Assembly: GCA_963931865.1 (NCBI GenBank)
Contig: OZ007505.1
Span: 14,863,495-14,927,494, forward strand
Reading direction: 5' to 3'
Source of the DNA: Axinella damicornis
Taxonomy: Eukaryota > Porifera > Demospongiae > Axinellida > Axinellidae
Length of the DNA: 64,000 bases
Part shown: in pieces, positions 1 to 64,000 of the stretch
Numbering within the stretch: position 1 is the first letter of the stretch
Layout of the letters: each line of letters starts with the position of its first letter
Notes under the pieces: model-generated
Told to the model about the DNA's origin: nothing
The model's input: only the letters and a program-made list of their open reading frames with translations
Database searches by the model: none
Made by a program: the position numbers and the translations under genes

Positions 1-1
1 T

Positions 2-1474
2 GAGTGGAAGAGTTCATACCGTATGACACTCTCCGACCATCCAACAAAGTTCTGCATGGTTGGCAGTGCAGTTGTTGAAAACACCCTAGAAGAGGATTGG
101 AATGATGTTAGCCTCACGCTTGTGGTAGGTGCACCACCTATTGAAAGTGAAGTGGCATCGGGAGCTGACCAGGGCGTCTGGGAACTAAACATCAAAACTT
201 TGCAAGGTTCCTACATAAAGGTTCGAGCCAACCCAAAGGACTCTGTCCTCAAGGTTAAGAGCAAGATTTCAAAGAAAAAAGGGATTAATGCTGGATCGTT
301 CCGCCTTGTGTTTGCTGGGAAAACGGTAGAGGATGGACGTCTCCTTTCTGACTACACAATTGGCAACAACTCCACGCTTCACATGAACATGATCGAATCC
401 TTCAAAGGGAATCAAGAACACGCAAGCGCTCAAAGTCAGTTTGTGATGGCAGCCCAAGACAATCTGTCGTTTTATCCCATTGCAATGCATGTTACCGCCA
501 AAAGGAAGCAGAAAGCCATAGTTCCACTGCTTCAGGTGGAACTTGAGGGCCAGAAGGTAGTTCTTTATGATGAAACCATTCGCAAGGGCAACCCCCTCTC
601 TGCCGTCCTCTTTGAGAACACCACTGGTCGGACACTAGAAGGGGGATCCCTCCAAATTTCCACCACAGAGCTCTTCCTTGGCCAGGGCACTCTTCCAACG
701 TTGCATCCTGGTGACGAATCTCCTCCTATCCCATTTGCAGTTGAGCTTGGCTGTGAGGTTGCAAAAGCAATTGATAGCACCTACCTGAAGCCTCATCGCA
801 TTGAAATTGTGAATGGCACTGTGAGTGTATTTCGTATCCACCGTGAGCGCACTTTGTACCGCATCAAAAACAAGAGTGACAAAGAGATGGACTTTCTGCT
901 GAACCATCTCTTCCTAGAAGACTACGACCTTGTCCAAAACCCAGATGTGGAGCAGGAAGAGCCTGTGGACATCACTGACCGATTCTATCAGTTCCGATTT
1001 GTTGTTAATCCAAGAGTTGAAAAGAAAACCTTTTCTGTCAGGGAGGAGATAACGGACATGAAACAGCACGAGATCCGTGACCTGAAAGACGATCTTCTCG
1101 AGACTTGGGTCAAGAGGAAGTTTATTGATGCCAAAACGGAGCAGGCTATTCGAGAAACATTTGCCATCAAGAAAGAGATCGTTGCAATTCAGAGGGGAAT
1201 CTACGAAAAGGAATCCGAAGTCAGTGAAATCACAGGCACCCAAGATCGGCTGAGGGAGAACATCTCCGCTCTTGAGCGCCATGAGAAGGAGGCTGCAAAG
1301 TATATTCGCAGCCTTTCTGCAGAAGAGGACAAACTGAAAGCCACCAAGGAGGGGATAAAGAGGGATAGGCTGCAGAAGCAGCAGCTTGAGAAGCGACTCA
1401 CTTCCGAGATCAACAAGATACAGTTCACCATGGACTTCTCACGCGCTGCTGAAGCTGACCAGGACACAAAGTGA
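2..1474 (+). CDS. DUF4139-family protein with inserted ubiquitin-like domain (5' end outside window)
   Basis: The frame is open to the window edge: codons before the first ATG (position 23) read EWKSSYR, which continues the family's W..SYR strand, so that ATG is probably internal and the gene starts upstream. Residues ~12-45 from that Met (AVVENTLEEDWNDVSLTL) and ~150-345 (IVPLLQVELEGQKV, NPLSAVLFENTTGRTLEGG, ERTLYRIKNKS) match the DUF4139 C-terminal domain of bacterial proteins and their rarer eukaryotic relatives. Residues ~52-125 are a ubiquitin-like fold (IKTLQG, RLVFAGKTVEDGRLLSDY, STLHM) with no C-terminal GlyGly, so it is a built-in domain and not a conjugated modifier. It replaces the variable linker between the two DUF4139 halves. 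The last ~110 residues are charged coiled coil. No intron is visible over 1.47 kb, unlike the neighbouring genes. Function is unknown; protein-protein scaffolding is a guess. Domain calls are confident, the fusion is seen directly. Confidence 0.88.
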   Translation, partial: EWKSSYRMTLSDHPTKFCMVGSAVVENTLEEDWNDVSLTLVVGAPPIESEVASGADQGVWELNIKTLQGSYIKVRANPKDSVLKVKSKISKKKGINAGSFRLVFAGKTVEDGRLLSDYTIGNNSTLHMNMIESFKGNQEHASAQSQFVMAAQDNLSFYPIAMHVTAKRKQKAIVPLLQVELEGQKVVLYDETIRKGNPLSAVLFENTTGRTLEGGSLQISTTELFLGQGTLPTLHPGDESPPIPFAVELGCEVAKAIDSTYLKPHRIEIVNGTVSVFRIHRERTLYRIKNKSDKEMDFLLNHLFLEDYDLVQNPDVEQEEPVDITDRFYQFRFVVNPRVEKKTFSVREEITDMKQHEIRDLKDDLLETWVKRKFIDAKTEQAIRETFAIKKEIVAIQRGIYEKESEVSEITGTQDRLRENISALERHEKEAAKYIRSLSAEEDKLKATKEGIKRDRLQKQQLEKRLTSEINKIQFTMDFSRAAEADQDTK

Positions 1475-1613
1475 AGCTACCCTTCACCGACTGGCCATAG
1501 AGTCATTGTGCTGTAATAAGCTTGTAGTCTACTATGCTGTTATCTGCGTGATCATAATTGCCGAGCGCCTTAGCGCGAGGCAACTAATCGTGCAGCGTAG
1601 TCACATCGCGTCT

Positions 1614-1635
1614 GTATATATATATATATATATGC

Positions 1636-1691
<56 letters not shown>

Positions 1692-1692
1692 C
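1614..1692. repeat. (TA)n microsatellite
   Basis: Alternating TA interrupted by TGCA and TGTA steps, in the 3' flank of the DUF4139 gene. Confidence 0.95.
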
Positions 1693-2950
1693 CGTTACAC
1701 TTTAATTGCGAGGGGCAGGGGGCGGTTGCATCGCTGCGGTTTCTGTGGTCCCGATAGCCACGTGTTCGTGCACGTACTGCGCGTGCGAAATGCAAAGAAG
1801 CGATCTATACAGGGAAAAGAGACACTGCCTCAGAAGAGAGTAAGGCAAAGGAGAGAGAGTCTGACAGATTGACGAAGAAGCGATGTATACAAGGAGAGTT
1901 TAGCGGAGACAAGTAAGACAAACGTTTAGTCTAGGCCATGGTACGTACATATAGCTAGAGTGTTGACAGTGTCGAAGGGTGTAGAACCTCGCTAACGTCT
2001 TCGTATTCTTCCTGGCAACGCTTAGCCATCTTCAACCTCAATCAGCAACTTCGCACAACTTCGCACAACTTCGAACAACTAAACTTCGCACGCTGAACTG
2101 ACTTTCGCACCTTCGTTTTCTTCCACAGGAAACCACGCCTACTATACTATTACAGATTGTGAGCGTGCGCGCGCGAGGCACAGACACTGCGCATGCGTAT
2201 TCCTAGTTATGTGTAGCGGATTTACACTTGTTGCCTGTTGATTCATTAGTGTATTGAGTTGACCACAATTATTGTGCACTTCCCAATTAATGTTGTGTTA
2301 GCAATCATACCGGGTATATATATAGCATGTCAATTGTTGCATGTTTTATAGTATCAACTGTGCATGCCTTACATAATGGTCACACAATTATGGGCTCGCA
2401 CTCTCACTCATGCTGTGCAACATGCATGCACTTCTATATATCCATATACGGGCTGCATGTGTCAAACGTTGGGTGAAACACATGCAGAATTCCAAAACAA
2501 GCTCTTGGCATGTGCAATGCTTGATTTTTGAAGCTATGGGGTGCCATGTAAAAGTTAATGTACTGGTACGTAATTGAGCTACAGTTGAAAAACTCAGCAA
2601 CAAATTAGTCATGCATGGTCAGTTGTACATATAGCAAGCTGTCCCACCTTCAGGGTGCTTCCATGGGAATGAGGCTACATAATTATGCACAGTAGTGCGT
2701 AATACGGGCACACTATGTTTTGACTATAAGTGAATTAATGAGGTTTCTAAAATCCAATTAATTGACACTTCATCAAAAATTCGTAAGGTTGAACTTTGCC
2801 CTTCAAATTTAGCTAGTCAATGGGATAGTACGTGTCCTCTGCACCAAAGCAAAGTAGTAGACATATATGTCGGTCACGCATAAACCAACTGAACACACAT
2901 ATATTTGGGTGTTGTAGAGAAACTGTCTATAGCCGGTTATTGCATGCACA

Positions 2951-3084
2951 CAAGCAGGTCTCTTAGCTGCTTAGAGAGTAGAGACCTTCGGGATGCACCT
3001 TTAATCACCTTGGGCTTCGCCCTCGGTGATTATAGGTGCATCTTTCAGATCTCTAAAACTGTCAGAGATCTAAGAGGTGCTTGA
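2951..3084. repeat. Foldback (hairpin) element
   Basis: A near-perfect inverted repeat. The outer arms CAAGCAGGTCTCTTAG and CTAAGAGGTGCTTG enclose an inner stem GATGCACC...GGTGCATC around the loop GGGCTTCGCCC. About 134 bp in all. Either a small foldback MITE or a structured RNA; the sequence alone does not decide. Confidence 0.7.
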
Positions 3085-3335
3085 TCGAGTGCAATAACTT
3101 ATACATACAGTCAATGATATACGCATATGGCAGCTAATTCATCTACAGAAGATTGGCTGTCTAATTCATACTTGTACATAAAACCCAAAAAATAAATCAG
3201 GGGAAGGAAGTAAAATTACGATACTGTGGATGAAAATCGACATTCATGTTGCGCCGACCAATTTCAGAATAACTAACCGTAATATGCACACAGTGTAATA
3301 CATAGTCTGTAAACATTGCTGAAACAGTTATGGGG

Positions 3336-6062
3336 TCACTGATGGGATGCCGCCCTGTACTTGGCTTTGCTCTTGTTCTGGTAGTAGGCATGGTCGTCCA
3401 CAAAGTTGGATCGCTGCACAGAATGTGTCTGCATCCTAGCAAGATAGAAATCATGATGTACATCGTAAATGAACAAAAGCAATTATCCACACATCACGGC
3501 ACAAGACACTGTAAAGTGGTACCAGACATTGGAAGCTGACATATGATGTACGGAAAATTACTTTAGTGTTAAACGAGGGGCAACCGCACTCCTGGTAGCC
3601 GCGTTGGAAACGGTTGCAACTCGCTGGACGCGCAACCGTTCGGTATTGCAGCTCATTCCAATTAACGCACATGTCACGTGAGGACCATGCTCAGCTAGTC
3701 GTCGATCGATATGTCGAGTCAGCAATGGCGTCCAAAAGTAAGACAAGAGCTTATTACAGTGCTAACAACTTTGCCAGCACGGTGAGTTTTGGCATGTAAG
3801 CGTCAGTCAACGATAGCGATCACGGCTGTGTGGTCAGAATCTTTGTGGGGCCTTCATAAGACTGTACTGGCAACCAACATCGAAGAGAGCGATCGAGCAA
3901 TGGCGGCCGACGGTATGACAAAAGCGCTTGTATCTCTGCCACCAAGGTGAGTTACTGCACAATTATTTTGATTTTGTGTCACTGCATCATAGCGATCACG
4001 ACGGTGTAGTCAGAATCTTTGTAGGCCATTCGGAAGTAGTCAAACGTTTATTATTTAGATTAATTAGATTATTTACGAGGGGCAACCGCACTCCTGGTAG
4101 CCGTTTGCAACCCCGGTTGCGACTCGCCGTAGCGAAACTAAATATTGCAATTCGTTCCAATTAACGCACAGGCCACGTGGCAACCACGCTCAGTCGATCG
4201 CGAGCAATGGCGACCAAAAGGACGACAAGAAATTATTACAGCACTCACAACTTAGCCAGCACGGTGAGTTTTGGCATGTAAGCGTCAGTGAACGACAGTG
4301 ATCACGGCCGTGTGGTCAGAATCTTCGTGTGCCTTTCCAAAGAACGGTACTGCCACCGGAAGTCGAAGAGAGCGCTCGAGCAATGGCGGCCAACGGCGAG
4401 ACAAAAGAGTTCCTATCTCCACCACCAAGGTGAGTTTCAGCACAATTATTTTGATTTTGTGTCACTGCATCATAGCGATCACGACGGTGTAGTCAGAATC
4501 TTTGTAGGCCATTCCGAAGTAGTCAAACGTTTATTATATTATATTATATTATATTACATTACGCGGCACTTTATTTCCTATACCAGGAGTGTAAGATTAC
4601 ATTACGCGGCACAATTTTTCCCCTACCAGGAGTGTAATAAATGTTGTCCCAACAGTACATTTGATTTGATACTGATGAGATAGACAGTTGCAGAGCTGAG
4701 CTACTAGAAGTCATCCTTGGTGGAAACAACTGCAGCAGTCTACATATGACACAGGAAAAACTACCTGTAAATGTGGGACAAGAACGGCACCGTCATCGTC
4801 AAAGCTGCACTGTGATAGCACCGTCTGCTCGCCCGTTCGGGTCCGTAGTGAGACTACTTCACTTTTGGAATATTACGTTATTTCCTGCACAGAAAACACC
4901 TACGGGCACACCTCTACACCGGAGAATCGCTGAGAAGTTGTCTCTCCGTGGACTCGAACAGGTGGGCAGACGGTGTTGACACAGATGCTTACGGTGGCCG
5001 TCCAGTCCCGTATCTACTGGCAGTTTTTCCTGTGTGACTACCCAATAATCAATCATGACAGCAGGCGCTTACTTGCTATGCATGTAGAGTTTTCCATGCC
5101 CAAGGTACGACTCTTTGGACTTCATGGAATCTAAGCTCCTCTTCAGATCTTCAATGAGAGCCTGCGATGGTCCAAGAAGAACAAGCAAATAGATACATGA
5201 GAGTTAGCAGAATGGTGTGGCACAGAGATCTTATTAATGCTTCCGGCTCCACTTTAGTTAGTGACTGTAATGCTCATGTGAGGATACAAGAGGCTGCACT
5301 TCATAAACTATAGTCGGACTACACACAGTGGCAAAAAGCCGGATGGCTGAAGCTTGGGAATGAGGCTACATACCTTGCAGTAATCACTCCCCGCTGTCCT
5401 AGAGCCCTCCAAGGTAGCAATGGCATCCTTCAACACTGTCTTGGCTTCTGCCAACTTGCCTGTTTTGAAAGGCATACAAAACTGAATCAATACCAACTCG
5501 AGACTCGACATTCATGCACCCATTTGGATGATGTATGATTTCACACACGATTCTACCTTAAATGCCTTCTCTCATTTCCTATCTGTTACCCAATTCAACG
5601 CAACATTGGAGTCCCAAGAATGACATAGACACACCAACAGGGACGAGAGAGACACCAAAGGCAATATATACATATACACACATACACCAAAAATTATGTT
5701 ACACATGCACATAATCATACACCCAGAGATATTGAAGATTCATGTACGTACCTTGGTCTGCAAGAGGCTCCGCCTTCTTCAGAGCTGCTGTTGCTATGAT
5801 ACGGTTTCTCTGGATGTCCACCTGCTCATTTGGTACTCCCCTCTCCCCATCTGCACGCAAAGAACACACCACCACACAGTGACACTGATGAGCCATACAA
5901 TACACACGCATGCATACACGCATGCACACACACACATGCATACACACCCATGCCAATCAACGAACGAACACGTACACACACATGCATGCGTGCACAAACA
6001 CACACATCACACACATGCACACACACACGCGCGCGCACACGCATGTACGCACACACATACAT

Positions 6063-6142
<80 letters not shown>

Positions 6143-8819
6143 GTCCTACTGAGTGTGAGCTCTTGTGTGAGAGTGTCCAGAGCTGAAGTGATGACATTGA
6201 AATAGGACAGTGTAACAACAAGGGCAGTGTCCGGCTGTGGTGAGGGGAGAATAGGAAGCTTCAGCTCCAGGACAATGTCCCTCTCCTCCTCCGACTGGAT
6301 ATCCCCCATGGGGATCTCACAACTGTGAGAGTGTGAGGGTGTGCATGTGAGGGTGAAGGTTGTGAGGGCTGAATGAAAGTGCGTGTGTGCACTAACTAAA
6401 AAGACAACAAAATAACACATGTACCCACCGTACATATGCGCAGTAGAATGTTAAATGTTAGTCTAACAAGTGCTGTTTTCAGTGTGGACTCTCTGGAATC
6501 TGCACACAAACTACAGCTTACCCTAGGGAGCGGAGCTCTAAGACTTAATCAAACTTTCAATTTGTGGTCAAAACTTTACTAAAATAGAACCCCTCCCTGC
6601 ATATTTCACATTTATTGGTAACTGCAAGTGGTAGCTCCTACTAGTATAGAGCAACTGATAGGGCAAATCCACCTTTCCGAGTAATGCTTCATGCCTGCTT
6701 TATTCTCCTTGTGGATACTTGTGTATACTGCAGTTGACTCCAATTGCATCCACCAGCTCATATTTATGGCCAGGTCCAATTAATGCTCGCGACATCACCT
6801 TATTTTGACATTATGGTAACCACTTTTTCCTACGTCAGGTGTAGTTGCCAAGTGCATTAGCATGAGGCTCTGAAGGGGATCTACTCTCACTATTTGCGTA
6901 CGTACGTACGTACGTACGTACGTACAAACCTGTCACGCCCAGGAATGTTGATAATGTTGTAGGTTTCCTGCCGGTCATTGAGTTTGATTTGCCACAATGC
7001 GAGAGTTACAACTTTGAGACTCAGATCAGTGGACGAGCTCGCGGTGCCTCCAGGGCTTGCAGAGCTCGGAGCAGCTACATATGGAGTCAAACAGTGAGCA
7101 CTGTCAACATCTGTTTGTACCACAAATCCACAAGGTCTCGCATAGCCAAAGGCTAGGGTACAAGCGAGTGGGGCCTGCAGAGCTAGCTCAGATCTAAACG
7201 TGGAGTCCAACAGTGAGTGCAGTCAACTTCTTTATCTCGGCTCCACACTCTCAAACTCACACTAGCTAGATCGATTGTGTACAAGTAGATACTCGTAAGC
7301 ACGTGGTCAGGTCATGCATACACATACGGCGTGCGCAAGGCATGATGCGAATACATATTTCTAGTAACTACACAAAATAAGGGTGTTCAAAAACAAAAGC
7401 AAACTCTCAACACGGGGTCATTATCACTCAATCCTCCCACTTCGCTCACGTCTTGTTAGCCGTTGTCCAGTTGACAGCTCTGTTAGCGTGCAAAGCTGTG
7501 ATGGTGTTTCCTCCCTGGGCCTCCAGCTTCAGAGAGAGGTTCTGTCCCATCACACTCAGCAGACCACCCAGGCAGTCCGCAAATGACTCTGGGATCTGGG
7601 CAGCGGGAGAAGGGAAGAAGAGAGAAGGGAGAGAGAGGTGGAGAAGGAGGACGGATGTGTGTAGAGGAATGGAAAATGATGTGCTTGGCTGTTTGCATAA
7701 ACAAACATTTAGTCATAATAAATAGTGAATCCAGGGTAACGTCTCCATGACTCCATCCCTCACTCCCTCTCTCCCTCCATCCCTTTAACAATAGTGGACA
7801 TCTACATATAACATCGTTCACCTCCGAAAGTATGCTTGTGGGGTAGCTAATTTGAAGGCTTCTTCAGAGAATTGGAAGGTTACTTTCAAAAGCATTCTGC
7901 GAAGAACGCTGGGTTTGTTTCTAAGCATGTACATTTCCGAAAAGCTTCTGGAGCTTCACTTGGATCTTGCAGAGCTCCGTTTAGGTCTTTTTGCGGCGGA
8001 CATTCAGCAGAGTAATGGAAACGGTTTACAAAAGTTGCTTCATTCTTAAAGATGCACACCATATCAGGTTGGGCAAAACACATTTACAGGTACTCATCTG
8101 CAGAAATCCCCAACGTATCGTCGAGTCCCCTCTACTCACTGCTACAACAACAGGACATAGCTGGTGTGAGCTGCACTAACACAACAGTGAGTTACACGCG
8201 GAGGAGTACTGAAGCATTGAAGCACCAGTGTCGTGAAATATATCCCATTGGTTATGACTCCTCAGAGAAGACAAGGCTCACTGCATGTCCAGTGCTCAAT
8301 CACATGCACGTGATGTTCATGCACACATTGAAATACCTTACTACAGTATGTGTATCTTCTCCCAGAAGCAAGCAATGCTTAATTGCCATGTTACAATATG
8401 ACTGAATATAGGTCCTGCTACCGCATCATGCAGTTGCTGCCAGTGAATCAGCAACTTACATGTACCCTCATATTGCACCAGAAGGAGCTACTAAGCAGAC
8501 AATTAAGATTGACACCTATTCAACGGGTGCCATCGGGTGGCATCTTACAGACCATGAATAGTACAAACCCAGGTGAAGAAGCAGTTGAGTACCGTTTGCT
8601 ACCAGGTGTAAATCTCTGAGCTACGGTTGTAGGCCTAGTCCTATACCACTAGCGTCGTTCCCAGGCCTACCATCATGTGAGGATATAGAGCGGGGAGGGG
8701 GGAGGGGGGAGGGGGGCAAATAAGTACAAACACTGGCCGAGCAGCGAGTCTGGACTAGCGGTGAAGTGCTCAAACCCCAACTGGACGATAAAGTGATCCA
8801 GGACCTGGTGAACTGACCA

Positions 8820-8901
<82 letters not shown>

Positions 8902-11900
8902 ATGTCCACCTGTTGTCACTCATGTGATGAATAATACCAGGCCTTCACCATTTCACTGTTCTTCCACTTCCTTGTATTATTGTCAGCGTAAACCAAAGAA
9001 CGGAAAACGGGGAAGGTCTGGGAATGAGTTTACCATAACACAACACAACACACACACACACACGCAGGCACACACGTGCATACACACACACATATACACA
9101 CACACACACACGTGCACACATACACAGACACCCACCTTCTCATTGGAATCAATGTAGTAGTAGACGCCTCCCCCTTGGGTTGAAATGACTTCAAGCAGGT
9201 TGGAGTCGTGATCAGAGCCAAAGCCAAAGGTGTACACGGTGCCCTCAAACTGCAGAGAGAATGACCACGCCACAAGACATAGTGCATTAATGCAACACAC
9301 TTGTATGCTATAGCAGTGTGCTACATGCTTACACAGTACTGAGCCAGAGAGATTATTAGCCATGCAGTGTGCAGCTATCATGCTATATGTGTTAGCCTCA
9401 TTCCCAGGCCCACGCGGCCGGGGAACGAGGCTAGCTGTGTGTATTAGATATCTATCCTAAGGGAGGGGGAGATGAGCACGCATGAACACTCCCCTAGTGA
9501 ACCACTGTGAACACTAAGGCTAAAGAAGGATCTCTCTTTGCAAGTGCCCAGCGTATTTGAGGTAAGGCCGGACTGGACTGAGTGCTGCCATAAGTGAAAT
9601 GAATCTGAATGTGACGCTGCAATCAAGTGATTCAAGACAACAAACTCCACGTGCTTCATGCCCCCAAAATATAGTCCCTCTTAGACTGATCAGGTACTGT
9701 ATGATCTATATAGAACGTAGCAACAGCTCGACAACAACTTAATTAGTGGCTCAACATGTTGAAGCCACTAGGGCACTACAGTAATGTGCTCCTTACACTA
9801 CACAGTAGCACATTCAACTGAAGTACAGTGCTAAGTGGTATTGTATTTCTATCATGTTACAATATGGCTATATATAGCACATTCAACTGTAATACAGTGC
9901 TCAGTGGTATTGTATAATATGGCTATGAGCATGAGCAATCCAGTGCCGGGCAGCTCTCTGCTGCTGTACCCGTCCGCCTCAGCTGCTGCTCCCTGATTGC
10001 ATCGATCCGCTTCAACTGCTGCTCCCTGTTTGCGTCTGCTTCAGCTGCTACTCTCTGATTGCGTCCGCTTAAGCTGCTGCTCCCCGATTGCGTCCACTTC
10101 AACTGCTGTTCCCTGATTGCATCTGCTTCGGCTGCTGCTCAGCTCCACGATTGCATCCAATTGTAGCCCCAGCTGTTCTGGAACGTTCCAGCCCATTCTC
10201 AATGTTCTCTAACCTTCTTCACAGAGTTCGAGGTTCAGTAAATTGAAGTACGAAGGTCACGCATCACTAGTCTAGTCCCACCCCATGAACATCCCACTTC
10301 CGTCACACACACCTTAAAATGTATTGATGTGATTGTGAAGTCCACTGCCCAAACTTGTGAAAGCAGAAAGCAACTGGCTTGTGGAGGATAGCATAAGGAA
10401 ACTAGACTTCACAGAAATCCTTGGGGGAGCTGAGCATAAGTGAATGTATATACAGCTCTCCACAAAAGGCAGAGAATTAGGCTCTTATCCCCTTCCCTTT
10501 ACCTTCCTGCCATCCCCTCCTGCAGGAGGATCCTGCAGTTTCCTCATCTCTCCCAGGATCCCTTCCTTGGTCTTGATCCCCTCATTGGCGAGCCCGTCAG
10601 TCAGCAGGAGTACCGACTGCACCTGCGCCCGGCTGTCATCGCCAGCAGTAACAACAATCTGCTTCATACCTTTACACGTCCAGGAGGAACAAGTCATTAA
10701 CATTAGACTGTGCATCTGCGGACCAGGGTTTAGCCTCAAACTTGTTTATGGGGTAACAGTCACTACTAGACTTAGAGCTATGACCGAGGATAATGACCCT
10801 GAATATGGTGGATGCAGTGAGGCATGGGTAGTGAGGCATGGATGTGGCTTGTCACATTTCTTCACGGTCACCCATCAGCAGTTAGTGTAGACACAGTCAT
10901 GAGCAGTTTGTGGAGATTGTGATCCCACTCTAAAGTATGTTGTGACCACCCCTTGATACATGTACTTGTGTATGGAAGCCCAGTGAAGCCTACTCTAGTC
11001 AAGTACTTCAAGTAGTTGCTAAAATAACTATGCAAGGCAACCACAAAGAAGCCCAATGACAGTCAGAATGGCTATCATTGATCACCATGCAGCTGCTGCT
11101 GCATGTTTGCATCCCTCCACAGGCCCGTAGGAAGCAATTTTATTTTGGTCGCTTTGAGCGAGGTGGTGCAATGGCGCACACAGCTCGCCAACCGAGAAGC
11201 GGAGCAAGTGTGCAAAGCCGACAGACATAGGGGGGTCTGTGGGCCCTCCCCCAGGAAAATTTTGAATTTTAGACCTTCTGAGATCGTTTCTGGTGCAATC
11301 TTGGGATGAGATTCAACAACTTGCTAGCCAGACTGAGCATATTATTGGTCCGGCGGCCGCCGCACCTGCCGCACCTACTAATAGCGGCCCTGCTCCACAA
11401 CAACACCATCTCCTGACTGTGCAAACAACTTCATGCTTTCTCAATATTAGTGACTGCACAGTTCACGTCTTCCTGTGGATGGCTACTCAAAAACTTTCCG
11501 ACACATTACAACCCCCTACCCACATTCCAGCAACCCCCTATATACCCACCTTCCATCAACCCCCTACCCACCTTCCATCAACCCCCTACCCACCTTCCAT
11601 CAATCCCCTACCCACCTTCCATCAACCCCCTACCCACCTTCCATCAACCCCCTACCCACCTTCCATCAACCCCTTACCCACCTTCCAGCAACCCCCTACC
11701 CACCTTCCATCAACCCCCTACCCACCTTCCATCAACCCCTTACCCACCTTCCATCAAACCCCTACCCACATTCCAGCAACCCCCTACCCACATTCCAGCA
11801 ACCCCCTACCCACCTTCCATCAACCCCTTACCCACATTCCAGCAACCCCCTATATACCCATCTTCCATCAAACCCCTACCCACCTTCCATCAACCCCCTA

Positions 11901-13163
11901 CCCACCTTCCATCAACCCCCTACCCACCTTCCAGCAACCCCCTACCCACCTTCCATCAACCCCCTACCCACCTTTCATCAACCCCCTACCTACCTTCCAT
12001 CAACCCCTTACCCACCTTCCATCAACCCCCTACCCACCTTCCAACAACCTCATTACCACCTTCCGTCAAACCTCTACCTTCCATCATCCCCCTACCCACC
12101 TTCCATCAGCCCGCCACAGAGGTTAGTACAGGAGCCATCCGTAATGGATTTTATGAGCATCTTGGTCCGTTCTTTATTGTCCTTGGTCATCTTGGTGAGG
12201 CCAAACTCCAGCTTCACACCAGTGTCATATGTCACCAGGGATAGTCGGTCACACTCCTTCACTGCATGGGGGGGGGGGGGGGGGGGGGGGGGGGGGATAT
12301 GCTTTGCCCATGTGTCCACTTTTGTCTACCTAAGCATGCGACTAGACCTCCCAGGCATTCCCCAGAAAAGCGATCAAAGACTGGGGGTGGGAATGGCCTG
12401 GGAACACGCCAGTGCAGTTCTTTCCACCTGATCGCGGAATTTTATGAAAGATTGACAAGGCGCGCGCAGAATACGCAAAACTGATTTCCGTGTAAATGCA
12501 ATTTTCGACGTTGCTATGGTATGTGATTTATTTTCCGTATACTACCCGTGTTACGTGGGATGACACTCCCATTTATGCCATAGCCAGAGCTGCGACCGGG
12601 GTCAAGAAATCTTGACTATCATTTTTGCTGCTTGACCACTTGACTGCATCGCAAGACTCTTGACCGTTTGACTGCGCTGTATTTCAGCCGTTGACCGCTC
12701 ATAGTATACGGAAGAATGCGTAGTGACTCCATCCCTTCCTTAGTATACGGGGTCAAGATTCGCCGATAAGCCCAGTCGCAGCTTTGACTACGGCGTCTGT
12801 GGGAGTGTCACTCCCTCGATTGAGCTAATTGGGATCCCTACAGTAAAACATCATGAGATATTTAGGCCATTGCAAGAGCCCCACCCACACAGGAAGTAAT
12901 CTAAATTGGACAAATAAACACTCACACTGATCAATGACAAACAGCAGCGTCTTCTTAACCAGATCCAGTTTCTTGCCTCGCATGGAACCGCTCTTGTCAA
13001 TCACGGCAGCAATGTCCACCGGGGAGCGAGAGGTGGGCTCGTAGAACGGCGCGCGCAGGGAGGCGATGGCCCAACATGGCTGCTCCTTGGAGGGAGGGTA
13101 ACATGCGAATTCCGCTGCTGCGGTCAGCGTGATGCGATCAGTTACTTCTGCAGTAGTTGCCAT
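3336..13163 (-). CDS. vWA-domain protein, 11 exons
   Basis: Exons read on the minus strand: 13163-12926, 12261-12100, 10669-10503, 9249-9136, 7595-7450, ~6967-6930, 6322-6141, 5850-5752, 5459-5374, 5161-5073, 3435-3336; all have GT donors and AG acceptors. Phases join cleanly except at exon 5/6, where the exon 6 acceptor is uncertain by one base. About 470 residues. A MIDAS-type vWA domain fills exons 1-4: DKSGSM (DxSxS), TNLCGG (Thr) and LLTDG (Asp), then the conserved FGFGSDHDSNLLEVIS. Exons 5-7 carry IPESFADCLGGLLSV and GDIQSEEERDIVLELKLP, typical of intracellular vWA proteins of the plant WAV3-like/metazoan vWA type. Exons 8-11 are helical (NRIIATAALKKAEPLADQ; KTVLKDAIATLE) and end KAKYRAASHQ-stop. 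No signal peptide or TM segment is visible, so it is probably cytosolic and metal-dependent in partner binding. Partner unknown. The start is the ATG at 13163, after which the vWA strand follows. Confidence 0.82.
3571..4073 (+). mobile_element. Exon-carrying MITE, copy 1
   Basis: Begins ACGAGGGGCAACCGCACTCC and is followed head-to-tail by copy 2. An inverted third copy lies at 25507-26122. It sits in intron 10 of the vWA gene, antisense to it. It contains two short ATG-initiated frames that each run into a good splice donor: ATG 3725 to donor at 3782 (reading MASKSKTRAYYSANNFAST) and ATG 3900 to donor at 3947 (MAADGMTKALVSLPPR). Both are conserved in the other copies. Confidence 0.75.
4074..4653 (+). 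mobile_element. Exon-carrying MITE, copy 2, with partial tandem terminus
   Basis: Starts TTTACGAGGGGCAACCGC. It carries the same two frames: ATG 4207 to donor 4264 (MATKRTTRNYYSTHNLAST) and ATG 4383 to donor 4430 (MAANGETKEFLSPPPR). Its 3' end is a doubled terminus, ACGCGGCAC...CCAGGAGTGTAA, repeated at 4560-4596 and 4606-4640. That 3' motif is also found at the edge of copy 3. Confidence 0.72.
5905..6140. repeat. (CA)n microsatellite abutting vWA exon 7 donor
   Basis: Imperfect CA/CATG repeats pass into a pure (CA)n tract that ends at 6140. On the minus strand exon 7 ends at 6141 and the donor GT is itself the first unit of the (GT)n tract. Confidence 0.95.
6898..6926. repeat. (GTAC)n microsatellite at vWA exon 6 donor
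   Basis: Seven GTAC units. On the minus strand they follow the exon 6 donor (GACAG, then GTTTGTACGTAC). Confidence 0.9.
8822..8901. repeat. Homopolymer run, 80 C
   Basis: Uninterrupted C tract on the plus strand inside intron 4 of the vWA gene. The exact length in the genome is uncertain because homopolymers assemble poorly. Confidence 0.9.
9047..9130. repeat. CA-rich microsatellite at vWA exon 4 donor
   Basis: Imperfect (CA)n with CACGTGCA interruptions. On the minus strand it begins five bases after the exon 4 donor (GAGAAG, then GTGGGTG). Confidence 0.9.
9950..10290 (+). repeat. Dispersed repeat with degenerate GCTGCTCCCTGATTGCATCC units and a heat-shock-like motif
   Basis: Several ~26-bp units of CTGCTGCTCCCCGATTGC type, followed by TTCTGGAACGTTCC (10176-10189) and a shared tail GAGTTCGAGGTTCAG. 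The same module occurs at 50700-50930 and 57985-58215, upstream of the two zinc-finger genes. Here it lies in intron 3 of the vWA gene. Confidence 0.75.
10176..10189. promoter_or_regulatory. Heat shock element-like motif
   Basis: TTCTGGAACGTTCC fits the three-unit HSE pattern TTCnnGAAnnTTC exactly. Conserved in the two other copies of the surrounding repeat. HSF binding is inferred. Confidence 0.45.
11497..12112. repeat. 22-bp minisatellite (~28 copies) copying the vWA exon 2 donor
   Basis: The plus-strand unit is CAACCCCCTACCCACCTTCCAT. On the minus strand this is TTGATGGAAG followed by GTGGGTAGGGG. It matches the true end of exon 2 (CTGATGGAAG, then donor GTGGGTAGGGG) at its right border. 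Variants: AACCCCTTA, CAGCAACC and TATATACCC units. The translated frames (THLPSTPYP...) are a by-product. Confidence 0.92.
12268..12296. repeat. Homopolymer run, 29 G
   Basis: Read on the minus strand this is a 29-C tract ending CATGCAG at the exon 2 acceptor (12262), so it occupies the polypyrimidine-tract position. Confidence 0.9.
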
Positions 13164-13640
13164 CCTCTCTGAAGAGACTGAATTCGATGCACAAACAGTA
13201 CTGCACAGGATCCAGGAGGGTATATTAACAAGCGACACCCGACTCTCTGCTTTTATGCAAATTATGTGATGTCATGCTAAAAATAGTAGCCCTGGGCGCC
13301 GCGTGATCGTGATACAGCAACTTCCGCATGGAGAGCTAATTAGCATCAGCTTCCGGTGGCAATCGTGGTGGATATTCTAATCTAGAGGAGCCGGACTGCA
13401 TGCCCTGGTACTGGTCACAGCTGATTTTTAATAGCCACTTAACTTTTAGGGTGTAGAATTCAGAGGTTTTTGCAATCACTAATCAATTATGATTACAATT
13501 ACTAGCTCTTTCCAGGCCAGAAGCCAATTATTAGCATTACAATTTCACACAATTACATTACAGTAAACATCTTTAGTTTCAACAACACATGCTCAGTGTA
13601 CTGGAGGTCAGGAGGTAGGATGGAAGTAGTACAATATTTG

Positions 13641-13870
13641 AAGGCTCAGTGGAAAAAGGGGACAAGAGGTTTTTACCAACTCTAAAGGTCAAAGGTCAAC
13701 CATATGGCCATGTGTTTTCTGAATCAATTAAGGCTGGATCTTAACAGTCCATCCTTTCAACTATTGAAATTCAACCTTAATGTCTTGTTACACTGCAAAA
13801 ACACAAAGTTGACCTTTGACCTTTAGGGATGGTCAAAAGTGCTTATCCCCTTTTTTCCACTGAGCCCTTC
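13641..13870. mobile_element. MITE with DR1 nuclear-receptor-like sites, upstream of the vWA gene
   Basis: Inverted termini AAGGCTCAGTGGAAAAAGGG / CCCCTTTTTTCCACTGAGCC, flanked by ATTTG on both sides. Each arm carries a perfect direct repeat AGGTCAAAGGTCA (13686-13698, and reversed at 13810-13822). Located ~480 bp upstream of the vWA start codon. Confidence 0.8.
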
Positions 13871-14199
13871 ATTTGGGCCATGGCCGATAGCAGTAGCTAT
13901 CGTGTAGTTGAGCTTCAACTACAAGGTAATCAACTCAGACACTACTCAGACAATAATTACATGATTTGTAATTGTAATCCATTACAATCACAAACTACCA
14001 TTACAACAACCCTGGCCCGGCCGCCGCCACTGACTCACTGTAAATATCTTGTCCCTATAGGTCATTGTCACATCATTGCACACTGAGCATATATTATTAT
14101 GAGCTGCACCATACAATCGTCACGATTGTTAACGCATTTGCTCGAGCATATACATGAACTTTAGTTGAATCTACCCTACATCCAGCACTTTAGGAACAT

Positions 14200-14935
14200 T
14201 ATTCTATAGCCATTTTATGGATGTGCAATGTGTGAACAGTGATGTTAACCAGTTGTAGTCACTCTATAGCTCCATCTCCTGCACATGGAGGAGACCAGCC
14301 TAATGGTGGCCAAGAACTGTGCAGCAGAAGTGCCTGTGTATGGTATAACATTGCATACTCTTGCCATCCACTGCACAGATGCATCTCTCAAGCCTCACGG
14401 GAAATTACCCAAAATCCTGGCAAGTTGCCTGACGCTGTAGGAGACAGGCTCAACCCAGGAACACCCTACCCCATCAACAGAATTGACCACCTCTCCACTT
14501 GAGGAAACAACCAGGTCGTTGAATACAGAATCACCTGTAATCACCAGAATCAAGGTCCGTAATCTCTCCAAGAGCTCTCAGTCCCGGAGGGAGAATGCTG
14601 CACCTGGACCGTCAAGACTTAGGAGGTTACGGAGTAGCTGCAGTAATTGTGTCATACATACATGTAGGAGCGATCATCAATCCATTAATATCCCATTCCC
14701 TCCATTCTCCCCTCCATCCTCCTCCCCCCTCTCTCTCCACCCTCCACCTCTCCTCCCGGCCTCTCTCCTCCCTCTCCCCTGTCCATCCTCCTCCCCCTCC
14801 CTCTCCTTCCATCCCTCCCCCCATCCTTTCCTCCCTCTGCTCCGTGCACATGCTCAGCCTTCAATGTGACTGGGCTGAGCGGTGTACCACGGCTATACAA
14901 ACTTCCATTCAGGGCAGTCATCCAGACCGTCGAGG
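14200..14935. other. Non-coding or decayed stretch with CT-rich block
   Basis: A plus-strand open frame at 14483-14869 runs into low-complexity CCTCCC sequence at 14690-14840 and resembles no family I know. It may be the decayed upstream part of the LINE that follows. Confidence 0.35.
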
Positions 14936-15104
14936 TGAATGAGCAGCAGCATAGTTGAGATCAGTGGGTGTGGCCAGCATAAATTCCAGGCAGCTGTGTG
15001 CCTCACTCTTGTTCCTTTGTGGTAGATGCTGAGCAATAGTACTTGTTGTCACATTACCAAGCGTCTGCATGGGAAGATGTTGCCAGCAATTGGTAATCCA
15101 TAAA

Positions 15105-15530
15105 ATTAATGTGACCAGCCACCTTGGTGTGCTCATTGAAGACAAACTCAATTATTGGAAGCAGCATATTGACAGTGTGGCTAATAAAGCTGGCAGGAAT
15201 CCAGGAGAGTGAGTAAGCACCTGCCAATGAAGACAAGGAAGATGCTCTTCAATGCAATAATGCTCCCCCACCGGCCTGGACTACTGCTGTGTGGTATGGG
15301 CAAACTGCTCCAGCAGAAACTGCAGAGTCTCCACAACTATGGCATGAGGATCATACTGCAAGTACCTGCGAGGTCTCCCAGCAGTATGTCGAGAGCAAAG
15401 CTCAGGTGGACAACACTGGAGCAAAGAAGGCCCTTCAACAGTTGAGAGTTCTGCATCACTGCATCCATGGAACAGCTCCTGAGTATTTACGGTCACTTTC
15501 AGATGGCAACCAGGGACAGTCCACACACTA
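15105..15530 (+). mobile_element. Non-LTR retrotransposon (LINE) reverse transcriptase 3' remnant
   Basis: Across shifting frames it reads LGVLIEDKLN, QHIDSVANKAG, KTRKMLFNAIMLPH, NYGMRIILQVPARSPS, LRWTTLEQRR and HCIHGTAPEYLRSLS. This is the C-terminal thumb and connection region of Jockey/CR1-like reverse transcriptases. At least two frame changes, so not functional. Confidence 0.8.
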
Positions 15531-15799
15531 GCTCTTCTTAAAGTGAGATATACATTCTGACACTATGGAGCAAGGAATTGGAATCAGCTGCCAGATGCTG
15601 TCAAGACCACCCAAAACCATTGCACTCTACAAATCTAGTTACAGGTCTGGTTGCTGGAATGTATACCCATTCCATGTTTGAGTTTTGTGTTTTGTTCACC
15701 AAGAACAAATTTAATCTCCACACTGCTTCCACCCCTCTGTAGAGCGCACAATCCGGCAGCAAAGCCATCAGGACATCGGGACACACTAGTCTACCTATA

Positions 15800-16618
15800 G
15801 AGGGTATATGTGGTGGCCGAGACTGGACAAGGATATTGAGGTGTATGTGAAAGAGTGTTACATTTGCCAGTCCACGAGGAAGTCTCCACCAGTAGTGCCA
15901 CTTCATCCTTGGTCTTGGCCTGAGAAGGTTTGGTCGAGAGTTCACATCGACTATGCTGGGCCAGTGGAAGGAAAGATGTTTCTCTTGCTAGTACCTCAAC
16001 TTCTGCTGCAGCCATTGAACTATTGCGAAAATCGTTTGCAGCATTGGGGTTACCGGAAGTGATTGCATTGGACAATGCCATGACATTTACGAGTGAAGAG
16101 TTTGCTGAGGTCTTGAAGAATAACGGGATACATCATATCCGTTCGTCTCCATATCATCCTGCGTACATTTCACAGGTAGTACCTCAGACTGGGACTCAGG
16201 ACTCGGAAAATCTGTCAACTCCAGTGTCTGATGTCGACCCGAGTGCTACTGAGATCTCATCACAACGACCTACAGAACAGGCATCAGACCATCCTATGCC
16301 AGAGCTGAGAAGATCAACTCGGGTGAGACACCCACCGGCTGGTTATACTGAACAGTGTCATGTTATTAGTTTGGATGCTGTACAACTAATTTGGTGTGTT
16401 GTAAACTAGAGAAGGATTGTAATGTATTGACATTGTGGGTTATGTAACCAGGAAGTTGCGGTATTGTACGTCACCATATTGTGTGTATTCAAGTAGACAT
16501 AAGTCGTCAGTTAGCCAGTCAGTCTGTACGTCGTGCACTGTGTATTGTCGAGCTTGTTAAAGAGATATTTGTCCCTAAGAATTGTGACTTAGCTGGGGTT
16601 TGCATGCAGCATATAACA
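15800..16618 (+). mobile_element. Ty3/gypsy-type retrotransposon fragment: integrase and 3' LTR
   Basis: Inserted between units of the exon array and truncated at its 5' side. The frame at 15805-15990 reads MWWPRLDKDIEVYV, CYICQS, HIDYAGP (first catalytic Asp). It shifts to another frame for LGLPEVIALDNAMTF (second Asp) and SSPYHPA. An internal deletion then removes the catalytic Glu region and joins RRSTRVRHPPAGY, a usual gypsy integrase tail. A likely 3' LTR runs 16418-16618 (TGTAATG...ATATAACA). Inactive. Confidence 0.8.
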
Positions 16619-19121
16619 ACTCACCAAGAACAATTTTACTCTCAACGATGGTTCTACACCCCTCCGTAGAGCGCACAATCAGGTAGCAAAGCCATCCGGG
16701 CACAAAAGCTACAGTAATGAAAAGAGGAATAGATTTGCATGTTCACTCACCTCAATCTCCATGATGGCTCTCCACCCGTCCGTAGAGCGCACAAATCTAG
16801 CAGCATAGCCATCAGGGCGTCGGGATACGGTACCTACAGTAACGAAAAGAAACTACATTTGCGTGACCACTCACCTACAACAAACTCAATCTCCATGATG
16901 GTTCTCCACCCCCGTAGAGCACACAAACCCGTCAGCAAAGCCATCAGGATTTCGGGACACACTAGTGTACCTACAGTAATGAAAAGAGGAATAGATTTGC
17001 ATGTCCACTCACCTAGAACAAATTCAATCTCCATGATGGTTTTCCACCCTCCGTAGAGCGCACAAATCCAGCAGCATAGCAATCAGGGCGTGGGGACACG
17101 GTACCTACAGCAACGAAAAGAAAACTAGATTTGCATGTTCACTCACCTACTACAAACTCAATCTCCATGATGGTTCTCCACCCGTCCGTAGAGCGCACAA
17201 ATCTAGCAGCATAGCCATCAGGGCATCGGGATACGGTACCTACACTAACGAAAAGAAAACTAGATTTGCGTGACCACTCACCTACAACAAACTCAATCTC
17301 CATGTGGTTCTCCACCCTCGCAGAGCACACAAACCCGTCAGCAAAGCCATCAGGATTTCGGGACACACAAGTGTACCTATAGTAATGAAAAGAGGAATAG
17401 ATTTGCATGTCCACTCACCAATAACAAATTCAATCTCCATGATGGTTCTCCACCCTCCGTAAAGCGCAAAATCCGGCAGCAAAGCCATCGGGACATCGGG
17501 ACACACTAGTCTACTTGTAGTAATGAAAAGAGGAATAGATTTGCATGTCCACTCACCTACAACAAATTCAATCTCCATGACGGTTCTCCACCCTCCGGAG
17601 AGCGCACAAATCCAGCAGCATAGCCATCAGGGCGTCGGGACACGGTACCTACAGTAACGAAAAGAAAACTAGATTTGCATGTTCACTCACCTAGAACAAA
17701 TTCAATCTCCATGATGGTTCTCCACCCCCCGTAGAGCACACAAACCCGTCAGCAAAGCCATCAGGATTTCGGGACACACCAGTGTACCTATAGTAAAGAA
17801 AAGAAAACTAGATTTGCATGTCCACTCACCTACAACAAACTCAATCTCCATGATGGTTCTCCACCCGTCCGTATAGCGCACAAATCCAGCAGCATAGCCT
17901 TCAGGGCGTCGAGACACAATAGCTACAGTTACGAAAAGAGGAATGGATTGGCATGTTCACTCACCAATAACAAATTTAAGTTCCATGATGGTTCTCCGGA
18001 TCCACCTCTCCGTAGAGCGCACAATCCGGCAGCAGCAGCATGGCCATAGGACATCCGGACACACTAGTCTACCTGTAGTAATGAAAAGAGGAATAGATTT
18101 GCATGTCCACTCACCTAGAACAAATTCAATCTCCATGATGGTTCTCCACTCTCCGTAGAGCGCAAAATCCGGCAGCAAAGGCATCGGGACATCGGGACAC
18201 ACTAGTCTACTTGTAGTAATGAAAAGAGGAATAGATTTGCATGTCCACTCACCTAGAACAAATTCAATCTCCATGATGGTTCTCCACCCTCCGCAGAGCG
18301 CACAAATCCAGCAGCATAGCCATCAGGGCGTCGGGATACGGTACCTACAGTAACGAAAAGAAAACTAGATTTGGATGTTCACTCACCTAGAACAAATTCA
18401 ATCTCCATGATGGTTCTCCACCCCCCGTAGAGCACACAAACCCGTCAGCAAAGCCATCAGGATTTCGGGACACACTAGTGTACCTATAGTAACGAAAATA
18501 GATTTGCATGTCCACTCACCTACAACAAACTCAATCTCCATGATGGTTCTCCACCCGTCCGCATAGCGCACAAATCCAGCAGCATAGCCTTCAGGGCGTC
18601 GAGACACAGTAGCTACAGTTACGAAAAGAGGAATAGATTGGCATGTTCACTCACTAATAACAAATTTAATTTCCATGATGGTTCTCCGGATCCACCCCTC
18701 CGTAGAGCGCACAATCCGGAAGAAGCAGCATGGCCATAGGACATCGGGACACGAGTAGTTTACCTATAGTAATGAAAAGAGGAATAGATTTGCATGCATG
18801 TCCACTCACCAATAACAAATTCAATCTCCATGATGGTTCTCCACCCTCCGTAGAGCGCAAAATCCGGCAGCAAAGCCATCGGGACATCGGGACACACTAG
18901 TCTACTTGTAGTAATGAAAAGAGGAATAGATTTGCATGTCCACTCACCTAGAACAAATTCAATCTCCATGACGTCATGGTTCTCCACCCTCCGGAGAGCG
19001 CACAAATCCAGCAGCATGGCCATCAGGGCGTCGGGACACGGTACCTACAGTAACGAAAAGAAAACTAGATTTGCATGTTCACTCACCTAGAACAAATTCA
19101 ATCTCCATGATGGTTCTCCAC

Positions 19122-19325
19122 CCCTCAGCTACACTAAGGACAGTCTACGAAAAGCGAATACTTGCTGATAATTAGAAAATGCGGTATATTCGCCATGACG
19201 TCATAGAAAAACAACGCTCGAGCGCAGTGGAGCGCTCGAACGTTTAACGCGCTCGAAGGACAAGCACGACGGAAAGAAGTGTTCGCTGTGGATCTTCAGC
19301 TGGCAGTAAGTGAAGCGTTGTGTGC
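19122..19325. mobile_element. ~200-bp insertion interrupting the exon array
   Basis: Unrelated sequence replaces the expected unit spacing. It contains ATGACGTCAT (a full CRE palindrome, 19195-19204) and CGAGCGC/GCGCTCG inverted repeats. Its family is unknown. Confidence 0.55.
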
Positions 19326-22300
19326 CCCCGTAGAGCACACAAACCTGTCAGCAAAGCCATCAGGATTTCGGGACACACCAGTGTACCTACAGTAAAGAAA
19401 AGAAAACTAGATTTGCATGTCCACTCACCTACAACAAACTCAATCTCCATGATGGTTCTCCACCCGTCCGTATAGCGCACAAATCCAGCAGCATAGCCTT
19501 CAGGGCGTCGAGACACAATAGCTACAGTTACGAAAAGAGGAATGGATTGGCATGTTCACTCACCAATAACAAATTTAAGTTCCATGATGGTTCTCCGGAT
19601 CCACCTCTCCGTAGAGCGCACAAATCCAGCAGCATAGCTATCAGGGCGTCGGGATACACTAGTCTACCTGTATTAATGAAAAGAGGAATAGATTTGCATG
19701 TCCACTCACCCACAACAAACTCAATCTCCAATATGCTTTTCCACCAGTCCGTACACCGCACAAATCCAGCAGCATAGCCTTCAGGGCATCGGGACACACT
19801 AGTCTACCTGTAGTAATGAAAAGAAAACCAGATTTGCATGTTCACTCACCAATAACAAATTCAATCTCCATGACGGTTCTCCACCCTCCGTAGAGCGCAC
19901 AAATCAAGCAGCATAGCCATCAGGGCGTCGGGATACGGTACCTACAGTAACGAAAAGAAAACTAGATTTGCATGTTCACTCACATAGAACAAATTCAATC
20001 TCCATGATGGTTCTCCACTCCCCGTAGAGCACACAAACCCGTCAGCAAAGCCATCAGGATTTCGGGACACACTAGTGTACCTATAGTAAAGAAAAGAAAA
20101 CTAGATTTGCATGTCCACTCACCTACAACAAACTCAATCTCCATGATGGTTCTCCACCCGTCCGTATAGCGCACAAATCCAGCAGCATAGCCTTCAGGGC
20201 GTTGAGACACAATAGCTACAGTTACGAAAAGAGGAATGGATTGGCATGTTCACTCACCAATAACAAATTTAAGTTCCATGATGGTTCTCCGGATCCACCC
20301 CTCCGTAGAGCGCACAATCCGGCAGCAGCAGCATGGCCATAGGACATCCGGACACACTAGTCTACCTGTAGTAATGAAAAGAGGAATAGATTTGCATGTC
20401 CACTCACCCACAACAAACTCAATCTCCAATATGCTTTTCCACCAGTCCGTACACCGCACAAATCCAGCAGCATAGCCTTCAGGGCATCGGGACACACTAG
20501 TCTACCTGTAGTAACGAAAAGAAAACTAGATTTGCATGTCCACTCACCAATAACAAATTCAATCTCCATGACGGTTCTCCACCCTCCGTAGAGCGCACAA
20601 ATCAAGCAGCATGGCCATCAGGGCGTCGGGATACGGTACCTACAGTAACGAAAAGAAAACTAGATTTGCATGTTCACTCACATAGAACAAATTCAATCTC
20701 CATGATGGTTCTCCACTCCCAGTAGAGCACACAAACCCGTCAGCAAAGCCATCAGGATTTCGGGACACACCAGTGTACCTATAGTAAAGAAAAGAAAACT
20801 AGATTTGCATGTCCACTCACCTACAACAAACTCAATCTCCATGATGGTTCTCCACCCGTCCGTATAGCGCACAAATCCAGCAGCATAGCCTTCAGGGCGT
20901 TGAGACACAATAGCTACAGTTACGAAAAGAGGAATGGATTGGCATGTTCACTCACCAATAACAAATTTAAGTTCCATGATGGTTCTCCGGATCCACCCCT
21001 CCGTAGAGCGCACAATCCGGCAGCAGCAGCATGGCCATAGGACATCCGGACACACTAGTCTACATGTAGTAATGAAAAGAGGAATAGATTTGCATGTCCA
21101 CTCACCTACAACAAATTCAATCTCCATGATGGTTCTCCACTCTCCGTAGAGCGCACAAATCCAGCAGCATAGCCATCAGGGCGTCGGGATACACTAGTCT
21201 ACCTGTATTAATGAAAAGAGGACTAGATTTGCATGTCCACTCACCTACAACAAATTCAATCTCCATGACGGTTCTCCACTCTCCGTAGAGCGCACAAATC
21301 CAGCAGCATGGCCATCAGGGCGTCGGGATACGGTACCTACATTAACGAAAAGAAAACTAGATTTGCATGTTCACTCACCTAGAACAAATTCAATCTCCAT
21401 GATGGTTCTCCACCCCCCGTAGAGCACACAAACCCGTCAGCAAAGCCATCAGGATTTCGGGACACACCAGTGTACCTATAGTAAAGAAAAGAAAACTAGA
21501 TTTGCATGTCCACTCACCTACAACAAACTCAATCTCCATGATGGTTCTCCACCCGTCCGTATAGCGCACAAATCCAGCAGCATAGCCTTCAGGGCGTCGA
21601 GACACAATAGCTACAGTTACGAAAAGAGGAATGGATTGGCATGTTCACTCACCAATAACAAATTTAAGTTCCATGATGGTTCTCCGGCTCCACCCCTCCG
21701 TAGAGCGCACAATCCGGCAGCATGGCCATAGGACATCGGGAAAGGAGTAGTATACCTATAGTAATGAAAAGAGGAATAGATTTGCATGTCCACTCACCCA
21801 CAACAAACTCAATCTCCATGATGCTTTTCCACCAGTCCGTACACCGCACAAATCCAGCAGCAGAGCCATCAGGGCGTCGGGACACGGAACCTACAGTTAC
21901 GAAAAGAAAACCAGAATTGCATGTTCACTCACCAATAACAAATTCAATCTCCATGATGGTTCTCCACCCTCCGTAGAGCGCAAAATCCGGCAGCAAAGCC
22001 ATCAGGACATCGGGAAACACTAGTCTACCTATAGTAATGAAAAGAGGAATAGATTTGCAAGTCCACTCACCTACAACAAATTCAATCTCCATGATGGTTC
22101 TCCACCCTCCGTAGAGCGCACAAATCCAGCAGCATAGCCAACAGGGCGTCGGGATACGGTACCTACATTAACAAAAAGAAAACTAGATTTGCATGTTCAC
22201 TCACCTAGAACAAATTCAATCTCCATGATGGTTCTCCACCCCCCGTAGAGCACACAAACCCGTCAGCAAAGCCATCAGGATTTCGGGACACACCAGTGTA

Positions 22301-24215
22301 CCTATAGTAAAGAAAAGAAAACTAGATTTGCATGTCCACTCACCTACAACAAACTCAATCTCCATGATGGTTCTCCACCCGTCCGTATAGCGCACAAATC
22401 CAGCAGCATAGCCTTCAGGGCGTCGAGACACAATAGCTACAGTTACGAAAAGAGGAATGGATTGGCATGTTCACTCACGAATAACAAATTTAAGTTCCAT
22501 GATGGTTCTCCGGATCCACCTCTCCGTAGAGCGCACAATCCGGCAGCAGCAGCATGGCCATAGGACATCCGGACACACTAGTCTACCTGTAGTAATGAAA
22601 AGAGGAATAGATTTGCATGTCCACTCACCTAGAACAAATTCAATCTCCATGATGGTTCTCCACCCTCCGTAGAGCGCAAAATCCGGCAGCAAAGCCATCA
22701 GGACATCGGGAAACACTAGTCTACCTATAGTAATGAAAAGAGGAATAGATTTGCAAGTCCACTCACCTACAACAAATTCAATCTCCATGACGGTTCTCCA
22801 CTCTCCGTAGAGCGCACAAATCCAGCAGCATGGCCATCAGGGCGAAGGGATACGTAACCTACAGTAACGAAAAGAAAACTAGATTTGCATGTTCACTCAC
22901 CTAGAACAAATTCAATCTCCATGATGGTTCTCCACCCCCCGTAGAGCACACAAACCCGTCAGCAAAGCCATCAGGATTTCGGGACACACCAGTGTACCTA
23001 TAGTAAAGAAAAGAAAACTAGATTTGCATGTCCACTCACCTACAACAAACTCAATCTCCATGACGGTTCTCCACTCTCCGTAGAGCGCACAAATCCAGCA
23101 GCATGGCCATCAGGGCGTCGGGATACGGTACCTACATTAACAAAAAGAAAACTAGATTTGCATGTTCACTCACCTAGAACAAATTCAATCTCCATGATGG
23201 TTCTCCACCCCCGTAGAGCACACAAACCCGTCAGCAAAGCCATCAGGATTTCGGGACACACCAGTGTACCTATAGTAAAGAAAAGAAAACTAGATTTGCA
23301 TGTCCACTCACCTACAACAAATTCAATCTCCATGACGGTTCTCCACCCTCCGTAGAGCGCACAAATCCAGCAGCATAGCTATCAGGGCGTCGGGATACAC
23401 TAGTCTACCTGTATTAATGAAAAGAGGAATAGATTTGCATGTCCACTCACCTACAACAAATTCAATCTCCATGACGGTTCTCCACTCTCCGTAGAGCGTA
23501 CAAATCCAGCAGCATGGCCATCAGGGCGTCGGGATACATAACCTACAGTAACGAAAAGAAAACTAGATTTGCATGTTCACTCACCTAGAACAAATTCAAT
23601 CTCCATGATGCCCCGTAGAGCACACAAACCCGTCAGCAAAGCCATCAGGACACCGGGGCACACTAGTCCACCTATAGTAATGAAAAGAGGAATAGATTTG
23701 CATGTGCACTCACCTGCAACAAATTTACAATCCACGATGGTTCTCCACCCCTCCAGAGAGCATACAATCCCTGTGGCAAAGCAATCAAGACATTGTGACA
23801 CAATAGCAACAGTAACGAAAAGAACAATAGATATGCATGTTCACTCACCTAGAACAAATTCAATCTCCATGATGGTTCTCGATCCACCCCTCAGTAGAGT
23901 GCACAAATCCAGCAGCAAAGCCATCAGGACGTCGGTACACGCTAGCTACAGTCACGAAAAGAAGCATGTTCACTCACCTAGAACAAATTCAATCTCCATG
24001 ATGGTTCTCCACCCCACCGTAGAGCGCACAAACCTGGCAGCAAAACCGTCAGGACGTATCGGGACACTATAGCTACAGTAACGGAAAGAAGTCCATGTTC
24101 ACACGCCTAGAACAAATTCAATTTCCATGATGGTTCTCCACCCCTCCGTAGAGCGCACAAACCCATCAGCAAAGCCATCAGGACATCGGGACACAATAGA
24201 ATCTCCACGATGGTT

Positions 24216-25140
24216 CGGCACCCCTTCGTCTCAGTCGATCGCCGTACAATCCATGGCTTGCCATTAGCGCAGCACGGGGACATTTCTTGGAAGTTATCTC
24301 AGCGTGTGGATTCCGTCTCTTGTCGCGGTTAAGCGTGCATTCTCTACTCAGCAGTTGACTACGAAATGAGGAAACTGATGATGAGAGGCAGTCCATGAAA
24401 TTAATTTTAAAATTCCCGCCAAAAAAATTACACCCACCAACATTGACCAATCAGAATGTAACAATCCGCGGGCTTGCCTGGGAAATCCGTTTCTAGGCGC
24501 ATAACTAGATATCAACCTTGTAAGGAATATCACGGGTATTGCAGAACTCATTACCGTTGATTGTGTACCGTAGTGTATACTTTTCTAAACTTCATGCCAG
24601 TACAATGCAAAGATATAGAGTTGCTACTGCTTCGATGAAGCAGCTACAGTAGCTCAGGATATAACGGTTACTGGTCTGGCCAGGAAAATGCTGCATGCAT
24701 GCACGAGCAATCTCAACCGGTGTCAGGGTGGGCGTGTGCAATCAGCTGGTCATACACCGCCACATTCACAATTATTGAGAGGGTGGGGCTGACTCCTGAT
24801 GGTCCATGCGCACCATGGATGCAGAGGCCGTCAACAGTGTGCCCACTGTTGATGGCCTGTTCAGTCACCACAAAGGCATAGCCCCGACAACAGCCAGCAC
24901 ATCTCATTTGGTAAACAGGTACCTTATAATCAATGGGCACAACATTTGCCAACAAATTATAACACACAACATGAAAGCCAAACCAGAATAATGGTTTGCT
25001 CAATGCTTGGCAGTAATTATGACTGCAGCTAATTCCCGTGTCACTACAGACAAAGTCTTGATGGCTTGCTAAACAGTCATTGTTGTAGCTATAACTGCTG
25101 CCATGGTAGAAGTACTCGTTCAACCACAACCCAATATGTC
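24216..25140. other. No gene recognised
   Basis: Unique sequence between the exon array and the GGGA block. Open frames on both strands are short and show no family motif. Confidence 0.4.
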
Positions 25141-25142
25141 CA

Positions 25143-25363
25143 CTGTGGAAGGAGGGAGGGAGGGAAGGAGGGAGGGAAGGAGGGAGGGAGGGAGGGAGCT
25201 AGGGAGGGAGGGAGGGAGGGAGGGAGGGAGGGAGGGAGGGAAGGAGGGAGGGAGGGAGGGAGGGAGGGAGGGAGGGAGGAGGGAGGGAGGGAGGGAGGGA
25301 GGGAGGGAGGGAGGGAGGGAGGGAGGGAGGGAGGGAGGGAGGGAGGGAGGGAGGGAGGGAGGG
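25143..25363. repeat. (GGGA)n microsatellite
   Basis: ~220 bp of GGGA with AAGG interruptions, ending directly at the LINE reverse-transcriptase fragment. Confidence 0.95.
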
Positions 25364-26593
25364 TTGAACAAGTAGAAGCCTTTAAGTACTTGGGAGTGCT
25401 CATTTCATCAGACTTGTCTTGGTCCAGGCACATTGACTCCATCTGTGCAAAAGGAAAGAGACTTATTGGCCTGTTATACAGAAGGTTCTCCACTAATGTT
25501 ACACTCCTGATATAGGAAAAATTGTGCCGCGTAAATAAATAATTAATTAATTAATGTAAATAATAAACGTTTGACTACTTCGGAATGGCCTACAAAGATT
25601 CTGACTACACCGTCGTGATCGCTATGATGCAGTGACACAACCACAAAATAATTGTGCTGAAACTCACCTTGGTGGCGGAGATACAAGCGCTTTTGTCGTG
25701 CCGTCGGCCACCATTGCTCGATCGCTCTCTTCGACGTTGGTTGCCAGTACAGTCTTACGAAGCCCCCACAAAGATTCTGGCCACACGGCCGTGATCACTG
25801 TCGTTCACTGACGCTTATATGCCGAAACTCACCGTGTTGGCTAAGTTGTGAGTGCTGTAATAATGTCTTGTCTTCCTTTTGGTCGTCATTGCTCGCGATC
25901 GACTGAGCGTGGTTGCCACGTGGCATGTGCGTTAATTGGAACGAATTGCAATACCGTTCGCGCTACGGCGAGGGGTTGAAACGCGGCTACTATTCGGTAT
26001 CTCTAAGTCATTTCCGTATATATACAGCTATCATGGTACTCATGTGATAATTGGAACGAACTGCCACGCTTAGCCTGTGCTACCGTTTAACCGCGGCTAC
26101 CAGGAGTGCGGTTGCCCCTCGTAAGCAGTGAAAGATTAATAGAAATGTACAAATATCTAGTGCACCCTCACCTCGAATATGCCGCCCCTGTGTGGGATCC
26201 CCACCTTCTCAAAGACATAAAATCTGTGGAGAACGTACAAAAATATGGACTAAAGATGTGTTTAAAAAGGTGGGATCTAGGATACCAAGAGCTGCTCCAT
26301 CTTGCTCAAATTCCTACACTAATCTTGAGAACAGGAGAATTTATTTAAAACTTTGTACTCTCTTTAAGATCATCCATGGTCTCTTCCCTTTCACACCCGA
26401 TGTATTTATGCCGCAACCTAGTAGACATAACTATAACCTTCCATTTTTGTATCAACCTTTTGCACGCACTAACGCCTTCCAAGCATCATTTGTTCCAAGT
26501 ACTGTTTCCATATGGAATCACCTACCCCCCGATGCACTTACTGCACCTTCACCTCACACATTTAAGTTAAATATTGCACCTTTGTTCTTGTAG
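25364..26593 (+). mobile_element. LINE reverse transcriptase remnant, split by a nested element
   Basis: The left part (25364-25506) reads EAFKYLGVLISSDLSWSRHI and GKRLIGLLYRRFS. The right part (26123-26593) resumes with YKYLVHPHLEYAAPVWDPH, then after a frame change YLKLCTLFKIIHGLFPF. These are consecutive pieces of the thumb of a CR1/L2-like non-LTR reverse transcriptase. A TTAGTTAG tail repeat follows at 26591-26613. Confidence 0.82.
25507..26122 (-). mobile_element. Exon-carrying MITE, copy 3 (inverted), nested in the LINE
   Basis: Inserted between two adjacent pieces of the LINE reverse-transcriptase frame. On the minus strand it repeats the copy 1/2 layout: ATG 25889 to a GTGAGT donor near 25831 (MTTKRKTRHYYSTHNLANT), and MVADGTTKALVSPPPR to GTGAGT near 25668. 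Ends ACACTCCTGATATAGG and CACTCCTGGTAGCCGCGG (on its own strand). Confidence 0.8.
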
Positions 26594-26621
26594 TTAGTTA
26601 GTTAGTTAGTTAGGGTACATA

Positions 26622-27070
26622 CAGTAGCGGTCAGAAAAAAGTTCCCGTTCCGTTCCGGTATTGCGAGCGTACTACGCTAATAAACGTTCGCGTTTCGTAA
26701 TCGTTCCGTTTTTACGTTCCATTTTACGTTCCGTAATCGCGCTATTACGGTATGAAGCACATGACCATTCTCCGAAGTGTGATATATTGATAAACAGTTC
26801 TGACAGTCAAGCGCCTGCAAGGAGATCTCAAGATTCAACGATACAGTGTCAAAGGACTAATTAGTAGTGCACGCAAAGTCAGCTGTCAAAACACACCCTG
26901 GCAAGCTGTCAAAACACACGTACAGTCATTACGGAAGTGCTCGAACGCAATTATGTAGCGTTTCCGTAATTACGCTTGACTTCCGTTCCGTTGCCGTATC
27001 TTTATTACTGTCTAGCGTATTACGCTCGTAATTCTGGAACGGAACGGGAACTTTTTTCTGACCGCTACTG
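26622..27070. mobile_element. Tc1/mariner-like MITE
   Basis: Perfect inverted termini of ~36 bp starting CAGTAGCGGTCAGAAAAAAG, flanked by TA on both sides (26620-26621, 27071-27072). No transposase. The interior is rich in ACG/CGT tracts. Confidence 0.9.
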
Positions 27071-27140
27071 TACCTGTATTAGCCTAGAAGGTATCCTTTG
27101 CATTGGCATGAATTATTATAGAAAAAAAAAAAAAAAAAAA

Positions 27141-27372
27141 AAGGGAGGGAGGGAGGGAGGGAGGGAGGGAGGGAGGGAGGGAGGGAGGGAGGGGAGGGAA
27201 TGAGGGGGGAGGGAGGGAGGGAGGGAGGGAGGGAGGAAGGGGGAGGGAGGGAAGGAGGGAGGGAAGGAGGGAGGGAAGGAGGGAGGGAAGGAGGGAGGGA
27301 AGGAGGGAGGGAGGGAAGGAGGAGGGGAGGAAGAAGGGAGGGAAGGAGGAGGGGAGGAAGGAGGGAGGAGGG
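27141..27372. repeat. (A)n then (GGGA)n microsatellite
   Basis: A poly-A run (27121-27142) passes into GGGA/GGAA units to 27372. The A run beside a repeat may mark an old LINE or SINE tail. Confidence 0.9.
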
Positions 27373-27653
27373 ATTGCAGTTTTCACATAAGGATGACCGA
27401 GTGCATGGTTCAAACTTCAACCATTTGACTGCTAATGGAACAGTTGCTTGATCAAGTCCCACAATGCCACAAGAGATTTTCTTTCTCTCTTGGGAGCCGA
27501 CACAGCTCTAGCCTAAATTAACAATGATCGAGTAGTGTGTTATTGAAGGTGGTAATAGTTGACACTGCATCCTTTGGAGTGGATGTAATGCTGTCGGTAC
27601 GGGGGACCTGGTTTAAAAGGCTCCGCTAAAATTATGTGTGTGTGCACACACCT

Positions 27654-27681
27654 GGGGGGGGGGGGGGGGGGGGGGGGGGGG
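27654..27681. repeat. Homopolymer run, 28 G
   Basis: Uninterrupted G tract, one of seven G/C runs of 28 or more in the window. Confidence 0.9.
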
Positions 27682-28278
27682 AGGGGTATGCATCTGTTCA
27701 TGCACATGCCATGGAGCTAGCCACATGCAGGTAAGAACACTAGCTTAGGATCAGATTCAGGTAGAGATACCTGTGGTGGCCAATAAAGGGTCACAAGCAA
27801 AGATTTGCTGTGGTTGCTTCACAGAGGCAGACTAGTAAGCGTATTTTGTAGGAGGCCTTGGGAGAGAAATGGCACGAATGATAATGAGTTTCTTTGCCTA
27901 GCTGATTAATTTGGCACACTTGATCTGAGCAGAAATCATGATACCAGACCTCTATAGCACTGCCATGCTTGGCACTGGACTGCTCAAGCAGGCAAATGAG
28001 GGGGCAGTAGCTCAAGCGAGTGAAGCTACTGGTATACCATACACTCACAGAAGTAGATATACCCACTTACTCTCCACTGCCAAAGCCAATACTGTTGCTG
28101 TTTCCCTTCACACAGTAGCTGTTGGTAGCTGTCCAGTGGAAGACTCTCATGTCCGAGCCTTCAAAGCTGAAGAGAAATGATTCTCATGTGCCAGAGAAGT
28201 GGTCACTGATCTTCAGTGGACAAGACGACATAGCACCAAACAGCTGTGAAGGGGTGCATGTTGTGAATGTATGTTGTG

Positions 28279-28625
28279 TAGCCTCGTTCCCAGTCCCATG
28301 CCCAGCTTTTCGTCGCTTGCAGTATGGTAAAGCGGGGACATTTTCAGAATGAAGACGCTACGTTTTGCGTGTTATTCAACCATCTACATGTTCAACGCTC
28401 GGTGAGTATGACAGTCGCCCCCCGCTAGCTAGATACGTGTGGTATGTTACCTGGTACCTTCACTCTTCTTGCTGTTCTGAGACCCACGTACGCCCACGGT
28501 TCCTTCCGGTCTTTCTACCCCTTTCTACCCTTGACGTCACTCACATGAGAAGATGTACCAGGCCCTCCCCGCTTTACCGTACTGCAAGCGACAAAAAGCT
28601 GGGCGTGGGACTGGGTACGAGGCTA
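28279..28625. mobile_element. Mutator-like MITE with 9-bp target duplication
   Basis: Termini TAGCCTCGTTCCCAGTCCC / GGGACTGGGTACGAGGCTA. An exact 9-bp duplication TATGTTGTG lies at 28270-28278 and 28626-28634. Non-coding interior. Confidence 0.88.
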
Positions 28626-28755
28626 TATGTTGTGTGTGTCGTGAAGCTTATCTCTTGTTGAAATGGTGTAGGAGTGCATTGTGTGCTGTTAGGCCTTGGC
28701 AAATTATGCTGGAGCATAATAGTAGCGTGGAGCATGCACAATCAAGAGCTGTTAA

Positions 28756-29327
28756 GGTTACGGGATCCCTACGCGCGGTTACGCGCACCGTATACTTAAT
28801 TAAGCGCTATTTCATAGTTTTTTTGTCACCAAAAACAAAGCCGTGTGATCCGACCTGGACTTGGAAGACCGTGTTGAAATAGGTACAAACAGTATAGAAA
28901 GGGCCAGACATAGCGTTTTTGTGGATACTGATGACCGTTCCGAAGTTATACGACGCTGTATTCCAAAGAGGGGAGTCAAGATGGCGGTTATTCACACTCA
29001 AGAGTCGTTCTTTCGAGGACTGCTCAACCTAGCCACAAAACGCTTATGTCCAGCCCTAGAGCTTCCTATGGCGTGTCTCCCAACAGTAGAATCGAGTTGC
29101 TGGCGGTCTTCGCACTGGAGATTTTTGGTGAATAGTTTGCTGGAATCGATTTAACCAGCGTACGACGGCTACAGTGTGAGCTGCTGTAATGATGTTTGGT
29201 CTGCATGTTGACTACCCTCCCTGCTTTGTGTCGAGTAAGTTTGATTTCGCTAGCTTACTTTCTGTGCGAGAAAAACGGGGTTGAAGAAATTGTCAGGCCA
29301 CGCCCACCGCGTGACGATCCCGTAACC
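28756..29327. mobile_element. TTAA-target MITE (piggyBac-like ends)
   Basis: Termini GGTTACGGGATC / GATCCCGTAACC, with TTAA on each side (28752-28755, 29328-29331). 572 bp; no transposase seen. Confidence 0.78.
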
Positions 29328-30789
29328 TTAAAGAGCACAATAACGCATTTTGTTATCTTTTGATAGAAGGCTAGAACTAGGCTGACTGTCAATGTCAGGT
29401 TCATGATACAACAGGCACTAGCATAACTCTTACGAGATATATACCCAGCTAGGGTATTACCATTGGTGACCTACTTTACACCATCTTCCAGCATCCTGAG
29501 CTCGTGTCAGTCTCCATTCATTGTCAACAAGATGTGTGAACGTGTGCAATATTTTGGGCTAACTTTGATCTCGCGTAGCACAAAAATGGAAAACGCCACT
29601 TTCCAAATATTTTGTCTAGATTTTTTTGGGCTATCCAACGATATGTAGGTACAGTCCAGGCGAAACAAAATGTACCCGATTCATGTGCAGGGGTGTCGAT
29701 CAAGTCGCGTGCGACAATGTTGACAGAAGCCGCTTGTACAACGCCTAGCCTCACCTGCTGCCGAGCAAACATAGATCATCTTGAAGCACAGGTGCCATGC
29801 TATAAAAATGACGCAAGTCCAGCTTGAATCTGCCATGGTTGGAGAGAGCAGTCTGTTGGAAAAGGCAGAAAGTAAGCGGCATACTAATTACACATTGGAA
29901 TGAGCTTTCCAGGCACTTCCTATTCTTGCTTTAAATTTGGATCGCTGGCCTAACGGCTGAGAGAGATGCTCCGGCGATTGTAGCTGCACACTATCCTTCT
30001 GTGCAGGGTATGAACACCTCTAGTTGAAGAACAGTGTTCTTGTCCTTACCTCCTCTGAATCCTGTGGCCTGGAGGTACTTGGCCATCCTGTGGTTGAAGG
30101 GGAAGAGGGAGGTGGTGGTTCCCACCTCAGCCCCTATGTTGCAGATGGTTGCCTTACCTAGGAGGGGGTAACAAAGACGCAGGAGGATAAGAGAGAGGAA
30201 AAGGCGAAGGAGGATATTGGGGGAGAGAGGAGAGGAGGATGGACAGAGGTGAAGAGAGAGAGGAGGGAGGGAGATGATGGAATGAGGGAGAGAGAGGAGG
30301 GAGGAGGGGAAGTGGAGATTCAAATGCACACATCACTTTGATCAGAGATAGCAAGAGTGTACAAGAGGTCTCTCGTCGTCTCTCCTCTACTCATGCACTT
30401 TCCACTCACCTGCGCAAGAGATGGACTCAGTGCCTGGGCCATGTTACTCAACGATGGCTCCCGTACCCCCAGCCACTGTCAGTATGTCTGCCACCTTCAG
30501 AATAACATCTAGAAGGAGGAAATGAAAGGGGCTGTTTCAATTTGAAATCAAAGAATTTGGCAAAAGAAGCTAAAATCAACAAGTCTCTGTGGATCAACAA
30601 GTCTCTGGGAATCAACAAGTCTTACTTTAGGGCACTTGAGAGTTCCCACGGGAGGCCAGCCATGACATCCACTGTATCAGCCCCACCCACTCCAATACAC
30701 ACACCACTTAGACCACCTGTGAGTGGTATGTATGAGTGTAAGGGGTGAGGTGAGGGTGTGGGTGTGACAGTGAAGGTGTGGGTGTGTCT

Positions 30790-31393
30790 TAGCCTCGTTC
30801 CCAGGCTCTCGTTCTCGGAAGGGAGAAGAGAGCCTGGTAACATTGGAGGGGTCAAACCGTGGACTTCCGGCACGTCATCATTTCATGTGATAAACGAAGG
30901 ACACTCCTACTTTTGTGGTAAATGTCGTGTGAGTTACAAATCAGTCACACGCTATTCGAAATATTACTCTTCATTCTCAAGGCATCCCCGGCTTTGTAGA
31001 GATCCGAGACACTTCTTACAAGCAAACCAGACAACTGACCTTGCGAACCGTCGATCCTATAAGCGGCGACAGATGATGAGCGAGCTGGTCCCGCAATCAA
31101 ACCGCAGTGAACAGTGATCTAAGACCAGTGGCCGTCTCGCACACCTGTCATCTGCCTTTTACCAACCTTTGAGGGGTACTTCGTCCTTGACGCTCATTTC
31201 TAAGTCGACTATTCATGCGTTAGCACGGCAGTGAAGGTAAACACGCCTACAAAATAGTCACATGTTCACGTTTTCGTTGTGCAATCTGACTGGTTCCACG
31301 AGAATCTTGGCGGAGGAAGTTCACGGTTTAAACCCCCTAATGTTACCAGGCTCTCTTCTCCCTTCCGAGAACGAGAGCCTGGGAACGAGGCTA
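30790..31393. mobile_element. Mutator-like MITE with 9-bp target duplication
   Basis: 604 bp with ~75-bp inverted termini starting TAGCCTCGTTCCCAGGCTCT. Exact duplication GGTGTGTCT at 30781-30789 and 31394-31402. It lies in the aconitase pseudogene where exons are missing. A short frame inside (reading ~[15 protein letters not shown]) has no recognised family. Confidence 0.9.
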
Positions 31394-31600
31394 GGTGTGT
31401 CTAAGGGAGGGGTGGTAGGAGAGCAGTCCTGCCATGTTGAAACACAAACACAATACCCTCTATTTGGTTGAGCTAGCAATGGCTACAATAACCCGCATAA
31501 GGTACTGGATAAGCAAATACACTACTGTTCACCAAGTATACTATATACCGCTGATAACCAATAACTGACGGTTCATTGGTCCACGGTTAAAAAAAGTTAG

Positions 31601-31849
31601 TAGTAAGGTAACAGAGGGGATTTCCGGACAGCAGGGGATTTCCGGATACGGCCCCTGCTTTCGCTCTCTAGGAGCAGTTTTTGCTAACAACTGCACAGCG
31701 TTGGAAAGTTCGAAGGTAGGGAGGGGTATGCATGCGCACTCACCATAATTCAGACGAATTACTAACGGTCCGGGAGCAAATGCAAGGGGCATGAAGTGCC
31801 GTGTCCGGAATTAAAAGACTGTCCGGAAATCCCTTCCATTACCCTACTA
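31601..31849. mobile_element. MITE with TTTCCGGACAG termini
   Basis: Inverted termini TAGTAAGGTAACAGAGGGGA and (reversed) TAGTAGGGTAATGGAAGGGA, each followed by TTTCCGGACAG. No clear target duplication. Inside the aconitase pseudogene. Confidence 0.75.
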
Positions 31850-33390
31850 GAAACAAACTTGCAAAAAAAAAAAAAAAAGAGCATAGTGATGGCCACCCCG
31901 ATTCCCAAAAAACAAACAAGGAATGCCATTAGCCAGCCTCAGTCCCATGCCATTGATCCAGCTCCAGACATGAACAGCTTGGTAGAAATTCCTCGCAGCG
32001 GTAGTGACCACCAGATGATGGATTCAGCTGATCAGTAAGCGCCCGAAACGCAACCATCACCAGCAAAAAAGAATGCAACATGCATGTGAACTGTGCATGT
32101 GAATTTGGCACATGTGACCTCTGGTTGCTATCGCATTCTCTGATGCATATATCAATTAGAGCTGTGACCAATAACCAATATATTGAATAATTGATCGATG
32201 TAGAGATCTTAACCAATATATTGGAGGTAAAATTGATATCAATTATTGAAATCTGTTTAGTGAGCACAATAAAGCGGGCATAAAATGGTCATATGCAACA
32301 GTTTAGCACTTCAAACTTGTAGCAAACCATATTATTATAACAAGTAACAGTACATACAACATATTTCTCCACCCAATAATCGGCAATTATTCAACCCACA
32401 ATAATCGGCAATTATTCAACCCACAATAATCAGTGTTGATTCCAGGACCAATATCACAGCACTAATATCAATCGAGCATTAGTCTAGTTTCCCTCTCACA
32501 CTAAAATGAAGTCGTCATGTGCTTTGTTGCTCTGCAATATATACACAATCAACTGCAGGGCACATTTGTATAATGCACACTACACTAGTCTATATTGGTC
32601 TGGCTGACCTTTGCCCTCTGGAGGTCCTCTGCTGCCCCACCTGTGAGTCGATCAGGTGGTCACAGTGGATCATGGAGGGAACAGCCACCTGCAGCAACAC
32701 AATTCAAATCAACAATGAAAAAATGGTAGCCTTGTTCCAAGTTTTTGGTGTTTGTAGCTGTACTGCAAGCGACGGAAGGCTGGGTGTTGAGGCCTGGGAA
32801 ACATGGCTAACAAAATGGTACAGCAGGCACTAGTAGCACCATGAGGTAGTAGTCATAACATCAAACATGACTGCTGTGAAGTCAACAGCACATACGTACT
32901 TGTACACTTGTTCTATGTACTCCTGCGGCCTGCCAACATATCATCATAAACAAGACACCCTTGGAAGTGGTACCGTCTATCTATCATACAGTGACTTACT
33001 TCCTAAGGTCATTGAGTAGGGAACAATGTCATTACATCACACAGTGAATACACTGACTATGTTTATCTGTGCATACATGAATATTATTAACTGCAACACT
33101 AAAAGTGGCTGAAAGGAAGGCTGGTGAAATCAACCAACTTTGACCTTAGGCAGTCCACTGCTGATGAACTGCAGCAGAGCCTGATGGCCACCAGGTATAC
33201 GTACACCCACCTGGGCCGTGGCGTCCTGTGTGGCGTCCTGTGTGGCCACTCTGTCTGGCCTCAGGAGTAGGTAGGACTCGCCACGGACGATATCCTGGAT
33301 GACAAACAAGGAGCAGGTGATCATTGGCTCGTCCAACCTATCACAGTAAGTGACTAGTATGGAGCTAGACAGCTGATGCAACATGCTGGT

Positions 33391-33570
33391 CAACCAATCA
33401 CAGGGCTGCATTACTCTGGTCAACCAATCAGAGGGCTACATTACTCTGGTCAACCAATCAGAGGACTGCATTACTCTGGTCAACCAATCAGAGGGCTACA
33501 TTACTCTGGTCAACCAATCAGAGGGCTACATTACTCTGGTCAACCAATCAGAGGACTGCATTATTCAACA
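33391..33570. repeat. 30-bp tandem repeat (6 copies) with CCAATCA in each unit
   Basis: The unit is CAACCAATCAGAGGGCTACA followed by TTACTCTGGT. Located between aconitase exons 3 and 4. Each unit contains a CCAAT-box-like sequence. Confidence 0.9.
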
Positions 33571-33689
33571 AAACCTATTGATGCACACAGTAATTTAGGC
33601 ATACAACTACGTTATGTCACCTTACCTGACTTTTACCAGGTGATTGTAGATGATCTCCTCAGAGAGAGTGAGGGGGCACTGGAGTCTGA

Positions 33690-35818
33690 GAGAGAGAGAG
33701 AAGGAGAGGAGGGCAGTGAGGTCTGACAGGAGAGGGCAGTGAAATCTGAGAGGAGGAGAGGGCAGTGAGGTCTGAGAGGAGAGGGCAGTGAGGTCTGAGA
33801 GGAGAGGGCAGTGAGGTCTGAGAGGAGGAGAGGGCAGTGAGGTCTCTGAGGAGGAGAGGGCAGTGAGGTCTCAGAGGAGGAGAGGGCAGTGAGGTGTGAG
33901 AGGAGACGGCAGTGAGGTCTGAGAGGAGGAGAGGGCAGTGAAATCTGAGAGGAGGAGAGGGCAGTGAGGTCTGAGAAGAGAGGGCAGTGAGGTCTGAGAG
34001 GAGGAGAGGGCAGTGAGGTCTGAGAGGAGGAGAGGGCAGTGAGGTCTGAGAAGAGAGGGCAGTGAGGTCTGAGAAGAGAGGGCAGTGAGGTCTGAGAGGA
34101 GGAGAGGGCAGTGAGGTCTGAGAGGAGAGGGCAGTGAGGTCTGAGAGGAGGAGAGGGCAGTGAGGTCTGAGAGGAGGAGAGTGCAGTGAGGTCTGAGAGG
34201 AGGAGAGGGCAGTGAGGTCTGAGAGGAGAGGGCAGTGAGGTCTGAGAAGAGAGGGCAGTGAGGTCTGAGAGGAGGAGAGGGCAGTGAGGTCTGAGAGGAG
34301 AGGGCAGTGAGGTCTGAGAGGAGGAGAGGGCAGTGAGGTCTGAGAGGAGGAGAGTGCAGTGAGGTCTGAGAGGAGGAGAGGGCAGTGACGTCTGAGGGCA
34401 GTGAGGTCTGAGAGGAGGAGAGGGCAGTGAGGTCTGAGAGGAGGAGAGGGCAGTGAGGTCTGAGAGGAGGAGAGGGCAGTGAGGTCTGAGAGGAGGAGAG
34501 GGCAGTGAGGTCTGAGAGGAGGAGAGGGCAGTGAGGTCTGAGGGGAGGAGAGGGCAGTGAGGTCTGAGAGGAGGAGAGGGCAGTGAGGTCTGAGAGGAGG
34601 AGAGGGCAGTGAGGTCTGAGAGGAGGAGAGGGCAGTGAGGTCTGAGAGGAGGAGAGGGCAGTGAGGTCTCAGAGGAGGAGAGGGCAGTGAGGTCTGAGAG
34701 GAGGAGAGGGCAGTGAGGTCTGAGAGGAGGAGAGGGCAGTGAGGTCTGAGAAGAGAGGGCAGTGAGGTCTGAGAGGAGGAGAGGGCAGTGAGGTCTGAGA
34801 GGAGAGGGCAGTGAGGTCTGAGAGGAGGAGAGGGCAGTGAGGTCTGAGAGGAGGAGAGTGCAGTGAGGTCTGAGGGGAGGAGAGGGCAGTGAGGTCTGAG
34901 AGGAGGAGAGGGCAGTGAGGTCTGAGAGGAGGAGAGGGCAGTGAGGTCTGAGAGGAGGAGAGGGCAGTGAGGTCTGAGAGGAGGAGAGGGCAGTGAGGTC
35001 TGAGAAGAGAGGGCAGTGAGGTCTGAGAGGAGGAGAGGGCAGTGAGGTCTGAGAGGAGAGGGCAGTGAGGTCTGAGAGGAGGAGAGGGCAGTGAGGTCTG
35101 AGAGGAGGAGAGTGCAGTGAGGTCTGAGAGGAGGAGAGGGCAGTGAGGTCTGAGAGGAGGAGAGGGCAGTGACGTCTGAGGGCAGTGAGGTCTGAGAGGA
35201 GGAGAGGGCAGTGAGGTCTGAGAGGAGGAGAGGGCAGTGAGGTCTGAGAGGAGGAGAGGGCAGTGAGGTCTGAGAGGAGGAGAGGGCAGTGAGGTCTGAG
35301 AGGAGGAGAGGGCAGTGAGGTCTGAGAGGAGGAGAGGGCAGTGAGGTCCGAGAGGAGGAGAGGGCAGTGAGGTCTGAGAGGAGAGGGCAGTGAGGTCTGG
35401 GAGGAGGAGAGGGCAGTGAGGTCTGAGAGGAGGGAGAGGGCAGTGAGGTCTGAGAGGAGGAGAGGGCAGTAAGGTCTGAGAGGAGGAGAGGGCAGTGAGG
35501 TCTGAGAGGAGAGGGCAGTGAGGTCTGAGAGGAGGAGAGGGCAGTGAGGTCTGAGAGGAGGAGAGGGCAGTGAGGTCTGAGAGGAGGAGAGGGCAGTGAG
35601 GTCTGAGAGGAGGAGAGGGCAGTGAGATCTGAGAGGAGAGGGCAGTGAGGTCTGAGAGGAGGAGAGGGCAGTGAGGTCTGAGAGGAGAGGAGGGCAGTGA
35701 GGTCTGAGAGGAGGAGAGGGCAGTGAGGTCTGAGAGGAGAGGAGGGCAGTGAGGTCTGAGATGAGGAGAGGGCAGTGAGGTCTGAGAGGAGGAGAGGGCA
35801 GTGAGGTGTGAGAGGAGG
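33690..35818. repeat. 23/26-bp minisatellite (~80 copies) resembling the aconitase exon 3 acceptor
   Basis: The plus-strand long unit is GAGAGGAGGAGAGGGCAGTG then AGGTCT; a 23-bp short unit lacks GGA. On the minus strand it reads CTCCTCTCAG then ACCTCACTGCCC. This closely parallels the adjacent real junction CTCTCTCTCAG then ACTCCAGTGCCC (exon 3). A 751-codon open frame across it is a by-product of the repeat. Confidence 0.92.
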
Positions 35819-35825
35819 AGCTTAA

Positions 35826-36239
35826 GGTTATGGGATACTCGTGCGCACACCATGCAAAATGTATTGGGAAATGTATCTCACTAAACAAAAATCTCTGGTA
35901 CGAAAAGCGTGAGCAACTTGATTCTGGCGGTGGAGGTGCGCTGTCACAAGGTGCAGGGCATGATGGAAGCTTATTTTGATAGCATAAACTTATCTACTGT
36001 CTCGCTCGAGAAAAGCGGTAAATACGGCTTTTTGGTGAACTGAACTGCTCGTTTTTGCATGGCTATACAGCGTATCGGTAAAAGCTTCCGTCATGCCCTG
36101 CACCTTGTGATAGCGCACCTCCACCACCAGAATCAAGTTGCTCACGCTGTTCGTACCAGATCGAGATTCTTGGTTAGCGAGCTCAAGTATACATTTCCCA
36201 ATACATTTTGCACGGCGCACGCACGAGTATCCCATAACC
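35826..36239. mobile_element. TTAA-target MITE
   Basis: Termini GGTTATGGGATACTCGTGCG / CGCACGAGTATCCCATAACC, flanked by TTAA at 35822-35825 and 36240-36243. Inserted immediately beside the minisatellite in the aconitase intron. Confidence 0.85.
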
Positions 36240-36243
36240 TTAA

Positions 36244-36882
36244 GGTCGCGGGCTAGTCGTGTATCAATTCAATTAATAGGTACGCGCAAGTATTGTTTTT
36301 CAGCTGTACTGTCAATTTTCGTAAACCTATTGACCTTTTGCGGAAGTCAATTAGACGTCGTGGAAAGTGTAGAGGCTGCCAGTGCGTGCCACGGCGTCGT
36401 TGTAAGCTTTGTGGGTGAAGTCTCAGGCTAAAGTTGATGTTGTTCGGGCGAAAGTTATTTGAACCACAGCCGAATTTGACTGACGGAAGGACACCAATCC
36501 AAAAGAGAGATCCAGGATGTCCAGCAACTGTACTTTGCGGAAACGTATAGTTTTTGTCTAACCGCTGAACATAGTGGCAGTACAGAGCCAAGTGTAGCCA
36601 AAAATGTGTCGTCAAAGGTGATTCTTGCTTGTACTCGAGGATCCTGCTCTGGTTCCAAGCAGCTGTACATGTCCCATCTAAACTTTACGTTTCCGCATTC
36701 TACGAGAGTGGTACTCATGAGCTGTGGTTGTTTTGGATCCGGACTTGTCAGGTATGTTTCTGATTTTATGCTGTGGTTGAAAATTGCTAGTAGCTTGTGT
36801 GAGGCTGCCTCCATGTGTTAGTATAGTGCTTCAGGCTGGTATTCTATTTAGTGCGCAATGCACCGAAGACTAGCCCGCGACC
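36244..36882. mobile_element. TTAA-target MITE, back-to-back with the previous one
   Basis: Termini GGTCGCGGGCTAGTC / GACTAGCCCGCGACC, with TTAA at 36240-36243 (shared with the neighbour) and 36883-36886. The interior differs from the neighbour. Confidence 0.85.
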
Positions 36883-37402
36883 TTAAGTGGTAGTCATCAA
36901 TTCACTGTGTCACATACACGTACATAGATGCACACTGCAAGCCTTCAAGAAACACTACAGTCTAACCTGGTCTCTGACTATCTTCAGGTTCTCAGCCATC
37001 TTCTCATTGCTGTCCTTGTCAAACTTGCTCATGGCCACCTGCAACATATACACAAGAAACAGCTCCCGTTGCTATAGCTGCTGAATTCACAGCTATAGTA
37101 CAGGATTGTCAACTAGTCTTGTTCCCAGAGCCAAATGACCCCATGCAGTGAGGATCGACAGTGCAAGCAATCCTCATTGAGGTTGCTTGGGTTGAGGTTG
37201 CTGGGGTCTGGGAATGAGACAATTGTCAACAGCAATATGAACCCTTCAAGGGCAACTGGAAAATAATATTTTTGCAACATGGTTTTCTTTGCCGAATTCA
37301 ATAAAATTTATTGATGCAGTCGAGAATAATTACCTTCTGCTGCCATAGTGGAGTAGACGATGCAATCCATCTCTGGCCGAGCCAGGGCCTTGAGACTAGT
37401 CT

Positions 37403-38479
37403 CTGAAGAAGAAGATGAACACTTTGTCATGATACTGTCGGCCTCGTTCCCAGGCACTTGCCCACACAATGGGATGATACACTACCACCAGAGCTTGACT
37501 TGAAAGATGAAATAATTATTCAGGTTATCTGCTCACAGTCAAATTCAGTCTAGCTGGTCAGCTTCAGACGGCTGCAGCTTTGGGGTTATCACCCAACATA
37601 AATGGACCACTTGAAAAATCTTTTCTAGCAGCATTTGCAAATTCCATGTTCATTGATGTTAGGGTTTGTGAGTTAGACTTGGACAAAGTCACACACATAA
37701 ACACATCAAATCTTGCTCCAAGCGCAATAGGGTTGTCACCCAATACGGAGACAATTTAGGCAACATTGATCTATGCTCTATCCAGTGGTGCATCTCCACA
37801 CATCGAAATCCTCAAAACATGGTCGGTAGGTATCTCAAGAATACACTGAGAACGGACAATCCTGTGGTGCAGGTCTGGTATTTTGCTGCTTTCATCACCA
37901 ATAATTAACCCGTTTAGCCCGCCCCTATTTCAGAGGTTTCAACTCAGGGGCCTTGGCAGGGGAGAAGGCATCCATCGCCGCTTTGAACTGTGGCTACCTC
38001 CAGCCGACAGCTAACAGATGAAGCTGCAACTTACCGACTGAGTTCAAGGTGGTGGATAAGTTGTTTCCACGTGGGTAGCGTCCGTCACATTACTCCGTTT
38101 ATTTATCTTGAAACTTGATGTGATACGGAGTTTCGCGTACCTCCGTAAGCGTGTTATTGTCATTGTCATTCCCACCGGAAATTTACATAACTCGACTTGA
38201 TTTCAGTTCTGCTCAGTACTACTGTTCACGTCACACATACACAATGCTGGAAGGGAGTCTTCAACTGTCTTGTGACTTTCCCATGTTACTGGCAACTTAC
38301 TTACGGTGAGTCCGGACTCCCTTCAAAGTTTAGCTGAAAGCTACTGTTAGCTGTAGTAGTCTAATAGAGGCTGTAGGCTATTATCTATGGCTGTAGTGTA
38401 GAAATTAGCTATGTAGCTATGTGTAGCTAGTTGGATAATCGGACGAAACTGGTGTTCAATAGTGGTATATTGACTGAAG
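37403..38479. other. Intergenic region between divergent aconitase pseudogene and 7TM gene
   Basis: Probably holds both promoters. A minus-strand ATG near 38175 (reading MTMTITRLR, then donor GTACGCG) might be the aconitase first exon, but its phase does not fit exon 2. CACGTG occurs near 38070. Nothing else is recognised. Confidence 0.4.
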
Positions 38480-39622
38480 ATGGAAGAAAGGTTGTTTCCT
38501 TTAAAGAACTGTTCTGGACTTACTGAAGAGCAGCTCATGGCAGTTGCTTATGCAAGAGGCATCACTGCAGCTACTTGTTGTGTCATTTTACTGATGGTTC
38601 TTGTAGTACTGTTAATACTTGCAATAGTCGACTGTCAGAGAGTGTGTGGAACTGTTGTGAAGCGCCTTGCTTTTGGGTTCACTGCAGCCAACGTGCTCTA
38701 TGAATTTACCTTGGCACTGAATCTCAAGTATTACTTCGATCCCGAAGATTGGAGATTTTGTCAGGCTGATGGTTTTTTTGACCAATACTTTGGTTCTGTT
38801 CAGCTACTTTTCACACTGGGAATATGTCTGGTTCTATTCCTCAAGGTGGCAAAAGTAACTTGCTCCGGGAAGTATTTTGATGAGTGTTACAAAAAAGCCC
38901 AAGGGAACAATGTTACATGCTGCAGCAAAGAGATCAATAAAGTGGAAATTGCCCTACTTTCTTCAATATTTGGCCTCCCACTGCTATTTGACTGGATACC
39001 CTTCACTACCCACTCTTATGGCCCAAGTGGCTCGTGGTGCTGGATCCGCAGTTTTGAGAATGATTGTTCTGAACACAATGCAGGGCTGTGGGAACAGATA
39101 TGGCTGTGGGGTATTCCTTTAGGATTGGTGATTCTAATAACACTGGGAACTTTTGTTACATCACTTTGTCTGATTGGCTATGCCATCAAGACTGTCAAAC
39201 TTGAAACACCTGCTAAAGTGGGAATAACTGACACATTTTTGTCGCTAGCTTTTCTGGCCTTCATGCTCATACTGTCCCCTCCTCAAGTAATAGCTTATTC
39301 TTACTCCTTCAAGGGTGATCGTTATTTGTTCTGGGTGTCTAATGCAGTATCTACCCCACTCACTGGCACCTTCGTCCCACTTGCTCTGATGATTTTGATC
39401 CATTTGCCCCTCTCTTCCTGTGTGTATTATAAGCGGCACACACATACAGGTCACAGAAGTTTAGAACAGTTTGAGGATCAGGCAACACTACATAGGAGCA
39501 GTGACTGGAGTGCAATAAACCAACCCAGTCACACCACTTGGGATTCACCTCACAGTCAGTACGGTTCAGCAAATGTCTCTTTGGTTAGAGAGCAACTACA
39601 GGACTATGGAAGCATTGCTTAA
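38480..39622 (+). CDS. Seven-transmembrane receptor (GPCR-like), single exon
   Basis: 380 residues, intact, intronless. Seven hydrophobic segments fall at ~28-52, 62-84, 101-124, 155-173, 208-236, 249-274 and 285-311. The N-terminus is short (27 residues, one NCS glycosylation site), so the ligand is probably small or bound within the bundle. Cys at ~94 (RFCQADGFF) before TM3 and the Cys pair in the second extracellular loop (SWCW...ENDC) suit the conserved TM3-ECL2 disulfide. I see no DRY or NPxxY motif, so it is not a typical rhodopsin-class receptor. The compact layout is closer to cAMP-receptor-like or other atypical families. The ~70-residue tail is Ser/Thr/Gln-rich, as in phosphorylated GPCR tails. 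The start is the first ATG, with an in-frame stop (TGA at 38471-38473, AAG between) just upstream. Confidence 0.8.
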   Translation: MEERLFPLKNCSGLTEEQLMAVAYARGITAATCCVILLMVLVVLLILAIVDCQRVCGTVVKRLAFGFTAANVLYEFTLALNLKYYFDPEDWRFCQADGFFDQYFGSVQLLFTLGICLVLFLKVAKVTCSGKYFDECYKKAQGNNVTCCSKEINKVEIALLSSIFGLPLLFDWIPFTTHSYGPSGSWCWIRSFENDCSEHNAGLWEQIWLWGIPLGLVILITLGTFVTSLCLIGYAIKTVKLETPAKVGITDTFLSLAFLAFMLILSPPQVIAYSYSFKGDRYLFWVSNAVSTPLTGTFVPLALMILIHLPLSSCVYYKRHTHTGHRSLEQFEDQATLHRSSDWSAINQPSHTTWDSPHSQYGSANVSLVREQLQDYGSIA

Positions 39623-40378
39623 TGACAGATCCTTGAGATGTTTGTTTCTGTCCTCCCACACTAAATTTACTGTGATAGACATGTAGCTACATGTACACTA
39701 CTTTAGTTGTGCTTTTATAATACATGTATTTGTTAGTGTACACTGCTTACGGGATGAGTATTATTATGATTACCATTGCTTTATATTATGCAGTACATTA
39801 GCTACAGGTTGACGGCATGAAAAGTAGTGCTTTTAAATTAGTGGCAACTCCAAACAGTTACATATTATACAGACTTGATTCATGTTGTTGAGCATGTCAC
39901 TGACTCACCACTGCAGCATAGTCCCACCCGATCCTGCGTGCACCCACCCTCAAGGAAAGGTCTATGTAAGGGCGCACCCACTCCACCCCCATACGTACAC
40001 GAGGTCAACCATAGCTAAACTCTTGAAGCCTTATAGAGCTTCTAAATTGCACTCTGAGTCGTTATAATTACATGTAGCTACAGGGTGGATCCTAACTAGA
40101 ACCTTCCATAAGGTCAGGTGTCAGCAAAGCGACAGAATTGCTAACAGATGAATTCTAGCCAAGTTTTCATGCGGATCATGTTGTATTGAGCATGCAGGCA
40201 TACATCTATACACTATACAGTAATAATTATATACACACGTGCAACAATTTTGTATACCAAACGTGAAAGTATAATTATTGTAATGGTTGGTTCTAATTTG
40301 GGCCACTTAACAATATTCACAGGAGAAATAGAACCATGCTCTCCCCATTCATGGCATTGCATCTCGTTTGGAATGGGT
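39623..40378. other. 3' flank of 7TM gene; no gene recognised
   Basis: AT-rich. One minus-strand open segment (~39993-39908) reads GVEWVRPYIDLSLRVGARRI and ends at a GTGAGT donor. It looks exon-like, but no partner exons or family were found. Confidence 0.3.

Positions 40379-40432
<54 letters not shown>
40379..40432. repeat. Homopolymer run, 54 G
   Basis: Uninterrupted G tract. Confidence 0.9.
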
Positions 40433-40434
<2 letters not shown>

Positions 40435-40989
40435 AGGCTACTCTGTCATACCTTATAAGGTATGTTATGGCATGATATAACAATATTGACACCTGCTGCC
40501 GTGTATTAGCAGTTCATGATGACGGGTACAATATTGAAAGCCTACTATGTCTTGCTATAGCTATTCAACACCATTTCTGTCACCATAATCTAATTCATAT
40601 AATATTATTTCAGGGGTGTGGTTACACAATCTAGTTGTCACTGTGCAAGTCATAGCTATCATGGGGTAGCTCATCTTACAAATTAATCATGACTGTAGTT
40701 TCTTCATTAATTGCTTCAATACAACAAGTTTAAATGTAGGCGCTGACTCGTGATAATTAGTGTAACGATGCTTTGATTCGTACTAGCTAGTCACAAAGTA
40801 TTTTGATACAAAAAATGAAGAATGCCGGAAGTGGGAATGGCCTGGGAGGAGGCTACTTTACATCACAGCTACAACAGTGACAATACACACAGCAACGTAT
40901 CCTAGATCCATATGGCAAACCATCTGTTTCAAAAGTGCGCTAAAAAACGAGGGGCGTGCTGTAAGCCTCTCTGCACGTGCACAAAAATC

Positions 40990-41660
40990 CCAACCGAAGT
41001 GGTTTTAGCGCGCGCTAAAAACCAATCGAAGTGGTTTTAGCGCGCGCTAAAACCAACCGAAGTCGGTTTTATCGCGCGCTAAACAAACCAAAGTGTTTAT
41101 CGCGTGCTAACACAAAACCAAGTGGTTCTATCGGGCGCTAATGCAAAACCAAGTGGTTCTAGTCTATCGCGCGCTAAAACAAAAGCAAGTGGTTCTATCG
41201 CGCGCTAAAACAAAACCAAGTGGTTCTATCGCGCTATAAAAAAAACCTAATGGTTCTATCGCGCGCTAGAACACAACCAAGTGGTTCTATCGCACGCTAA
41301 CACAAAACCAAGTGGTTCTACCGCGCGCTAATGCAAAACCAAGTGCATCGCGCGCTAAAACAAAACCAAGTGGTTTTATCACGCGCGAAATCGAAAATAA
41401 GTGGTTCATCACGCGCTAAATCAAACGGATTTTATCACAAGCTCGAGCTAACTAACGTTTTATCGCGCGCTAAATCAAAAAAGTGGTTTATCACGCAAAA
41501 TGATTGTGGTTTATCGCGCGCCAAATCAAAACTTAGTGGTTTTATCGCGTGCTAAAACAAAACCGATTGTGGTTTTATCGCGCGCTGAAAGAAAACGTTT
41601 TATCGCGCGCTGAACGAAACTAAGTGGTTCTATCGCCTCAATACTAGTATATCGCACGCT
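40990..41660. repeat. Left inverted arm: palindromic ~33-bp repeats
   Basis: About 18 degenerate units of CCAAGTGGTTCTATCGCGCG followed by CTAAAACAAAA. The core TAGCGCGCGCTA is palindromic. Repeats in the right arm run in the opposite orientation. Confidence 0.9.
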
Positions 41661-42157
41661 TGTCATGTTCATTTTTGTTGAAAATCCTTTGGGATTTTTG
41701 ATCGGATTTCATTAAGCTCTGGATGTAGCTATAGTACGTCAACAGCCAAACTGTTTTTCACTATTGGTCAATGGCTTCCTTTTCTTTCCAGTATAATAGC
41801 TACTGTTCTCTTAGTTGGTGGTTGTTGGGGTCTTCTTTGCTATATTGATCTAACCATCCTTTTGTGTTTGTACAAGCACTATCCATAAAACCATGTGTTC
41901 ACGGGGCATGAACTGAGGTGGGATGCTCTTTTGTGGCAAGTTTTGGGGGAAGTATATCACAGACTCAGTAGAGTCTATAGCTATGTAGGGTTAGAGCGGA
42001 CACGTAATATATTATGCTAATACAAAAGAATCTTTTGAAATCTCAAAAAACGGGCAGCATGATTATATATAAGCCTTTATGACAACTTAGTCTTCATCTT
42101 CAATTTTTTTCCTGGCCAAGAACACTCCCAATGTCGTGAAAAACTGCCGCAAAAATA

Positions 42158-42192
<35 letters not shown>
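42158..42192. repeat. Homopolymer run, 35 G
   Basis: Inside the 6.46-kb transposon. Confidence 0.9.
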
Positions 42193-42193
<1 letters not shown>

Positions 42194-43423
42194 TCATCAA
42201 ACCGCCAAAATGGGTTTAGCCACCTCTTCTTCTTAATTCTTCAAATGGGCTAGTTCAATTTGGCTAACTCCCTCACAACGGTGTTTTCACAAAACAGCAG
42301 CATTTTACACTGAGCAGTGGATGACCCTATCACTTTTAGACAACTTCGAAGTCCCACGAGGCGTAATCAGCGTCAGTGCACATGTACAAACAATGTATAG
42401 ATCATCAGTGCACATGTACAAACAATGTCTACATCATCAGTTCACATGCCGGACTTTTGGTTGCACTGGCCGCCTGCTTTCAGAATAGCACCATGAAATG
42501 AACTGCGTTGTACCATGCAATGGAGATGGTGCATTTTTGGCATTGCACATAGTATATTGCAACAGCATGTCTGGAAGCACTTGACCCAATTGTATTGTTC
42601 ACAGCGGGGATCCAAATGATTCTTCATAATATATTATGTATAGTGAGACTATTGTGTATCCGTTGCATTGCATAAAGTATTCAGAAAAAAGAATGTTTGC
42701 ACATCTAGCCAGAGATATTTGTGGTCTCCAGGCAGAATAGAGGCTTCCTGGCCACCTGTAGGTTATTGAGGTGGCACATTTTATCATAGCTCACAATCAC
42801 GTCTTTCCTCTCTTTCCTACTCTTTTGTCTCAATGCTGCCACGAGCCATGCCAGCACCACCAAAAGGAAAAAGATAATTAGATAAAGATAATTTCATATA
42901 AGTAGCTACGGATAGCAAAATGTATTGTAAGTTGCAGGTATAGTGCATTTAGCGACAGAAAGTGTACGTACTTGTAGAGTGGCTGCCACATTTGAATATG
43001 TGCCCATGCACCTCCGACGCAAAACCACACACCCCTAGTCCATTCCTGGAGTCTCCGCTTCCCCCCGGTATCCTTGTTACACGTCGTAAATATTGTTGCA
43101 TCATCCTCTTCCCCATCATCTACAGACTGTCCTATAGAACTGTGCGTGTGGCAGAAGGTCTGTTGTGCCTATAACAGAATGGTTGATGTTGTTGTGTATG
43201 TGATCATGAACGAGTTATTCCCAGGCAAGAGAAGGCGGAGGAAGACCAAGGAAGTTTATTAATTAACCCTTTAAGCCCCATTGACGTCTATAGACCCTGT
43301 AGGGCTTCTCATCAGTCCAAAAAGAGACCAAAAAGGCTTCAGAGGGCCTAGGGACGACTTTGAGGGACGAACTCAAAAATTTGGTCAGATTTCGGCGCGC
43401 ATCCCCCACTAAACGTAGAAGCG

Positions 43424-43426
<3 letters not shown>

Positions 43427-43455
<29 letters not shown>
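43427..43455. repeat. Homopolymer run, 29 G
   Basis: Inside the 6.46-kb transposon. Confidence 0.9.
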
Positions 43456-45295
43456 TATCGAAAAGGGGGCAGCAGCCCCCCCTTCGCATGTCGTGGGCGT
43501 TTTTATTTTATTTTAATGAGATTCATCTCTACCTCATTATGCGCTCCTGAATGAGTCAGCTCAGTGAGACTGTGAGAGCTCTGTTTCCTTCCTCCAGATC
43601 CAATGACTAACTAACAGGATCCTTCCAGAGTGCATGGGAGTAGCTATACTACTGGAAGAGGCCTAGGGTTTTTTTGTATAATAGTTTGTATTTGAATCAC
43701 AAGGCCCATGAAATAGCTATAAGCTAATATGGGCATGGGCCTAAATGTAACACATTCTCAAACAACAAGCATGAGTGAGCATATGCTGATTGCCCTATCT
43801 GAGGTTGTTTAATTCAATCGCTCTCAGAGATTCTAGATACAAAATGGTGAGGCAATCATTATTGGGTTAAGTGTGTATGTTTGAATCCATATTCCATCTG
43901 CAACACTTCATCCACAATCCAACTTTGTATTGCATGTGAATGTATATAGACGTGCAAGGAGTATACTCTGACCTGCATATACAAGTTCCAGAAAACGGAC
44001 TAGTACAATTACACTACGTAATACATGCATTGCTAGGCAAGTCAACATCATTGAACACAGACTCACATCGTATATATGCTCACTCATGTTTGTTGTAACC
44101 GCTACATGCAAGTGCATGCAATATGGATTCTAAATTTTGATTACACAATATCAAAGTTTAGTAATAATTTTAATAATGATGATACAAAAGATTACTTAGG
44201 CATAATTATATAACAAACATCATGATTAGAAATCTTGTGCATGTCCAGAAAAACACATACTCTATCACAGGTGGTAGCAGCTAGGGTAGCAGGTGAGACC
44301 ACCATCACACCTCATTTCTTGTTGGTCACAATGGACAGTTACCCTTTTAGTCTACAGATCATGAGGGGAGGAGAGGAAATAGGAGGAGTGTGAGGGGGGG
44401 GGATGTGTGTCGTGGTGGAGGAAGGGGGAGGGGTGTGTGTCATGATATATGAGGAGGGGATGACATGAGAATGGGAGAATGTGGTGGGAGGAAGGGGGAA
44501 TGTGTGCCATGGTGATAGGAGAATGAGTGGGAGGAGGGAGGATTGAGTGGGAGGAGGGCGGAGTCGGGTGTACAACACAATTAAAGAATTTGTGTTAAAA
44601 TCACCAGTATATCTCCGCTCCTCCCAATCGGAATGGAGTAGTGGGTAATGAGACAAATTAACAATGCTTGATTATGAGCACATAACTTCCCAGTCTCTAG
44701 AGTAAGACTGTGCCAGTTCCCAAGCCAAAGGTAACACCGCAGAGACTGGTGCTGCATTGCGAGGATAGATGGCACATAGATGAATTACTGATTGTGTTAT
44801 CCATAGCCTGGCCTCCTAATTATGCCTCCTTGTCATTTTGTTCTTCCAAGTCATTTCACAGTCTTGTACCCGGTATGTTTCTCTCCTATTCCATTCCACT
44901 TTCTTTGGGTAGTAACTACCTACCTAAGACAACTGACCTGGGTTTCCTGCAAGGTTAGGGAAACCAGGTTCGTATTGCTGTTCGACTTTCAGGCTGCATT
45001 ATTGAGTTGGTATAATTATATACATGTATAGCTACGTTGACTACATGCAGATGTATACTGTGCATACCATGCATGCCACAGCTCACAACCACTATTATGG
45101 AACAATATAATTATACGTGACGATAAATTCTGTGTATTTTTGCTACACATACATTTTGTTAAAGGTTGGAATTCCCACACTTTGTACACAGTACAGCCCC
45201 AAATGAACCCCTTCAACTGATAAGAAGGTGCATGAATTCAGTTCAAAGGGGACACTGGTACACCATACTGTTCGTCTGCATGGTTAGAATACAGT

Positions 45296-46719
45296 TCAGT
45301 ATATTGTGAGGGGTTTATATGATTTGCAACACGTTTGCTGACCATGATCTACTCCATACTCATCCAAACTCAGCTGTACTGCAACAGAAGACTCTACTAG
45401 ACACATCCCTCTCGTCCAGAGTTGTACTGGGCTCAACCCTTGCACAGTGCGTAGTGGATGATTGTTCCAGCCTTCTATAAATCTGACAGTTTGTGAATTC
45501 AACCGGGGAAGAAACACATAATGCAGACAGAAAAGGTCCACTTCACTGACTGGGCATAGTAAAAAAGCTTCCATCTCATAAAACAAGGAGTAGTATAGGT
45601 GGCAGACACAACGGAAGGTGTCTCTCCATAGACGCTCAATGCGCTGGTTGTGCACACTTGATCCTGCAATGTGACTACCTCTCCCTGTTCCACGAGCTGC
45701 AATTTGGACCCTTGCTACATCAACATTTTCCCCACCTAAATCAGATCTCACCCTTGATGGCCACCCATACTTTCTGGTTGCTGTCAAGAACAACTCCAAA
45801 ACAGTGGTGGCTCGGTTGTTTGACGACGCTTGTAAAAACACTACTCGTCGTGAATAGCCATCAATCCCCCCATGTAGCTACTCCATCTAATCAAGCAGTG
45901 AAGCCCGTCAATGTGCCAAAGGGCATTTGATGATGGCACTGAGTAAACTCTGCGGGAAATTGTCCTTGTCCGCCTCATCGCAATGGCACTGGGACTAATC
46001 CGATCAAGGGATTGACGAACCTTTTCCCTGGTGACCTTTATGCCATACCCACGTAGCTGTCCCCATGCACACCATTATTATCCAGGAGTTTGGACTCTCA
46101 CGTGTAATCTTTCGAACCACGGGATCTAGTTCATCGGCTGATAGCTGAGAATACCCGGTTGCAATACCAAGCTCAGTAGCACGGTGCCAGAGGGTAGTAC
46201 GGGATATCATCAAAATCTTGGCACATTCTTCCCAAGAGATATTCATCTCTCTGAGAAACTCAACCTGCACATTAACAACAAATTAATCAGTATACCTATA
46301 CATGTATACAGTAGCTATATCCGCTTAGCACAGTTACAGACCCTTTCCCTAACTGTACCATGCATATTTTAGTCCAATAATTTATTTCATAGGTCTAAGG
46401 TCTATATACTTAGTGGCTAACAATTGAAGCAGTGTCTCCCTCGATCCGCCTTCTCTTGCTGGAAATAACCCCTCTAGGCCGAGAAGTTTAGGGCCCATTG
46501 GACAAGGAGTCGGACACAGTTGTGGAGATCCAGTAGTTGTGCAAGAGTGGAGTTTGGGTCTTCATTACTAGCTTCCAAAAAAGATGAGAAATCGTTGCTT
46601 AGTAGGCATAGCTTAAGAACTATTCCATCGCAAACGGCAACACTAGAAGTTTGCCAGTGTTGCTGACACTCGCTTAACAAGCTTTCGGCACAAGTTAGCA
46701 TCACATCCACATCCTCCAT
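45296..46719 (-). pseudogene. rve-type integrase/transposase of the 6.46-kb element, frameshifted
   Basis: Pieces on the minus strand: 46719-46474 (helical N-terminus MEDVDVMLTCAESLLSE, ending in a stop or splice), 46270-46080 (helix-turn-helix: FLREMNISWEECAKILMISR, TTLWHRATELGI, QLSADELDPVVRKI), 46045-45868 (KVRQSLDRISPSAIAMRRTR, YSVPSSNALWHIDGLHCLIR) and, after a one-base frameshift at the C run 45867-45872, 45866-45296 (IDGYSRRVVFLQASSNNRAT, SRVRSDLGGENVDVAR, GSSVHNQRIERLWRD, FIEGWNNHPLRT). The DDE triad residues (WHIDG, RSDLGGEN, RIERLW) are all present, so only the frame breaks inactivate it. This is the integrase family widespread in cnidarian, sponge and fish elements. Confidence 0.8.
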
Positions 46720-46779
46720 CCTGACTTAGTAATTATTGGTATTTGGGTATTGGGTATTGGTATCTTGTTTCTAAGTCTT

Positions 46780-47290
46780 TTGTTCTTTTAGCGCGTGATG
46801 GCATATAGCTCGCGATAGAACCACTTGGTTGTGTTCTAGCGCGCGATAGAACCACTAGATTTGTTTTACAGCGCGATAGAACCACATGGTTTTGTTTTAG
46901 CGCGCGATAGAACCACTTGGTTTTGCATTAGCGCCCGATAGAACCATTTCGTTGTGTTCTAGCGCGCGATAGAACCACTTGGTTTTGTGTTAGCGCGCGA
47001 TAGAACCACTTGGTTGTGTTCTAGCGCGCGATAGAACCACTAGGTTTGTTTTAGCGCGCGATAGAACCACTTGGTTTTGTTTTAGCGGGCGATAGAACCA
47101 CTTGGTTTTGTTTTAGCGCGCGATAGAACCACTTGGTTTTGCATTAGCGCCCGATAGAACCACTTGGTTTTGTGTTAGCGCGCGATAAAACACTTTGGTT
47201 TGTTTAGCGAGCGATAAAACCGACTTCGGTTGGTTTTAGCGCGCGCTAAAACCACTTCGATTGGTTTTTAGCGCGCGCTAAAACCACTTC
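46780..47290. repeat. Right inverted arm: palindromic ~33-bp repeats
   Basis: About 15 units of GCGCGCGATAGAACCACTTG type, the reverse of the left arm. Confidence 0.9.
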
Positions 47291-47492
47291 GGTTGGGATT
47301 TTTGTGCACGTGCAGAGAGGCGTACAGCACGCCCCTCGTTTTTTAGCGCAGTTTTGAAACAGATGGTTTGCCATAGATCCACACAATCCGCATGTGGGCA
47401 CGTTTACACAAATGCATGCCTTTGATCTTGATCTGCTCAGATCGAATAACACACAGTGCTCCAAGTGACTCTTCCAGCTCTCTGCACTCTCT

Positions 47493-47539
47493 TAGTCTCG
47501 TTCCCAGACCCCCCTCGGAAAAATCTGGAAACGAGACTA
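47493..47539. mobile_element. 47-bp Mutator-like mini-element with 9-bp target duplication
   Basis: Consists of two termini (TAGTCTCGTTCCCAGA / TCTGGAAACGAGACTA) and ~15 bp between them. Exact duplication GCACTCTCT at 47484-47492 and 47540-47548. Confidence 0.85.
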
Positions 47540-47867
47540 GCACTCTCTCACTAAACACAGATCCAACATCATCACTCATTGTTGGCACATCCACAGCAGT
47601 GATGGTACCAGTGTTGAACTGATGTTTCGGCCACTTCAGCATCCTTTTCGCCAACTCGCCCTAGAAAGACTCCACCCCAATCGGCCGAATCCTGTCATAC
47701 TGCAGTTGGCCTCCTCAGGCCCAAACAGCAAAATCGGCATATCACACAACTCTCTAGCACAGATCTGGATGAGAGGGGACTGATATCACCCTGACACACA
47801 CCAATGCTGCCGTAGTGGAAGAAGACACGAATTTCACAAGATATAATAATTATTCTCCTCATCAACA

Positions 47868-47928
47868 CAGTCTCGTTCCCAGAGCATTTACCGCATGCGG
47901 TTTTGCGAAAACGGTCTGGGAACGAGAC
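47868..47928. mobile_element. Small Mutator-like inverted-repeat element (duplicated ancestrally)
   Basis: GTCTCGTTCCCAGAGC...GGTCTGGGAACGAGAC. The counterpart in copy B is 56812-56862, so the insertion predates the duplication. Confidence 0.7.
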
Positions 47929-48208
47929 AGGGCAAGCGCGCCAACCGTAACCGTAAGTCGGTAAGAACTGAAGGGCGAAGAGCTGTTCTACAGGTACAGA
48001 AGAGAATGCAGGTTACGTCCAAATGGCTGGCAACAGACGGCGGTCAAGTCCTTTAAGAACTAGCACAACAGAACCAAGACCAAAGTAAGTAGCTACCATA
48101 ATATTATATTATCTGTGGGACCTTATATCTGTGCCCTGGTCTTTGGACTGTTGGGAGAGGCAATGTCAAGACTATTGCATGGTAGACTAATTGCATGGCC
48201 AGTGGAAC

Positions 48209-49222
48209 CATAGATTATTTATTTATTATAGATTTTTTTTCTTCCGTGCTTAAGGTAGGAAGCATGGCATCGGCTAAATCGCGCAATTTTGCTCATGAAT
48301 AATTAATGAGATGACGTCACTCGCATACGGTTATATAGAGTTATTCATCTGTTTACGTTTTCCCATGGCGGCAACCGGAATAAACAAGGGGGGCTTCTCT
48401 CTTTGATGCGGCTAGCGGCCCTTTCAAGTTTCAAATCGGTACTCTGATGTGACCGTGCGGTACTTTGAAGGTTTGTTAGAACACTCTTTTTTTTTTTTTA
48501 AGTAAGAAGCTATTCTGGCTTATTGAATGTAGCGATGGGCTATCTGAGTGTGAATAACTAGGTCGAGTGAGCAGAATGTTTGTTGGGCTGCTGAAGTGGC
48601 CGAAGAACAGCCTGGAAAGTGAACAGCCTCCGACAGCCAAGGTACTCTAGAGAGTTGACCTTTCGGCATTACAGGCCCCGCCAATTTTTGTGTTAGGGCG
48701 AATTTGGTTGGTTTGGTAGCTGGACTGGGCTGATGAGAGGGAGTAGATGTGTGGCCAAAACTCTGTAACCGAGAGGTGAACGTCGAAAAGCATCCCTAGT
48801 TTTGCAGGGGGTAGGTTGACCTTTTGAAGAGTGCCCTTGACTTGAGTCGGTTTTAGCTGGTGTGCGTGGATTTTTTTTTTAAAGCCTAGGGTAGCCAAAC
48901 CTCTGTTTTTGAGGGCGGCAGTGAGTTTTGGGCTGTAGCCTGAAAGTGAGGAGAGCAGGTGGTAAATCCATCCGTAGTTTTTGGGCCTGTTTTGTGTGTG
49001 TATTGATGATGGGGTCAGAGTGTGGGTGGGGCCTTGGAGAGGGTCCAAATTTTCAGTTTAGTAGAGGGCCTTAAAATTGAGTTTCAGGGCATTTTCAAGC
49101 AGAGGGAGCAGTTTGATGCAAAGTATTGCTGAAACTTGTGTACGCTTTGATGCTGCCCATTTATCCATCAACTTGGTTTCGGAGATCGCGGTACCCATGT
49201 TTCCTACCTTAAATAATCTATG
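48209..49222. mobile_element. 1.0-kb inverted-repeat element, absent from copy B
   Basis: Termini CATAGATTATTTA...GGTAGG / CCTACCTTAAATAATCTATG. GTGGAAC is duplicated at 48202-48208 and 49223-49229. Copy B has the uninterrupted site near 57155. A 133-codon frame on the minus strand (49048-48647) has no recognised domain. Confidence 0.82.
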
Positions 49223-49251
49223 GTGGAACTCTGCACTGCATTGTCTAGCCT

Positions 49252-49803
49252 AGTCTCGTTCCCAGACCATTTTTCGCACGCGTAGGGGAAAAATAGTCTG
49301 GGATATTCCGTTTTCGTTCCTTGCGGTTGCAAAAATTGTGACATAAGGTTTGTAGGAATGTAATGTCTGACGTCTAAGAACTGTGGAACTATCATAGCAC
49401 ACGATAACGCCGTCCTGAGGCGAAGGTTGTCTTCCTTGGAGGTTCTGAACGCCAAGGAGAGAAGATCCGCAGAAAGAAATACCTCTGTCCGGGTTAGAGA
49501 GACACTGGAGTAATCTTAGTGGCATTCAAACTTCCCACTGCCGATTGACACGCTCACAAACATATCCCGACCTTTCAAAAACTGCCTTCTCATGGTGTAA
49601 TTCACGTCTGCGTAGCCTAGTATCTCCTGCACACTGCCTCGATCGCTTAGCTTTCACGGTCACCATTAATCTCATGTATTACGTCACTCGCGAACCAATC
49701 AGATTGCTCCGGCAACATTCCTGCGGAGAGAACCAAAACGGAACATTCCGTTCACCAGACTATTTTTCCCCTCCGCGTGCGAAAATGGTCTGGGAATGAG
49801 ACT
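49252..49803. mobile_element. Mutator-like-ended MITE, absent from copy B
   Basis: Termini TAGTCTCGTTCCCAGACCAT / ATGGTCTGGGAATGAGACTA. Copy B reads straight through (TCTAGCCTACCCTGAAGC near 57178). No clear 9-bp duplication here. Confidence 0.78.
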
Positions 49804-50699
49804 ATACCATGAAGCAGTGAATAACCTTTGGGTGGGGAAGTGGAAATTGTATGTGCATACACGTCGATGATGTAGTTGATTGATCTGCTTCATAGCGCCC
49901 TATAGCCAAGCAAGCGTCTCAACAGGAGCGTCTAGCGGAAGGAAGGGAAGGAGTGTGAAACGACCACACAAAGATAAAAAATTTCCCCATGGTAGTCCCA
50001 TTACTATTTTTAAATGACACAAGTACGGAGACTTCACGAAAGACGACTACTAGAAGGCAAAGAAAAGGCCAGTATCAAGACCCCATCAGTAGTGAGGCAG
50101 GGTAATGACTTACTAGTGGTGACATACCTAGAGAAAGTGGCGATGCCGTTGATTGAGCCGCTTCACACAGCCAATGGGCGGTGGGATTAATCACCCCTTC
50201 TGCTTTTCTGGAGTTGATGATACATTCCGCAACACTTGCGGACGCTTATCTTCAGTGATCTTTGGCATGTCGATGTTGCTGAAGTCCGTCAATGGCATCA
50301 CAGAAAAACAACAATACACGTGCATGCTAAAATAGTAACGGGACTGCCGCGGGAAAGTTTTTCAATTTTATTCTTTTGCATGGTCGTTTCACGCTCCTTC
50401 CCTTCCTTCCGCTCTCTATGTCATTATGTGCTCCTGGTCTGAAGTAGTGGGGGAAAAAAAACGTCCCCTTCGGCTTGAGTTGATATCCAGCAGCCACTTA
50501 CAGACCCTCTCTTCACACAACCTTTGGTAAGTTGCTGTTGTCAGCAGGCCTACGATGCCTCAGAGCAATATTATCCAAGGAAAAATCAGAACCTGCATAG
50601 ATTTCTGGTCCATGGAGAAAATGCTCTAACCCACACTGCCCCCTCAATCTCCTATGTGAGCAATCTTGCACACGCCTGGCAGCTCTTTGTACAGAACTG

Positions 50700-50930
50700 C
50701 TGATCCTCGACTGCATCCACTTCAACCGCATGCTTCTGCCTGATTGCATCCGTTTTAGCAGCTGCTCCCCGATTGCATCCGTTTCAGCTGCCTAGCTGCG
50801 TTCTGGAAAGTTCCAACCCCTGCCCAACAGTTTTTAGCATTCTTTGCTGAGTTCGAGGTTCAGTATAATTAGTAGTACAGTACAAAGGTCACGTGTGACT
50901 AGTCCAACCCCCAGAATATCCTACATTCGT
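50700..50930 (+). repeat. Dispersed GCTGCTCCCCGATTGC module upstream of zinc-finger gene A
   Basis: Homologous to 9950-10290 and 57985-58215; same unit repeats, HSE-like motif and GAGTTCGAGGTTCAG tail. Confidence 0.75.
50801..50814. promoter_or_regulatory. Heat shock element-like motif
   Basis: TTCTGGAAAGTTCC, ~280 bp upstream of the zinc-finger exon; fits TTCnnGAAnnTTC. Function inferred. Confidence 0.45.
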
Positions 50931-50986
50931 TACACTTACACAAACACACATGCTTACAATCTTAATGTAATGATATGAACCAATAA

Positions 50987-52223
50987 TTGACATTGGACAC
51001 TATAGTGATTCCTGTGTCACCACAGTTGCACGTAATCCTTATTGTCAATCCAGTCACCTGCAGTTCTATACTATGTAGGCTGCAGCATCAAGAGGATGTC
51101 TCAAAGAAGATATCACTGAAACAAAAGAAGCGAAAGCTTGATTCACCACAGAAACAAAATCCTTCACACCGCAAGAAGCCAGCTATAAGCCCAAAGCAAT
51201 CAGAAGCCCATGAAACTGGTTATGAGCCACGTCTGAGAAATAAGAAGAAACAACGAGTCGAGTGTGACTACTGTGGGAAGTGTTTTGCTAGTGTACAGAT
51301 AATGAAGAGGCATCAAAGAACACATAATAGATCTAGGGCAGAAGTTTTGAAGTGTACGCATTGCCCAAAGTCATTTGGAAATCCTACCCTTCTTAGACGT
51401 CACCTGACCATACACACAGGAGAGAAGCCATTCCAGTGTGACTTTTGCCATAATCACTTTGCACAAAAAGGCGATCTTATACGTCATCTTAGGATACACA
51501 CAGGAGAGAAGCCATTCCAGTGTGAGTTTTGCCATAAGACCTTTGGACGAAATAGCAGTCTTAGACGTCACCTGACCATACACACAGGAGAGAAGCCATT
51601 CCAGTGTGAGTTCTGCCATAAGCACTTTGCACAAAAAGGCACTCTTACACGTCACCTTAGGATACACACAGGAGAGAAACCATTCCAGTGTGAGTTCTGC
51701 TCAAAGAGGTTCACCCGATATTCACATCTGCAATCACACCATAGATTCCACACAGGAGAGAAGCCATTCCAGTGTGAGTTTTGTCCGAAGAGGTTCACTC
51801 AGCCTCGAAATCTCAAATCACACCAGACAGTCCACACAGGAAAGAAGCCATTCCAGTGCAAGCTCTGCCACAAACATTTTGGATTTAAATCCAGTTTTTT
51901 TCGCCATTTGAAGACAAAGTCTCATGCAAAATCTTGCGAAAAGATCAGAAAGTGGTGACTCGTGTAAACCAGAAGATAGTAACTGTAGATACTGTTTGAA
52001 GTGGTTTCCTACTGATGTAGCTCTGCAGAGTCATGTGGAATCATCTCACACCAGCCTCAAAAGAAACATGTGCGAGTGGTGTGGAAGGACATTCAGAAAA
52101 GAGTATCTTCTGGAGCATTACAGGATTCACCAACAGATTCCCCACGAGTGTGAAGTGTGTGGAAAGATTTTCAATACATCCAGCTACCTCAAGAAGCACA
52201 TCAGTAGGTGTCACAAGCACTGA
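50987..52223 (+). pseudogene. C2H2 zinc-finger gene, copy A, frameshifted between fingers 8 and 9
   Basis: The final exon probably begins at 51079 after the acceptor TATGTAG; the frame is also open to an ATG at 50987. Eight C2H2 fingers (CDYCGKCF..., CTHCPKSF..., then FQC-type with TGEKP linkers) precede a 2-base loss at ~51934 relative to copy B (AAATCTTGCG vs AAATCTGTTGCG). The frame then stops at 51958 (SCEKIRKW). The remaining three fingers stay open in another frame to 52223 (CRYCLKWF, CEWCGRTF, CEVCGKIF). A truncated eight-finger protein could still bind DNA, so pseudogene status is likely, not certain. A basic stretch (KQKKRKLDSPQKQNPSHRKK) before the fingers looks like a nuclear localisation signal. 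It lacks the 14 residues present in copy B before YEPRLRN. Confidence 0.85.
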
Positions 52224-52478
52224 GCGTCACCAAGAACCTTGCACCCAGTGATATACATGAAGCACTTCAGAAACAATTTTTTTTGTGTACCTGGATTTAT
52301 GGTATTGCCATAATTAACTACATGATTGTGTTAATTTCACACTTCACTGATACCTCGTGCCAGATCTATGAAATGGCCTCCATCGTTCCCAGGCCTCCAT
52401 GCCCAGCTTTTTGCTGGGCAATTGAGGCCTGGGAATGAGACTACGTAATAAGTAGCCTAATTCCCAGGCCTCAATTGA

Positions 52479-52699
52479 AGGGCTTGGAACCAGAGTGGTC
52501 TAACCCACAAACATTGAACTAGCCCCCCATAAACTCCAGAATACTGTTAAAATGTGTTTCAGGAGCTGCTGAAATTTCAAGAATTTGAAAATTTCGGTCA
52601 TATGCTCACACCCATTGCATATTTTTTACTCCATTTTTGTGCAATTCATGCAATTTCCAGTACTTGATTTTGGGTTAGACCACTCTGGTTCTCAGCCCT
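52479..52699. mobile_element. hAT-like MITE with 8-bp target duplication
   Basis: Termini AGGGCTTGGAACCAGAGTGG / CCACTCTGGTTCTCAGCCCT. TCAATTGA is duplicated at 52471-52478 and 52700-52707. The matching site in copy B (~59952) is empty. Confidence 0.88.
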
Positions 52700-54070
52700 T
52701 CAATTGAGTAGTGCATGGGTACATAATATCAAACAGTCATCATAGAGTCATTATGTAAATTACTAATGTGGTAGTTACTGTACTACAAGCAGCAAATGCT
52801 GGGGTTATATCTCATGATCACCCGCTGTTTCCATTGCAACACAACATACAGACTGTAATGTTACTAAAACTGAAAAATTTAATAGTTTAGTTTTTGGTTA
52901 TAAGTCGCAGTGTTTAGTTTAGTTTTAGTTTTAATTACTAAAATCTCAAAAGGGTTAGTAAAGGCACTTTTAGTGTAAATACTTTAGTGACAGTCCTCAT
53001 TTTAGTTTTATAGTTTTAATTACTAAAGTGAAATATGCCGTACTAAAATGCATTATAGTTTTAGTTTTAAAACAACACTGACATTACAAAGCAGCCAGAT
53101 CGAGGTATACGTTGTGAAGGTGCAGCAACACCCATATCATCACATCATTTGGTAACCATGCCAATAAGTGAGATATGTCGTTAGAGTGCAATTAACTCTT
53201 CTTAGTCTCGTTCCCAGATCGACGTACCCCTCATCCAGCTAGATTAAAAGCAATCTGCACTAGCTGAGGTTGGTTTATTCTGGGACTAAGACTACACCCT
53301 TCTATATAAGGGGTCTCCGTTCACAAAAATCAACTCCATCGTACATGCACTCAAAGTATTACCATTTTTTGTACAAAAGGAACTGGTCGAAATAAAAACA
53401 TTTTAGCAGTACTAAATGTGCCTCTTCACAAACAGTTGGGGTTATGAGGGTGCTTGCTCGATCACCAGACGGGGTATCCTCTGACATCACTCTGCAGACT
53501 AGAATGGAATAGGAGTACAATAGAGCCTGTACAAGACAGCTTTCATCACCATTTGGGTCAAGTTACATGTATAACAAGTCAACATCAGGGTGTCAACAAG
53601 TCAGCAATGGGCTGGATAGGGAGAGGGAGAAGACGTAACGGCATTGGAGGTCCACCTCAAACTACTCCCCCAACATCCATTAATAATTGGCAAACAAGAC
53701 TGCTTCCAGATCCGCACTTGATGGTCTAATTAAGCCAAGGACCAAAACTAGTAGTTAGCGTCTGTATGCATGTTTTGTATACACATGCATGTAGTACACA
53801 TGACGTCACATGCCATTGTATACGAGAGCCTACATGCATACAGTTTGTTCCACGCATGCACAATATTGAAAAACGCTCCAAGCAGGTTAGCTAAGGCGTT
53901 TACAGATGTCATAATCAACAAACACAATCACACTGGGATGTTTCTGTACTTGGTGCAAGTCGGCTACATCATATTATTGATTTCCTGGCTACACCGTTTC
54001 TTTGTACCTGCAGTGTCATCGTACCATTACTGTTCACAAAGCTAGCCATTCTAATGAACAAGCATGGGGT

Positions 54071-54131
54071 TAGTCTCACAGGCCAGCCCACTTCCACTCT
54101 ATAGTGTGGAAGTGGGCTGGCCAGTGAGATT
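54071..54131. repeat. Long hairpin, copy A
   Basis: TAGTCTCACAGGCCAGCCCA / TGGGCTGGCCAGTGAGATTA with a ~24-bp stem and an ~8-nt loop. Copy B counterpart at 61111-61168. The TAGTCTC tip resembles the Mutator-like family. Confidence 0.75.
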
Positions 54132-54698
54132 AGTGTGGGGTATGTGTCCTCCAGACACTTCCAGTTGTAGTTCCAATAACGAGGTGTATACCTCTGCAGA
54201 AATATGTCAGTAAGAACAAACTGTCCACCAGTTCAATGTTAACTAAGTCAACCTATAGCCAAATTCCCTGACCTCCACCCCCCACACAGTTTGCTATATA
54301 GAGGGAGGTCTGGTACGAATATGTCTTGGTACATGTGATAATCATTAGCCTATAGCTTGGGAAATATTAACGTGTGAATGACTGTTACGCCAGCATTTAT
54401 GTGCCACGCTTTGTGCTATAAAATCCACGAAGGTCTACTTGAGTATGGGGAACTTACAGTACATAACCTGCCCAGGACTTCAATAGGAGGAATACAGTGG
54501 AAGAAGGGAAAAGTGATCTCTGGTAATCTTTCGCAGTTACTATTTTCTTGCAGAGCAAGAATACCATATATCAAACAGCTCTGAAGCTGGATTACCATGC
54601 TTTATAAACACTGGGCTTGTAACTGCCTTGGAGTAAAGGAATATACACTGCTTGGTAGTCACAATATGTGTGTCAATTTCAAACTTGCAGTACAGCCT

Positions 54699-54810
54699 CT
54701 AGACTAGCTGTGCAGGAAGTTGTGGGTGGAGTCACTGGAGTGACCAGAACAAAGAGAGAGAGTCAAGCAGATGGCCTCCGCCCACAACTTCCTGCAGGGA
54801 AGTCTAGCCC
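54699..54810. repeat. Foldback element, copy A
   Basis: Arms CTAGACT...TGCAGGAAGTTGTGGG and CCCACAACTTCCTGCA...AGTCTAG. Copy B counterpart at 61748-61838. Confidence 0.75.
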
Positions 54811-55475
54811 GATAGACACTCACACTGCAAGCAACACAATGACTGGAGGTGGGGTGGGTGTGGCCTGGGACTACACTGCACAGTGAACATACTTAAGATA
54901 CAGCTGTTTGTAATAGGGCATGCTCCCTAACTATATCCGATGAACACAGAAGAGAGTTTTACATGGCACAGCCATCCCGAGAGCTTCCACAGCAGAGGAC
55001 TGCAGTGAACACTCCTGCCGTGCACACATGCACAACATCATGACAGAACAAAGTCTTGTTGCATGCTTTACGGTGATTCAGAGATTAAAAACTTACCACA
55101 TGAGCCGGAGCCTGGCAGCTCACAGTCTCCTCAATCTCAATACGACCATGCAGCTCCAAATGAAACAATGGCCTGTGAGACAATGAGAGATCATGTGAAC
55201 ATCAATTCAGTATGTGAGGTCATGTGAGTGTCATGTGATACACTACAGTTGCATATACATGGTCACATGGAGCTCGTCTCGATCATGATCCTCATACCTC
55301 TATATTATGCTCAGTGCATCCCAGCTCTTCCCTTTCAACTGCAGCCAGGAAGGACGATACCAATATCAATCTGGGGGTGTAAAACAATTTGAAAGCTTAA
55401 TGACAAATTGAATCCCAGTATCCTCTGTTTGGTTTGGAACGAGCAGTAATACTAGCTTGCACTATATACCAGAGA

Positions 55476-55634
55476 GTTGCAACACCGGATTATCCAGGGA
55501 CTACCCAACCTCCTGGGACAGTATCCCAGACCATCAGAGTTACACTGGCCATGGGACTACTGGGCCAGGTACTTTACATGCCAGGATGGACATGTGTGTT
55601 AATATCTGCTGTAGCAGTGTTGCTCAAGATGTAA
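55476..55634 (+). CDS. Hypothetical exon or small ORF with hydrophobic C-terminus, copy A
   Basis: Reads VATPDYPGTTQPPGTVSQTI, then a hydrophobic run LAMGLLGQVLYMPGWTCVLI and SAVAVLLKM-stop. In copy B (~62511-62670) the same frame is kept with a 9-base in-frame insertion (adds KCL) and mostly silent changes, although copy B has a stop just upstream. May be a last exon of a membrane protein; no family recognised. Confidence 0.35.
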   Translation, partial: VATPDYPGTTQPPGTVSQTIRVTLAMGLLGQVLYMPGWTCVLISAVAVLLKM

Positions 55635-55849
55635 ACAAGGAGCTCTTAAGGTGGGGGAAGAGTTCAATTCTAACCACATACCATCTATTTCCCAGCTATC
55701 AGGGGGTTGTCACCTATGTGTCACTCATTGATGAGTTAGCTAGCAGAACCTCTTTTTCTTGGAGGTCTGGAGAGGCCCAGGATCAGGTTCATCACGATTA
55801 ATACTTTCTATGTACATTCTCAGTGGATAACAACAATGCTGACTAGATT

Positions 55850-56204
55850 TAGTCTCGTCCCCAGACCCTCCACGTGCTCCCATAGGAAAAATCGAAGAGA
55901 AAGGAGGGTCTGGTAAATGAGCTTACTAGCTAGCACAGAGGAATGTAGGGAATCCCAACAGATGCAATCAAATAACTGCATACGAGCGCGCTCACGAGCG
56001 GCTGCGCTCTGACTCTGAAGCATGAAAGCATGAAAACTATATAGGGTTTCCGTAAACACGCAATTTAGTTCAATGAATATGCTTAAGTAGCTCTGCACAC
56101 ATTCCAGCTGAGATATGCCAGCTAGCAAACCCATTTACCAGACCCTCCTTTCATACGGGACGTGCACATAGAGGACAAGCGTGGAGGGTCTGGGGACGAG
56201 ACTA
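55850..56204. mobile_element. Mutator-like MITE with 9-bp target duplication
   Basis: Termini TAGTCTCGTCCCCAGACCCT / AGGGTCTGGGGACGAGACTA. GACTAGATT is duplicated at 55841-55849 and 56205-56213. Copy B holds the single unfilled GACTAGATT near 62850. Confidence 0.93.
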
Positions 56205-56811
56205 GACTAGATTCATAGTAGACTAGCACTAGCAAGCATGACCAAGGTGGCTATCAATCCTCCCCATTCTCTCAGGCCTCACTTATACTAGACCAGAAGT
56301 ACAGAATGGAGTCACAGCAACAACCTCGGCCTCGTTCCCAGATGCCAAGCCTTTTCGAACTTATTCCCAAGCGGCATGGGGTCTGGACACTGTACTGATT
56401 ACTGAACAGCATTACACATATACACACAACCAAGATGGATTTGAATCTGGCTTGGAGAATTCACTTTCATGCTTATTTTTGGTGACAGGCATGACCTAGC
56501 ATATCTTGTAAATGACCAACCAAAATCTAAAGTGATTGGACATTTGACCGCTCAACATGTAATCCTTGTTTTGACCTCTGCTCCACCACCAAAAGCCTGC
56601 TAGCTCCTCATCCAGAGCAATGACGGCAGGAGTGTTGAAGTGATGTTTCGGCTACTTCAGCATCCTTTCCGCCAACTCCCCTTGGAGAGCCTCCTCTGTC
56701 ATACCCAGTTCTCCCTCCCAAACAGCAAAATCTGCATCGTACTACTCCTTAGCACCATAGACTATCTATGTTAGCACAGATATAGATCTGGATCACCTCT
56801 CCACGTATATA

Positions 56812-56862
56812 GTCTCGTTCCCAGAGTATAATCCGCATGCGAAAACGCTCTGGGAACGAGAC
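56812..56862. mobile_element. Small Mutator-like inverted-repeat element, copy B
   Basis: GTCTCGTTCCCAGAG...CTCTGGGAACGAGAC; the counterpart of 47868-47928. Confidence 0.7.
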
Positions 56863-58086
56863 AGGCCAGGAAGGGCAAGGCGCGGCGCAGCGCGCCAACA
56901 GCATGAAGCACGTGCGAACACGTAGCAGGCCGGCCAAGGCAAGGGCGAAGAGCTACAGATATATCGATACAGTACAGAAGAGAGTGCAGGTTACGTCCAA
57001 ATGGCTGGCAACAGACGGCGGTCAAGTCCTTTAAACAGTGACACAGCAGAACCCACACCAAAGTAAGTTATCTGTGGGACCTTAGTAATAGCTGTGCCCT
57101 GGTCTTCAAGTTGGACTGTTGGGAGAGGCAATGTCAAGACTATTGCATGGCCAGTGGAACTCGGCACAACATTGTCTAGCCTACCCTGAAGCAGTCTGTG
57201 AATAACCTTGGGGTGAGGAAGTGTAAGTTGTAGACACGTCGATGATGTAGTTGATTGATCTGTTTCATAGCCAAGCAAGCGTCTCAACAGGAGCACCTTG
57301 TAACGTAGTTAGTGGAAGGAAGGGAAGGAGCATGAAACGACCACACAAAAGATTCAAAATTCCCCACGGTAGTCCCTTAAATCGCACGAGTACGGAGACT
57401 TCACGAATGACTTACTAGTAGTGACAGACTTTGAGATGGTGACGATGCCGTTGATTGAGCCACTTCGTATAGCCAACAGGCGGTGGGATTAATCACCCCT
57501 TCTGCTTCTGATACATTCCGCGACACTTGCAGATGCTTATCTTCTCTCTCCCTGTGATCTTTGGCATGTCGTCGTTGCTGAAGTCAGTCAATGGCATCAC
57601 AGAAAAACAACAATACACATGCATTACCGTGGGAAAGGTTTTCAAATTTAATCTTTTGCGTGCTCGTTTCTCGCTCCTTCCGTTCCTTCTGCACTCTATG
57701 TCATTATGTGCTCCTGGTCTGAAGTAGTGGGGGGAAAAAACGTCCCCTTCGGCTCGAGTTGATATCCAGCAGCCACTTACGGACTCTCTTCCAACAATCT
57801 TTGGTAAGTTGCTGTTGTCAGCAGGCCTACGATGCCTCAGAGCAATATTATCCAACTCAGAACCTGCATGGGATTTCTGGTGCATGGAGAAAATGCTCTA
57901 ACTGTTTCATACACTGCCCCCTCAATCTTCTATGTGAGCAATCTTGCAGACTTGCACATGACTGGCAGCTCTTTGTACAGAACTACTGATCCTCAACTGC
58001 ATCCACTTCAACCGCATGCTTCTGCCTGATTGCATCCATTTTAGCTGCTGCTCCCCGATTGCATCCGTTTCAGCTGCCCAGCCGTG

Positions 58087-58100
58087 TTCTGGAAAGTTCC
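58087..58100. promoter_or_regulatory. Heat shock element-like motif
   Basis: TTCTGGAAAGTTCC within the module 57985-58215, ~370 bp upstream of the intact zinc-finger gene; same sequence as at 50801. Confidence 0.45.
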
Positions 58101-58221
58101 AACCCCTGCCCAACTTTTTTTTAGCATTCTTTGCTGAGTTCGAGGTTCAGTATATTTAGTAGTACAGTACAAAGGTCACGTGTCACTAGTCCAACCCCCA
58201 GAATATCCCACATTTGTTACA

Positions 58222-58375
58222 CTTACACAAACACACATGTTCCACATTATGGCGATTTCACGTGTGCAGGTACCACGGAGATATCGATAGGTACTGCGCA
58301 TGCGTCATAACCCAACTTAAGCGGGGCAATCCCTTGCCGTTAATTCCGCCTATTGCATAAGCTACATCAAACACA
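58222..58375. mobile_element. ~150-bp insertion specific to copy B
   Basis: Copy A reads AAACACACATGCTTACAA without interruption. Copy B has extra sequence between two AAACACACATG occurrences. Class unknown. Confidence 0.55.
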
Positions 58376-58458
58376 CATGCTTACAACCTTAATGTAATAA
58401 TTAACCAACACCTAATGATTCCTGTGTCAACACAGTTGCATGTAATCCATATTGATGT

Positions 58459-59688
58459 GTGCATGTCAATCCAATCACCTGCAGTTCTATACTGTGTAGG
58501 CTGCAGCACCAAGAGGATGTCTCAGAGAAGATATCACTGAAACTAGAGAAGCGAAAGCTAGATTCACCACAGAAACAAAATCCTTCACACCACAAGAAGA
58601 AAGCTATAAGCCCAAAGCAATCAGAAGCCCATGAAACTGGACAACCCTTGGGAATGTCTGACAAAGTTACAGATCTTGTCGGTTATGAGCCACGTCTGAG
58701 AAATAAGAAGAAACAACGAGTCGAGTGTGACTACTGTGGGAAGTGTTTTGCTAGTGTACAGATAATGAAGAGGCATCAAAGAACACATAATAGATCTAGG
58801 GCAGAAGTTTTGAAGTGTACTTATTGCCCAAAGTCATTTGGAAATCCTACCGTTCTTAGACATCACCTGACCATACACTCAGGAAAGAAGCCATTCCAGT
58901 GTGAGTTCTGCCATAAGACCTTTGGACGAAAATGCAATCTTGGACGTCACCTGACCATACACACAGGAGAGAAGCCATTCCAGTGTGACTTCTGCCATAA
59001 GCACTTTGCACAAAAAGCCACTCTTACACGTCATCTTAGGATACACACAAAAGAGAAGCCGTTCCATTGTGAGTTTTGCCATAAGACCTTTGGACGAAAT
59101 AGCCATCTTAGACGTCACCTTAGGATACACACAGGAGAGAAACCATTCCAGTGTGAGTTCTGCTCAAAGAGGTTCACCCGATATTCACATCTGCAATCAC
59201 ACCATAGATTCCACACAGGAGAGAAGCCATTCCAGTGTGAGTTTTGTCCCAAGAGGTTCACTCAGCCTCGAAATCTCAAATCACACCAGACAGTCCACAC
59301 AGGAAAGAAGCCATTCCAGTGCAAGCTCTGCCACAAACATTTTGGATTTAAATCCAGTTTTTTTCGCCATTTGAAGACAAAGTCTCATGCAAAATCTGTT
59401 GCGAAAAGATCAGAAAGTGGTGACTCGTGTAAACCAGAAGATATTAACTGTAGATACTGTTTGAAGTGGTTTCCTACTGACGTAGCTCTGCGAAGTCATG
59501 TGGAATCATCTCACACCAGCCTAACAAAAAACATGTGCGAGTGGTGTGGAAGGACATTCAGAAAAGAGTATCTTCTGATGCATTACAGGATTCACCAACA
59601 GATTCCCCACAAGTGTGAAGTGTGTGGAAAGATTTTCAATACATCCAGCTACCTCAAGAAGCACATCAGAAGGTGTCACAAGCACTGA
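58459..59688 (+). CDS. C2H2 zinc-finger protein, 11 fingers, copy B (intact)
   Basis: 409 residues, probably the last exon of a nuclear DNA-binding transcription factor. A likely acceptor TGTGTAG precedes GGCTGCAGC near 58498, so the ATG at 58459 may lie upstream of the true exon start. Fingers 1-2 (CDYCGKCF, CTYCPKSF) lead into fingers 3-8 with TGEKP/KEKP/GKKP linkers (CEFCHKTF, CDFCHKHF, CEFCHKTF, CEFCSKRF, CEFCPKRF, CKLCHKHF). After a gap come fingers 9-11 (CRYCLKWF, CEWCGRTF, CEVCGKIF), ending KKHIRRCHKH. A basic region with KLEKRKLDSPQKQNP precedes the fingers. No KRAB, BTB or SET domain is seen. Compared with copy A it has 14 extra residues (QPLGMSDKVTDLVG) and a shifted order of finger types 3-5. 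Confidence 0.9.
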   Translation: MHVNPITCSSILCRLQHQEDVSEKISLKLEKRKLDSPQKQNPSHHKKKAISPKQSEAHETGQPLGMSDKVTDLVGYEPRLRNKKKQRVECDYCGKCFASVQIMKRHQRTHNRSRAEVLKCTYCPKSFGNPTVLRHHLTIHSGKKPFQCEFCHKTFGRKCNLGRHLTIHTGEKPFQCDFCHKHFAQKATLTRHLRIHTKEKPFHCEFCHKTFGRNSHLRRHLRIHTGEKPFQCEFCSKRFTRYSHLQSHHRFHTGEKPFQCEFCPKRFTQPRNLKSHQTVHTGKKPFQCKLCHKHFGFKSSFFRHLKTKSHAKSVAKRSESGDSCKPEDINCRYCLKWFPTDVALRSHVESSHTSLTKNMCEWCGRTFRKEYLLMHYRIHQQIPHKCEVCGKIFNTSSYLKKHIRRCHKH

Positions 59689-60489
59689 AGAACCTTGCAC
59701 CCAGCGATATACCTCATGAAGAACTTCAGAAACAATCCAGAGCACAATGAACGTTATGATTTATGGATTGAGTAGTATTGCCATAATTAGCTGCATGATT
59801 GTGTTCATTTCGCACTTCACTGATACCTCGTGCCAGATCTATAAAATAGCCTTGATCATTCCCAGCTGCAGGCCTCCATATATATGCCCAGCTTTTGCTG
59901 TGCAATTGAGGCCTGGGAATGTGACTACGTATGTACTCATTCCCATGCAGGCCTCAATTGTAAGTATAGAGCTATATATTGGGTACATTATATAATATCA
60001 AACAGTCATCATAAAGTCATGCAGTATGTAATGTACTGCAAGCAACAAATGCAGCTGAACTGCTGCATGCTTCCACTGCATGCAACACAACATAATTATA
60101 TATACAGAGGTAACAGAGGTAGTGAATTAGGTGTAGCAATATAACATGTACCCATCGTCACATAATTATGCCAATAAGAGTGATTGAGATATATATGTCC
60201 TTAGAGTGCAATTCACTCTTCTTAGTCTCATTCCCATGCAGATCGACATACCCCTCACAGATTAGAAGCAATCTGCACTGGGTTGGAATTGGTCTGGGAC
60301 TAAGACTACACCCTTCTATAATAAGGGGTCTCTGTTCACAAAAATCAACTGCACAGTACAGTATTAGCTACTATTTCTTTGTACAAAAGGAACTGGTCGA
60401 AATAAAAACATCAAATTCATTTTAGCAGTACTAAATCTGTCTCTTCACAAACAGTTGGGGTTATGAGGGTGTTTGCTCGATCACCAGAC

Positions 60490-60517
60490 GGGGGGGGGGG
60501 GGGGGGGGGGGGGGGGG
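60490..60517. repeat. Homopolymer run, 28 G, expanded from GGGG
   Basis: The copy A counterpart (53471-53474) has only four G in otherwise matching sequence (CACCAGAC-G-run-TATCCTCTG). Confidence 0.93.
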
Positions 60518-61110
60518 TATCCTCTGACAACACTCTGCAGAATGGAATAGGAGTACAATAGAGCCTGTACAAGACAGCTTTCATCACCAGGTTATAACAA
60601 GTCAACATCAGGGTGTCAAGAAGTCAGCAATGGGCTGGATAGGGAGAGGGAGAAGACTTAACGGCATTGGACGTCCACCTCAAACTACTCCCCCAAAATC
60701 CATTAATAATTGGCACGACTGCTTCCAGATCCACACTTGATGGTCTAATTTAGCATGACAGGCCATGGACCAAAACTAGTACATGTAGTTAGCGTCTGTA
60801 TGCATGTTTTGTATACACATGCATGTAGTACACATGATGTCACATGCCATTGTATACGAGAGCCTACATGCATACAGTTTGTTCCATGCATGCACAATAT
60901 TGAAAAACGCTCCAAGCAGGTTAGCTAAGGTGTTTACAGATGTCATAATCAGTGCAAACAATAAACATAATCACACGTGAGATTAGTGTGGGGTAAGGAT
61001 GTGTCACTGGGAATTTTTCTGTACTTGGTGCAAGTCAGCTACATCCTTTCCTGCCTACACCGTTTCTTTGTACTTGCAGTGTCATCGTACTCCATTATAA
61101 TCAACAAACA

Positions 61111-61168
61111 TGGGGTTGGTCTCGCAGGCCAGCCCGCTTCCGCTCTAGTGTGGAAGTGGGCTGGCCTA
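61111..61168. repeat. Long hairpin, copy B
   Basis: Counterpart of 54071-54131, with compensating and non-compensating changes in the stem (CAGCCCGCTTCCGC vs GTGGAAGTGGGCTG). Confidence 0.7.
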
Positions 61169-61747
61169 TGAGATTAGTGTGGGGTATGTGTCCTCCGTAC
61201 ACTTCCAGTTGTAGTTCCAATAACGAGGTATATACCTCTGCAGAAATATGTCAGTAAGAACAAACTGTCCACCAGTTCAATGTTAACTAGGTCAACCTAT
61301 AGCCAAATTCCCTGACCTCCACCCCCCACACAGTTTGCTACATAGAGGGAAAGTCTTTTACGAATACGTCCTGGTACATGTGATAATCGTTAGCCTATAG
61401 CTTGGGAAATGTGAATGACTGTTATGCCAGCATTTATGTGCCACGCCTTGTGCTATAAAATCCACGAAGGCCTACTTGAGTACGGGGAACTTACAGTATA
61501 TAACCTGCCCAGGACTTCAATAGGAGGATTACCCTCATTCAAGTGGAAGAAGGGAAAAGTGATCTCTGGTAATCTTTCGTAATTACTTGCAGAGGATCAA
61601 TCAAGAATACCATAATTATATCAAACAGCTCTGAAGCTGGATTACCATGATTTTTAAACACTGGCTTGTAACTGCCTTGGAGTAAAGGAATACACGGCTG
61701 GGTACTCGACAATACGTGTGTCAATTCAAAACTTGCAGTACAAGCCT

Positions 61748-61838
61748 CTAGACTAGCTGTGCAGGAAGTTGTGGGTGGAGTGACCAGAACAAGTCAAGCA
61801 GATATCCTCCGCCCACAACTTCCTGCGGGGAAGTCTAG
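61748..61838. repeat. Foldback element, copy B
   Basis: Same arms as 54699-54810 with a shorter loop. Confidence 0.7.
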
Positions 61839-63302
61839 CCCGATAGACACACACACTGCAAGCAACACAATGACTGAAGGTGGGGTGGGTGTGGCCTGGG
61901 ACTACACTGCACAGTGGACATACTTAAATACAGCTGTTTGTAAAAGGGCATGCTCCCTAACTATATTTGATGAACAGAAAATTTTACATGGCACAGCCAT
62001 CCCGAGAGCTTCCACAGCAGAGGACATGGTGTTTGCAGTGAACACTCCTCCCGTACACACATGCACAACAGCTGACAGAACAAAGTCTTGTTGCATGCTT
62101 TACGGTGATTCAGAGATTAAAAACTTACCACATGAGCCGGAGCCTGGCAGCACACAGCATTCAACATGTAGCAACTCCTCAGTGTCAATACAACCATGCA
62201 GCTCCAAATGAAACAATGGCCTGTGAGACAATGAGAGATCATGTGAACATCAATTCAGTATGCGAGGTCATGTGAGTCTCATGTGATATACTACAGTTGC
62301 ATATACATGGTCACATGGAGGTCACATGATCCTCATACCTCTGTGCATCCCAGCTCTTCCCCTTTCGACTGCAACGAGGAATGACGATACCAATATCAAT
62401 CTGGGGGTGTAAAACAATTTGAAACCATAATGACAAAATGAATCCCAGTATCCTCTGTTTGGTTTGGAACGAGCAGTAATACTAGCTTGCACTACCAGTG
62501 AGTTGCAACACTGGATTATCCAGGGACAACCCAACCTCCTGGGACGGTATCCCAGACCATCAGAGTTACACTGGCCATGGGACTACTGGGCCAGAAGTGT
62601 TTGGTACTTTACATGCCAGGATGGACGTGTGTGTTAATATCTGCTGTAGCAGTGTTGCTCAAGATGTAAACAAAGAGCTCTTAAGGTGGGGCAATTCTAG
62701 CCACATGTACCGTCTATTTCCCAGGGTTGTCACCTACGTGTCACTCGTTGATGAGTTAGCGAGCGGGTTCTCTTTTTCTTGGAGGTCTGGATAGGCCCAG
62801 GATCAGGTTCAACACGATTTATATACATTCTCAGTGGATAACACCAATGCTGACTAGATTCATAGTAGACTAGCTAGCATGACCACGGTGGCTGGCTATC
62901 TCTCCTCCCCATTCTCTCAGGCCTCACTTATCCTCGACCAGAAGTACAGAATGGAGTCACAGCAACAACCTTGGCCTCGTTCCCAGATGCCAAGCCTTTT
63001 CAAACTTATTCCCAAGTGGCATGGGGTCTGGGCACTGTACAGAACAGCGTTTGGAGTCAACTACAAACGAGGGAGTGCCAATGGCAGAGGGCCTACCTGA
63101 GGAGGCCAAGGGCATCAGTGACCGAAGAAAAAAGTCAGTGACCTGTCCACAGCTTACGTGTGTACCTGGTGTTGCCCGCCAAAATGTGAATCGCCAATTC
63201 CAAGTAATCAAATTAGATGGTTAGGCATACCGGCACGCACAATACCGGACGGCTTCTGTAAGTATATAAAGCGAGTCCAGTTGTGGCGAAGTCAGGTTCG
63301 GT

Positions 63303-63395
63303 TACACACAGCAACATATCCTAGATACACACCATCCGCATGTGGGCACGTTTACACAAATGCATGCTGTTTGATCTTGAGGTACTCAGCCATGA
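63303..63395. other. Unfilled-site paralogue of the 6.46-kb transposon
   Basis: Reads CACAGCAACATATCCTAGATA joined directly to CACACCATCCGCATGTGGGC. These match the left (40885-40910) and right (47376-47460) flanks of the transposon with GATACA at the target position. Confidence 0.8.
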
Positions 63396-64000
63396 GCCAT
63401 GCTACACACAGCGCACAGTACGTGGCCTAAAATATGACAAGGATTGCATGGACATGTAGGTTACTGAGACCCTGGAAGCTACAGAAGCTTGTTTATTTAG
63501 GACCAGGGAGGGTTAGGCAGGCCGCTCGCCTTGTGCCAGGCTATAGGGAGGAGAGACAGATCTTCTCCCACACAGCATAGTGGTGAGGTTTCCAGTTCTA
63601 TTAAAGTTATGATTCCATCAAATCTACCCAAGGGCATATTTCCTCATTCTCAGAGAACCCTGGGAATTAGGCTAGGGACTTAGACCACATCAGCTCGTCA
63701 ATCTAATAGCATTATGTATATCACGTCAGTCACAGCAGTAGCCGTACTTGTGGTAAGTGCATCCAGTCTCTGACAGGTCGTCCTCAGCTCTGGAGAGTTG
63801 ACATGGCCAGGAATCATGGAGCTCCACCAGCTTCTATGGGTCATTCTTGTGGGCCTAAGCAGGATGAAGGGTGAATAGGTTGAAGAGTAAAGAGGTTAAG
63901 GGGTGGAGGGATGAGAGGACGGAGGGATAAGAGAGAGGAGGGATGAAGCCACTGCGTTGAGAGGATGAAAGGTGGAGAGATGAGGCGGTGTACAGTAGGG
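63396..64000. other. No gene recognised; purine-rich end
   Basis: Unique DNA, then imperfect GGATGAAGGG/GAGAGGAGGGATGA-type purine repeats from ~63860 to the window end. Confidence 0.4.

Follow-up and report, generated by a model that had tools for sequence, protein, structure and literature searches.

What is made from a tandem array of exon-shaped units on the minus strand of a sponge chromosome? The window analysed here is a 64,000-nt stretch of the Axinella damicornis genome (contig OZ007505.1, positions 14,863,495-14,927,494 of the forward strand, assembly GCA_963931865.1), and all coordinates are positions within it (Table 1). A sequence-only reading had described the array as phase-neutral exons, each with its own donor and acceptor, that could be spliced in frame into a repeat protein or a hypervariable exon cassette. 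The array itself is confirmed, with about 54 minus-strand units, each consisting of an exon-like segment and a 42-nt GT...AG segment. TRF delimits it as 16619-19123 and 19328-24199 (periods of ~134-139 and ~272), broken at ~19124-19327. Of 51 motif-defined intron-like segments, 43 are exactly 42 nt long; because the motif demanded splice-like ends, these early, motif-bound counts were replaced by a profile scan for the splice-site test. That scan gives 56 matches in the window array, 53 of them full-length, and GT and AG are both kept in 48 of the 53. The commonest exon segment lengths are 92 (n=10), 97 (n=10), 93 (n=9), 95 (n=4) and 96 nt (n=4), among others. The first donor is GC instead of GT, and the copy in the window appears to be in partial decay.

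Table 1. Features of the array and its flanks (positions in the 64,000-nt window)
Feature	Position	Strand	Remarks
Main tandem array	16619..24199	-	~53 units, exon-like segment of 83-109 nt plus mostly 42-nt GT...AG intron-like segment
Detached last unit, decayed, beyond retroelement sequence	15690..15805	-	from sequence
Retroelement sequence with integrase-core fragment	15806..16600	.	ORF 15930-16409 (+); separates last unit from array
Promoter-like element	24324..24567	-	common to other array loci (alignments of 8 and 19 copies; 50 merged loci)
Inverted CCAAT box (ATTGG)	24447..24451	-	within promoter-like element
CDE-4 nt-CHR tandem, TGGCGG GAAT TTTAAA	24406..24421	-	motif and spacing as in the excerpted text of PMC5716687
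Predicted leader/first exon into first unit	24107..24390	-	start predicted; donor GC in this copy
Upstream module common to other array loci	24889..25338	-	overlaps ORF 24713-25129

Phase neutrality does not hold in the window: 17 of 48 exon segments have a length divisible by three, the one third expected by chance, and every one of these is open in phase 1-1. At other loci (C and L designations), multiples of three number 29/109 in C6 (mostly off frame), 42/84 in C2 (the segments being off frame or closed) and 32/69 in C7, most L039 units are 97 or 95 nt long, and lengths are mostly in frame in C11 (22/23), C1a (29/36), C1b (38/46) and C6b (77/92). In the last four arrays most exon segments measure 84 or 87 nt and most of those are open, as a protein built from phase 1-1 exons would require, and splicing in silico yields an ORF of 268 aa in C1a and several of 209-244 aa in C6b (8 of 16 listed), but these long ORFs start away from the 5' end. 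The window copy spliced in the same way gives ORFs of at most 58 aa from its first six ATGs. Distinct substitutions in the best-framed arrays are about as nonsynonymous as under no selection (N/S 0.89, phase 1-1, pooled; 0.66-1.28 in the remaining five frames), and stops arise among them at the neutral rate (11 seen, 8.2 expected), so that neither N/S nor stop counts detect codon selection in these arrays. By codon position the substitutions number 91, 64 and 64 (pooled length classes), with the excess at position 1 and no enrichment of third positions. There is no Pfam match above the cut-off, and each of the five relatives in the protein database runs on through the introns. The evidence gives no support to a repeat protein or exon cassette, which is very improbable. 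The remark that units with six C at one site carry a stop is right in substance: there are 97-nt units in which the G run of the coding strand is longer, so that the frame is shifted and a stop is read in it. They reflect plain indel variation, and an on/off class is not supported.

The spread of substitutions over the intron is uneven, with fewer at the splice sites. A profile without any GT/AG requirement gave 783 matches; 719 were full-length, in 17 loci with at least three each, and 513 were unique. Among the unique units GT/AG is changed in 2.14% of cases, versus 6.87% at other intron sites, and is the less changed class in 16 of the 17 loci (permutation p 0.00125, a value made optimistic by the relatedness of the loci and by higher-order repeats that copy variants). 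The difference is reversed in L041 (6.8% versus 4.8%) and nearly flat in C2 (3.4% versus 3.9%). Among 104 columns, the six positions of GTGAGT and the two of AG all hold ranks 2-14. Taken as a whole, the pyrimidine tract changes at 7.8%, no less than the rest, and differs only in the kind of change: a changed pyrimidine gives way to the other pyrimidine in 192 of 294 cases there, compared with 477 of 949 in the flanking exon sequence and 44 of 188 between intron positions +7 and +21. Gaps are fewer in the intron segment than in the exon segment in all eight arrays, and substitutions are fewer in seven of the eight, the window array showing the same level in both segments. Constraint appears to act on donor, pyrimidine tract and acceptor, as it would in a spliced transcription unit.

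Greater conservation of the ~42-nt segment in seven of eight arrays would also fit a regulatory array acting as DNA, with the segment and its octamer ATGCAAAT as a repeated factor-binding site. The octamer shows no special conservation, its columns changing at 5.9% compared with 2.4% for GTGAGT. Furthermore, divergent members keep the ends of the segment (in L044, L042 and L038, a donor of the GTGAGT type with RACA after it, and YAG at the acceptor, one counted L038 donor being GGGAGT) and lose its length and middle, with introns of 53-57 nt in L044 (4/4), 50-54 nt in L042 (4/4) and 118-125 nt in L038 (7/9). Repeated binding sites of this kind are accordingly the least probable of the explanations considered, with a very small chance of being correct.

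Survival of the exon shape in dozens of copies had been attributed to either function or very recent amplification. Satellite DNA and transcribed pericentromeric repeats consist of tandem monomers in higher-order repeats clustered in mid-chromosome, and the sponge arrays resemble them in all three respects. An inactive satellite, in which exon and intron of a once-transcribed gene were amplified by unequal exchange and segmental duplication and have no present function, would account for the unit order that recurs within C6b, the indels that break frame, the flanks of several kb common to several arrays and the mid-chromosome clustering. The arrays differ from satellites in their conserved upstream element, polarity and constrained splice sites, and within a single array the mutations that distinguish units avoid the splice signals, which duplication alone would not spare; an inactive satellite is thus rather unlikely, though it is the most serious of the alternatives. 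The exon-intron shape with its constrained splice sites speaks for function and not just for recent origin.

The window copy is a member of a sponge locus family. A promoter-like element of ~200 bp, in which an inverted CCAAT box is followed by CDE-4 nt-CHR in the manner of animal G2/M promoters, immediately precedes the leader and first unit in the window and is present at 50 merged loci; 38 of 47 are in the middle third of the chromosome concerned. At 10 of the 11 loci fetched for the element, unit arrays follow downstream on the same strand (the sole strand scanned); L043 has a partial element and zero units. Among hand-picked unit places, 3 of 20 lack the element in the 25 kb upstream, and none is found for a C2 array at 6.6 Mb outside that sample, so that 17 of 21 have one. 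Arrays reach ~118 units. The unit is also present in the ENA records P0121-P0125. The exact CDE-N4-CHR motif occurs in 11 of 19 aligned copies, the window included, with a TGCCGG variant in one more and no motif in 7 of the 19. DREAM/MuvB G2/M promoters carry TGGCGG-4 nt-TTTAAA or TTTGAA (PMC5716687, excerpt), and in MKI67 inverted CCAAT boxes share the promoter region with CDE/CHR and hardly affect cell-cycle timing (PMC8629999, excerpt). To judge from these excerpts, the sponge element matches such promoters in TGGCGG-4 nt-TTTAAA and inverted CCAAT, a likeness of sequence only, and it fronts tandem arrays whereas MKI67 is a protein gene. It is a putative CDE/CHR (DREAM/MuvB)-type promoter, with putative DREAM binding and G2/M expression.

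Such a promoter might instead serve multi-PDZ protein genes of which the arrays are the 5' part, with transcription continuing into PDZ exons. PDZ-like exon copies lie downstream of the arrays in C1a, C1b, C7, C6b and C11, and in C1c the element is accompanied by PDZ-like copies, the units there being no more than scattered. The odds are raised by the absence of internal stops from 22 of 23 PDZ-like matches genome-wide, and lowered by the L016 copies, which look frame-broken by eye, and by the window, which contains none of the 23. Overall, PDZ genes are an improbable explanation, if slightly less so than the repeat protein.

With somewhat better than even probability, the arrays are a sponge gene family of long, multiply spliced noncoding RNAs, and one member, partly decayed, lies in the window. 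The inverted CCAAT box and CDE/CHR tandem would drive transcription of the array, with timing linked to proliferation or the germ line; the spliceosome would excise each short intron (42 nt in the window); and repeat exons, numbering from tens to about a hundred, would be concatenated into a long noncoding RNA. The GC first donor and the sequence breaks of the window copy count against this reading, as does the absence of a stable fold in the exon consensuses. A role as nuclear or chromatin-retained repeat RNA or as small-RNA precursor is a guess, and the data favour neither. It is possible, but doubtful, that sponges have here a class of noncoding genes that has not been described before, with dozens of dispersed loci, a DREAM/MuvB-type promoter at each, arrays of up to ~118 units, and concatemer RNAs spliced during proliferation or gametogenesis and acting in mid-chromosome. 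If transcribed in this way, the loci would rank as noncoding genes of exceptional exon density in which selection acts on splicing rather than exon content, would make the reason for repeated splicing of a noncoding repeat testable, and would suggest that a noncoding family in an early-branching animal is under cell-cycle control of the CDE/CHR type. They also caution that exon-shaped tandem repeats can pass for repeat proteins.

Mouse pachytene piRNA precursor loci are A-MYB-driven, dispersed and noncoding, have a promoter type in common and include some spliced precursors. The putative noncoding RNA loci of the sponge are similar in being dispersed with a common promoter type; the mouse loci are not known to be homologous tandem exon arrays. 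The codon test and the short in-silico ORFs of the window copy support a noncoding nature; if transcribed, the loci would have repeats in spliced exons, as in a FIRRE-like repeat lncRNA. FIRRE of mammals is noncoding and has exons carrying a locally repeated domain, RRD, in 7 of 13 human and 11 of 23 mouse exons (PMC4820808, excerpt), as is proposed for the sponge RNA. The likeness is one of organisation, and FIRRE is a single locus whose repeat exons number only a handful, whereas the sponge element occurs at ~50 loci with up to ~118 units and very short introns.

Other candidates were rejected. An unspliced antisense ORF of 599 aa in C11 has no relatives that could be found, and by reasoning is unremarkable, since a 126-nt period with one open frame predicts it. 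A structured small RNA array is contradicted by four exon consensuses (typed by hand) that do not fold stably (z 0.50, -1.45, 0.62 and 1.42) and by the lack of a credible Rfam match, with zero gathering-level matches in the window and only five sub-threshold matches in L022-L023, all in L022 and outside units. A virus or prokaryote origin found no match in phages, viral contigs or genome contigs. ORF 24713-25129, overlapping the upstream module, has no Pfam match above the cut-off. Titles and abstract openings in the literature describe no such family, which is not proof of absence. A kinesin search for intron size found one exon pair on C2 ~45 nt apart, a hint that very short introns may occur in this genome.

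The window array (W) is on contig C1 of the 226-Mb, 120-contig genome, and its tandem arrangement on the minus strand, as described by the sequence-only reading, is borne out: 51 introns were recognized by motif and 56 units by profile (53 full-length). Intron-like segments, 43 of the 51 being 42 nt, typically start with GTGAGTG and end with TAG; exon-like segments range over 83-109 nt once two outsized gaps (232 and 300 nt) are set aside. The same reading held that any subset of units could be joined in frame, which is wrong: 17 of 48 exon lengths are multiples of 3.

A genome search with two units identified further arrays elsewhere, and two intron patterns (up to 3 mismatches) matched 293 and 677 genome places, overlapping in part, their reversed control patterns matching zero. 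Eight arrays were closely compared (W, C11, C6, C6b, C7, C1a, C1b and C2), among which C6b has 117-118 units in recurring order. Another locus, C1c, shares flanks with other arrays, but its unit copies are only scattered. The C2 array (L019-L021) has ~107 units with splice sites and other intron sites nearly alike, and the promoter-like element described below was not recognized there in the genome element scans.

Splice-signal constraint was measured with a profile scan that did not require GT or AG (783 matches), of which 719 full-length matches in 17 loci (at least three each, including C1c with n = 4 and L044 with n = 3; L038 and L042 had too few full-length matches and L043 none) yielded 513 unique units for comparison with their own-locus consensus. 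GT/AG sites were changed in 2.14%, other intron sites in 6.87% and exon flanks in 8.63%; the rates were 2.4% for the whole GTGAGT, 5.9% for the intron octamer ATGCAAAT and 7.8% for the pyrimidine tract, and, with the 104 columns ranked by change rate, all eight donor and acceptor sites were among the lowest 14. The share of pyrimidine changes that left a pyrimidine was 192/294 in the tract, against 477/949 for exon flanks and 44/188 for intron positions +7 to +21, tallied as units rather than events. GT/AG sites were less changed in 16 of the 17 loci, with L041 opposite and C2 nearly flat. Divergent members keep donor and acceptor with introns of 53-57 nt (L044), 50-54 nt (L042) and, in 7 of 9 cases, 118-125 nt (L038), sized with a separate hand-made motif for each (4 donors in L044, 4 in L042 and 9 in L038). 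Among the L038 donors, one reads GGGAGT, and the L038 sizes of 167 and 253 may stem from mis-pairing. We read these patterns as selection for splicing that apparently acted after amplification, because duplication spreads sequence yet offers no reason why new mutations should avoid splice sites.

A protein-coding array was considered and rejected, with substitutions near neutral expectation, exons not spared and long ORFs away from the 5' end. Among distinct phase 1-1 substitutions in the commonest in-frame length units of C11, C1a, C1b, C6b and C7 (other lengths left out; transition weight of 2 assumed), 136 were nonsynonymous (142.8 expected), 64 synonymous (60.0 expected) and 11 to stop (8.2 expected). 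Outside this pool, the C2 93-nt units have a synonymous excess (16 versus 10.6 expected) in a frame whose consensus contains a stop. Substitution is higher in exon than intron segments in seven of eight arrays and about equal in W (0.099 versus 0.101), and gaps are commoner in exon segments in all eight. When W was spliced in silico from an assumed start, the first six ATGs opened ORFs of 3, 58, 28, 7, 2 and 23 aa, and the longest of the 8 ORFs listed out of 16, at 134 aa, was far from the start; a single 268-aa ORF was obtained in C1a, and ORFs of up to 244 aa among the 8 of 16 listed in C6b, again not near the start. The five protein-database relatives of a five-exon peptide, which come from ENA records, are mechanical ORFs, because all five read through introns. 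Searching for relatives of the antisense ORF opposite the C11 array (table) found none.

A ~200-bp promoter-like element precedes the first unit (alignments of 8, then 19 copies), consisting of an inverted CCAAT box, TGGCGG, four bases, TTTAAA or TTTGAA, and a conserved stretch, followed in several copies by a conserved leader. Passages of PMC5716687 give the CDE as GGGCGG/TGGCGG and the CHR as TTTGAA/TTCGAA/TTTAAA, with a four-nucleotide spacer; according to PMC8629999, MKI67 combines a CDE and a CHR with inverted CCAAT boxes, its cell-cycle timing hardly depending on the last. CDE-N4-CHR is exact in 11 of 19 aligned copies; it is unmatched in those of L034, L036, L037, L038, L040, L043 (upstream part of the element only) and L044, and the L039 copy has TGCCGG. 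The 12 copies with a matched tandem fall into two groups by ATTGG-to-CDE distance: 8 copies with 29-31 bp and 4 with 18-20 bp. Element matches merge into at least 50 loci, a lower bound because 40 of 84 candidates were scored in one of two scans. Of the 47 loci on contigs whose length is known, which excludes three on C9 and C14, 38 are in the central third of the contig, a figure that overstates independence since the loci are clustered, against 9 of 26 hand-picked kinesin places as a rough control. The element is duplicated in tandem at some loci (L036, L039, L041).

A same-orientation element is found within 25 kb upstream of 17 of 20 hand-picked unit places (two sharing one element), or 17 of 21 counting the C2 array at 6.6 Mb, which was outside the sample and lacks the element in both scans. 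Scanning downstream on the element's strand in 11 loci fetched for the element gave 16-23 profile matches in seven, 4 in L044, 3 in L042, 1 in L038 (plus its own tandem period by TRF) and zero in L043. PDZ-domain-like exon copies occur in tandem downstream of several arrays (L016, L017, L014), and unit copies are embedded in some of them. By eye, the L016 copies that were read seem to be frame-broken, although most PDZ-like genome matches are without stop.

The best-supported reading of these sequence features is a family of predicted noncoding transcription units, in which a cell-cycle-type promoter would drive a long RNA across the array and removal of its many tiny introns would leave a concatemer RNA. 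A role as nuclear repeat RNA, by analogy with the RRD of FIRRE as portrayed in part of PMC4820808, or as small-RNA precursor would be a guess. The window copy is probably decaying, because its first donor is GC, it carries inserts and its unit divergence is the highest of the eight arrays: the array is broken, and its last unit is split off by retroelement sequence with an integrase fragment. Even so, its GT/AG sites are changed in 2.8%, versus 11.7% at its other intron sites.

Elsewhere in the window, the ~31-bp repeat arrays and integrase ORF resemble a mobile element whose subterminal repeat arrays are inverted, the zinc-finger pair is apparently a recent duplicate, and the 751-aa frame is probably mechanical.

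Coordinates of features in the window and in fetched genome stretches
Feature	Sequence	Coordinates	Strand	Description
Ubiquitin-like protein	window	23-1474		4 of 120 listed relatives named to species, all sponges (Corticium, Oscarella, Oopsacas, Ephydatia); host taken to be a sponge
22-bp repeat	window	11509-12112		~27 copies; all three plus-strand frames open
Break in W	window	~19124-19327		
26-bp repeat	window	33702-35820		~84 copies; 751-aa open frame on minus strand
~31-bp repeat array	window	40992-41636		opposite orientation to the second, ~5 kb apart
Integrase-core ORF rva_4	window	45296-45841	minus	flanked by the two ~31-bp arrays
~31-bp repeat array	window	46806-47294		same repeat
C2H2 zinc-finger ORF	window	50987-51958		very similar by eye to the next, ~7 kb apart
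C2H2 zinc-finger ORF	window	58459-59688		
Antisense ORF	L009 (holds C11 array)	5267-7066	minus	126-129-nt period; 599 aa unspliced, ~42-aa repeats
PDZ-like exon copies	L016	2760-9000
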